DNA of 52,819 nucleotides from Spirochaetes bacterium GWB1_27_13 (GTDB lineage: Bacteria; Spirochaetota; GWE2-31-10; MWDO01), in NCBI GenBank assembly GCA_001829125.1, contig MIAN01000261.1, positions 1 to 52,819 of the forward strand, written 5' to 3'. Every line of letters starts with the position of its first letter. The stretch's first letter is position 1. Below are positions 1 to 52,819 of the stretch, one piece after another. Under the pieces are notes generated by a model. That model did not search any database. It saw only the letters and a list, made by a program, of their open reading frames with translations, and had not been told where the DNA came from. Both the position numbers and the translations under genes were made by a program.

Positions 1-10
1 GGAGCTGCTT

Positions 11-40
11 AATTTTTATTTTTTGCAAAAAATAAAAATT
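11..40. repeat. 30-bp perfect palindrome AATTTTTATTTTTTG/CAAAAAATAAAAATT
   Basis: Both 15-nt halves are exact reverse complements. Confidence 0.8.
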
Positions 41-127
41 GCACCCTCATTTTTTAGAAATTAATAAATATTTTGACTTCTTAGTAAATATAGATTATAT
101 TTTTAGATTAAAATTAAGGATAAATCA

Positions 128-1525
128 ATGAAAAACAATAAAAAACTATTTATACTTTTATTTTCATTATTAAGTATTTTTATTGTTAGTTTTGGCTGTA
201 TTCCAAATTCTACCCAGATAACAACCACAACTATTTATAATAATCAAGATACTGATGTCTCATGGGATAAAAACCTATCTATGTATGAGGTGAACATAAG
301 ACAATATTCTAATGAAGGAACTTTTAATTCTTTTATAGACCACATTTCACGGCTAAAAAAAATGGGTGTTGGTATTGTTTGGTTTATGCCAATTCATCCA
401 ATTGGAGTAGTTAATCGCAAAGGTACTCTTGGTAGCTATTATGCTATAAAAGATTATTATGGAATAAACCCAGAATTTGGAAATATCGATGATTTTAAGA
501 ATACTGTAAAAATTCTACATAGTAATGGAATGAAAGTAATTATAGATTGGGTAGCAAATCATACATCTCCTGACAATAATTTAACAAAAGATCATCCTGA
601 ATGGTATGTTAAAAACACTGATGGAAATTTTATTCCTCCAAATGGAACTGATTGGACTGATGTCATACAATTTGATTTTAGTAAAAAAGAATTAAGAGAA
701 TATATGATAAATGTAATGAAATATTGGATTACAGAAGCAGATATTGATGGTTTTAGATGCGATGCAGTAGATTGGGTCGGATTGGATTTTTGGAAAGAAT
801 GTATTCCACAATTAAATAAAATAAAACCAGTGATTATGCTTGCAGAATCTCAAAATCCAGATTTTTATGCGGCTGGTTTTAGGATAACTTATGGTTGGGA
901 TTTATTAAATAAAATGAAAAATATTGCCAATGGAACAGCTGACTTAAACATTATTGAAACTTATATAAACTCAGAACTCACGAATATTCAAAAAAATAAT
1001 TATAGGCTACTTTTTACTTCAAATCATGATCAAAATTCTTGGAGTGGGACAGTTTATGAGTTATTTGGTAATTATTGCGAACCCTTTGCTGTTTTAACTT
1101 ATGCTTTGGATGGAATTCCTTTGATTTATAGTGGACAAGAGGCAGGATTAAATAAAAGATTGCAATTTTTTGAAAAAGACCCCATCAATTGGACAACTGA
1201 TAAATTTGAAAATATTTATACACGATTAAATCAATTAAAGTTAAATAACGAGGCTATGTGGAATAGAAATTATGATTCTCAATTAAAAAGAGTAAAAACA
1301 GATAATAATAACTCTATATTTATTATTTCAAGAGAAAACAATAATAATACAGTTATTTTTGTTTTTAATTTCTCAAATACTATAAGTAAATTTACTATTA
1401 CAGAATCAGAGTATAATGGAAATTATAAGGATTTATTTTCTGAAACAAATGTATCTTTTTCGCAAGAACAAATTCAATCACTAAATCCTTATGAATACAA
1501 AGTATTGATACGAATATCGAATTAA
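128..1525 (+). CDS. GH13 alpha-amylase family lipoprotein
   Basis: Signal peptide with lipobox-like FGC; GH13 motifs DWVANHTS, GFRCDAVDW, MLAESQ and FTSNHDQ in the expected order. Confidence 0.9.
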   Translation: MKNNKKLFILLFSLLSIFIVSFGCIPNSTQITTTTIYNNQDTDVSWDKNLSMYEVNIRQYSNEGTFNSFIDHISRLKKMGVGIVWFMPIHPIGVVNRKGTLGSYYAIKDYYGINPEFGNIDDFKNTVKILHSNGMKVIIDWVANHTSPDNNLTKDHPEWYVKNTDGNFIPPNGTDWTDVIQFDFSKKELREYMINVMKYWITEADIDGFRCDAVDWVGLDFWKECIPQLNKIKPVIMLAESQNPDFYAAGFRITYGWDLLNKMKNIANGTADLNIIETYINSELTNIQKNNYRLLFTSNHDQNSWSGTVYELFGNYCEPFAVLTYALDGIPLIYSGQEAGLNKRLQFFEKDPINWTTDKFENIYTRLNQLKLNNEAMWNRNYDSQLKRVKTDNNNSIFIISRENNNNTVIFVFNFSNTISKFTITESEYNGNYKDLFSETNVSFSQEQIQSLNPYEYKVLIRISN

Positions 1526-1697
1526 CATTTTAATTTGAAGAGTTACAGATATTGCTATTTCTAAAACAAAGTTTGTTTTAAAAATGAAAGATGGTTTATT
1601 ACAATTTGGGAAGATACGATTGATTTAATCGACGATGTAAAACTAAATATTAATAAACTTTTAGAAAACAAATAATATTAAGGAAATTTATCTATAA

Positions 1698-3797
1698 ATG
1701 AATAAATTACAAAATTCAAATAATTACTGGATTCCTTATGGTAAAGAAGTTGTTATTAGACATCATAAAATATCTTTGGGATTAATCTATGTTGGTACTG
1801 ACTTAAAATCTATTAATAATAATTTAATTGAACCAGCGTTAATAAATCCAAAATTAGTTACCAATTATATTGATATAGAAAAAATTAGAAATAGTTATGC
1901 AAGTTGGGATTCTTATAATAATATAAGACCTGCTGCAAGAAAAATCTATATTGAATGGCTATCTTCAAATCGTGATGATTCAAAAGCACCTATTGGCTGT
2001 CTATTTTTATACTTTTATGGATTGGAAAGAAGATTATTACATGATATAAAAGATGCAGAAAATTGTGATATGAAAGAAGTTAAAATAATTATAAAAGAAG
2101 TAGAACGATTACTAAAAGTATATAGTACAAATAGAATATTTAGAGAAAAAGTTATAGATTTTTTAAATATAGTAAAAATAAAATTTGAATTATATAAACA
2201 TCAAGAAAACACCTCACTAGATGTTAATTCCATTGAGTTTAAATATAAATTATCTAAAATGATAGAAAATAAATTACCAATTGATAATAACATAGCAATA
2301 AAATTAGGTAAAAAATTTACAGAAAATCATTTTTATACAGATTTTACTTTTGAAAAAAAAGAATTTAAATTATTATTTGAATTAAGATTTAATAAAGCAT
2401 TCAAGAGCGGATTTATTCTAAAATGCAGAAATTCTTGTTTAGATTTGATTTATAAACCTGCAAGTTCTTCATTTTCAGATTATATAAACTTTATTATTCC
2501 TGATTTTTATGATGTTAATTTAGATAATAGCAATATTTATGAGATAATAAAAATTTTTGATGATTGTTTTAATGACATAAGACAATTTTCAAATTATAAT
2601 CCAACAATTTATTATTCACCTAGCTATCTAAATAATAATGTAAACTATGATATTGCAAAATATTCTTTATTACCAAAAGAAATTATTAGATTAGTTTCTA
2701 TTCCTTCTTTAAAATCTATAATTGATTGGCTTGATACATATATTACAGAAAATTACAAAATAATAAACTTTAATGAGATTTTGGATGTGTTATTACTAAA
2801 TAATGGTAAAAGTCTAAATCAACAGAATATTTCCTATATAACTACCCTATTATCCAAACTTGATTATGGGTTTGAGCCAGATGTTCGATTTAGTAGCAAT
2901 AAAGTTGATTATAATACAGAGATTGTTTTATTTAAGTTGATGGATGATTCGCCTAATGCTCCAACACAGGAATATATTGCTACAACATTGATTTTACATC
3001 TTGCTGTTTTAGTTGGTATTGCCGACGGGCAATATGTAGAAGCTGAACACAATACAATATTGAGTCATCTGGAGTCTATATTTGGCTTGAGTACTCAGGA
3101 AAAACAAAGACTTGAAATGTTTGTTAGATGGCTTTCTATATCTGATTTAAAATTAAATGGAATAAAAAAAAGGTTAGAATCCTTAAATCAAGAGCAAAAA
3201 ATGAGTATTTCAAAGTTTTTGGTTTCAGTTGCTTGTGCTGATGGGATTATTCATCCAAAAGAGGTTGAAGTTCTCAAAAAGATATATAAATTATTAGAAT
3301 TAGACCCAGAAAGTATTTATTCTAATATTCATAATAATCAAACGATTATAAATAATGAACCAAAGACTATAATTGCTGGAGAAACTTCACTAAATTACAA
3401 AATACCTAAAAAAACTGATAAAATCGATGAAAATACTTTAAATCAGCATATTATTAATAGTAAAATAAAAGAATCTTTAGAAGTTCGAGCAATTCTTTCT
3501 CAAATATTTGTAGAAACAGATACTGAGCCAGTTAAAGTTAAACAAATACAGAAAAATAGATTTAACATGGAAGGGCTTGATAATGACCATAGTTTATTAT
3601 TAGAAAAAATAATTTGTAAAGAAGTTTGGGAACATTCTGAATTTGAAAGTGTTTGTAAAGAAATTGGTTTAATGCCAGATGGTGCGATTGAGTCTATAAA
3701 TGAGATATTTTACAACAAATACGATGAAAATTTGATTGAAAATGATGATAATATTCAAATAAATAAAGAAATATTGAAGGAGTTAGTAAATGAGTGA
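1698..3797 (+). CDS. TerB_N / TerB / TerB_C domain protein (tellurite-resistance-like)
   Basis: N-terminal WIPYGKEVVIRHHKISLGLIYVG...ARKIYIEWL..LFLYFYGLERRLL fits TerB_N; central LAVLVGIADGQYVEAE...SVACADGIIHPKEVEVLKKIYKLL fits TerB; C-terminal LLLEKIICKEVWEHSEFESVCKEIGLMPDGAIESIN fits TerB_C. Confidence 0.8.
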   Translation: MNKLQNSNNYWIPYGKEVVIRHHKISLGLIYVGTDLKSINNNLIEPALINPKLVTNYIDIEKIRNSYASWDSYNNIRPAARKIYIEWLSSNRDDSKAPIGCLFLYFYGLERRLLHDIKDAENCDMKEVKIIIKEVERLLKVYSTNRIFREKVIDFLNIVKIKFELYKHQENTSLDVNSIEFKYKLSKMIENKLPIDNNIAIKLGKKFTENHFYTDFTFEKKEFKLLFELRFNKAFKSGFILKCRNSCLDLIYKPASSSFSDYINFIIPDFYDVNLDNSNIYEIIKIFDDCFNDIRQFSNYNPTIYYSPSYLNNNVNYDIAKYSLLPKEIIRLVSIPSLKSIIDWLDTYITENYKIINFNEILDVLLLNNGKSLNQQNISYITTLLSKLDYGFEPDVRFSSNKVDYNTEIVLFKLMDDSPNAPTQEYIATTLILHLAVLVGIADGQYVEAEHNTILSHLESIFGLSTQEKQRLEMFVRWLSISDLKLNGIKKRLESLNQEQKMSISKFLVSVACADGIIHPKEVEVLKKIYKLLELDPESIYSNIHNNQTIINNEPKTIIAGETSLNYKIPKKTDKIDENTLNQHIINSKIKESLEVRAILSQIFVETDTEPVKVKQIQKNRFNMEGLDNDHSLLLEKIICKEVWEHSEFESVCKEIGLMPDGAIESINEIFYNKYDENLIENDDNIQINKEILKELVNE

Positions 3798-5097
3798 AAT
3801 AACTATAAAATCTAAAGAAAAAGATGCTATAATCCAATCATTGATGGCAGGTGTTGTTCCACGAATTGGCTTACACCACATACAAGTTGGTCGCAAAAAA
3901 GAAATCGAAGCTTTACTAAAAAATATTGAAATAATAGCGAGTGGTGGCTCTACAATAAAATTTGTAATTGGCGAATACGGGGCAGGAAAAACTTTTTTTC
4001 TTAACCTAATTCGTACAATTGCATTAGAAAAAGGCTTGGTAACAGTGAACGCTGATTTGACACCAGATAGAAGGTTACATGCAACTGCTGGACAAGCAAG
4101 AAGTCTTTATGCTGAATTAATGCGAAGTCTTTCTACTCGTACAAAATGGGATGGAGGCGGACTTTCGGGAATTGTCGAAAAATTTATTAGTATTGCATTA
4201 AAAGAAGCAAAAGAACAAGGCAAAAATATCGAGGTTGTAATACATGCTAAATTAGAAATACTTTCAGAGATGGTTAATGGTTATGATTTTGCAAGTGTAA
4301 TTGCTTCATACTGGAAAGGTTACGACTCTGGGAATGAGCAGTTAAAATCTGATGCAATTAGATGGCTTAGGGCTGAGTTTTCGACTAAAACTGATGCGAA
4401 GAATGCTTTGGGGGTTAGGACTATAATAGATGACCTTAATTTTTACGATCAGTTAAAACTTATGTCTAAATTTGTAAGACTTGCAGGTTACAATGGAATA
4501 TTGATTGGTCTTGACGAAATGGTTAATCTTTACAAACTCACAAACACACAAGCAAGAAACGCTAATTACGAACAAATTTTACGAATTATTAATGACTGTT
4601 TGCAAGGAAACGGCGAGGGGCTTGGTTTTATTATGTGTGGAACTCCAGAGTTTTTGATGGACACAAGAAGGGGGCTTTATAGTTATCAAGCATTGCAATC
4701 AAGGCTTTCTGAAAATAAATTTGCTAATGACACAGGACTTATTGATTATAATGGACCAATTTTAAGACTTTCAAAACTTACAAAAGAAGATTTATATGTA
4801 CTTCTTCATCATATTAGGAATGTTTTTGCTTTAGGTGATGAAACCAAATATTTAGTGCCAGAAGAAGCATTCCACCATTTTATGGATTATTGTTTCAAAA
4901 AAATTGGAGATGCTTATTTTCAGACTACTCGTAATGTTGCTAAAGCATTTACTGACTTTTTGTCATTAGTCGAACAAAATCCACAAGTTTCATGGAAAGA
5001 AATACTTGGCAATATCTCAATCGAAAAAGATAATGCACCTGAAAATAAAGATATTGTAGATAATGAGGATGAAGAACTTGCACAATTCAAACTCTAA
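3790..5097 (+). CDS. P-loop ATPase of the DUF2791/BrxD-like family
   Basis: Walker A GEYGAGKTFFL; GVVPRIGLHHIQVGRKKEIEALL N-terminus; LIGLDEMVNLYKL Walker B region. Overlaps the upstream CDS by 8 nt. Confidence 0.8.
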   Translation: MSEITIKSKEKDAIIQSLMAGVVPRIGLHHIQVGRKKEIEALLKNIEIIASGGSTIKFVIGEYGAGKTFFLNLIRTIALEKGLVTVNADLTPDRRLHATAGQARSLYAELMRSLSTRTKWDGGGLSGIVEKFISIALKEAKEQGKNIEVVIHAKLEILSEMVNGYDFASVIASYWKGYDSGNEQLKSDAIRWLRAEFSTKTDAKNALGVRTIIDDLNFYDQLKLMSKFVRLAGYNGILIGLDEMVNLYKLTNTQARNANYEQILRIINDCLQGNGEGLGFIMCGTPEFLMDTRRGLYSYQALQSRLSENKFANDTGLIDYNGPILRLSKLTKEDLYVLLHHIRNVFALGDETKYLVPEEAFHHFMDYCFKKIGDAYFQTTRNVAKAFTDFLSLVEQNPQVSWKEILGNISIEKDNAPENKDIVDNEDEELAQFKL

Positions 5098-7291
5098 TAA
5101 TTCACAGGCATTTTTATTACTCCATGAAAAAGTACAAAATTGGATATATCGAGAAAAATGGGATGATCTGAGGGACATACAAGAAAAATCTGTAACTCCA
5201 ATTTTGTCACAAACGACAGACATTTTAATTGGCTCTCCAACATCAAGTGGTAAAACTGAGGCTGCTTTTTTACCAATATTCTCTAAAATTACCGATTGTA
5301 ACGATGTTAGTATAAAAGCGTTGTGTATAAGCCCTTTAAAAGCATTGATTAACGATCAGTATGAAAGACTCTCGACAATAGGTGAAGCAACAGGAGTAAA
5401 AATAACCAGATGGCATGGCGATGTTAATAGAAATCACAAACAATCTCTGATTAATTCACCAAAAGGAATACTTTTGATTACCCCAGAGTCGCTTGAGGCA
5501 ATTTTTGTAATACACGGAACAAAATTAGCCGATATTTTTGGTAAGTTAGAATACATTATAATCGATGAACTCCATTTTTTTATAGGAACAGAACGAGGTA
5601 AGCAAGTCCAGTCTCTAATTTGTAGATTAGAGTTTCTTTTAAATAAAACTATTCCACGAATTGGCTTGAGTGCAACTTTAGGTGATATGGCTCTTGCAGT
5701 AAAATTTCTTAGGAATAACTGTGATTTTCCATGCCAAATAATAACTTCTGAGATAATAAAACAAGATGTACAATTATTGATAAAAGGATACGAAATTAAA
5801 AAAATTGATGTTGCAAATGTTAGTGAAAATGAATCTAATTTTGATATTATAGATATTTGTAAAAACCTATTTAAAACTTTAAGAGGTAGCAATAATTTAA
5901 TATTCACTAATTCACGTCGAATTACAGAAAAAATTGCTGATATGCTTACAAAATTATCAGAATATAATAATATTCCAAATGAATTTTTTCCACATCATGG
6001 TAGTCTTGCTAAACAAATTAGAGAAGAAGTTGAATTTAACTTAAAGAATAATAATTTACCACAAAATGTTATATGCACAAGTACCCTTGAACTTGGTATA
6101 GATATAGGTAGCGTAAAATCCGTTGCTCAAATAGATTGCCCTCATTCTGTTGCTAGTATGAAACAAAGACTTGGTAGGTCTGGTAGAAGAGGAGAACCAG
6201 CAATATTAAGAATGTATATTACCGAACACGAAATATCTAATAACTCAGAAATTATATCTAAATTGAGAATAAATATAGTCCAATCAATTGCTTTGGTTAA
6301 TTTACTTATAAAAAAATGGATTGAGCCTCCAATAATACATAATTTACATCTATCTACATTTGTACAACAGATTATGTCTGTAATAGCCCAGTATGGAGGA
6401 TGTCAAGCTACAAAGTTATGGCAAATTTTATGCGTAAAAGGTGCTTTTAAAAGTGATGATATAACAATGGATGTTTTTAAAAAATTGCTAAAATCTCTTG
6501 GTGAAAAAGATATTATCAAACAAATGGATAATGGTGAACTGATTCATGGTTTGGCAGGTGAAAAAATAGTAAATAACTATAATTTCTACATAGTATTCAA
6601 TACTCCAGAAGAATATAAGTTAGTATCAGAAAATAAGACTTTGGGTACAATACCTATTAGAATACCACTAAAAGAAGATGATTACCTTATATTCTCAGGT
6701 AAAAGGTGGATTATTTCTAAAATTGATAATGAAAAACGAATTATTTATTTAAAACCATCTTATGGTGGTAAAGCTCCAGATTTTACAGGTGACAAATCAG
6801 GGCTTGTTCATGATGAGATAAGAAAAGAAATGTTTAGGGTTTATAATTCTTTTGACACTCCAATTTTTTTGGATCCAAAAGCAAAAAAACTATTGGATGA
6901 AGGACGAGCATATTTTAATAACTATAATTTGAAGAATAATTTTGTTATCCAAGACGGATTAGCCTCATTAATTTTTTTGTGGACTGGAGATATTAAACTT
7001 AATACCCTTTATCTAATCTTGTCAAAACAAGGATTAAAAGCGTCGATAGAAGATGGGGCAATATTGGTTGAAAGCATTGATAAAGATCTTCTAAAAAAAA
7101 TATTGATAGAAATTATAAATGATAAAACAATTACCCCACAATCTCTTGTAGAATATGTAAAAAATAAAAATAATGAGAAATACGATGAATTATTATCTGA
7201 AGAATTATTAATACTTGATTATTCAATAAAAAATATAGATATTGAAGGATTGAGAGAAGAATTAAAAATAAAATTTTTAATTTGTGAATAA
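5063..7291 (+). CDS. Lhr/BrxHI-like DEAD/DEAH-box superfamily 2 helicase
   Basis: SPTSSGKTEA (motif I), IIIDELHFF (motif II), SAT (motif III), STLELGIDIG and QRLGRSGRRG (motifs V and VI). Overlaps the upstream CDS by 35 nt. Confidence 0.85.
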   Translation: MRMKNLHNSNSNNSQAFLLLHEKVQNWIYREKWDDLRDIQEKSVTPILSQTTDILIGSPTSSGKTEAAFLPIFSKITDCNDVSIKALCISPLKALINDQYERLSTIGEATGVKITRWHGDVNRNHKQSLINSPKGILLITPESLEAIFVIHGTKLADIFGKLEYIIIDELHFFIGTERGKQVQSLICRLEFLLNKTIPRIGLSATLGDMALAVKFLRNNCDFPCQIITSEIIKQDVQLLIKGYEIKKIDVANVSENESNFDIIDICKNLFKTLRGSNNLIFTNSRRITEKIADMLTKLSEYNNIPNEFFPHHGSLAKQIREEVEFNLKNNNLPQNVICTSTLELGIDIGSVKSVAQIDCPHSVASMKQRLGRSGRRGEPAILRMYITEHEISNNSEIISKLRINIVQSIALVNLLIKKWIEPPIIHNLHLSTFVQQIMSVIAQYGGCQATKLWQILCVKGAFKSDDITMDVFKKLLKSLGEKDIIKQMDNGELIHGLAGEKIVNNYNFYIVFNTPEEYKLVSENKTLGTIPIRIPLKEDDYLIFSGKRWIISKIDNEKRIIYLKPSYGGKAPDFTGDKSGLVHDEIRKEMFRVYNSFDTPIFLDPKAKKLLDEGRAYFNNYNLKNNFVIQDGLASLIFLWTGDIKLNTLYLILSKQGLKASIEDGAILVESIDKDLLKKILIEIINDKTITPQSLVEYVKNKNNEKYDELLSEELLILDYSIKNIDIEGLREELKIKFLICE

Positions 7292-7354
7292 AATAATAGA
7301 TAAACATCATTAAGAAACATATTGTTATATAAAAATTCTTTAAAGAAGGTGAAT

Positions 7355-8281
7355 ATGATAGAAATAGACTTTCAAAAATATCTTTTGTCAAAAAAAAATC
7401 TTGATAAAAGAAGTATAAATAAAGATGTTTTCAAATCTTTTTTGAGAAAATTACTCGCTTTAGGTAAAAATAATACGAAAATTATCGATGTTGGTTGTGG
7501 AACATGCTCTTTAGTTGAATTTATATTACAATCAGACATAATAGAAAAAATAAATTTTTGTTGTATGGATACTGACTTAATAAATTTAAAACTTGGAAAA
7601 AAAAATATCTATAATTTTGCAAAAAAAAATTCGTTTAATATTTATAAATCCAAAGATTTTTTTAAAATAAGAAAAGGAGATATTGATTGTGATATATTTT
7701 TTTTAAATTCTGATATTTTTTCGCAAGAATTAATAGATAATTTTTATAATAGAGATGTTGATTGCATCATAGCCAACGCTTTTATTGACATTGTTCCTAT
7801 TGAAGATGCAATTACTGTATTCAAAAAACTCTTAACTATAAATGGCTTCGTTTATCTAACTATAAATTATGATGGAATTACTACCCTACGCCCTTCTTTT
7901 AATGATTTTAATTTTGAAAAACTTCTTTTGAAAGAATACAATAAAACTATGGACGAAAGAAAATTAAACGGAAAATTAACTGGTGGTTCAAACACTGGTA
8001 GTAAAATATACGATGCTTTTTTACAAAATGGCTTTAAAATAATAAATTTTGGTAGTTCTAACTGGAATGTTTTCCCTGAAAATAAAAAATATAAAAAAAA
8101 TGAGAAATTCTTTCTAAAAACAATGATTGGTTTTATCTATAATGAAGGATTAAATAGAAAAAATATAGACAAAAACAAACTCAATGTATGGTATCAAGAC
8201 AGGTTAGAAAAAATTAATAATGAAGAATTATCATTAATAGTACAAAACACAGATATATTAGCACAAATTAAACGAAATTAA
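7355..8281 (+). CDS. SAM-dependent methyltransferase-like protein
   Basis: IIDVGCGTCSLVEFIL motif I. ATG at 7355 is preceded by AAGAAGGTG; the ORF-track TTG start at 7322 is likely too far upstream. Confidence 0.6.
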   Translation: MIEIDFQKYLLSKKNLDKRSINKDVFKSFLRKLLALGKNNTKIIDVGCGTCSLVEFILQSDIIEKINFCCMDTDLINLKLGKKNIYNFAKKNSFNIYKSKDFFKIRKGDIDCDIFFLNSDIFSQELIDNFYNRDVDCIIANAFIDIVPIEDAITVFKKLLTINGFVYLTINYDGITTLRPSFNDFNFEKLLLKEYNKTMDERKLNGKLTGGSNTGSKIYDAFLQNGFKIINFGSSNWNVFPENKKYKKNEKFFLKTMIGFIYNEGLNRKNIDKNKLNVWYQDRLEKINNEELSLIVQNTDILAQIKRN

Positions 8282-8316
8282 TATATATTTTAGATAATAA
8301 TAAACATTTTTATTTA

Positions 8317-8368
8317 AATCAATGTAATACGTGTCAATCTCCTAAAATCTGTGCTAATCCGTGTTATA
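8317..8368 (+). repeat. Decamer-periodic intergenic repeat (AATCTGTGTT type)
   Basis: Units start at 8317, 8326, 8336, 8346 and 8356: AATCAATGT/AATACGTGTC/AATCTCCTAA/AATCTGTGCT/AATCCGTGTT then ATA. Confidence 0.7.
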
Positions 8369-8378
8369 GGAAGGTATT

Positions 8379-9242
8379 GTGAACAAAATAAAATCAAAAA
8401 TTAAACTCTTTAATTCAATCTTAATAGATATAAATGATATGATTGGTTTCAAATCAAAACTATCTAAATTATTTGGATTTTTTTTATTTTTAATACCAAG
8501 CTTAATTTTTTACAAAAGAATATTAAAATTTGATAAACTTATTCTCAAAAATGATATATCTTACGCATCTAAATGGCTTTTAAAAAAATACTATAAAGGT
8601 GTAGAAATTAAATCTATCGAAAACATTCCAGACAAATCTCCACTACTGATAGTTTGTAATCATCCTGGACTTGGGGATGCTACATCGGTTTTATCTGTAA
8701 TTAAAAGAAACGATCTAAAAATTGTAGTCTTAGACAAACAAATGTACAAAAGCCTTGAAGGAATAAAAGATAAAATAATAGTAATCCCAGAAGATGAAAA
8801 ACAAAAATTAAAATCAATTTTACTTATAGTAAAACATTTAAAAGAAGGCAAAAGCATTTTACTTTTTGCTGCTGGAAAAATTGAAAAAGACCCATTTTTT
8901 GAAAAACATTCAATCCTAAAAGAATGGGCAAATACAATTGGTTATCTAACAATAAAATTAAATAAACTAAATATAAATTTTAACATTCTCCCAATCTTAA
9001 TCGAAAATGTTTTATGCAAAAAATCTTTAGACCATAAATTAGTTTTACTTAAAAAAAACAAAGAAGAACAAGAAAAAAGTGCTGCACTGCACATTTTTCT
9101 GACAAGTTCTACAAAGGATCAATATATTAAACTTTATTTTGGTAACTTGCTTAATAGTAACACCTTAAATAAGTTCCAAAATTCTCAAGAAATTACAAAT
9201 TATGTTAGAGAAAAAATTATTGGATTACATAAAAATTTGTAA
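8379..9242 (+). CDS. 1-acyl-glycerol-3-phosphate acyltransferase-like (PlsC family)
   Basis: NHPGLGD (NHx4D) motif; GTG start preceded by GGAAGG. Confidence 0.7.
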   Translation: MNKIKSKIKLFNSILIDINDMIGFKSKLSKLFGFFLFLIPSLIFYKRILKFDKLILKNDISYASKWLLKKYYKGVEIKSIENIPDKSPLLIVCNHPGLGDATSVLSVIKRNDLKIVVLDKQMYKSLEGIKDKIIVIPEDEKQKLKSILLIVKHLKEGKSILLFAAGKIEKDPFFEKHSILKEWANTIGYLTIKLNKLNINFNILPILIENVLCKKSLDHKLVLLKKNKEEQEKSAALHIFLTSSTKDQYIKLYFGNLLNSNTLNKFQNSQEITNYVREKIIGLHKNL

Positions 9243-9296
9243 TACTCTGTTGACTTTTTTAATTTATAGTTTATAATTTATCATCAGGAGAAAGCT

Positions 9297-10217
9297 ATGG
9301 ACAGAAGAGAGTTTATCAAAAAAAGCATTGCTTTAGGTCTTGGTGCAGGACTTACGACATTTTTTGGTGGTGCAGAAAAAATTTTTTCGGAAGATAATGA
9401 CAGCAATATTATTCCAGATTTGGTTGCTATAAAAGATGGCGAAGCTGATGCTATGTTTGATGCTGGTATTAAAGCAATGGGTGGGATGGAAAAATTCGTC
9501 AAAAAAGGTCAAACTGTTGTAGTTAAACCTAATATTGGATGGAATGTTACCCCAGAACGAGCAGGAAACACAAATCCTAAGTTAATTGGTAGAATAGTTT
9601 CTCATTGTCTTGAGGCAGGTGCAAAAAAAGTCTATGTTTTTGATAATAGTTGTGATTATTGGAACTATACATATAAAAACAGTGGGATTTCAGATGCTGT
9701 AAAACTTGCAGGAGGTACAATAGCCCCTGGTAATACTGAAAGTTACTATCAAGAAGTTAGGATTCCTAAAGCTTCTATCTTAAAAAAAACAAAAGTACAT
9801 GAGTTAATACTTGATTGTGATGTACTAATAAATGTTCCTATCTTAAAACATCATAGTAGTTCAAAACTTACAATTGCTATGAAAAACCTTATGGGGGTTG
9901 TTTGGGACAGAGGTTTTTATCATCAAACTGATTTACATAAAACTATCGCTGAGTTTTGTCTTTATAGGAAACCAGATTTAAATATTGTTGATGCTTATTA
10001 TGTATTACAAAAAAATGGTCCTCGAGGGGTATCTCCAGACGATGTTGCTTTAGTAAAAAATCAATTAATTTCTACCGATATTGTTGCAATTGATGCTGCT
10101 GCTGCCAAGATTTTTGGTGTAGAGCCAAATACTATTCCATATATAAAAATGGCTCATGATCTAAAAATTGGTAATATGAATCTTTCACAACTAAAAATAA
10201 AAAAAATATCGGTTTAA
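9297..10217 (+). CDS. DUF362 domain protein with twin-arginine signal
   Basis: MDRREFIKKSIALGLGAGL; VVKPNIGW, LINVPILKHHSSSKLTIAMKNLMGVVWDRG. Confidence 0.85.
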   Translation: MDRREFIKKSIALGLGAGLTTFFGGAEKIFSEDNDSNIIPDLVAIKDGEADAMFDAGIKAMGGMEKFVKKGQTVVVKPNIGWNVTPERAGNTNPKLIGRIVSHCLEAGAKKVYVFDNSCDYWNYTYKNSGISDAVKLAGGTIAPGNTESYYQEVRIPKASILKKTKVHELILDCDVLINVPILKHHSSSKLTIAMKNLMGVVWDRGFYHQTDLHKTIAEFCLYRKPDLNIVDAYYVLQKNGPRGVSPDDVALVKNQLISTDIVAIDAAAAKIFGVEPNTIPYIKMAHDLKIGNMNLSQLKIKKISV

Positions 10218-10218
10218 T

Positions 10219-11742
10219 ATGCTAAAACTTTTAAAAACATTAGTTTCTTCTATATTATTAGTTTTATTTATATTGTGTTTCTTAATAATAAACAATTTCT
10301 TCGATTTTTTGGCTAATGTTCTTACAACTATGCAATTTATGCCTTCTTTTATTAGTTTATTCAATTTAAAATCTTTTTTCACGGTTTTAAGTTTTTTATT
10401 TATAATTACATTAACTTTTCTCTTTGGTAGAATATACTGTTCTTTTATATGTCCTCTCGGTTTTTTACAGGATTTTTTCATTAAATTTACTAGCTTATAT
10501 AAAAAAAATAGTTATAAATACTTCAATAAGATAAATTTTCTTAGATATGGTATTTTAATTTTATTAATTATTTTTTTTATATCAGGTAATTTATTAATCA
10601 CAAATTTATTAGACCCCTACTCTATTTTTGGTAGAATAATTACAGATTTAATAAAACCTCTAATAATATGGATAAATAATTTTTTTTATGAATCTCTAAA
10701 TAAATCCCAAATTTATCTATTTATCCATATAAAATTAGAAAAAATTAATTTATTTGTTATTTTTACAACATTAATCTTTTTTATATCAATTTTAATAACT
10801 TCTCTATTAAAAGGAAGACTTTATTGTAACTCAATTTGTCCAGTTGGCACTCTACTTGGTTTTATATCTAAAATTTCTTTATTTAAAATAAATTTAAATT
10901 CGGAAACTTGCACAAAATGTGGTCTTTGTGAAAAAAAATGTATTGCAAGTTGTATAGATAGCAAAAATAATTACATAGACCAAAGTCTTTGTGTTAGATG
11001 TTTTAATTGCTTAGATGTTTGTAAACCAAAATCTTTAAGTTTTAACATTCTAAAACCAAAACCACAATTTAACCTATCAAGAAGGCATTTTATTTCTAAC
11101 TCATTTAATTATTTATTTGCAATATTTCTAACAAGTTTTTTTCCATTAAAATTTTTATTTGGCAAATCCATTCCACAAAAATTTAATAATAAATTAATAA
11201 TTCCACCAGGCGGTTTAAATATAAAACACTTTTCAAATAATTGCACAGGCTGTCTTTTATGTGTAAATAAATGCCCCAAAAAAATAATTCGGGCTAATTT
11301 CTTAGAACATCAAGCATTACAAATAATGCAAGCATCTATAAATTATTCTTATGGATTTTGTGATTATGAATGTAATATTTGTTCACAAGTATGTCCTACA
11401 AACGCATTAATACCACTTTCTCTATCAGAAAAAAAACTTACTCAAATTGGGATAGTTCAATTTATTGAAAAAGATTGTATTGTCGTTAAGAATCAAAAAG
11501 ATTGTGGTGCATGCTCTGAACATTGCCCTACAAAAGCAGTTTACATGATCCCTTATAAGGAAAATTTATTTATACCAGCAACAAACACAGAAATTTGCAT
11601 TGGCTGTGGTGCTTGCGAATATGCCTGCCCTGCAATACCAAAAGCGATTATAGTTAATGGTAACTCAGAGCATAAAAAGGCAAAAATTGTAAAGTCTAAC
11701 AAAAATATTGAAAAAGTTAAAAATAATGATTTTCCTTTTTAA
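10219..11742 (+). CDS. Polytopic NapH-like 4Fe-4S protein fused to a NapG/NapF-like polyferredoxin
   Basis: N-terminal TM segments with CSFICPLG and CNSICPVG; CxxCxxCxxxC clusters on both sides of an internal SRRHFISNSFNYLFAIFLTSFF segment. Confidence 0.8.
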   Translation: MLKLLKTLVSSILLVLFILCFLIINNFFDFLANVLTTMQFMPSFISLFNLKSFFTVLSFLFIITLTFLFGRIYCSFICPLGFLQDFFIKFTSLYKKNSYKYFNKINFLRYGILILLIIFFISGNLLITNLLDPYSIFGRIITDLIKPLIIWINNFFYESLNKSQIYLFIHIKLEKINLFVIFTTLIFFISILITSLLKGRLYCNSICPVGTLLGFISKISLFKINLNSETCTKCGLCEKKCIASCIDSKNNYIDQSLCVRCFNCLDVCKPKSLSFNILKPKPQFNLSRRHFISNSFNYLFAIFLTSFFPLKFLFGKSIPQKFNNKLIIPPGGLNIKHFSNNCTGCLLCVNKCPKKIIRANFLEHQALQIMQASINYSYGFCDYECNICSQVCPTNALIPLSLSEKKLTQIGIVQFIEKDCIVVKNQKDCGACSEHCPTKAVYMIPYKENLFIPATNTEICIGCGACEYACPAIPKAIIVNGNSEHKKAKIVKSNKNIEKVKNNDFPF

Positions 11743-11749
11743 AAATATC

Positions 11750-11778
11750 TTGTAAATTATTAAATTTACTGCTATAAT
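11750..11778 (+). promoter_or_regulatory. Candidate sigma-70-type promoter for the CDS at 11789
   Basis: TTGTAA, 17 nt, TATAAT. Confidence 0.55.
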
Positions 11779-11788
11779 TTATTTATAT

Positions 11789-12427
11789 ATGATAAGAAAA
11801 AATATTTGTTTATTATTACTTTTATTTAATTCTTTTCTTTTTGCTGAAGATTTAGTTCTCAATAAGATTATATACAAAAAAGTCTTATTGGATTTTGATC
11901 AACCAAGTTTAATCAATGTTTATCTTAATCCAATGAATGTCTCAGATGTTGTTGTTATGTTTAATGGAAAAGAATTAAAAAATATTCACAAAAACTTCAA
12001 TTCATTTATAAAAGATGACACAAATTTTTTCCCTTCTTTTAATTTTGAAGTAACTAATGTAAAAAAAGAAAATTTACTCCAAATTTATGTTGTTTTATCT
12101 CAAGGTTTAACGATAAACTCTGAGGCAACAATATTTTTTGAAAAAGGAATTGTTATAGATGATAGTAATTTCCAAACAAAAAAAAATAAGGTCTTTTTTG
12201 TAAAAGCAGGTGAATACTATAACGATGAAATTTTTTACGATCTAAAAATAGAAAACGATAGCCTAATTGAAAAATTAGAAGAAATAGTTAGAAATAACTT
12301 TTTATATTACAAACTAAAAACTATAAAGACCGGTACTACAAGATTAGATATTTTTAAATATGATGAATCTTTAGAAAAACAGGATATTTCTCCTATCAAA
12401 TCTATAAAAATAACAATTCAAAATTGA
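11789..12427 (+). CDS. Hypothetical exported protein
   Basis: ORF with N-terminal signal MIRKNICLLLLLFNSFLFAED. Confidence 0.6.
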   Translation: MIRKNICLLLLLFNSFLFAEDLVLNKIIYKKVLLDFDQPSLINVYLNPMNVSDVVVMFNGKELKNIHKNFNSFIKDDTNFFPSFNFEVTNVKKENLLQIYVVLSQGLTINSEATIFFEKGIVIDDSNFQTKKNKVFFVKAGEYYNDEIFYDLKIENDSLIEKLEEIVRNNFLYYKLKTIKTGTTRLDIFKYDESLEKQDISPIKSIKITIQN

Positions 12428-12443
12428 TTTTTTTAAATTTTGT

Positions 12444-12472
12444 TTGTAATTTTTTTAAAATTATAGTATATT
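12444..12472 (+). promoter_or_regulatory. Candidate promoter for the HAD-family CDS
   Basis: TTGTAA, 17 nt, TATATT; 9 nt upstream of the ATG. Confidence 0.45.
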
Positions 12473-12481
12473 CACATCACT

Positions 12482-13117
12482 ATGAAAAATATTGCATTAT
12501 TTGATATTGATTACACTTTAATTTCTTGTGACAGTTTTATTTTATTTGTATTCTTTTTAATACAAAAAAATCCTCTTAAAATTATCTATTTTCCATTTTT
12601 ATTTTTTGTTAGTATTTTAAGAGTTTTTAAATTAATTTCACTAGATAAATTTAAATCATATTGGCTCATTTTTATAAATAATTTCACAAAAGAAAAACTC
12701 GATTCTTTATCAAAAGAATTTGTGGAAAAACATATTCTTAAAAGAATAAAAAAAGAATCAGTCGAAGAAATAAAAACTCTAAAAGAAAAAGGCTACTTAA
12801 TAATACTTGCAACTGCCTCATTTGACTTTTACATCAAATATTTTGTAGAGCATTTACCAAAGGTTGACTATTATTTTGCTACAAAAATCGTAACAAAAAA
12901 CGATAAAGCAACACCTAAAATCGAAGGTAAAAACTGCAAAGGTAAAGAAAAAATTAGACGTATTTTAGAAATTATACCAAAAGAACAAATAAAAAAAGAT
13001 AATTCTTTTGGATACTCAGATAGTAAAACAGACTTACCATTTTTAGAACTTGTAGAAAAGTTTAACCTTATAGACAAAAAACAATGGAAAATTATAACAC
13101 AGATTAGCACTAATTAA
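12482..13117 (+). CDS. HAD-superfamily (HAD-IB/SerB-like) hydrolase
   Basis: ALFDIDYTLISCDSF (DxDxT), LATAS, and YSDSKTDLPFLELV motifs. Confidence 0.8.
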   Translation: MKNIALFDIDYTLISCDSFILFVFFLIQKNPLKIIYFPFLFFVSILRVFKLISLDKFKSYWLIFINNFTKEKLDSLSKEFVEKHILKRIKKESVEEIKTLKEKGYLIILATASFDFYIKYFVEHLPKVDYYFATKIVTKNDKATPKIEGKNCKGKEKIRRILEIIPKEQIKKDNSFGYSDSKTDLPFLELVEKFNLIDKKQWKIITQISTN

Positions 13118-13121
13118 GATT
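13096..13121 (-). repeat. Decamer-type intergenic repeat, minus orientation, overlapping the HAD CDS 3' end
   Basis: Minus strand reads AATCTTAATTAGTGCTAATCTGTGTTATA. Confidence 0.55.
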
Positions 13122-13196
13122 GACATAGAATTTTGTTGGATTTTATATAAATTGCCATTTTTACATCAATTTTAACAATATAATACTGATTTTGCT

Positions 13197-13227
13197 TATA
13201 TTGACAATTGTTCAAATTGTCAATATA
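13197..13227. repeat. Intergenic hairpin with 13-bp perfect stem and GTTCA loop
   Basis: TATATTGACAATT-GTTCA-AATTGTCAATATA. Confidence 0.85.
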
Positions 13228-13230
13228 TAC

Positions 13231-13319
13231 CTTAAACGCTTATATATCTATTAATTCATTTATATCAAACAAATTACAAGTAAGCAATGTCAATTATATC
13301 CTTTTTAGAAGCGTTTAAG
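13231..13319. repeat. 11-bp perfect inverted repeat CTTAAACGCTT...AAGCGTTTAAG
   Basis: Arms at 13231-13241 and 13309-13319; pairing continues outward into ATATATA with a one-base bulge. Confidence 0.75.
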
Positions 13320-13374
13320 TATATATTATATGGAATAATGAGTATCTACTCTTTGTCTTCATAGTTCATATTGT

Positions 13375-14208
13375 CTATTTTTTTAAATCTTTTCTAATTT
13401 TTTCTAAAGTTTTTTTGCTATAAAATTTGTCACCAAATCTATAATGAAGCCCAACATTTGCTAAAGATGGAAAATTTATCCATTTGCCATCAGGCACACT
13501 ACCCCATGGAATTGGAAACGTATAACCAGATTCTATAGCAAAACTCCATTCCATATTTGTACCAAATCTAACTTCGTAACCAACCATAACAGGAGAAAAC
13601 AAAACATAAATAGATGTGCTAAATAAATCAAAATCAACTTTAGGAAAAATCGAATAATAAATGCAGTGTTCCTTTAAAACACCAAATCGTATAGCTACTG
13701 TTAAATCAGTTGCAAAATAAATACTATGCCTATTTTTTATAGTTAGATAATCTTTACCAAACTGTAAAAAACCTTTTTCTTTATCAATTAGACTGTCTAA
13801 TGTATCTTGATATTTGTAACCAAATCGCCCTCTAAGCCCCATAAAAAAGAATTTATTTGGGGTCTCATAAATTTTAAAATGTAGTAATAAGTTGGCAAGA
13901 TAAACATGAGGTAAAAGACTCGCCCCACCTTCTATACCAATATTAAAATATTCTGTTACTGCATATCTATAACCCAAAAATACTGTCGAAAATCCAGTCC
14001 ATTCATCATCCGTCCTAAAATAGAATGAATGATCACCTTTTATTAACATCCCCCCTTTTTGTGAGAATACAGGATTTTCATTTTCATATTTTACTTTTCT
14101 TTCTTTTAATGCTTTTTTGTACTCTTTTTCAAATTCATCATCTTTATCAGTTCCTGCAAAAGAGAGATAGACACAAAAAATACATAGAAGCACTATTAAA
14201 TTTTTCAT
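13375..14208 (-). CDS. Hypothetical exported/outer-membrane beta-rich protein
   Basis: Signal peptide MKNLIVLLCIFCVYLSFAGT; alternating aromatic-rich strands. Confidence 0.55.
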   Translation of the reverse strand: MKNLIVLLCIFCVYLSFAGTDKDDEFEKEYKKALKERKVKYENENPVFSQKGGMLIKGDHSFYFRTDDEWTGFSTVFLGYRYAVTEYFNIGIEGGASLLPHVYLANLLLHFKIYETPNKFFFMGLRGRFGYKYQDTLDSLIDKEKGFLQFGKDYLTIKNRHSIYFATDLTVAIRFGVLKEHCIYYSIFPKVDFDLFSTSIYVLFSPVMVGYEVRFGTNMEWSFAIESGYTFPIPWGSVPDGKWINFPSLANVGLHYRFGDKFYSKKTLEKIRKDLKK

Positions 14209-14915
14209 AAATTATTACCTTCAATATCATCAATAAATTTTTCTTTTATTACCTTTTCATCTTTTTTGTTATCCTTTTCTATTTTATCAGAATCTTGCTT
14301 CTTTTTATTATTTTTTATTTTTTCTTGTTTCAATTTTCGCTCTTTCATCCTTTGTTCATCAAGCTCTTTATAAATTATTTTTCTCCACTCTGGTAAATCA
14401 TCATAAGCACTACTTACAAACTCGAGGTCTCCTTCTACTGGCTTTATTTTGTAATACCTTACATAATAGGTAAGATAACTAAAAGTATCCAATAATTCTA
14501 CCCCCGTAAAACAATCATCTTTGCCTCTTCCTTGATGTAAAATACCCAAAATAACACAACTATTATATGCCTGAGTTCTTGTTAAAAAAGGATTTTCTTT
14601 TGCTCCCTCAAGGTCAAATACTTTACAAACCCAATAAGCAAATTCTTTTCTTGTGATTACAGGATTTATCTCAGTTGGAATAATAGGAATTCTTACCTGA
14701 AAAAGTTTTTTTTCAGCAGCCCACAAAACATTCTCTATAAAAATATCAGTATCTTCTTTATCATCATATAAAAGCCTCATTAAAGTTATTGCATCATTAA
14801 ATGTAGCAATCTCCTTTTCAGAGAGTCTTATAAAAAAATCATTCTCTTGAGAAAAAATAAAAAAATTAGATAATATAAAAATAATAAGTAAAAGTTTTTT
14901 CATAACAATCTCCAT
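14205..14915 (-). CDS. Hypothetical exported protein with charged Lys/Asp-rich tail
   Basis: Signal peptide MKKLLLIIFILSNFFIFSQ; overlaps the downstream CDS by 4 nt. Confidence 0.55.
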   Translation of the reverse strand: MEIVMKKLLLIIFILSNFFIFSQENDFFIRLSEKEIATFNDAITLMRLLYDDKEDTDIFIENVLWAAEKKLFQVRIPIIPTEINPVITRKEFAYWVCKVFDLEGAKENPFLTRTQAYNSCVILGILHQGRGKDDCFTGVELLDTFSYLTYYVRYYKIKPVEGDLEFVSSAYDDLPEWRKIIYKELDEQRMKERKLKQEKIKNNKKKQDSDKIEKDNKKDEKVIKEKFIDDIEGNNL

Positions 14916-14917
14916 AT

Positions 14918-14960
14918 AACAAAGATTTGCACGGATTGGTTGGAGAAATTACACAGATTA
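14918..14960 (-). repeat. Decamer-type intergenic repeat (minus orientation) abutting the CDS start
   Basis: Minus strand: TAATCTGTGT..AATCCGTGCAAATCTTTGTTATATGGAG. Confidence 0.55.
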
Positions 14961-15011
14961 TATTAAATTATCTTTTCTTCTGTCAATTTTAAAACTAATA
15001 ACAACCAGTAT

Positions 15012-15050
15012 AATCGTATCCATAACGTAATCTGTGCTAATCCGTATTAT
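15012..15050 (+). repeat. Decamer-type intergenic repeat (plus orientation)
   Basis: AATCGTATCC..AATCTGTGCTAATCCGTATTATA. Confidence 0.55.
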
Positions 15051-15104
15051 ATAAATTATACTATATAATTACAAAATATTCTATTAAAATAGAAAAAAAA
15101 TTAA

Positions 15105-16586
15105 TTAATTAAGAGTATCTTTAAACTTATCCAATTCATCTCTTACAAGCAAAGCCTCTTCTCTTAAATGTTCAAAAAATATATAAATATTTTTTAAATC
15201 TTTTTCTTTTGATTTTTTTTCTATTTCAAAAGCTATTTTAGATAATTTCTTTGCTCCAAAATTTAATACAGTACCTTTAAATTTATGAGACAAATATTTA
15301 ATTTGCTCAAAATCCTCTTTTAAGATAGAATCTTTAATTAATTCAATTTGTTTTGGATAATCACTAAGAAAATAATCTATAACATCAACTGCTATTTCTT
15401 TCTTGAATTTAGATAAATCCTCAAAATCAACTGATTTTTCATTATTATTCTCTAATTTTTTATCAATTTCTTTACAATCATTTCTTACAGGTAAAATAAA
15501 ATGAAATATACTCCCTTTGCCTTCTTGACTTTCAAACCAGATTCTACCACCCATAAGTTCAATAAGATTTTTAGAAATTATAAGACCAAGCCCAGAGCCT
15601 CCATACTTTCTTGATGTACTGCTATCTACTTGACTAAATTTTTGAAATAATTTTTCTATTTTATTGGATGGAATACCTATACCTGTATCTATAATAGAAA
15701 AAATTGTATAAATTTCATTATTTTCTTTGAAATTATCAATTAAAAGTTTTATATAACCTTTTTCAGTAAATTTAATAGCATTTCCTATTAAATTAATTAA
15801 AACCTGTCTTAATTTAACCTCATCACCATAAATTAAATCAAAAACTCTATTATTAATAGATACGCTAAACTCTAATTTTTTCCGTAAGGCATTTAGTTTC
15901 ATAATATTTTCAACACTTTTTATAATTTCTCTTAAACTAAAATTACACTCTTCTAGTCTAACATTCCCAGATTCAATTCTAGAAAAATCAAGAATATCAT
16001 TTATAATACTCAAAAGTGCTTCGGCAGAAGTCATTATTAATTCTATATATTCTTTTTGTTCATCATTTATATCTGTCCCTAAAAGAATATCCGAAAATCC
16101 TAAAATTGCATTCATAGGAGTTCTTATTTCGTGACTCATAGTTGCCAAAAAATCACTTTTTGCCTTATTAGCAAGTTTAGCCTCTTCTTTTGTTAGTTTT
16201 AATTCTTTATCTAAATTAAATTTATATAAAGCAATTTCTATGTTAATTATTATTTCTTTCAAACTAAAAGGTTTAAGTATATACCCATAAGCACCATCAA
16301 TTTTTGCTCTATCTAATATAGAGTTATTAGTATGAGACGTTAAAAATAATACTGGAATATTATATTTTTCATAAATTATTTTTGCAGCTTCAATTCCATC
16401 AATATCACCATCCAAAACTACATCCATCAATATTAAGTCTGGCTTACATTCCCCTACTTTGTCAATAGCATCTTCTCCAGAAACAAGTATATCTATAACA
16501 TCGTAATTAGAAGACTCAAGGGATTGTTTTAAGTCATAACCAACTAAAACTTCATCTTCAACAATTAATATTTTTTTCTTGTCCAT
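15105..16586 (-). CDS. Hybrid two-component protein: receiver, histidine kinase, C-terminal HPt-like
   Basis: KKILIVEDEVLVGYDL..LILMDVVLDG..LTSH; MSHEIRTPMNAILGF H-box; GTGIGIP, GGSGLGL; SHKFKGTVLNFGAKKL HPt-like. Start chosen at MDKKKIL. Confidence 0.85.
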   Translation of the reverse strand: MDKKKILIVEDEVLVGYDLKQSLESSNYDVIDILVSGEDAIDKVGECKPDLILMDVVLDGDIDGIEAAKIIYEKYNIPVLFLTSHTNNSILDRAKIDGAYGYILKPFSLKEIIINIEIALYKFNLDKELKLTKEEAKLANKAKSDFLATMSHEIRTPMNAILGFSDILLGTDINDEQKEYIELIMTSAEALLSIINDILDFSRIESGNVRLEECNFSLREIIKSVENIMKLNALRKKLEFSVSINNRVFDLIYGDEVKLRQVLINLIGNAIKFTEKGYIKLLIDNFKENNEIYTIFSIIDTGIGIPSNKIEKLFQKFSQVDSSTSRKYGGSGLGLIISKNLIELMGGRIWFESQEGKGSIFHFILPVRNDCKEIDKKLENNNEKSVDFEDLSKFKKEIAVDVIDYFLSDYPKQIELIKDSILKEDFEQIKYLSHKFKGTVLNFGAKKLSKIAFEIEKKSKEKDLKNIYIFFEHLREEALLVRDELDKFKDTLN

Positions 16587-16596
16587 AGTCTGCCTT

Positions 16597-17778
16597 TCAC
16601 ATATGTTTTCTAATTTCACTAAATTCTATCTTATAATAAACACCATCTTGATTTTTAATTTCCATTTTTCCACGAAGTTGATAAGTAAGTAATTTTATTA
16701 ATGTTAAACCAAGTGTTTTAGGTTTTTCTATGTCAATATTTATTGGCAAACCAATCCCATTATCAGAAATGCTTAATTCTATTTTGTTTTCTATTTGAGA
16801 CAAGGATAGGTTTATTTCTCCTTTTTTTCCATTAGGAAAAGCATATTTAAAACTATTAGATATAATTTCATTTATTATCAAACCACAAGGTATAGCAATA
16901 TCTATATTTAAAAAAACATTAGAAATATTAAGATTAAATTTAATATTAGTATCAACATTAAAAGAATAAATCAAATTATATATAAGGTCTCTTATATAAC
17001 CATCAAAATCTATTTTTGATAAATTTTCTGACTGATATAGCTTTTCATGTACCAAAGAAATAGACCTTATTCTATTTTGAGATTCTTTAAAAGCTTCGAC
17101 TATCTCTTGATTTTCTATTTTTTCAGCTTGAAGACTTAAAAGACTTGATACAACCTGTAAGTTATTTTTTACTCTATGATATATTTCTTTTAATAAAACT
17201 TCTTTTTCTTCCATAGAATCTTTTATTTTTTCTTCATTTATTTTTCTTTCCGTTATATCAATAACCGCAGTTAGAATTTTTGGTTGGTTATTTTGATTTT
17301 CTTCTAATAGAATACTAACAAGATTTCCATAAAAAAAAATTCCATCTTTTGTTTTTAGTTTTAATTCACAAGTTTCTTTTTGCTTTGTCTCCAAAGTTTT
17401 ATTTAAATGAACAAAAAAATCGCTAAAAGACTCTGTTGCAACAAAACTAGAAAAAAGTTGTTTTACAAGTATATCTTCCTCAAAATTAAATTGTTTTATG
17501 GAAGTAAAATTTGCTTCAAGGATTAAACCATTCTCATTTAATATAAAATAACTAACAGGTGAATAATTAAAAAGTTTCAAATATTTATTTGTCATCTCTT
17601 GAATTTGATCATAAGAATTATTTAACTCCTCATTTTGAAGTTCGAGTTCAATTTGATATGTTTGTAATTCGGCAATTAATTGTTTTATATCCTTTGAACC
17701 CAAATTATTATTTCTGTCATAATTTGATAGTACTTCTAAAGCTCTTTTTCTCAATGTTTCCTTTTTTTCATCATACAT
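16597..17778 (-). CDS. PAS domain sensor histidine kinase (HisKA_2/HWE-like)
   Basis: KEIYHRVKNNLQVVSSLLSLQ H-box typical of HisKA_2; NEIISNSFKYAFP N-box; DNGIGLP G-box. Confidence 0.85.
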   Translation of the reverse strand: MYDEKKETLRKRALEVLSNYDRNNNLGSKDIKQLIAELQTYQIELELQNEELNNSYDQIQEMTNKYLKLFNYSPVSYFILNENGLILEANFTSIKQFNFEEDILVKQLFSSFVATESFSDFFVHLNKTLETKQKETCELKLKTKDGIFFYGNLVSILLEENQNNQPKILTAVIDITERKINEEKIKDSMEEKEVLLKEIYHRVKNNLQVVSSLLSLQAEKIENQEIVEAFKESQNRIRSISLVHEKLYQSENLSKIDFDGYIRDLIYNLIYSFNVDTNIKFNLNISNVFLNIDIAIPCGLIINEIISNSFKYAFPNGKKGEINLSLSQIENKIELSISDNGIGLPINIDIEKPKTLGLTLIKLLTYQLRGKMEIKNQDGVYYKIEFSEIRKHM

Positions 17779-17789
17779 AACCTACTCCT

Positions 17790-20700
17790 TTATGACAAGT
17801 ATTTATTATCTAAAAAAAAGATAGCTCCTGCTAAATTATTTAAATCATCAAAAATAGGTATACCATCAATTGAAACTGAAATTATTTTTTCAGACTTCAA
17901 TTTTATATTGTAGATCATATTTTTAATTTCATCTTTTTTAGTTTTAATTTTAGAAAATGGTAAGTCATTTAAATCAATTTCTTTATTGTTAGTATCTAAA
18001 AATATCCAGTCTGGATTATTAAAATTTGTATTTAGAATTTTATTTTTATCTATTTCAAAAATTTTTTCTAGTTTCTTATTAGTATAAAGAATTTTACCTT
18101 TATAATCAATATATAGCAAGGCTTTTGATGAAAATTTTAATATTTTTGATAAAATAGATTCTTCTATTAATAATTTATTTTCTTTTGTTTTAATATCAAT
18201 AATATCTTGAGATACATTAACATAATTAGTAATTTCACCTATTTCATCCCTAATTCCAGAAATAGAAGCAGAAATCCAATACAACTCACCATTCTTTTTT
18301 CTATTACAAAGTTTACCCCTCCAAATTTTACCTTCTTTAATAGTTTTCAAAATATCTTCATAAACAGATGGTGACATTAAAGCAAACTTTAAAATCCGAA
18401 CATTTTTTCCTATAATCTCATCTAAACAATATCCTGTTTTTTCAAGAAATATTGGATTGACATATTGAATGTTTCCATTTACATCTGTAATTATAATAGA
18501 ATTTAAACTTTGCTCTACTGCATAAGAAAATTTTTTGATATTTTCTACGGATTCTTTTAATTTTGTTATATTAACAAATGTTAAAACACATCCTTTTACT
18601 TTATTATCCTTCGTTGTATAAGGTAAAATTCTTAGCAAATACCAACTTCCTTTTATAGTTTGAATTTCTATTTCTTTTAAGATTAATGATTCAAAGACTT
18701 TTTCAGTCTCTTCAACTAAATCTATATATTTAAAATTGCAAGAAATACGACTTAATGGTTTACCAATATCTGATTTTAATAAATTTATTTCGTCTCCATC
18801 AACTTGAATATATTTTCTTATATATAATTTTTTATCAAGAAAAATAGTAACATTATCAGTAATTTTTGATAAATTATTAATATCATCATTCAAATCTGTA
18901 AGTTCTTTTATCTTTGATTGATATTGAGAACTTATTGTTATTATTTCTCCATTCAACTCCTCATTTATACTTTGTAATTCCTCATTTGCAACAAGTAACT
19001 CCTCATTTGTTGACTGAAGCTCTTCTTTTGAAGTTTCAAGCTCTTCAATTACTGTTTGTAAATCCTCTTTAATGTACTGTAAATCATGTTCTAAATCCAT
19101 AATCCTTTGACTTGCCTTATTTTCAACATCAAATCTTTCTATATTATCATTAGTATCTAAAATTTTATTTTCTTGAAAAATTATCAGAATATATGTTTGA
19201 TCTGTTTTTGTATCAATACAAGGCTTAATATTTAAAGTTAAAGATTTTACCACATCTTTTTCTTTAAAAATAACATCTTTATAAATAAGTTCTTTTTTAT
19301 CTTTTAATACTCTATGAATAGCAGTGCTAAGAGCTATTGACAGGTCATCTTTTACCATTTTTAGAATATCAAGACTTATTTTACCAGAAGGTATCTTTAA
19401 ATATTGATTAATATCACCATAAGCATGCAATAATTCATTATTTTCGTTTACTATTATACTTAAAGGAACATATTGTTCAATTAATTGTTCATAAATAGAA
19501 TTAATAAAAATATCAGTGGCACTATTCTTTAATTTAGAAAAATTAATTCGTTCTTTGGAATAGGCATCTGTATTTTCTGGATTATAAATATTAATAGAAT
19601 CTATTTCCATTGTTTTGATACCGTCTTGATGTTGATAAATTTTAAATTTGGATACAAAAGAAACAAAAAAATTGTCCCAATCACCAATAGTTTCAGATGT
19701 ACCCAAAAATAAAAAAGAACCTTTATTCAAAGCGAAATGAAACAGAGAAATTACTTTTTTTTGTAAAACATTTTGTAAATAGATTAAAAGATTTCTACAA
19801 CTAATCAAATCTATTTTTGAAAAAGGAGGGTCTTTTATAATATTATGTCTTGCAAAAATAATCATTTCTCTAATGCAAGGCATAATTTTATAATTATCAC
19901 CTTTTTTTGTAAAATATTTTTGTAATCTATCCTCTCCAACATCAGCAATTATACTTTCTGGATAAATTCCAGTACTTGCAATGCTAACAGCATTTGTATC
20001 TATATCCGTTGCAAAAATTTTAATATCAAATTTCTTATTTGTTTTTTCCATATATTCTTTAAATAAAATTGCAATAGAATAAGCCTCTTCGCCAGTAGAA
20101 CAACCAGCAACCCAAACTCTTATTGGAGAATTTGAAATTTTATTTTCAAAAATTGATGGGATAACTTTTAGACTAATTTCTTCAAAAGCATCTGTGTCTC
20201 TAAAAAAACTCGTTACTCCTATTAATAATTCTTTAGATAATGTTATAATTTCATTTGAATATTCTAATAAATATCTAACATAATCATTTAAATTTCCTAT
20301 CTGATTTATAGAAAGTCTTCTTTCTATTCTTCTTAATACTGTTGTTTCTTTATAATAACTAAAATCAATCCCTGTTTTATTTCTAATTAATGCAAAAATC
20401 TTTGTTAAACAATCATTATCTTGTAATAAACTAATATGATTCTTACTTAAAACATAAGGATTTTGTATATATTTTAGCAATTCTTCTGGCATTTTTTCAG
20501 CTGATAAAACATAGTCTACAATACCAGTAGAAATAGCACTCCTTGGCATACCATCAAATTTTGCACTCTTTTCATCCTGAACCATAACCATTCCGTTAGC
20601 TTCTTTTATAGCTCTGATGCCTCTTGTTCCGTCACTTCCTGTTCCAGACAAAATTATGCCAATCGATTTTTTACCTTGATCCTTTGCCAAAGATTTAAAA

Positions 20701-21086
20701 AAAATATCTATTGGTAAATTTAAAATCATCGTTCCGTGTTCATGCTCTGAGTCTGTTAAAATTAACTTTTTATGATAAATTGTTATATTTTTTTTAGGGG
20801 GTATTAAATAGACGTAATTTGGTAAAACAATCATTCCATCTTCAGCTTGTAAAACTTTCATCTTAGTTTTTTTTGAAAGAATCTCAGCCATAAGACTTTT
20901 ATAATCGGGAGATAAATGTTGAACCACAACAAAAGAAAGCCCAGAATCAAAAGGCATATTTTCAAAAAAAATACCTAAAGCTTCAAGCCCTCCAGCAGAT
21001 GCCCCTATGCCTACTATATAATGATTTATATCCTTAATAGAATAGTCAATTTTATCTGAATTATCAAAATTTCCACTATCTAACAA
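17790..21086 (-). CDS. CheB-CheR fusion methylesterase/methyltransferase with PAS domains
   Basis: GIGASAGGLEAL, VVQHLSPD, LSGTGSDGTRG (CheB); WVAGCSTGEEAYSIAI, FATDID, DLISCRNLLIYL (CheR); coiled coil EELETSKEELQSTNEELLVANEELQSINEEL; PAS segments. Confidence 0.9.
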   Translation of the reverse strand: MLDSGNFDNSDKIDYSIKDINHYIVGIGASAGGLEALGIFFENMPFDSGLSFVVVQHLSPDYKSLMAEILSKKTKMKVLQAEDGMIVLPNYVYLIPPKKNITIYHKKLILTDSEHEHGTMILNLPIDIFFKSLAKDQGKKSIGIILSGTGSDGTRGIRAIKEANGMVMVQDEKSAKFDGMPRSAISTGIVDYVLSAEKMPEELLKYIQNPYVLSKNHISLLQDNDCLTKIFALIRNKTGIDFSYYKETTVLRRIERRLSINQIGNLNDYVRYLLEYSNEIITLSKELLIGVTSFFRDTDAFEEISLKVIPSIFENKISNSPIRVWVAGCSTGEEAYSIAILFKEYMEKTNKKFDIKIFATDIDTNAVSIASTGIYPESIIADVGEDRLQKYFTKKGDNYKIMPCIREMIIFARHNIIKDPPFSKIDLISCRNLLIYLQNVLQKKVISLFHFALNKGSFLFLGTSETIGDWDNFFVSFVSKFKIYQHQDGIKTMEIDSINIYNPENTDAYSKERINFSKLKNSATDIFINSIYEQLIEQYVPLSIIVNENNELLHAYGDINQYLKIPSGKISLDILKMVKDDLSIALSTAIHRVLKDKKELIYKDVIFKEKDVVKSLTLNIKPCIDTKTDQTYILIIFQENKILDTNDNIERFDVENKASQRIMDLEHDLQYIKEDLQTVIEELETSKEELQSTNEELLVANEELQSINEELNGEIITISSQYQSKIKELTDLNDDINNLSKITDNVTIFLDKKLYIRKYIQVDGDEINLLKSDIGKPLSRISCNFKYIDLVEETEKVFESLILKEIEIQTIKGSWYLLRILPYTTKDNKVKGCVLTFVNITKLKESVENIKKFSYAVEQSLNSIIITDVNGNIQYVNPIFLEKTGYCLDEIIGKNVRILKFALMSPSVYEDILKTIKEGKIWRGKLCNRKKNGELYWISASISGIRDEIGEITNYVNVSQDIIDIKTKENKLLIEESILSKILKFSSKALLYIDYKGKILYTNKKLEKIFEIDKNKILNTNFNNPDWIFLDTNNKEIDLNDLPFSKIKTKKDEIKNMIYNIKLKSEKIISVSIDGIPIFDDLNNLAGAIFFLDNKYLS

Positions 21087-21438
21087 AATATAGCTCCTTT
21101 TTAGTTAAACCTATTTATTAATAAGCATTACCTCTTCAAAAAATAGATTAACGCCTTGTCTATCCTGCCAGATAAAAACATTCTCTAAATTAGAATTTAA
21201 TTTAGTATTATGTATAATAATAATGAATTATAAATAAAAAATCAATGATTTTTAAAAAGTTAATTCATAATTTGGATAAAATAGTTTTTTTTGCTACAAT
21301 GGATGTCAAATTAAAATTTAAGAGGTTTTAGCCACAGAATTCCAAAGAAAAATGAGATGTAGATACCTGATAAATTTCCACTTTCAATCTTAATGGAGAT
21401 AACTGAGGCTAAATACCCATTCTTTCCAAAAATCAGTA

Positions 21439-22701
21439 TTATTTACTTATTATTTTTATTTCGATAAATCTTTTTTCTAAAGGAGTCTCTCTTTGATAAA
21501 CTCTTCCTGAGGCAAGTATTTTTATTTGGTCCTTATTTATCCCTCTACTAATTAATATATTTTTTATAGTCATAGCCTGTTTTTTTGCAAACTCAATTTC
21601 TTTAGTCGGATCACCAAAATAAATAGAATATCCACCAATTGCAATAATTAAATTTTTGTTACTATTAAGAATTTTAGAAATACTTTGAATTATTGCAAGC
21701 GATTTTTTACTTGTTATCGAATCATTATCAAAAAATATTCCATTTATTAAAAGAGTTTCTCCTTTTTTAGCAGAAACAAAGTCTTTTGATATTTTTTGTT
21801 GATATTCTAAAAGTTCTGTATCTTCTTTTTTTTGAATAATTTTATTTTCAGTCACATCTGAGGTAGTATCTTTTTTATCTATTTTTACAATATCTTTTGT
21901 ATTATCATCTTTTGTACTATCATTTTTTTTATCTATTTTTACAATATCTCTTGTACTATCATCTTTTTTGTCTATTTTTACAATATCTTCTTTTTTATCT
22001 ATTTTCTTTACGATTTTTTTATCTTTAACATAGTTAGAAAAATCGACATCAAAAGAAACTCCTGTTGACCAAACAAACATAGCTGTATTTAGCTCGCTTT
22101 GATCATTCTTATAAAACCAATTCATAATTCCAATATCAATATATAAATTAATCCATTCAAAAAAAGGTTTAAAGTTAGTCCTTATTGCACCATAATAATA
22201 AGGAGACGCAAAAACTGGATTAAAAAATATGTCAAATTTATTGTTAATCTCAAAATTTATATATTTAAATGGCATGTAAAAAATAAAATCTAATAAAAAA
22301 GAAAGCCCACCCTCATTCTTGCTTATTACCCCAAGAGAATTATAATTAATCGCAGATTTAAACCATCCTCCACCAATTCCACTTTTTAGCTCAAAATAAC
22401 GGATAGGTTTATAATAAAAATCAAAAAATCCATTTAAGATATTCCATGCACCCTTAAATTTACTTATATCAGCATTTGTAAAAGAAAAATATCTTTCTTG
22501 AATCTCAAGTCCAAAAGTAAAATTTTTATATTTAATACCCCCCATAAAAAAACCTTCAAAAGAGATTAAATATTGATTAGAATTTTCATAAAAAAAAGGC
22601 TTTGTTAAAAAACCTGAATTGAATCTAAAAGATACATTATCTTGAGGATTTAAATAAGATGTAAAAATAAAAAAAACAAGAAATAATAATATAGTTTTCA
22701 A
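21439..22701 (-). CDS. Outer-membrane protein with repetitive Lys/Asp linker and OmpA-like C-terminal domain
   Basis: Signal peptide; IVKIDKKDD(S/T) repeats; C-terminal LINGIFFDNDSITSKKSLAIIQSI...IAIGGYSIYFGDPTKEIEFAKKQAMTIKNILISRGI. Confidence 0.7.
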   Translation of the reverse strand: MKTILLFLVFFIFTSYLNPQDNVSFRFNSGFLTKPFFYENSNQYLISFEGFFMGGIKYKNFTFGLEIQERYFSFTNADISKFKGAWNILNGFFDFYYKPIRYFELKSGIGGGWFKSAINYNSLGVISKNEGGLSFLLDFIFYMPFKYINFEINNKFDIFFNPVFASPYYYGAIRTNFKPFFEWINLYIDIGIMNWFYKNDQSELNTAMFVWSTGVSFDVDFSNYVKDKKIVKKIDKKEDIVKIDKKDDSTRDIVKIDKKNDSTKDDNTKDIVKIDKKDTTSDVTENKIIQKKEDTELLEYQQKISKDFVSAKKGETLLINGIFFDNDSITSKKSLAIIQSISKILNSNKNLIIAIGGYSIYFGDPTKEIEFAKKQAMTIKNILISRGINKDQIKILASGRVYQRETPLEKRFIEIKIISK

Positions 22702-22720
22702 ATAAAAAATCCTTTAAACT

Positions 22721-22853
22721 AAATTATAACAAATATATTAAATTTTGTCTTTAAAAATAAAAAAAATTATTGTAATGTTGTAATGGAATTTCTACCATTT
22801 TATAAAAATTATAACAAATATATTAAATTTTATCTGCAAAAATAAAAAAAATC
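22721..22853 (-). promoter_or_regulatory. Two tandem copies of a ~47-nt promoter-bearing repeat upstream of the OmpA-like CDS
   Basis: AAATTATAACAAATATATTAAATTTTRTCT..AAAAATAAAAAAAAT at 22721 and 22806 (85-nt offset). Each contains TATAAT on the minus strand; the proximal copy has AAGACA-17-TATAAT. Confidence 0.6.
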
Positions 22854-23031
22854 TATTATAATTATTTAAAATGATTTTTATATGCTAAAAATTTAATTGT
22901 TCAAACAAATTCGACTCTTAGGGGATAACTAAGATAAATTTTTTGATGAACTATAAAAAAATCGTTTCTACGATTTATTAATATTTACTTTAATTCAATT
23001 TTGGATTAGAATAAAATAGAGAGTATAATTT

Positions 23032-23637
23032 ATGTTAAATTTTAAAATATTAATAATAGATGATGACAATATGGGTCTCGAAGTAATATCTTCCATTATT
23101 CAAAAAGCTGGCTATACTGTTACAAGTGTAAATTCAGCAAAATTAGCGATTGCTATTTTAAAAGATTTTACTCCAGACCTAATATTACTTGATTTAATGA
23201 TGCCAGAAATGGATGGCTTTAGTTTTTTAAAAATAATAAAAGCAGATGTAAATCTAAAGAAAATACCCGTAATCGTTTTGTCTGCAAAAATTGACAAAAA
23301 AGATGTAGTAGAAGCTTTTAAACTTGGTGCGGTTGATTATGTAACCAAACCTTATGACAGTATCGAAATAATAGCTCGCATTAATATTCATTTAGAATTA
23401 AAAAAAACCAAAGATGAACTAGAAGAAAGAGTAAATGAGTTACAACATGCTTTAAACGAAATTGATACACTAAGAAATTTACTTCCTATATGTGCAAGTT
23501 GCAAAAGGATTAGAGATGATAAAGGGTATTGGCATCAAGTAGAAGATTATATCACAAAAAATTATAAGATAAAATTCTCTCACAGCCTTTGCAAAGAATG
23601 TGCACAAAAACTTTATCCAGAGTATTATGATGAATAA
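23032..23637 (+). CDS. Response regulator with C-terminal Cys-rich tail
   Basis: IIDDDNMGLE...LILLDLMMPEMDGF..VIVLSAK..AVDYVTKPYD receiver; tail CASCKRIRDDKGYWHQVEDYI..SHSLCKEC. Confidence 0.85.
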   Translation: MLNFKILIIDDDNMGLEVISSIIQKAGYTVTSVNSAKLAIAILKDFTPDLILLDLMMPEMDGFSFLKIIKADVNLKKIPVIVLSAKIDKKDVVEAFKLGAVDYVTKPYDSIEIIARINIHLELKKTKDELEERVNELQHALNEIDTLRNLLPICASCKRIRDDKGYWHQVEDYITKNYKIKFSHSLCKECAQKLYPEYYDE

Positions 23638-23785
23638 ATTTGTTATATGATAATATTTCTTTTCACAGAGAGAAACACAGAGAAGTCAAAAAAAATAGAA
23701 CAAATGCCCATTTTTACAAAAAAAATCTCTAAATTTGAATTTTCCTATTAAATCTTAGTAAAATAACTGTTAAAATTTTAAAAAT

Positions 23786-23812
23786 TACTGGCAATTGTTC
23801 TAATTGCCAGTA
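23786..23812. repeat. Intergenic hairpin with 11-bp perfect stem and GTTCT loop
   Basis: TACTGGCAATT-GTTCT-AATTGCCAGTA; related to the hairpin at 13197-13227. Confidence 0.85.
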
Positions 23813-23824
23813 TAGTATTAAAAC

Positions 23825-24142
23825 TCATTTCTTTAAAGAATCAATTTTCTCATTGAGTTCTTTCATCATGTTTTTTAGTTCATCCATTTCAGCCTTTGTA
23901 GCAAGACCAATCTTTGAAGCCATTTCTTCTACTTTTTCCTTCATTTTATTTATATCTTCTTCATGATTTTTAAACCATTCATCCGCTTTTTCTTTGTATT
24001 CCTCTTTTTTTGTAGAAATTTTTTCTGCAAACTCTTTATATCGCTCTTCCCTTTTTGCTTTATATTCATCTGCCTTTTTTTCTATTTCTTCACCAGCTGA
24101 AAATAATAAAACTCCCAAATCTTTCAAAAATGATTTCATCAT
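23825..24142 (-). CDS. Small coiled-coil protein (phasin/DUF-like)
   Basis: MMKSFLKDLGVLLFSAGEEIEKKADEYK...; ATG at 24142 preceded by AAAGGGG. The ORF-track start at 24229 runs through repeat DNA. Confidence 0.6.
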   Translation of the reverse strand: MMKSFLKDLGVLLFSAGEEIEKKADEYKAKREERYKEFAEKISTKKEEYKEKADEWFKNHEEDINKMKEKVEEMASKIGLATKAEMDELKNMMKELNEKIDSLKK

Positions 24143-24154
24143 AAACCCCTTTAT

Positions 24155-24206
24155 AACAAAAATTAACACTAATTTTATAACACAGATTTTCTCGATTACG
24201 CAGACT
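24155..24206 (-). repeat. Decamer-type intergenic repeat, minus orientation
   Basis: Minus strand: ...AATCGAGAAAATCTGTGTTATAAAATTAGTGTTAATTTTTGTTATAAAGGGG. Confidence 0.55.
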
Positions 24207-24217
24207 ACATTTAGCAT

Positions 24218-24260
24218 AATCTGTGTCAATCTATCCTAACCTGTGTTAATCTGTGTTATA
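24218..24260 (+). repeat. Four consecutive 10-nt units, plus orientation
   Basis: AATCTGTGTC/AATCTATCCT/AACCTGTGTT/AATCTGTGTT then ATA. Confidence 0.8.
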
Positions 24261-24309
24261 ATAAATATAATGATAAAAGGAAAAATTTACCAATATTTTT
24301 ACAATTTAT

Positions 24310-25269
24310 TTATGAACCACAACATTTTTTGTATTTTTTACCACTTCCACAAGGACAAGGATCATTTCTTCCTATTTTTGAACTGCTATTTTTTACAGAA
24401 TCAACATCCTCTTCATCATCATCAAATTCATAATCATTATCATCTTCATAATCTAAGTCCTCATCTTCGTCTTCATCGTAATCATCATAAACACTTTCTT
24501 CATCATAACATTCATACCATTCTTCTAAGAGTTCTACGACATTATTTATTTTTTGATTTACAATTCTATCTCGTGACTCTTTTAAAACTTCATCTTCTGT
24601 TTTTTTGAATATATCTTTTATTTCTTTTAAACTATCATCTTCTGCTATCATTTGCATAAATTTATCAGAAAACTTTTTTGTAAAATATTTTTCTGCATCT
24701 GGTAACAATTCTTTTAAATAACAATCTGCGGCACTAACCAAAAGATTCAGTTTAAATAAATTTTCTTCTGTGTCAGAAATCTTAATAAAAGATTTATAAG
24801 CATTTAGAAGAGTATTTCTATCAATCTCATTATTAAGGTATAAAATAGCATAAATTTCAGAAAAAACAATTCTAGTAAAGTCTGCATTATCTGTATTCTC
24901 AACAACAGAATTAACAAAAGCAAAATCAGCATTAAAAACAGATACTATAATAGCAGGATAGAAATCCCAAAGAAGATCATCAGCAAAAAGATTATCATTT
25001 TTTGGTGGAGATAAAATAAATTTAGATATCAAAGGAAATGATTTTTTATCCCTAAAATAGGCTAACAAAAACATTGCATAAACACTACCTGTATAGTTAT
25101 AATCTTCATCATCCGAGTCAGATTCTTCACCATTTTTAATTGCAGATTCTAGAATTTTATATAATTCTGGAATAATTTCTTCTTTTCTTTTTATTGCTTC
25201 TTCTACCGCCTCTTTTGGAAAAAATTCTCCATAAGTACTAATTTTTTCGATTATTTCTTTAATTTCCAT
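24310..25269 (-). CDS. DUF1186-like protein with acidic linker and C-terminal SEC-C motif
   Basis: C-terminal [21 protein letters not shown]; preceding [16 protein letters not shown] tract. Confidence 0.75.
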
Positions 25270-25283
25270 TTATAAACTCCATT

Positions 25284-26258
25284 TTATTCATATTCAACTG
25301 GTTTTCCACCAGAATCATAAGTTTTTAATCTAATACGATTACCTTTATCGTCATATTCATAAAGATAATAGTACTGCAATTTATTTGAATTATCAAAATC
25401 AGACCTTTTAATCTGATTTCCCTTATCATCATATTCAAAAGTAGTAAAGTCTTTTAATTGTGAATCATCACTATAATTATATTGTTTTGTTTTATTTCCT
25501 TTATTATCATACTCATAAGCAATGACAATGTTACCTTTCTCATCATAGTTATATTGCTTTATGCTATTTTCTTTATAATTGTATTCATAAATAAATTTTA
25601 ACACCCCATTTTCATTATAATAAGAATATTTTTTAAAACCTTTATTTATATCATACTCATAAATATATTTTGTTTTACCATCTTTAGTAAAATTAACCTG
25701 TTTTACTTTATTTTCTTTTTTATCATATTCATAACTGTCTTCAATTTTACCATCACCATTAAAATTTAAATGCTTAATTTTATTACCTTTTTCATCATAC
25801 TCATACTTCGTAAAATCAAGCAAATCTCCTGACTCATCATATTTTAAATTCTTTAATTGATTACCATTTTCATCATACTCATAATTTACATAATAGAATT
25901 TTCCTTTATCATCATAGAATGTTTCTTTTATTTTATTGCCTTTTTCATCATAATCATAAATTGTTTCCAATTTTCCATTATTATATTTTAAGTTTTTTAT
26001 TACACTTCCATTTTTATTGTAGTAGTAAGAATAAATTAATTGCCCCAACGAATCATAAGTATAAACTTTTGAAAGAGAACCATCTTTATTATATTCATAA
26101 TTTATATAATCTTTCAGATCAGAAGTGTTATCTTTATTTAAAATTTCTATTTTTTTTCCATTTGCATCATATTTATAATAAATTTTAGACCTATTACAAT
26201 TTAAACAAAAGAAAAAAACTAAAATAATAAACAAAAATCTAAACAGTAGTTTTATCAT
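25284..26258 (-). CDS. Lipoprotein made of YD-type (RHS-like) repeats
   Basis: Lipobox-like FFFCLNC; recurring YEYDEKGNKIK units. Confidence 0.75.
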   Translation of the reverse strand: MIKLLFRFLFIILVFFFCLNCNRSKIYYKYDANGKKIEILNKDNTSDLKDYINYEYNKDGSLSKVYTYDSLGQLIYSYYYNKNGSVIKNLKYNNGKLETIYDYDEKGNKIKETFYDDKGKFYYVNYEYDENGNQLKNLKYDESGDLLDFTKYEYDEKGNKIKHLNFNGDGKIEDSYEYDKKENKVKQVNFTKDGKTKYIYEYDINKGFKKYSYYNENGVLKFIYEYNYKENSIKQYNYDEKGNIVIAYEYDNKGNKTKQYNYSDDSQLKDFTTFEYDDKGNQIKRSDFDNSNKLQYYYLYEYDDKGNRIRLKTYDSGGKPVEYE

Positions 26259-26318
26259 AGTAAAATCAAATTACCTTCTATGGAAACAAGAAGTAATTAC
26301 CTTCTTTCATTCTATATA

Positions 26319-26360
26319 AATTCCGTGCCAATTTGCTACAATCTGATTAATCCATATTAT
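26319..26360 (+). repeat. Decamer-type intergenic repeat, degenerate copy
   Basis: AATTCCGTGCC/AATTTGCTAC/AATCTGATT/AATCCATATT then ATA. Confidence 0.5.
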
Positions 26361-26437
26361 AATATTATATCTTTTTAATCTTTTTTACAATAATTATTTA
26401 TTCTTTTTAAAAATTTATTTGAAAACTTATAAAAAAT

Positions 26438-27196
26438 TTAAAGACAATAAGTCTTATTCAGTTCATAAAGTACAATGCCAACACTAACAGATAGATTTAA
26501 AGAATCTATTTTATTATTTGTTGGGATCGTTATACTCACATCGCAATTTCTTTTGACAAGAGGTCTTATTCCCCTACCCTCTTCACCAAAAACAATACAC
26601 GCTTTATCTGAAAATTTTACACCACTAAGTTTTTCACCATCTTTATCCGCAGCATAAACCCAATAATTGTTTGCTTTTAAAAATTCTATCGTGCGAGTAA
26701 TATTTGTAACATATACTATATCTAATAAATTTACTGCACCACTTGATCTTTTTATGACAACATCGTTTATTGGAGCAGAGTTATCCTTTGGTAAAACAAC
26801 ATATTTTACATTAAAAAGTAAAGAACTTCGTAAAATAGCACCTAAATTACCAACATCTTTTATTCCATCAAGAATAACAGTTAATTCTTTAATATCTGTT
26901 GATTCTTCTATTTTTCTAATAAAATCTTCTTCAGATAGTACTTTATTGACATCTTCTTCTGTTTTTAAGACAATACCTTGATGATTTTTATCACCAAAAT
27001 ATTTTATAAAGTATTCTTTATCAACAAAACTAATTTCAATATTTTTTGTTTTTGCTTCATCTAATAATTCTTTTATAGATGGATTTGTGACATTATTTTG
27101 TACAAATAAAACACCTTTATTAATTATTTTTAGAGCTTCTTTAACTGGGTTTTTTCCATAAATATAGTTGGTTTCATTATTAATAATTTTTGACAC
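26438..27196 (-). CDS. rlmB: TrmH/SpoU-family RNA 2'-O-methyltransferase, RlmB-like
   Basis: YGKNPVKEAL N-terminus; VILDGIKDVGNLGAILRSS; IVFGEEGRGI; SLNLSVSVGIVLYEL knot motifs. Confidence 0.8.
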   Translation of the reverse strand: MSKIINNETNYIYGKNPVKEALKIINKGVLFVQNNVTNPSIKELLDEAKTKNIEISFVDKEYFIKYFGDKNHQGIVLKTEEDVNKVLSEEDFIRKIEESTDIKELTVILDGIKDVGNLGAILRSSLLFNVKYVVLPKDNSAPINDVVIKRSSGAVNLLDIVYVTNITRTIEFLKANNYWVYAADKDGEKLSGVKFSDKACIVFGEEGRGIRPLVKRNCDVSITIPTNNKIDSLNLSVSVGIVLYELNKTYCL

Positions 27197-28100
27197 TATC
27201 TATCTTCCCATCAAAATCAGTATCTTTTTCTACTTTTATTATTTGCCTTTTATTATTTGAATAATGCCATTCATCTACCTTGCCATCAAAATTATCATCT
27301 TTTTCTATAACCACATCTTTTAAACCACCTTCAGCATTATAAGTGTATTTTACCCACATATCAGGTTTTGTATCATTATTTGTATCATGTTCCTCTTTAA
27401 GAATAGTTCCATTTTCATCAAAATAATATATATCATCCATTTTTTCGTTATTATAGCCAAGAGTAAATAAAATCTCATCTATTTTTCTATAATCATCTGG
27501 CTTTAGAGTCTTTTTCATTATATATTTTCTTTCGTTTTCATTCTTTTCGTAGAATGCTAATAATAGATTTTTATTTTGTGGTGTTACTTTTGCAAGTATT
27601 TCTTTCTCAAAATAGTCAATAGTACTCTCTTCTGGTGTAATTTTATCCATACTTTCTTTTATTTTTACACCATTACTATTATATTCTTCAATTTTATCAA
27701 ATTTACCATTAAAATTCTCATCACTCTTTTGTAAATAAACCTTATCCTTTTCTTCATATCTAATCAAATCTATTTTTCCATCATTATTAGAATCTATTTT
27801 TATTTCTTTAAAAAAACTCTTTCCTTTAACTGTAACAGTCATAAATATATCTGGTTTTCCATCAGCATCATAGTCTTGAATATCAGAAAAAATCAAATAA
27901 ACTATATTTTTCTCAGATACATAAAAACACGACTCATCTGGTTTATCATTTCCATTTACATCGAGTAATTTCCAATCTTTATAAACTTCAATTTTTAACC
28001 ATCTATCAATTTTTTTATCATTATTTTCATCTAAAGTAACATCAACAGAAAATGCACTGATTGCAATTAACAAAAATAAAATACAAAACTTCAATTTCAT
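27180..28100 (-). CDS. Exported protein with multiple EF-hand/dockerin-like DxNxDGxxD loops
   Basis: Signal peptide; DENNDKKID, DVNGNDKPD, DYDADGKPD, DSNNDGKID, DENFNGKFD, DTNNDTKPD, DDNFDGKVD, DTDFDGKID. Overlaps the next CDS by 17 nt. Confidence 0.7.
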   Translation of the reverse strand: MKLKFCILFLLIAISAFSVDVTLDENNDKKIDRWLKIEVYKDWKLLDVNGNDKPDESCFYVSEKNIVYLIFSDIQDYDADGKPDIFMTVTVKGKSFFKEIKIDSNNDGKIDLIRYEEKDKVYLQKSDENFNGKFDKIEEYNSNGVKIKESMDKITPEESTIDYFEKEILAKVTPQNKNLLLAFYEKNENERKYIMKKTLKPDDYRKIDEILFTLGYNNEKMDDIYYFDENGTILKEEHDTNNDTKPDMWVKYTYNAEGGLKDVVIEKDDNFDGKVDEWHYSNNKRQIIKVEKDTDFDGKIDSVKNY

Positions 28101-28446
28101 AAAAAACCTTCCTTAAAATACAGTTCTTTTCAATATATATTAAATGTTTTAAATTTGAATAGTTGTTATTATAACTTTTTTCTTTTTATTTGAGAATAGA
28201 TTTTTTTAATTTTATATAATAATTTACAAACTAAAAGTTAAAGCATATACAAAAAAACTTTTTAATTAATTTGTAAATAAATAATATTAATCTTTAAAAA
28301 AACATTTTTTTCTAGTATAAGGTTTATAATAATAATTGTAATTAAAACAATTATCTGATATATACTTTGTTACATCTGCTTAATTTATTAGAATGTTTTT
28401 GTATAGCATTTCATTATTAAGTTAAAAATTTTTATATGGGGATTTT

Positions 28447-29199
28447 ATGAGAAATAAATTTAGTATTTTACTTATCATTTTTACTTTAACAAACATTTTT
28501 TTGTTTTCTGAAAATATATATTTTTTTACAAGAACAACTTTTGCCATATCTCAATTTTGGGAAGGCGATACAACAGGAGACCCTGATTTAAACAGTCCTG
28601 CACCTGTTGCAAGAAAATATTTTTCAAATTTTTTAACTGGTTCTTTTGGAGCAGGAGTTGAAATGGTCATCTGGGACAATGGTAAAAAAAGAGGCTCTCG
28701 TATTTTTGCTAAGGCTGGTATAGATGTGTTATTCGCAGGACCTACTTATCTTGGATATTACAATTATGATCCTAATAAAGCATTAAGTAATGACCAACTA
28801 AAGTCTGTCAATTTGAATGGTGGTCTATTATATACAGGATTTGACTTAGACTTGTTTATTGGTGGAAGTTTTCCAAAAACTGATTTGTTATGGGGACTTG
28901 GTTCAATGTTTTATTTTATGTTCCCTTCTTATGGACAAAATTATAATGTATCATCCTTTTCAGAAAGGTTTAACTTTTATGCAGCCCCTGCTTTACTCAT
29001 AGCTTATGATATTTTTATACCAAATACAAATCTTAAAATCACACCACAATTAAGGACTGGTTTTACATGTTTACCACTCATACCAAACGATATGATGAAA
29101 AACGAAACTGATGGCTACAAACAAAAAGAAATGTATAGTGGTTTCTATATTGATTTATCTGTATCATTTAGTTTTTATGCAATACAATGGAAAAAATAG
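28447..29199 (+). CDS. Hypothetical outer-membrane/exported protein
   Basis: Signal peptide MRNKFSILLIIFTLTNIFLFSE; preceded by ATGGGGAT. Confidence 0.55.
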   Translation: MRNKFSILLIIFTLTNIFLFSENIYFFTRTTFAISQFWEGDTTGDPDLNSPAPVARKYFSNFLTGSFGAGVEMVIWDNGKKRGSRIFAKAGIDVLFAGPTYLGYYNYDPNKALSNDQLKSVNLNGGLLYTGFDLDLFIGGSFPKTDLLWGLGSMFYFMFPSYGQNYNVSSFSERFNFYAAPALLIAYDIFIPNTNLKITPQLRTGFTCLPLIPNDMMKNETDGYKQKEMYSGFYIDLSVSFSFYAIQWKK

Positions 29200-30613
29200 T
29201 CTATTTCTATTAATATTTTTGTTTTCAGTAACATTTTCTTTTGGTATAGGGATAACTCCGTATATTTTTATCATCGAGTTTGAAGAAAATACAACAGATA
29301 TTGTACCAAATATGATCTATTATAAAGATTGTTCGCTTGATAAAATAGAACCAGAAGTTAGATATGACAAAAACTATATCAAACTAAAAAAATTAAATTA
29401 TCCAAAAGAAATTGATATTGAACAAACAAATTTAATAGATGACCTCGAGGATAATAAAAATCATGATCTCATTCACACAAAACAAATAGAAAATACTCTA
29501 AATAAACCTATTCCCAAAAAAATTAATTTTAAGATAGAAAGCAATTTTTTTTATAACAATTTTTATTATTCAACAAGTAATTTTGAGATTTTTAATAAAA
29601 ACGTCTATGAAAGGTTATTTTTACAAACAGACAACAATAAAATCAACTTAAACAATATTTTTAAGTTAAATACAACATATAATTTTAATTTTGAGAATAA
29701 AATAGATTTCAATTATGGAAAAATTTATAAAGAAATATATTCTAATTTTATTTTTACCGAAAACCTGAAAAATATTAATTTTAGTGAAGATATTGCTTTT
29801 GGCTATGATATAAAAAATAATTTTATTAAGAGTGGAATATTTTTTTTGGTAGAAATAAAAAAACAATTTGTCCCACAATTTTTATTTTATTATAATGGAC
29901 TTGATTTTTTTATTGGAGGAGGCTTTAGTTATAAGAATAATTTTTTAGAAACAAAGATTAACAATGATATTCAGTTAGATTTTGTTAAAAATTATAAATT
30001 TAATTTTGATTTTTATATTAATTTTAATTATTCTTCTATTTTTAGCCTATCTTTAATAAAAACAGATGATAGATTTAAAGGAGAAAATTTTTATAAATAC
30101 AAAAAAATCATTGACGACAAAGAAGAAAAAAATATATTATCTTTAAGTGGAATTGATTTTAAATTTAATAAAAATATAGTTTTTTTCAATATTTTGACGA
30201 TTTTCTACTTTGATTATTATTTTTTATCTATTGATTTGATTAGAAATATAGTTTTTAACAAACCTAATATTTTTTGTAAGTTTGAATTAGCATTTGACTT
30301 AAAATATTTTTTACTTAATTTTTCTTCAGATATTAACTTATCTGACCTAAAAACTATCGATACCAGATTTTTGTTAGAATTTAGAGACATTAAAACAAAT
30401 TTTATTACATTTAATGCTGGATTAGCTTCTTATTTAAAAAACAATTTTGACACAATAGAAATTACAAGTAATATAAAGATAGACTTTAATATAACTAAAA
30501 ATGGATTACTATATACAAGATTTAACGGTGGATTAGCCTTAAATAATCTTAAATCAAATATTTCAGCACAATTTATCTATTTTATAGAAGGTGGGTTTAA
30601 AGCATTTTTTTAA
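29177..30613 (+). CDS. Hypothetical exported beta-strand-rich protein
   Basis: Start chosen at MQYNGKNSLFLLIFLFSVTFSFG (signal peptide); overlaps the upstream CDS by 23 nt. Confidence 0.5.
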   Translation: MQYNGKNSLFLLIFLFSVTFSFGIGITPYIFIIEFEENTTDIVPNMIYYKDCSLDKIEPEVRYDKNYIKLKKLNYPKEIDIEQTNLIDDLEDNKNHDLIHTKQIENTLNKPIPKKINFKIESNFFYNNFYYSTSNFEIFNKNVYERLFLQTDNNKINLNNIFKLNTTYNFNFENKIDFNYGKIYKEIYSNFIFTENLKNINFSEDIAFGYDIKNNFIKSGIFFLVEIKKQFVPQFLFYYNGLDFFIGGGFSYKNNFLETKINNDIQLDFVKNYKFNFDFYINFNYSSIFSLSLIKTDDRFKGENFYKYKKIIDDKEEKNILSLSGIDFKFNKNIVFFNILTIFYFDYYFLSIDLIRNIVFNKPNIFCKFELAFDLKYFLLNFSSDINLSDLKTIDTRFLLEFRDIKTNFITFNAGLASYLKNNFDTIEITSNIKIDFNITKNGLLYTRFNGGLALNNLKSNISAQFIYFIEGGFKAFF

Positions 30614-32340
30614 ACGCCAATCATTTTTTGGATTGTCCTAATTAAAAAATAAATGGATTGCATTGTTTTAAATCCAAAATGTTTATAATAAATTAGATGA
30701 GAGTCATTTATATCTTTTTTTTGTAAAATAATTTCAGTCATAATACTAAATTTTTTCAAAAAATAAAATTTTTGTTCCATTTCACAAATTAAGTTTTTCC
30801 AGTTATTTAAAGATTCATCATCATTTTGATTAAAATCAGTCTTTTCAAATAAAATCTTTAATCTTTGAGAAAATTCAAATAAATTATTTATCATTTCATT
30901 AAAAAAAGTATTTATTTGACCTTTTTCTATCAATTTTAAATGATTTTGACTCAATAAGTCTTTTGAATTAATCCTATTGCTATCATCTATTATATTCTCT
31001 AACTTTTCTTCCTTTAAATTTTCTATTTTTAAAGAATGATAAATTGAGTTATAAATATGTATATCTGGATTATTTTTTGCAAAATGACTAAAATAAGATG
31101 CGTAATTTTCTAACACAAAATCCGTAAGAACATTTTTATCACTGATTTTACTTTTACCTGTTTTTATGCTTCTACAACTTATAGCCTTTGCCATCATAGA
31201 CTCCGGTGGTGAAAAATAATTTGATAAAAACATAGTCTTTTCATAATAAGGAGAATCTTTACAATGAGTAATAAAATCTGGAAATGACAAATCAAGCCCT
31301 GCAAGGTATATTTTTTTAAAACCAAAGCTAATTGCAAGATTGAGAGCATAGTCAGCCACAGTTCCACCAGTATCGATTCCATTTTTTGGAATACCAAAAC
31401 TATCAAAAAAATATTCGATTATACTTTTGTTAAAAATATTATTAGTAAAAGTAAAATATATATTATCCACTAACCTACCCAATTTTGGATAACAAATAAT
31501 ATCAAAAATATAACTAATTTCACTCTTTTTATCTAAAACAAAATCATCAAGACTATAAAATTGTCCATCAAGTGACACAACAAAGTCTGGTTTAATATTA
31601 TTTTTTAACAGTGGTTTTAAAGCAGTATCAACAGCAAAAAGTGTAATTTTATCTCTATTATTTCTTATGAAGGGAATATCATTTGTTAAATTTGGACCTG
31701 CACATGCTATTACACACAAATTATTCCCCATATCATTCTTTTTTATATCAATAATAGGAGATTTAGAAAATTGCGAAGAATTATAAATAAAATTCTTAGT
31801 CCATAAACCTATAAAAGTTGACTCTGTTAGTATATTTTGCGTGATTATACTAAATGACTTTTTTATTAAATTAAAAAAATTAGCCTCTTCTTTTGGTAGA
31901 ATATTCTTATAGCCAATATTAGAGTAATAATAAATCCTACCCTCAGAAAAAAAATCATTTTTTTCAATAAAATTGTAAATTTCTTCATCATTTATAATTG
32001 AAACCAAAAGTAGTTTTTTATCTTTAAAAATACTTTGGTCATAATATTTTTCTTTATAAAGCAAAAAAATCTCTTTAATGGGTTCATAAATTATAAAAAT
32101 AGAGTCTGGATTATTACTAATTATGTTATTAATTCCATAACCAAGCCCAACTCCAAAAATTATTATTAGATTCTTACCTTTATAGATAAAATTTTTAGCT
32201 TCAGCTTCCGGATCAAATTTTGAGTGTATATATTTATCATTTATGATTAGAATATCTTTATTATTTCTTGATTTTTCTATTTTAAAAGAAAAAAAAGAGC
32301 TATCATTATCGATAGCTCTATTATTGTTAATATTAGACAT
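30610..32340 (-). CDS. DUF115 / motility-associated factor (Maf) glycosyltransferase-like protein
   Basis: VIACAGPNLTNDIPFI, LFAVDTALKPLLKNNIKPDFVVSLDGQ, GGTVADYALNLAISFGFKKIYLAGLDLSF. Confidence 0.8.
   Translation of the reverse strand: MSNINNNRAIDNDSSFFSFKIEKSRNNKDILIINDKYIHSKFDPEAEAKNFIYKGKNLIIIFGVGLGYGINNIISNNPDSIFIIYEPIKEIFLLYKEKYYDQSIFKDKKLLLVSIINDEEIYNFIEKNDFFSEGRIYYYSNIGYKNILPKEEANFFNLIKKSFSIITQNILTESTFIGLWTKNFIYNSSQFSKSPIIDIKKNDMGNNLCVIACAGPNLTNDIPFIRNNRDKITLFAVDTALKPLLKNNIKPDFVVSLDGQFYSLDDFVLDKKSEISYIFDIICYPKLGRLVDNIYFTFTNNIFNKSIIEYFFDSFGIPKNGIDTGGTVADYALNLAISFGFKKIYLAGLDLSFPDFITHCKDSPYYEKTMFLSNYFSPPESMMAKAISCRSIKTGKSKISDKNVLTDFVLENYASYFSHFAKNNPDIHIYNSIYHSLKIENLKEEKLENIIDDSNRINSKDLLSQNHLKLIEKGQINTFFNEMINNLFEFSQRLKILFEKTDFNQNDDESLNNWKNLICEMEQKFYFLKKFSIMTEIILQKKDINDSHLIYYKHFGFKTMQSIYFLIRTIQKMIGV
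32289..32319 (-). terminator. Intrinsic-terminator-like hairpin plus T tract inside the 5' end of the DUF115 CDS
   Basis: Minus strand: AGAGCTATC-GATAAT-GATAGCTCT followed by T7-C-TTTT. Confidence 0.65.
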
Positions 32341-32342
32341 AA

Positions 32343-33881
32343 TTATTCTTGTTTTTGGATAAAATCTTGAATTTTGAATACATAACTAAAGTTATCTACT
32401 ATTTCATATTTTTTTCTTTCTTTTGTATAATAATCGCCTTCTATATCCATACTCTTTCCATTAGAATATTTTTTGCTTAAATCATCATACATATCCTCAA
32501 AAGATTTTAAATCCACATCAGCCTTATCAGAAACCATAGCAATCATATAACCATTAGAATGTTTAAAAGGTTCTAAAATATCATTTTTTTTACTCTTAAA
32601 TGCTTTTGCTATATAATTTTTATCATCTGTCAAATCTGGATTAACATTAGGCATCCCATAACCTAAAAAGCTTGATGCCCCTGAAGTCTCTACTTTTAAA
32701 TTAAATTTATTAGCTGCTTTTTCCAAACCATCTTTTTTGGCTAAAGCATATAACTCATCAGCTTTCTTTTTATTTTCATCTTCAATTGCTTTAAAATTTC
32801 TTGCTATATATTCGCTTTTAAGTTTTTGTTTTAATTTATCATCTGCTAATTCTGGATATCTAACATCTTCAATATAGAAAACAATAGGTCCAACTGATGT
32901 TTGGACAACTGTTTTAGCAACTTCTTTATTTTGAGTAGTTCTAACAGCATTTTTTAAATCGGCATTCTCAAAATCATCTATAAAACTATATTCTGAATCA
33001 TAAACTATATTTACAATTTTATCTTCTATTTTTAATTTATTACCAATTTCTATAAATTTTGCCTTATCTTTTGTTACTTCTTTTAAAGCCTTTTCTGCTT
33101 CTGTTTTATCTTTAAAAACTAATCTTGTTAATTTATATTGTTTATAACTATCTTTGTTTTCATCATAAAACTTTGCAAGAAGTTTTTCATCTACTTCTTG
33201 TGTAGAAAGATTGATATATTTTAAAGTAACTTTAACATTTTCTAATTTATAATTTTCTAAAGCTTCTTCTTGTGTTACTGGAAGTCCTTTAAAATAATCT
33301 TGTACAAAACTATCATAAAGTAAATCTTCTTGAATTTCTTTTGCGTATTTGTTTACTTTACCTCTTTCTTTTTTCATGGCTTCATAATTAATATCACCTT
33401 CACTATCAGAAAAATATCTTTTACCAACTTCTTTATTAAGCCAGTTTTTTGATATTGTGATATTCATTTTATGTGCATTTTTCATTCCTATTATTTTATT
33501 GATTGTATTATCAAAAATCATTCTCGCATATTGATATTTTTGGTAAGGATTTATTTGTTGTGAAGACATTATCGAAGAAAGTCTAATATTAAACTCGTCT
33601 TGCCTTCCAAGTTGAATTTTTTGGTTCATAATTCTACCAACATAAGAGTTTGGGTTATCTCTATTTTGAGCTACTTGAGCTTCTTGTGGAATAGAAATTG
33701 TACCATCTTCATTTTTTATCTTAGTTTTACCTAAATCTTTTATAAAATCATTGATACCAAGTAGTGGTCCACCTGTAAAAATAAAAGTAACAACAATAAT
33801 TGCTATTACAAATGTAACTAAAAAATTTCTAATCGATGTCTTTAAATCCTCTTTCTCTTTTTTGACTTCTTTATCGTTCAT
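32343..33881 (-). CDS. SurA/PpiD-like peptidyl-prolyl isomerase/chaperone
   Basis: N-terminal TM anchor; SurA_N-like SSQQINPYQKYQYARMIFDNTINKIIGMKNAHKMNI; repeated parvulin-like KAFKSKKNDILEPFKHSNGYMIAMVSDK. Confidence 0.65.
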   Translation of the reverse strand: MNDKEVKKEKEDLKTSIRNFLVTFVIAIIVVTFIFTGGPLLGINDFIKDLGKTKIKNEDGTISIPQEAQVAQNRDNPNSYVGRIMNQKIQLGRQDEFNIRLSSIMSSQQINPYQKYQYARMIFDNTINKIIGMKNAHKMNITISKNWLNKEVGKRYFSDSEGDINYEAMKKERGKVNKYAKEIQEDLLYDSFVQDYFKGLPVTQEEALENYKLENVKVTLKYINLSTQEVDEKLLAKFYDENKDSYKQYKLTRLVFKDKTEAEKALKEVTKDKAKFIEIGNKLKIEDKIVNIVYDSEYSFIDDFENADLKNAVRTTQNKEVAKTVVQTSVGPIVFYIEDVRYPELADDKLKQKLKSEYIARNFKAIEDENKKKADELYALAKKDGLEKAANKFNLKVETSGASSFLGYGMPNVNPDLTDDKNYIAKAFKSKKNDILEPFKHSNGYMIAMVSDKADVDLKSFEDMYDDLSKKYSNGKSMDIEGDYYTKERKKYEIVDNFSYVFKIQDFIQKQE

Positions 33882-34369
33882 AAACCATCCTTAATTTTTA
33901 TATCTAAGTTTTTTACCGAAGTTTAATATTCTTGTCGGTTCATAGCAGTAAAAAATACCATTTTAAATTATAAATGTCAATCACGGATAAAAAAAATGTC
34001 AAAAAAAATAAAATATAGCTTTTTTAAACTTTATAAAATAGTTTCCTTACGAAAAGCCAATAAAAAATATCAATATCATAGATTAAAATAACAGTATAAA
34101 ACTTAGAATACAAACATAAATCTATGAATTTTGTTTTTTATATTAGATTAATGATGTTATAATTCTATTTTAAGTAAGAATATAATAAAAATAACTTATA
34201 TTCGATAAAACTTAATATTCTATAAATTAAAAAAAATACACATTATCGTCATATTTTTTTATAAAACAACAGAAATATAAAAAAATATTAAAAAAGAAAT
34301 TGACAGAAAATTCTAAATAATTTAAAATTCAAAAGTTATATATGGGGGAATTTTCGTTTTTTTCTATAA

Positions 34370-34377
34370 GGGGGGGG
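34370..34377 (+). promoter_or_regulatory. Homopolymeric G8 tract abutting the start codon
   Basis: TATAAGGGGGGGGAATG. Confidence 0.7.
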
Positions 34378-34378
34378 A

Positions 34379-37300
34379 ATGTTATTATTAGCTATTCTTA
34401 TATCAGGAGCTATTTCTTTTAGTATTGCATTAGTTTTTAGGCAACTCGATAAAAATAATAGAAGTTTTGAAAAAATTGCTAAACTTTCAAAAAATATTAA
34501 AGATGAATTAGCTTCTTTTGCGGATGAAAAAATCCAATCTTTAAGAGATTTTGATAATTGCATTGATGTTTCAATTCAAAAAGGCAGTAATTTAATCAAT
34601 GTTTTAAAATCTTCTATTTCTGAGCTAGAATCTAAGTTAAATGGTGTGAATAAAGAAACTGATAAAGTTAATGAATTTTATACTCAACTTGAGATTATTG
34701 GTAAAAATATAGCTGGTATTGACCAAGAATTTAAAAATATAGCCGAAAATTCGTCTTATGTTAAGAATGTTGAAGAAAAAATAAACAAATTTAAAAAAGA
34801 TATTGCTTTAATAGAAAAAAACATTACAAGAATTGAAGATGATTTAAGAAAAGAAAATTCTCAAGCCCTCAAAAATATTACAGAAGAAATTGTTTCTGAA
34901 ACACAAAATGAAATCAAAAATATTAGAGATAGCTTTTTAGTTTCATTTAAAGAAGTAGAAAATAAAAAAGACAGTATTATTGAAGATATTGAAAGAAAAA
35001 ATAATGAAATGAATAGTAAAATATCAGAAACAGAGAATATATTAGATAATTTCGCACAAAGACAAGAAAAATTTGTTATTGAAAATAATGAAAAATTATA
35101 CAAAGAAATAAAATCTGTTGAGGATAAATTAAATAATATGAAAGACAACTTTATTGGAGTTGTTGTTGAAGAATTTAATAATCTAAACTCAATTAATAAC
35201 TCAAAAGTTGAAGAAGTTAAAAATGACATCGCAAAAATTGAAATAGAATTAACTGATAAAGTTAATGAAAAAGTAGCAAAATTTAACACAATCATATCTG
35301 AAATGGAACAAACTGGCGAAAATGTTGATAAACTTGTCAAAGAAGAGTTTAAAGAAGAAAAAACTAAACAATTAGCCGAAATTAGAACAATTTATAGTAA
35401 TATTCTAAAAGAAATTGATACTTATAATGAAAAATTAAAAAATGAAGCTAAAAACAATATTATTAAGGTATTAAGAGAAAATGAAGATAAATTTAAAATT
35501 TTAAATGAAAACTTTAAGAAAATGGAAAAAGATGGACAAATTAAATTAACATCTTTTGAAACAACTTTAAATGAATATTCAAACAATTTTGAAAGATTAA
35601 AATTAGATATTTCAAAAGAAATAGAACATAAAGCAAAACAATTTGATGAATATATCAATACTTCAAGTGAAAAAGTAATTACAAACATAAGTATTACGTT
35701 AAATAAAGTTTCTTCTGATGCAAATGGTAAAACAAGCGAGATCACATCTAAATTTGAAAATCTTTTTGCAAGTATAGAGTCAAAACTTTTAACAACTGAA
35801 AAAGAATTAGTTGAAAACTCAAGAAAAATCGAGACTTCGTTATCTAAAAAAGCAAATGATTTAGAAAATACATTATTTAATAGACAAAATGACTTGGAAC
35901 AAAATATTCTAAAGGATATTGAGGCACGGTATCACAATTATAAATCTTCTATCGAAAATAATTTTAATGAAAACTATTCTAATTTGAATAATTTTGTAAG
36001 TGAATCAAAAAATGAACTTTCTTTATTAAAAGAAAAATTGATGGAAACTATCAATAAATCAAACGATGAGATTAGTACAGTTAGAGAAAAAACAATTATT
36101 TCTTTTAATCAATCAAAAGAGAATATTGAGTTAGAACTTGGTGATTTTTACAATAAAATAAAAAAAGAAGTTGAAAATGTAGAAGGAAAAGTCAATAGTA
36201 TTGAAGATTCTTTTATACAAAGACTAAAATCTTTAGATACTCTTGTTGAAGAAAAAATTGAAAACAATGTTTCGTGGTGTAATTCAAAAATTAATGACTT
36301 GTACAATAGAGGCAATGAGTTAGATACTCTCTTTAATACTAAAATTGGTCAAACCGAAGAACTTTATAATAAAAGTTTAATTAAATTAAGGTCTGATAAT
36401 GAACAGAAACTTAATTTAGTCGAAAATCAATATAAAAACTTGGCTAATTCTATTAATGAGATTAAAAACAATATTGATAACGATATTACATCATTAGTGT
36501 CTAATGCTTCTACAAAATTAAAAGAAGAATATAGACAACTCGAGGAAGAGTCATTAAATACAGTGAATGGCTATAAAAATGATTTGGGGAAAATAAAACA
36601 ATCAATTAAGTTTATTGAAGAAAAATATAACGAAAGATTGGACAATAAATTTGACGAAATTGATAAAAATTTAATTGGTAAAATGCAAGATGTTAATGAA
36701 ATTGTTGATAAAATTCAAGAAATTAATGAAAAATATAATATTAAGTTTAATGAACTTGGAGAAAGATTCAAAAACTACGAATCTGACCTTAATTTAAGAT
36801 CAAATGAAATTGAAAAAAGATTAAACGAAAAAGGCGAAAAGATTCTATCTGGTAGACTCGATAAAGTAAACGAAATATCTTATAAATTTAATGAAGTTGT
36901 AGAAAACATCAATGGTTTAAAATCTAAAATAGATACTGAAATCTGCCAAAAAGTTGAGGATGGTAAACTTGAAATTAATAAAGTCTTTGAAGACGGGAAA
37001 AATTTTGTTTTTACAAATTATAATAATTTGGAAGAAGAAACAGTAAACCGAATTAATACTTATAAAAATGAATTATCTATCCTTAAAAATAACCTAAATG
37101 ACATCGAAATCAACTTTAATAAACTATTTGAAGAAAAATTAAATCAAACTGATAATGTTTTAAATGAAAAAACAAATCAATTTAATGTAACTTATTCTTA
37201 CTTTGTTGAAGAATTGAATAAAAAGATTAATCTTTTAGAAGGAGACTTTAAGAATAAAATAGTTGATTTGGAAAATAACTATAAAAATTGGAATGAAAAA

Positions 37301-40300
37301 GTTACAAACGAAAAGTTGATTGAACTTGAAAGTTTCACTGATAAATTTAATAGCATTCAATCTCAAATACAGGATGTTAAACAAAAATTAGAAGACGAAA
37401 TAGGAAGTCAAATTGAAAATGGCAAAAAAGATATTGCTAATATTTTTGAGAATGGAAAAGAAAACATAACAAAGCAATATAAAAATCTTGAGCAAGACAC
37501 AGCAAAAAACCTTGAAATGTTTAATTCTGATTTAAATAAGATTAAACAAAACATGAAACTTATTGATGAGAAATTTAGCGGAAGATTTATAAAAAAATTA
37601 GAGGATGCTGATGTAAAACTTGTTGAAAAACTTCAAGAAGTCACAGAAAAATCAAAAACTTATTTTACACAACTCGGTTTAAAATGGAATAATAATGAAA
37701 CAGATTTTAACAGAAAACTTTCTGAGATTGAGAAACAATATGTTGATAAACACGATAAGATATTACTTGATAAGACAAATGACTTGGCTGAGTTAAAAAC
37801 AAGGTTTGATGGTTTAAATGTTCAAATAAATAACTTTAACAATAAAATTAATGTAGAACTTGAAGAGAAATTTGAAGCAGGTAAAAATGAATTAAATAAT
37901 ATCCTCAACAATGGTAAAGATAAACTTGTCACTGAGTACAAAAAACTTGAAGAGCAAACTGTTGCAAGCATTGCTTCTTACAAAAACGATTTGTTAAAAA
38001 TCAAACAAAATTTACAACAAGTTGATGATAAGTTTATGGAAAAATTTGACAAAAAGTTAAATGAAGTTGACAATAGAGTAAACGATAAAGTTGTAGAATT
38101 TCAAGATGTTTATAAGGATAATATATTAGAATTCACCAATAAAGTTAAAATTCTTGAAAAAGAGTTTGAAAATAAACTTAATTCAATAGAAAAAGTTTAT
38201 AATGAAAAAGGTGATGCTATGGTTGCCAAAAATCATGAGAAAATTGACGAAGTTAGAAATATTTTTGCTGACCTTACTCTACAACTTGATAATATAAAAA
38301 TCAGACTTGACAGTGATATAAACGAAAAATTAGAACAAAGCAAACTTGAAATTGCAGATATTTTTGCAAAAGAAAGCGAGAATTTAATCAATAAATTTAA
38401 AGATATTGAGGATAATGCTCAATTTAGGCTAAATGAATATTGGGATGAGTTAATTAAGATTAAAGAAAGCTTTAAAAATATTTACATCTCATTTCAAGAA
38501 AAAATTGATGATAAGTTTAATAGTGTTGATTCTACAATGTTACAAAAACTTGGTGAAATGCAAGAAAAAATGGGTAAAAATATTTTTGATTTATCAAATA
38601 AAATTAAACTCACCGAGTCTGACTTGGTAAATAGCATTTCTTTATTAAAAGATGATTTTGCTAAAGAAGAAGAAAAAACTCATATTGCAAATCTTGACAA
38701 ATTGAATCTTTTCACAGAAAAATTTGAAGATTTAAAGACTGCTTTAGAGTATCTAAAAAATACTTTTGACTCAGATGTGACTTCTAAAGTTGAAAATGGC
38801 AAAAAAGAAATATATGAACAGATCGAAAACGAAAAAATTAAAATATTTGATATTTACAAGGAAGTTGAAAATCGTTCTATCGAAAAAATTGATAATTATA
38901 AAGAAGAACTTGGTAAATTGGAAAATAAAATTTCAAACATTGATGAACTTTACAATAAACATTTACAAGAAAAAATTGCAGAAATTGATAATGAAATTAC
39001 AGAAAAGAAAAACCAAATTGATGAAGAATACAATTTTGCTGTTGGAAACATCTCTGATAAACTCAGAAATATTGAGTCAGAATTTTCACAAAAACTTTAT
39101 ATAATCGAAAATGATTATAAAGAAAAACAAAAATCTATTTTTGATGAAAATACAAAATTTGTTAATTCTATAAACAAAGATTTTAATAATCTCAAAAATG
39201 AAATTGAAAACCTCGATGATAGAGTTAATTTGGAAATTAAAGGAAATCTAAACTCCTCATTGGAAGTTTTACAAAACAAATTACTCAATATCGAGTCTGA
39301 TTTTACTAACAAGTTAAATACTTTAGAAAAAGACTATTTTGAGAAACAACAATCTATGTTAAACGAAAAATCTCTATTTGTTGATGATTTTAAGAGTAAT
39401 TTCAACCAATTAAGAGAAGAAATGGATATTCTTTCTACAAAAACAAGCGATGCTGCTCAATCTAACTTAGAATTTGCTATTACTAAAATTGGAAATAAAT
39501 TAGGTGAAGTAGAAAATATTTTTAATGAAAAGTTATCAGAAATAGAAAAAGAATATAAAGATAAGCAAGATATTATATTAAACGAAAAAATTAACTTATT
39601 TACTAATTTTAAAAATGATTTTAGCAGATTAAAAGAAGAAATAGATAATTTAAACACAAATTATAATAGTAAACTCAATGAAAACCTTGATATTGCTATA
39701 AAACATATTAATGAAAAAGTAGATGGAGTTCAATCTGATTTTGGCGATAGATTATCTTCAATTGAAAAAGAATATAGCGATAAGCAAGAATTGTTGTTAG
39801 CAGAAAAACAACAAATACTTGAAAATGTAAATAACGATTTTAATGATCTAAAAGTAAAAATTGATAATATTGATAGTATGGCAACTGATGAAATTACAGA
39901 AAAACTTAAAACCGGAATGGAAAACATTAATAAATTGTTTAACGAAGGTAAAGATCGATTATTTAATGAATTTAAGAAAGTCGAAGATAATTACATCAAT
40001 AAAATCAATGAGTACAATACTGATTTACAAAAAGTTAGAGAAGAAATTAACTTTATGGATGAAAAGTTTAATAGTGAGTTTAGCAATAAATTAAATGATG
40101 CTGACAATAAACTTTTGGAAAAACTTAAAGATTTGGATGATAATTACAGTTTTAATGTTTCTAATATTTCTGATAAAATTAGAGATTTGGAAAGTACTTT
40201 TTCAGCAAACATTAACGAAATAGAGAAATACTATAAAGAAAGAACTAATAATTTGATTAATGAGACAGAAAATCATATAAATCAAATTGGTTCTGATTTT

Positions 40301-43300
40301 TCTAACTTAAATCAAAAGATAGAGAGCGTTAGTTATCAACTTGAAAATAATATTAACGAAAAAATAGAAGCTGGTAAATCTGATTTCACAACTATACTTA
40401 ACGATGCAAAAGAAAATTTTAGCTTAGAGTACAAAGAAATTGAAAAACAAGGCAAAGAAGAACTCAATAATTTAGTTAATAAATTAAACTCAGTAAAAGA
40501 AAATATCAATTATTTAAACGATGATTTTTCAGAGAAATTTAATGAAAAGATAAATAATTATGACCAAAAGTTTCAAGATATTACAAATAGCGTTTGGAAT
40601 AAATATAAATCAACTATTGATGACTTAAATAATAATTTATCTAATGTAGAATATGATTTCAAGACAAAAATAGATCAAATTGAACAAACATTCAACCAAA
40701 AAAATGATGATGCTTTGTCTGCTAATTTTGAAAAATTGAATGGTTTTGAGGTTAAATTTAATCAAATTGTGGATTCTATCAATACTATAAAATCAAATCT
40801 TGATAATGATATAAAAAACAAGATTGAACAAAACAACAAAGCGATTGAAAAAGCACTTTTTGAAAGCAATAATTTGGTAAGTGTCCATAATGAAAAACTT
40901 GATGTAGAAATTGGCGAAAAAATTGCTAATTTTTGGAATGAACTATCTAAATTGAATACTGTTATAAATGATGTTAATAATAACTTTACAGATAGTTACA
41001 ACCAAAAATTAAGTGAAATAAGTATTCAAATTGAAAACTATATTGAAGAAATTAATTCAAAATATAAAAATGAAGTTAATTCTTTAATAAATAATTTTTC
41101 TAATGTAGAAAATGGTTTTAATGGTAAAATTTCTGAAATGGAAAATACTTTATTTGAAAAAAATGATTTAATCATCAAAACAAATGAAGATAAATTTAAT
41201 AATTTTAGAGAAAAATTTGAAACTCTTGCTAAAGATATTGTTTTTATAAAAGATAAACTTGATGGAGAAATCAAACAAAAACTTGATAATCAAAGAAATC
41301 AGGTTGAAAATATTATCAATGAAGCAAATAATAGCCTTATTTCATTAAATACTAGTTTTGAGAGTGATTTAAACTCAAAAATAGATGATTATAAAAATCA
41401 ATTTTCTACTATTAAGAATAATTTAACTGAAATTGAAAATAAATTCAACAGTTCTTACACAAATAAATTAAAAGAAGTTGATAATCAAATTGAATCTTTT
41501 GTTTCAGAACTTGCAACTAATTGTAAAAATAGAATTGACGGTCTTTTTATAAACATAAAAGATATTGAATCTAATTTTTCAAATAAAGTTAATTCAATAG
41601 AAGATTCTTACAACCAAAAAGGTAGCGTAATTTTAAAAGATTATTATGATAAATTTAATAGTTTTACAGAAGGTTTTGATTTACTCGCAAAAGATATAAA
41701 TCAATTAAAATCTAAGATTGATAGTGATGTATCGATAAAAATTGAGGAAGGTAAAAAGCAAATCGACAACCTTTTTACAAGTGGTGCAAAAAATATTACA
41801 GAACAATATAGAAATCTTGAAAGCGAGACAATAAGAAAAATCAATGATTACAGAAATGAAATATTTAAAATTAAACAAAACATTCAACAACTTGATGAAA
41901 GATTTAACATTGCATTCTCAGAAAAAGTTGAAGAATTTGACAAAGTGTTTAGTGAAAATTTAAATGGATTGAAACAAAATTATAAGTCTAATATTGACGA
42001 AATCCAAAATGACCTAAAAAATCTTGAGTTTAAGTTAGCAAGAGAAATTCTTGACATCGAAAAAGAATATTCTGAAAAGGCAGAAGCTATGCTAGTAAGA
42101 AATGCTGATAAACTCGATGGATTTGTAAATAGATTTACAGAACTCAATAGTCAAGTTATGAGTTTAAAAAATAGTATAGATGGCGATGTTAAAGAAAAAA
42201 TTGAGAATGGCAAACAAGAAATTACTTCTATCTTACAATCAGAAGTTGAAAAAACTAAAGATCAGTACAAAAAACTTGAAGAAGAAAGTCAACTTAAAAT
42301 CGTTGAGTTTAGAAAAGAAATTGTTAAGGTTCAACAAAATATCAAAATGGTTGATGATAGGTTTACCGCAAAATTCCTTGAGCATACAAGCATAATTGAT
42401 AGAAAGATTGTTATTATTGAAGATGATATTAAAAAGATAGAAAAACAAGCTAGTATTTTTGATAAAGCTAATTCTCTAAAAGATAAACTTGAAGCCGATA
42501 TTAAGGTAATTAAAGATTCTATTGGCAAAATTAAGAATGATAGAGAAGAAATAGTTGAAATTGAAAAGAAAATGATAAATATCGAAGGTATTTTTAGTGT
42601 TTCTCAAGAAAAGAGTAGCAGTATTATAAACGATAGAAAAAAAATTGAAAATATCAGTAATGTTTTGGCTGAATTAAAACAAGTTTCTGAAAGTGTTGAG
42701 GAAAAAATTGAGAGTGTTAAGAATGCAAAAGCTATGATTACAAATGTCGAAAACCAAATTGAGACTCTAAACAAAAAATTTGGTGAACTTGGCAATTATT
42801 TTAATGTTATAAGAGAAAAAGAAGAAGAGGTAAAATCTTCTCTAACTGAAGTTGGTAAGCTAAAAGATGAATCAACTAACCTTAATACTAAAATAGAGTC
42901 TTTAAATAAGAAATTTGATGATCTTGACTTCAAAAAATCAACTTTTGAAAAGAGTTTAAAGAATTTTGAGAAAGATGCTGGTATTATAGCGAAATCTGAG
43001 TCAAAAATATCTGATGTTATGGATAAATTCTCACAAATGAACTCTTTAATTGAAGACCTTGAAATTAGAACAGATTCTATCAATAAAATTAGAGAATGGC
43101 TCGTAAAGGCTGAAACTCAAATTGAAAATATGCACGGTGAGTCAGATAAAAGGATTAAACTTTTGGAATCTCTAATTTCTAAAACTGGTGACAGTGGAAT
43201 TATAAAAGAAAAAATGAAAAATGATAATTCTAAAAAAGAAGTTGTATTACAGTTGCAATCTCAGGGTTGGACAATTGATGATATAGCAAAAACACTAAAT

Positions 43301-43360
43301 TTATCTGTTGGAGAAGTAGAATTTATACTTGACCTTGAGTTAAGTAGAAAAAGAAAATAA
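34379..43360 (+). CDS. Giant SpiroCoCo-type coiled-coil protein (2993 aa)
   Basis: N-terminal TM MLLLAILISGAISFSIALVFRQLDK; about 2900 aa of coiled coil; C-terminal VVLQLQSQGWTIDDIAKTLNLSVGEVEFILDLEL. Confidence 0.85.
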   Translation: MLLLAILISGAISFSIALVFRQLDKNNRSFEKIAKLSKNIKDELASFADEKIQSLRDFDNCIDVSIQKGSNLINVLKSSISELESKLNGVNKETDKVNEFYTQLEIIGKNIAGIDQEFKNIAENSSYVKNVEEKINKFKKDIALIEKNITRIEDDLRKENSQALKNITEEIVSETQNEIKNIRDSFLVSFKEVENKKDSIIEDIERKNNEMNSKISETENILDNFAQRQEKFVIENNEKLYKEIKSVEDKLNNMKDNFIGVVVEEFNNLNSINNSKVEEVKNDIAKIEIELTDKVNEKVAKFNTIISEMEQTGENVDKLVKEEFKEEKTKQLAEIRTIYSNILKEIDTYNEKLKNEAKNNIIKVLRENEDKFKILNENFKKMEKDGQIKLTSFETTLNEYSNNFERLKLDISKEIEHKAKQFDEYINTSSEKVITNISITLNKVSSDANGKTSEITSKFENLFASIESKLLTTEKELVENSRKIETSLSKKANDLENTLFNRQNDLEQNILKDIEARYHNYKSSIENNFNENYSNLNNFVSESKNELSLLKEKLMETINKSNDEISTVREKTIISFNQSKENIELELGDFYNKIKKEVENVEGKVNSIEDSFIQRLKSLDTLVEEKIENNVSWCNSKINDLYNRGNELDTLFNTKIGQTEELYNKSLIKLRSDNEQKLNLVENQYKNLANSINEIKNNIDNDITSLVSNASTKLKEEYRQLEEESLNTVNGYKNDLGKIKQSIKFIEEKYNERLDNKFDEIDKNLIGKMQDVNEIVDKIQEINEKYNIKFNELGERFKNYESDLNLRSNEIEKRLNEKGEKILSGRLDKVNEISYKFNEVVENINGLKSKIDTEICQKVEDGKLEINKVFEDGKNFVFTNYNNLEEETVNRINTYKNELSILKNNLNDIEINFNKLFEEKLNQTDNVLNEKTNQFNVTYSYFVEELNKKINLLEGDFKNKIVDLENNYKNWNEKVTNEKLIELESFTDKFNSIQSQIQDVKQKLEDEIGSQIENGKKDIANIFENGKENITKQYKNLEQDTAKNLEMFNSDLNKIKQNMKLIDEKFSGRFIKKLEDADVKLVEKLQEVTEKSKTYFTQLGLKWNNNETDFNRKLSEIEKQYVDKHDKILLDKTNDLAELKTRFDGLNVQINNFNNKINVELEEKFEAGKNELNNILNNGKDKLVTEYKKLEEQTVASIASYKNDLLKIKQNLQQVDDKFMEKFDKKLNEVDNRVNDKVVEFQDVYKDNILEFTNKVKILEKEFENKLNSIEKVYNEKGDAMVAKNHEKIDEVRNIFADLTLQLDNIKIRLDSDINEKLEQSKLEIADIFAKESENLINKFKDIEDNAQFRLNEYWDELIKIKESFKNIYISFQEKIDDKFNSVDSTMLQKLGEMQEKMGKNIFDLSNKIKLTESDLVNSISLLKDDFAKEEEKTHIANLDKLNLFTEKFEDLKTALEYLKNTFDSDVTSKVENGKKEIYEQIENEKIKIFDIYKEVENRSIEKIDNYKEELGKLENKISNIDELYNKHLQEKIAEIDNEITEKKNQIDEEYNFAVGNISDKLRNIESEFSQKLYIIENDYKEKQKSIFDENTKFVNSINKDFNNLKNEIENLDDRVNLEIKGNLNSSLEVLQNKLLNIESDFTNKLNTLEKDYFEKQQSMLNEKSLFVDDFKSNFNQLREEMDILSTKTSDAAQSNLEFAITKIGNKLGEVENIFNEKLSEIEKEYKDKQDIILNEKINLFTNFKNDFSRLKEEIDNLNTNYNSKLNENLDIAIKHINEKVDGVQSDFGDRLSSIEKEYSDKQELLLAEKQQILENVNNDFNDLKVKIDNIDSMATDEITEKLKTGMENINKLFNEGKDRLFNEFKKVEDNYINKINEYNTDLQKVREEINFMDEKFNSEFSNKLNDADNKLLEKLKDLDDNYSFNVSNISDKIRDLESTFSANINEIEKYYKERTNNLINETENHINQIGSDFSNLNQKIESVSYQLENNINEKIEAGKSDFTTILNDAKENFSLEYKEIEKQGKEELNNLVNKLNSVKENINYLNDDFSEKFNEKINNYDQKFQDITNSVWNKYKSTIDDLNNNLSNVEYDFKTKIDQIEQTFNQKNDDALSANFEKLNGFEVKFNQIVDSINTIKSNLDNDIKNKIEQNNKAIEKALFESNNLVSVHNEKLDVEIGEKIANFWNELSKLNTVINDVNNNFTDSYNQKLSEISIQIENYIEEINSKYKNEVNSLINNFSNVENGFNGKISEMENTLFEKNDLIIKTNEDKFNNFREKFETLAKDIVFIKDKLDGEIKQKLDNQRNQVENIINEANNSLISLNTSFESDLNSKIDDYKNQFSTIKNNLTEIENKFNSSYTNKLKEVDNQIESFVSELATNCKNRIDGLFINIKDIESNFSNKVNSIEDSYNQKGSVILKDYYDKFNSFTEGFDLLAKDINQLKSKIDSDVSIKIEEGKKQIDNLFTSGAKNITEQYRNLESETIRKINDYRNEIFKIKQNIQQLDERFNIAFSEKVEEFDKVFSENLNGLKQNYKSNIDEIQNDLKNLEFKLAREILDIEKEYSEKAEAMLVRNADKLDGFVNRFTELNSQVMSLKNSIDGDVKEKIENGKQEITSILQSEVEKTKDQYKKLEEESQLKIVEFRKEIVKVQQNIKMVDDRFTAKFLEHTSIIDRKIVIIEDDIKKIEKQASIFDKANSLKDKLEADIKVIKDSIGKIKNDREEIVEIEKKMINIEGIFSVSQEKSSSIINDRKKIENISNVLAELKQVSESVEEKIESVKNAKAMITNVENQIETLNKKFGELGNYFNVIREKEEEVKSSLTEVGKLKDESTNLNTKIESLNKKFDDLDFKKSTFEKSLKNFEKDAGIIAKSESKISDVMDKFSQMNSLIEDLEIRTDSINKIREWLVKAETQIENMHGESDKRIKLLESLISKTGDSGIIKEKMKNDNSKKEVVLQLQSQGWTIDDIAKTLNLSVGEVEFILDLELSRKRK

Positions 43361-43393
43361 AATTAGACATATTATCATATAATTACAGTATTT

Positions 43394-43460
43394 AATCAGT
43401 GCCAATCCGTGATAATCTGACTAATCTGTGTTATATAGTCATTAAAAAAATCTGTGTTAT
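43394..43460 (+). repeat. Decamer-type intergenic repeat between the SpiroCoCo genes
   Basis: AATCAGTGCC/AATCCGTGAT/AATCTGACT/AATCTGTGTT then ATATAG...AATCTGTGTTATACC. Confidence 0.7.
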
Positions 43461-43478
43461 ACCTTGGGGGAGGGAGTA

Positions 43479-46400
43479 ATGTCAGTTACTTTATTTTTTG
43501 TATCAATTTTTGCATCGTTTGCTTTAATTATAGTTTTTAGGCAACTTGATAAAAAAAACAGGCAGTTTGATAAAATAGCAAAGCTTTCTAAAACGATAAA
43601 AGATGAAATAAACTCTGTTACTAAAGAAAGATTTGAACAAATAAAAGATTATGATAATAATCTCGATGTTTCTCTACAAAAGGCTCATATTCTATTAGAA
43701 GAATTAAATAAAGCGATAAAAAACTCTGAACAAAAAGCACAACTATTGGAAAAAGACAAACTCAATAATTTGTTACAAAAAATTGATACAATAGAAAATG
43801 AGTTTAATAATATCAATACTCAATTAGGCGATTTACAAGAAACAAAGAATTTTAGTAAAAACGCAAATAAATTTGTAAAAGAAACAATGCACGAAATGAA
43901 AATTGTCAAAAATGAAATACATTCGCTAAAAAAGGAACTTGATAACAAAAAAGGTGAAGTAACTGACTCAATCAAAAAATCAGAAGAAAAATTTAAAAAC
44001 GAAATTGAAAAAACAAAAAATAATTTTACTGGTATGATTGATGAACAAAAAAAATATTTTGATCAGACAGCTCTTAATTTTAAAAAAGACATAAATTTTG
44101 TTGAAGAAAGTATTAAACATCTGAAAGATGGTTTTTTTAAAGAAATTGAAGATGAGTTTAGTACAATAACTGATTCTTATAAAATAAAAGCAAGTGAAAT
44201 TAAAAGCGAACTTGGAAACTTGGAAGCTGAACTAAGAAAAAAACTTGAAGAAAAAATCAATGATTATTCCACATATATTACTCGAATTGAGACAAGAGGT
44301 GATAATCTTGGTAAAAAAATTGAAGCCGAACTTGAAAATGTTAAACAAAATTATATCCTTGATATAAAATCAAATTATAACACAGGCCTTAGTGAACTTG
44401 ATAAATTTAACGAAAAATTAAAGTCTGATGCAAAAAATAACATAATTAAGACTTATAACGAATACGATGATAAATATAAAGCTTTATTAAGCAATTTAAA
44501 GAATATTGAAGAAGATGCAAGTACCAAATTGGTAAATTATGAAACATTCTTAAATGACTCATCAAAACATTTTGATAAAATAAAAAATGATACTTTTAAC
44601 GAAATTGAAGAAAAAACCAATGAATTTAACCTTCATATAAATAATGCAAATGATATGGGAATCAGGCTTGAACTTGAGATTTTTAACAATATTAAATCAA
44701 ATTTTGCGGATTTTAAAAATGAAGTAGAAAAAGAATTTCATCTATTAAAAAATAACATTGATGAAAAGAATGGAATTTTTGAAGCAGATGTAGAATTAAG
44801 ATATAATAACTCAAAAAATAAAATTAGAGAGATAGAGGGAGTTATTAATAATCTAAATGACGATTTTGAACTCAAAACCAAAAAAATTAGAGAAGAAATG
44901 ATAACTATTGAAGAGCAAAATAAAATAATTGTTACTAAAATTTCGGCTAATATGGAAGATTTTGGAAAAAAAGTTGATACAGATATTATTAATTTAAAGA
45001 ATACTTTTAACACAAATACTACTGAGATGAAAAATGATCTTGAAAATGAGATCGAAACATTCAACAATAAAAAAGAAATTTTGAGAAATGATCTCACTGG
45101 AGAAATGGAAAAATATAAAAATACTATAAATGGAAATATCTTAAAATTAAAACAATATTTTGATAAAGAAACAGAAAAATTATTTGTAAATATAGATAAA
45201 TCAATGGAAAATATGACAAATGATGCTAATGGAAAAACTAAAGAGATTTCAAAGCGATTTGAGGAGAAATATAAAGAAATTGAACTTAAATTGATTAATG
45301 TAGTTCAGGAAATGGGCAAAAAATCCAAAGAATTAGAAACAAATATTTCTCTCAAAACAGGAGAAATTGAAGAACAAATAGATGGTAGAATGAAAGATAT
45401 TCAAGATAATTTGTATGAAAAACAAAATAATTTTGAAAGTGAACTTAGAGACCTTGGAATTAATTATGAGTTAAAATTAAAATCATTTACAGATGAATTA
45501 AATAGTATTCTAAACAAAACAGATTTAAGTGTTAATCAAAAGATAAAAGATATTGATAATGCAATTAATTTCTTTCAAAATGACATAAATACATTTATTT
45601 CTACTATGAATACAAAAATCAGACAAGGAGAATCTGACTTTGAGAAATTTAGTTTTGATATTATTAATAAAACAAATTCTTTAGAAGAAAACCTCAAGAA
45701 TAAAACAATCGAAATAGAAAGAAATTACTATGATAGAGCAAAAGAACTTTTGAATAATAATGAAGAGAAATTAGATGGTTTTGCTGGAAGATTTGAGAAT
45801 TTGAATATTATTCTAAATAATTTAAAGGATAGTTTTGATACAGATGTTAGAGATAAGATTGATGCTGGTAAAAAGTCTATAATTGGTATTTTTGACAAAG
45901 GAAATCTCGATATTACAAATAATTATAAGTTATTAGAAGAAGAAACAATTAATAAAATCAATGAGTATAAGAATGAACTTGTTAAACTCAAACAAAATAT
46001 GAAATTTCTTGATGAAAAATTTGCAAAAAGATTTGATGAAAAACTTGTGGAATTTGATAATAAATTTGGAAATAGAATTCAAATTTTCAATGAAAAATAC
46101 AAATTCAATCTTACTGAAATGCAGGATAAATTAAAACTTTTACAAAATAATTTTTCTACTAAACTATTGGAAATTGAAGATTCATACTTTAAAAGAGGTG
46201 ATAATCTTGTAAATGATAATATTTCTAAATTAAATGAGTTTATTGATAGATTTAATAACCTTAATAGTGAAATTGAAAGCCTTAAATCTCATATTGATTC
46301 ATCTATTTCAACAAAGATAGATGAGGGTAAAAATAACTTAAATGAACAGTATAAATTACTTGAGGCTGAAACACTTAAAAAAATTAATGATTACAAAAAT

Positions 46401-47873
46401 GAACTACTTAAAATTAGACAAAATATGCAACAACTTGACGACAAATTTATTCTAAAATTTAGCGAAAAAGTTGATGAGGTTGACAAAAAATTTGATATTA
46501 AAATGAATGAATTTAACGAAAAATATGATGAAAACACAAAAATTTTGGAAGAAAAAATAGCCGATCTTAATGAAGATTATAGAAACAAAGGCAATGCAAT
46601 GCTTGCTGATAATGAAGAGAAATTTAATTCTTTTGTTGAGAAATTTAATCAATTAACTGATAATATCAACCAACTCAAAAAACAAGTTGATGATGAAGTT
46701 GTTAAAAAAGTTTATGAAGGAAAAATTAAAATTAATACTGTCTTTGAGGAAGAAACCGCCAAACTTGATACAAGATATAAAAAAGTAGAAGAAGAAGTTA
46801 TTGAAAAATTGAATGATTACAAAAAAGAAGTGTTTAGAATTCAACAAAATATGAAACAAATTGACGATAGGTTTACAGCGAGATTTTTGGAACATTCTAG
46901 CATTTTAGACAAAAAAGTTGCAAATATCGAAGATAATGTTAAAAAATTTGAAAAATCAACAGGTATATTTGAAAAAGTTGATTATTTAAAAAATAAACTC
47001 GGCGAAGAAATTAAAGATTTGAAAGACAAAATGGTGAGTATAAAAGAAGACAGAGAAAATATCATTGAAATCGAAAAACGAATTGTTAATGTTAATTCTT
47101 TGGTTACCCAATCAGAGCAAAAATATAATAGTATAATTTCTAATAGCAAAAAAATTGATAATGTTATGAATATTATTGAAGACTTAAAAGAAATTACTGA
47201 TGGAGTTTCTTCTAAAATTGAAAATATCAATAATGCAAAGGTAATGATTAGCAATATTGAATCAAAAATTGATATTACAAACAAAAAAATTACCGAACTT
47301 GAAAACATTTATAGTTATGCAGCAGAAAAAGATGAATCTATTAAAAAAATTGTTAATGATTTTGAGTCTATGAGGTCAAAATCAATGGAATTAACTAATA
47401 ATTTTGAGATTTTAACCAAAAAATATGATGATGCGGAGTTTAAACGTAATACTTTTGAAAAAATATTCAAAAACTTTGAAAAAGATGCCAATTTGATAAC
47501 TAAATCAGAAGGAAAAGTAATTGAAGTAATTGAAAAATTTAATCAAATGGATGGTTTGGTTACTGATCTAGAATTACGAACAGAGTCAATTAATAAAATA
47601 AGAGAATGGCTTGTAAAAGCAGAAACTCAAATTGAAAACCTAAATCAAGAAACTGATAAACGAATCAAATTACTTGAAGGGCTTATAACAAAAACACCAG
47701 AGAGCAAACTCGTTAAAGATAAAATTAAAGATGAAGGTGGCAAAAAAGATGTTGTTATGCAATTAAGAAATCAAGGTTGGGTAGTTGATGAAATTGCAAA
47801 AACACTAAATCTATCAGTTGGCGAGGTTGAGTTTATTTTAGACTTGGAATTTCATAAAGTTGGTAAAAAATAA
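43479..47873 (+). CDS. Second SpiroCoCo-type coiled-coil protein
   Basis: N-terminus MSVTLFFVSIFASFALIIVFRQLDKKNRQFDKIAKLSK and C-terminus VVMQLRNQGWVVDEIAKTLNLSVGEVEFILDLEF are paralogous to the upstream gene. ATG at 43479 after GGGGGAGGGAG. Confidence 0.85.
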   Translation: MSVTLFFVSIFASFALIIVFRQLDKKNRQFDKIAKLSKTIKDEINSVTKERFEQIKDYDNNLDVSLQKAHILLEELNKAIKNSEQKAQLLEKDKLNNLLQKIDTIENEFNNINTQLGDLQETKNFSKNANKFVKETMHEMKIVKNEIHSLKKELDNKKGEVTDSIKKSEEKFKNEIEKTKNNFTGMIDEQKKYFDQTALNFKKDINFVEESIKHLKDGFFKEIEDEFSTITDSYKIKASEIKSELGNLEAELRKKLEEKINDYSTYITRIETRGDNLGKKIEAELENVKQNYILDIKSNYNTGLSELDKFNEKLKSDAKNNIIKTYNEYDDKYKALLSNLKNIEEDASTKLVNYETFLNDSSKHFDKIKNDTFNEIEEKTNEFNLHINNANDMGIRLELEIFNNIKSNFADFKNEVEKEFHLLKNNIDEKNGIFEADVELRYNNSKNKIREIEGVINNLNDDFELKTKKIREEMITIEEQNKIIVTKISANMEDFGKKVDTDIINLKNTFNTNTTEMKNDLENEIETFNNKKEILRNDLTGEMEKYKNTINGNILKLKQYFDKETEKLFVNIDKSMENMTNDANGKTKEISKRFEEKYKEIELKLINVVQEMGKKSKELETNISLKTGEIEEQIDGRMKDIQDNLYEKQNNFESELRDLGINYELKLKSFTDELNSILNKTDLSVNQKIKDIDNAINFFQNDINTFISTMNTKIRQGESDFEKFSFDIINKTNSLEENLKNKTIEIERNYYDRAKELLNNNEEKLDGFAGRFENLNIILNNLKDSFDTDVRDKIDAGKKSIIGIFDKGNLDITNNYKLLEEETINKINEYKNELVKLKQNMKFLDEKFAKRFDEKLVEFDNKFGNRIQIFNEKYKFNLTEMQDKLKLLQNNFSTKLLEIEDSYFKRGDNLVNDNISKLNEFIDRFNNLNSEIESLKSHIDSSISTKIDEGKNNLNEQYKLLEAETLKKINDYKNELLKIRQNMQQLDDKFILKFSEKVDEVDKKFDIKMNEFNEKYDENTKILEEKIADLNEDYRNKGNAMLADNEEKFNSFVEKFNQLTDNINQLKKQVDDEVVKKVYEGKIKINTVFEEETAKLDTRYKKVEEEVIEKLNDYKKEVFRIQQNMKQIDDRFTARFLEHSSILDKKVANIEDNVKKFEKSTGIFEKVDYLKNKLGEEIKDLKDKMVSIKEDRENIIEIEKRIVNVNSLVTQSEQKYNSIISNSKKIDNVMNIIEDLKEITDGVSSKIENINNAKVMISNIESKIDITNKKITELENIYSYAAEKDESIKKIVNDFESMRSKSMELTNNFEILTKKYDDAEFKRNTFEKIFKNFEKDANLITKSEGKVIEVIEKFNQMDGLVTDLELRTESINKIREWLVKAETQIENLNQETDKRIKLLEGLITKTPESKLVKDKIKDEGGKKDVVMQLRNQGWVVDEIAKTLNLSVGEVEFILDLEFHKVGKK

Positions 47874-47956
47874 AATATTTTGAAAATTAAATTCTCAAAA
47901 ATAAATTTTATGATATAATTAGTAATGTGAAATCTTAATTTGAAAGAAGGATTTTT

Positions 47957-50194
47957 ATGAAATTAACGATAAAAAATAAAATGGTTTTTTCTATTGTTTC
48001 TATTGTTTCGATAATTTTGCCTATTGCTTTTATCATATTGTTTTTAAATGTAACATCTAATATTCAAAAGCAAGCCCTAAATAATGCCAAAATGATTTCT
48101 AAAGAACATAGTGGAATGATTGATATGGAATTAAATGATGCAATTGAGGCATTAAGAATAATTGCAGATATATCACATACTTTTGAAGAAATGCCAAATT
48201 CTACAAAAAGAGAGTCTTTTAAAGATTTATTAAAAACACTTATATTAAAAAATTCTAATTATTCTGCTGTTTGGACTATTTGGGAGCCAAACAGTTTTGA
48301 TAACAATGATAAGTTTTATATGAATAAAGAAGGATATGACAGTACAGGTAGATTTATACCAGTTTGGTATAGGGAGGGAGATGAAATTAAGCTTACCTAT
48401 GCAATGGGTTATGAAACACCTGGCGAAGGTGATTATTATTTAATACCAAAAGAAAAACAAATGGAAGTTATAATAGAGCCTTATTTTTATTCTTATACAG
48501 GTAAAAAAGAAGATCAAGTTTTAATGACAAGTATTGTTGTTCCAATTATCCATAAAGAAAAAGGTGAAGGATTAGAGGGCGTTGTTGGAGTAGATATAGT
48601 TTTATCAAAATATCAAGAAATGATAGAAAACATTAGACCTTATGAAACAGGATTTTCTGCTATTTTTTCAAATAATGGTGTACTAGTAGCACATTCTATT
48701 GCAAAAGAAAATATAGGTAAAGAGCTAAATATTGAAACTTACGGTAAAGAATTATCTGAACAAAATATAAAGGATATTAAAAAAAATATAAAAGAAGGTA
48801 AAGAACTTTATATAGAAAATTATTCTGAACTTGCAAAATCACAAGTATTTAGATATTATACGCCAATACAAGTTGGTAACTCAGATACTCCATGGTGTTT
48901 TACAGCTATTATTCCTTTAAATAAGATATATGAATCAAGTGGTTTATTGCAATTAAAAATATTATTAACTTCAACTTTTATATTTTTAATATTATTATTG
49001 ATAATCATTATTTCTATTATTGCAAAAATAATAGCAAAACCAATAATAAAAATAACTGATAATTTTAAAATTATTTCACAAGGAGAAGGTGATTTAACTC
49101 AAAAAGTAGAAGTTTATACAAAAGATGAAATTGGTGATCTCGGAAGATATTTTAATGAGTTTTTAGATAAATTAAATACTATTATTGTTAAATTAAAAGA
49201 AGTTGGCTCAAAAAGTCGTGATATTGGTAATAATCTTGCTACAAGTTCAGAAGAAGTTTCAGCTACAATTGAAGAAATAGCTTCTACTATGAATGCTATG
49301 TTAGAAAGAGTAGAATTTTTTAGCCAAGAAGTTGATGTTTCAAAAAATTCTATCCAACAAATAAACAAATTTATTGAAAATGTTGTTAGTTTGATAGAAG
49401 ATCAGTCTTCTGCTGTCAACCAGTCGTCTGCTGCGATTGAACAAATGATTGCATCTATAAATAATATCGAAATAGTTACAGAAGATAAAAAAAATCTTAC
49501 TGATAGTCTTGCAAATCTTGCTAAAAGCGGTGAAAAAGGAATGCTTAATACAGTAGCTTCTATTGAAGAAATATCAAGGTCAACAGAGGTTATATTTGAA
49601 ATGATCAAAGTAATTAATAATGTTGCAGAGCAAACAAATCTTTTGGCGATGAATGCCGCTATCGAGGCTGCACATGCTGGAGAGTTTGGAAAAGGATTTT
49701 CTGTTGTTGCTGGTGAAATTAGAAAACTTGCAGAAACGACTGCTTCTAATGCAAAATCTATTTCTACATCATTAAAAAGTATAACCGATAAAATAAAAAA
49801 TACTTCTAATACAACAAGAGAAACGGGTTCTACTATTAGTAAAATAATAGGTGGTATTACTGAAGTTTCTAATAGTATGAACGAAATGTTATCTGGTATG
49901 AAAGAAATTTCGATAGGTTCTCAACAAATTACTCAGTCTTTAAACAGTCTCATCAAAGTTACTGAAGATGTAAAATCTTCATCAAAAGAAATGAGAACTA
50001 AAACAAATGAAATAGACGAATCCATAAAACACATTTCTAATTTGGCTGCTGAAAATAAAAATGGAATTACTGAAGTTTCTTATGGAATTAACGAAATCTC
50101 TAAATCAACAGTAATGCTTGCAGATTTGAGTAGTAGTAACTCTCAAAATATACAGATATTAGAACAAGAAATATCAAGATTTAAAACAAAATAA
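47957..50194 (+). CDS. Methyl-accepting chemotaxis protein (Cache-like sensor, HAMP, MCP signal)
   Basis: [34 protein letters not shown] sensor; hairpin tip [42 protein letters not shown]. Confidence 0.9.
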
Positions 50195-50209
50195 AATTAT
50201 AATTATAGT

Positions 50210-50238
50210 AAGCGACGATTTTACTCGTCGCTTTTTTT
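50210..50238 (+). terminator. Rho-independent terminator after the MCP gene
   Basis: AAGCGACGA-TTTTAC-TCGTCGCTT followed by TTTTT. Confidence 0.9.
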
Positions 50239-50291
50239 ATTTTTGAATAAGAAATATACCAACTATTAACGAATTTTAGCGATAGAAATAT

Positions 50292-50302
50292 GCTCTGTCC
50301 CA
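50292..50302 (-). repeat. Left copy of inverted flanking element (GCTCTGTCCCA)
   Basis: Exact reverse complement of TGGGACAGAGC at 51511-51521. Confidence 0.65.
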
Positions 50303-50400
50303 CGTATATGAAGGAACTGACCTAATTTAACTAATTTTTTTATCGCCAAAATCAGTTAATACTTTGTATAAATATTTTTAATAGATAATAAAAAAAATCA

Positions 50401-50429
50401 TTGACATTAGTAATAAAAATTATTATTAT
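50401..50429 (+). promoter_or_regulatory. Candidate promoter of the LacI-type regulator gene
   Basis: TTGACA, 17 nt, TATTAT; overlaps TTAGTAA...TTACTAA arms. Confidence 0.55.
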
Positions 50430-50462
50430 TTACTAAAAGGTTTTCGTAAAAAGAAAGAAAAT

Positions 50463-51455
50463 ATGAGTGTGAATATAAAAGAACTTGCAAAAATTATTGG
50501 CGTTTCTATTAGTACAATTTCAAAAGCTTTGAATGATAAAAGTGATATAAGTGAAGAATTAAAGGTAAAAATAAGAAATGCAGCGATTGAATATTCTTAT
50601 TCCCCAAATCCAATTGCAAAAAGGCTCGTTGCTAAAAAAACAAACACTCTTGGAGTATTTATCTTAAATAGAGATAATATTCCACTAAAACACTATTTTG
50701 AGTTTCAATTTTTGGATGGTATAATTAGAGAAGCAAATTTATATAACAATGATATATTGATTTTTACAAATACTAATGATTTATCATATAAAAAGTCATA
50801 TATTGATGAATGTAAAGAAAGAAAATTGGATGGAGCAATTTTTCTTGGTTTAAGAGAGGATGATCCTTTTTTTGAGAATATACAAACTTCATATATTCCT
50901 GTTTGTGCTGTGGATACTGAAATTTATGGTGAAAATGTCAGCTTTGTTAGCTCTGATAATAAGGGTGGCATTATCAAAGCATTAGAATATTTGTGGGAAC
51001 TTGGGCATAGAGATATTTTTTTTATATCAGGATGTCAAAATGCTTTTGTAAGTAACGAAAGACTTTACGGTTATAAATCTTTTATGGAAAGTAAGACTTT
51101 ATTCAACAAAGAGTATATTTTTGAAGGAAATTATAGTTTTGAGAGTGGTATTAGAGCAGGAGAACAACTATTAAATAAAAAAATAACAGCAGTTGTTTCT
51201 TCAAGTGATATGATGGCTTTGGGAATGATGCAATATCTAAAAAAAAATAATATTAGAATACCAGATGATATTTCGATAATAGGTTTTGATGATATAATAA
51301 GTTGTGAGCATTCTGAGCCATCTTTAACTACTATTGCACAAAATGTTGTTACTATGGGTAGAAAATCGGTTGATATTGTGTTAAATGGCAACAAAAGCCC
51401 AATTTTAGTTGAAACGGAGTTAATTATTAGAAATTCTTGTAAGAAAATTAATTAA
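50463..51455 (+). CDS. LacI-family transcriptional regulator
   Basis: NIKELAKIIGVSISTISKALNDKSDISEELKVKI HTH; GFDDIISCEHSEPSLTTIAQN effector domain. Confidence 0.92.
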   Translation: MSVNIKELAKIIGVSISTISKALNDKSDISEELKVKIRNAAIEYSYSPNPIAKRLVAKKTNTLGVFILNRDNIPLKHYFEFQFLDGIIREANLYNNDILIFTNTNDLSYKKSYIDECKERKLDGAIFLGLREDDPFFENIQTSYIPVCAVDTEIYGENVSFVSSDNKGGIIKALEYLWELGHRDIFFISGCQNAFVSNERLYGYKSFMESKTLFNKEYIFEGNYSFESGIRAGEQLLNKKITAVVSSSDMMALGMMQYLKKNNIRIPDDISIIGFDDIISCEHSEPSLTTIAQNVVTMGRKSVDIVLNGNKSPILVETELIIRNSCKKIN

Positions 51456-51460
51456 TTTTT

Positions 51461-51486
51461 TACTAAAAAACGAAAACGATTTAGTA
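51461..51486. promoter_or_regulatory. Candidate LacI-family operator 1
   Basis: TACTAAAAAACGAAAACGATTTAGTA: 7-bp TACTAAA/TTTAGTA arms around CGAAAACGATTT. Confidence 0.5.
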
Positions 51487-51510
51487 AGTAGACCTTGTAG
51501 CTCCGTCACT

Positions 51511-51521
51511 TGGGACAGAGC
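51511..51521 (+). repeat. Right copy of inverted flanking element (TGGGACAGAGC)
   Basis: Exact reverse complement of 50292-50302. Confidence 0.65.
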
Positions 51522-51565
51522 CAATAGAGTTTTTTATAATTTTAAATTTTTTGCATATCATTAAC

Positions 51566-51579
51566 CGAAAACGATTTCG
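51566..51579. promoter_or_regulatory. Candidate LacI-family operator 2
   Basis: CGAAAACGATTTCG, sharing CGAAAACGATTT with operator 1; upstream of the MATE gene. Confidence 0.5.
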
Positions 51580-51621
51580 ATGATTTGGCGAATTCATATT
51601 TTAAATAAATGGAGGAAAAAT

Positions 51622-52819
51622 ATGTTACCTTATGTAGAAAAAAAAGACTTTTATAGGAGATTGGTTTTTATTGCCATCCCTATTATTATTCAAAATTTTA
51701 TTTTATCTCTTCTTAATGCTGTGGATGTTATAATGGTAGGACAATTGGGTACTATTCCTATCGCAGGAGTTGGGCTTTCTAACCAAATATTTTTTCTTTT
51801 AACTTTTTTTGTTTTTGGGATTAATAGTAGTGCATCAATCTTTTGTTCTCAATATTGGGGAAAAAAAGATTTAAATAGCGTAAATAAAATATTTAAACTA
51901 TCATTTTTAGCAAGTTTTGCATTTGGATTTGTTTTTTTTATTGTTAGTTTCATGATACCTGATTTTATTCTAAGATTATACACTAATGATAAAGAAGTTA
52001 TCAATACGGGGATGGGTTATTTAAGAATTGTTTCAATTAGCTATCTATTCACAGTTATTACAAGTAATTTGGTTTCTATTTTACGCTCTATGGAAATTGT
52101 AAAGTCTGGAATGATCGTAAGTATTATTTCTCTATTTATAAATACAGGCTTGAATTATATTTTTATTTTTGGTAAATTTGGATTTCCTGCACTTGGTGTT
52201 TATGGTGCTGGACTTGCAACAGTAATAGCAAGAAGTATAGAGTTAATTCTTTTAATTTCACTTATATTAATAAGAAAATACCCATTAAAGTTAAATATTA
52301 AACAAATATTCATCATTGATAAAGAATTAGCCAAAAATTTCTTTAAAATAGCATTGCCAGTCATATTAAGTGAAATAGTTTGGTCAGTTGGCATCACTGT
52401 TTATAATGCAATATATGCTCGTATTGGGACAGAACAAATCGCAGCAATTAATATGGTTTCTACAATAGAAAGTCTTGGCTTTGTTTTATTTATAGGAATA
52501 TCTTCTGCAGGTGGAATATTAATTGGTAAAAAAATAGGTGAAAATAAAAATGATATAGCATTCAAACTATCAAAAAGAGTTTTGTTAATAGGAATGTTTG
52601 GAGCTATTCTAACTGGATTTTTTGTATTCCTCTTTAGAGATTTTATCTTTTCATTCTATAAAGTATCACCTGACACATTAATTTATGCAGAAAAAATATT
52701 GATAGTTTTATGTTGTGTCTTATGGCTTAAAGTTTCAAATATGATACTTTTTGTAGCAATTATACGAAGTGGTGGAGATACAAAATTTGAGTTTATCACA
52801 ATTTCTGCTTCTATGTGGC
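51622..52819 (+). CDS. MATE-family efflux transporter (truncated by window end)
   Basis: ATG after GGAGG; MLPYVEKKDFYRRLVFIAIPIIIQNFILSLLNAVDVIMVGQLGTIPIAGVGLSNQIFFLLTFFVFGINSSASIFCSQYWGKKD. Open to the window end. Confidence 0.85.
   Translation, partial: MLPYVEKKDFYRRLVFIAIPIIIQNFILSLLNAVDVIMVGQLGTIPIAGVGLSNQIFFLLTFFVFGINSSASIFCSQYWGKKDLNSVNKIFKLSFLASFAFGFVFFIVSFMIPDFILRLYTNDKEVINTGMGYLRIVSISYLFTVITSNLVSILRSMEIVKSGMIVSIISLFINTGLNYIFIFGKFGFPALGVYGAGLATVIARSIELILLISLILIRKYPLKLNIKQIFIIDKELAKNFFKIALPVILSEIVWSVGITVYNAIYARIGTEQIAAINMVSTIESLGFVLFIGISSAGGILIGKKIGENKNDIAFKLSKRVLLIGMFGAILTGFFVFLFRDFIFSFYKVSPDTLIYAEKILIVLCCVLWLKVSNMILFVAIIRSGGDTKFEFITISASMW

Follow-up and report, generated by a model that had tools for sequence, protein, structure and literature searches.

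SpiroCoCo is known as a motility-related protein of Leptospira, and its family is represented by the NCBIfam models NF047514 (SpiroCoCo_N) and NF047515 (SpiroCoCo_C), together with the LA_3659 family (NF047516). The DUF6115 (PF19610) member of Bacillus subtilis, which we take to be SwrB, is far shorter than the 2993-residue protein described here. SwrB activates flagellar export via FliP, and its occurrence was said to be limited to Bacillus (PMC4526659). In the gammaproteobacterial DUF2802 protein FipA, changes of a glycine and a leucine residue abolish FlhF binding, and FipA homologues were reported to be absent from spirochetes (PMC11620751).

The window, a 52,819-nucleotide stretch of Spirochaetes bacterium GWB1_27_13 DNA (contig MIAN01000261.1), encoded a giant rod protein that is, judged by its sequence, a member of the known SpiroCoCo family. 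It shared with the family the N- and C-terminal domains, the membrane helix, the rod, the C-terminal helix-turn-helix (HTH) and the spirochaete host, and differed from SpiroCoCo proteins generally in a 12-unit array of 153-aa modules between the conserved ends and in a shorter adjacent paralogue (Table 1). On balance, the protein is probably a phase-locked, membrane-anchored rod, which would present a SwrB/FipA-like domain to the flagellar assembly or positioning machinery.

Table 1. Mapped features of the giant rod gene, its paralogue and neighbouring genes in the window
Feature	Position	Strand	Basis or remark
TerB_N/TerB_C protein, BrxC/BrxD-type ATPase and DEAD/DEAH helicase, consecutive	1698..7291	+	Apparent defence or BREX-related cassette
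Two histidine kinases, following the CheB-CheR-PAS fusion	15105..17778		
CheB-CheR-PAS fusion	17790..21086	-	1098 aa
MptE-like gene, upstream of the SpiroCoCo pair	30610..32340	-	PF01973
Giant rod gene, SpiroCoCo family	34379..43360	+	ORF, 2993 aa, no proline
Hydrophobic stretch at the N-terminus (residues 1 to about 21), predicted to form a single membrane helix	34379..34441	+	Sequence; topology inferred
SpiroCoCo_N domain, residues 7-220	34397..35038	+	NF047514, 102.7 bits, cut-off 75
Twelve-module array with a 153-aa unit and a 163-aa first interval, residues 656-2720	36344..42538	+	
Three extra 73-aa sub-modules within the 372-aa interval, residues 1580-1798	39116..39772	+	Units 26-40% identical
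SpiroCoCo_C domain, residues 2668-2984	42380..43330	+	NF047515, 184.4 bits, cut-off 125
DUF6115 match	43022..43336	+	PF19610, 34.5 and 36.5 bits, cut-off 27
C-terminal three-helix HTH, flexible linker, residues 2949-2992	43223..43354	+	AlphaFold2 model
G2963, E2979 and F2982 at FipA G110/E126/L129 spacing	43265..43324	+	Sequence compared with PMC11620751
Adjacent paralogue, 142-aa modules	43464..47873	+	1469 aa from TTG (ATG at 43479)
Chemoreceptor (MCP) gene, downstream of the SpiroCoCo pair	47957..50194	+	

Family distribution and C-terminal domain

Both NCBIfam models were exceeded by this protein and by Borrelia-like, Treponema-like and other spirochaete members, and the C-terminal part of the Brachyspira murdochii protein, the portion tested, exceeded the SpiroCoCo_C cut-off. 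The adjacent paralogue scored 164.4 bits with SpiroCoCo_C (cut-off 125) and 45.3 bits with SpiroCoCo_N, under the cut-off of 75. The N-terminus of the 2993-aa protein was matched by the same N-terminus in relatives, and the motif FRQLDKNNRS, located directly after the hydrophobic segment, recurred in distant family members. Relatives in genome contigs were found by an alignment query, while a single-sequence scan returned none. A C-terminal profile matched 231 of 248 Spirochaetota genomes, and SpiroCoCo_C was over its cut-off in none of 14 control genomes. A contig labelled Lokiarchaeota (L048, JAFGOA010000070.1) carried a spirochaete-like SpiroCoCo C-terminus with 64% identity, and is probably mis-binned.

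Among 182 near-complete Spirochaetota genomes, the family was present in 175 of the 177 FlhA-positive genomes and in none of the five FlhA-negative ones (Fisher p 1e-8), with genome G225, whose weak matches were fragments in 92-aa frames, scored as absent and genome G044 scored as present. The five flagella-less genomes form one family, so the association amounts effectively to one loss event and the flagellar link is suggestive only. The FlhF model TIGR03499 was rejected as a marker because SRP-type GTPases matched it everywhere, which left it without discriminating power.

The AlphaFold2 model of the C-terminus was composed of a 100-residue helix, a linker and the three-helix HTH. The coiled-coil part of the SpiroCoCo_C region had a period of about 3.45, compared with 3.64 in the rod. 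A search of solved structures with this model gave only generic HTH matches, none below E 0.1, and no specific relative. The likeness to DUF6115/SwrB consisted of a C-terminal domain over the cut-off in a single-pass membrane protein, whereas no gene context in common with B. subtilis swrB was found here. In the 14 control genomes, PF19610 matched only in B. subtilis and Thermotoga maritima, both of which have FlhA. With FipA, the protein shared a membrane helix, a coiled coil, a C-terminal domain and the G-x15-E-x2-L/F spacing, in which F2982 replaced L129 (a leucine in some relatives). It differed from FipA in its DUF2802 (PF10975) score, 20.9 bits against a cut-off of 33.5, and in its length of 2993 aa compared with 163 aa.

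The SpiroCoCo pair was flanked by the MCP gene and the MptE-like gene, the latter related to the flagellin-glycosylating Maf proteins, and this setting favours a flagellar function. No core flagellar genes were found in the window, and the gene was not beside flhF/flhG; the best FlhF candidate was located on contig C162 and FlhA on C45, with this gene on C261.

Alternatively, SpiroCoCo could be a general cytoskeletal or cell-shape rod, whose loss in the Sphaerochaeta-like family reflects the lost spirochaete shape rather than flagellar function. In its favour, the sole flagella-less family also lacked SpiroCoCo, cell shape in spirochaetes is linked to the flagella, and the protein combines a huge size with a membrane anchor. 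However, a part in flagellar assembly is suggested by the DUF6115 domain at the tail and by residues spaced as in FipA, and a general cytoskeletal or cell-shape role is a serious but rather unlikely possibility.

The repeat array and its hydrophobic stripe

The array was located in the variable rod, between the conserved SpiroCoCo_N and SpiroCoCo_C ends. The original prediction had described an exact 459-nt repeat with a shorter sub-repeat, and its positions were borne out throughout. All 12 anchor motifs were in frame, at residues 732, 895, 1048, 1201, 1354, 1507, 1879, 2032, 2185, 2338, 2491, and 2644, which gave nine intervals of exactly 153 aa. The four sub-motifs were likewise in frame at residues 1580, 1653, 1726, and 1799 (positions 39116, 39335, 39554, and 39773). 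The long interval of 372 aa was equal to 153 aa plus exactly three additional 73-aa units (1116 = 459 + 3x219 nt); the earliest of the four sub-motif copies is not an extra one, as every module has this copy 73 residues after the anchor. In an ungapped self-comparison, the offset of 153 scored 1984 over residues 770-2522, compared with an all-offset mean of 60 (SD 92), and other high offsets were 306, 459, 984 (= 5x153+3x73), 1137, and 73. The first interval had also been singled out as an exception; its length of 163 aa (489 nt) was indeed different, but it recurred in the orthologues of genomes G001 (residues 793 to 956) and G004 (733 to 896), so it is an inherited, ancestral feature rather than a peculiarity of this protein.

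The 12 modules had a mean ungapped identity of 24%, compared with 11% in shifted registers. When the ten internal modules were aligned pairwise for a count of indels, 42 of 45 pairs were gap-free at the optimum, with a mean identity of 27% (range 18–35%), and the remaining three required compensating gaps of 1–3 aa. Furthermore, 306-aa stretches of two modules from this protein and the G004 orthologue were aligned by MAFFT with no internal gaps.

The rod (residues 741–2640) showed a single hydrophobic period of 3.644, which equals 153/42, and the 73-aa unit gave 73/20 = 3.65. This period fits the mixed hendecad/heptad packing that had been proposed from the module lengths. The stripe power was 242 over 1,900 residues, or 91% of the coherent maximum, whereas control sequences with random cuts of 0–10 aa every 102 aa gave a mean of 45 and a maximum of 83. 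These results support an ancient array of gap-free modules, selected for register as had been suggested. The rod also showed weak NCBIfam similarity to the coiled coils of ZorA, SMC, and Rad50, which most likely reflects composition and periodicity.

When two modules were modelled by AlphaFold2, run on the monomer only, a continuous helix without hairpins was obtained over residues 2–178 and 186–305, and the break between the two segments fell in a low-confidence stretch. Spectrin-like bundles were rejected on the basis of this continuous helix and the absence of proline. At 0.1485 nm per residue, each module would span about 23 nm of helix, and the fully extended protein would reach no more than about 0.44 micrometres. 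Lysine made up 36% of one flank of the stripe and glutamate 20% of the other, an asymmetry that suits a parallel, in-register oligomer.

Alternatively, the central helix could be a giant version of the amphipathic apolipoprotein helices and lie flat against the inner membrane. The protein matched PF01442 (apolipoprotein A1/A4/E) with 133 bits over a cut-off of 90, apolipoprotein chains were the top solved-structure matches for the module profile, and the straight 3.64 stripe was rich in Phe and Tyr. The likeness lies in the 11/22-residue amphipathic periodicity, and the match most likely reflects convergence on this 11-residue periodicity. In contrast to the eukaryotic, lipid-binding apolipoproteins, the protein is acidic, giant and bacterial, with conserved ends unrelated to apolipoprotein. 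Its net charge was about -1 per 18 residues, and the predicted lipid-binding discriminant averaged 0.05, with 9% of windows above 0.68. An acidic helix with opposite Lys and Glu flanks favours a parallel coiled-coil oligomer over a membrane-lying helix, and the latter is considered unlikely.

Module length in relatives

The named close relatives were uncultured spirochaetes (ADurb.Bin133 and GWE1_32_154). The original prediction had also raised a physical ruler or filament spacing. In such a model, each 153-aa unit, with its helix of about 23 nm, would fix a distance, such as the gap from one flagellar motor to the next or a spacing on a cytoplasmic filament. The nine exact intervals agree with this, as do the anchors of G004, which lay at the residues of this protein plus one (733–1355 compared with 732–1354), and the last interval, which was 153 aa in this protein and in the G001, G004, and G008 long copies. 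However, the intervals of G001 were unequal (163, 153, 124, 190, and others), and modules of the short paralogues were 142 or 164 aa, which is 153 minus or plus 11, so module length did not stay at 153 or 73 in the relatives. In addition, 153-aa modules were absent from the Borrelia-, Treponema- and Brachyspira-like members examined. Across the phylum, the open frames with the C-terminal domain were between about 700 and 9,127 aa long, some of them cut by contig ends, and the Brachyspira-like genus alone showed a several-fold spread in total length, with values of 3.9 to 9.1 kaa. Because orthologous modules vary and family frames differ so widely in length, a ruler is unsupported and appears very unlikely.

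Phase, rather than length, was shared more widely. Among members without 153-aa modules, the coherence ratio was 0.79 for G013, 0.62 for a Treponema-like member and about 0.5 for two Borrelia-like members; the Brachyspira-like giants showed no such coherence from end to end (0.06–0.07). When compared with the G004 orthologue, the stretch of residues 712–1498 was gap-free at 26% identity, and later parts contained many gaps, whose sizes look in phase in an alignment by a program that itself favours in-phase gaps. The coherence in members without the module and the 142- and 164-aa paralogue modules indicate that whole-turn changes are permitted. The constraint on length is thus best understood as one on phase, under which whole-turn changes are allowed and phase, not length, is the common denominator, and the original interpretation is partly supported.

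The relatives also differed in their own repeats. The Treponema-like protein L101 (G219) was almost purely hendecad, with a period of 3.666 and repeats of 22/44/66, and the Borrelia-like L100 (G135) had a strong 33-aa repeat at residues 1297–1722. The Brachyspira-like genes (L106+L107, L108+L109, L110, and L117) encoded internal repeats of about 600–690 aa; their frame breaks were located near residue 800 in G137 and, in G098, close to an A-rich stretch that lay just past the membrane helix.

A relation between rod length and the number of flagella per cell end was considered and rejected. The SpiroCoCo frame of B. murdochii (G118) was 7,670 aa, and that of G137, taken for B. pilosicoli, was about 5.6 kaa and split by a frameshift. 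The flagella number 11–13 per end in B. murdochii (PMC3035287) and 4–6 in B. pilosicoli (PMC2897892). The relation fails across genera because the Borrelia-like members were only about 2.2 kaa, with 7–11 flagella in Borrelia (PMC7225975).

Tandem arrays originate through duplication, but a recent duplication with length not under selection is extremely improbable, as the modules were only 18–35% identical, adjacent modules had a nucleotide identity of 42–55% (about 0.5), which marks them as old copies, and for the first and last modules the best match was the corresponding module of G001 and G004, so that the array ends are older than the divergence of the two families.

Proposed role of the phase-locked rod

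The protein would be a single-pass, cytoplasmic, parallel coiled-coil rod, a topology and oligomeric state that we infer from the predicted membrane helix and the flanks of the stripe, and it would end in the DUF6115-type HTH domain. The central rod probably grew by ancient tandem duplication of the 153-aa (42-turn) unit, and the 73-aa (20-turn) unit was probably duplicated once, also anciently. Module length would be held because the hydrophobic stripe has to run unbroken along a helix of such length; with a straight stripe of period ~3.64, only whole-turn changes, as 11-residue steps or whole units, would be tolerated. The rod may position the C-terminal domain away from the membrane anchor, where this domain would act on flagellar assembly or placement, possibly as SwrB does in export activation or FipA in FlhF recruitment.

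A bolder version makes SpiroCoCo the spirochaete counterpart of FipA/SwrB, in which the C-terminal domain captures FlhF or the export gate, rod length sets the distance between motor and anchor, and lineages alter this distance by in-phase module duplication; in this full form, it is speculative and quite improbable.

The phase-lock rule, the DUF6115 link and the FipA-like motif may be new. By the phase lock, an odd repeat count becomes a general rule, that such long helices evolve in whole-turn steps with the stripe kept straight. Furthermore, the DUF6115 tail with its FipA-like motif, in a family that tracks flagella across the phylum, gives SpiroCoCo a testable lead and offers a way into how spirochaetes place their sub-polar motors.
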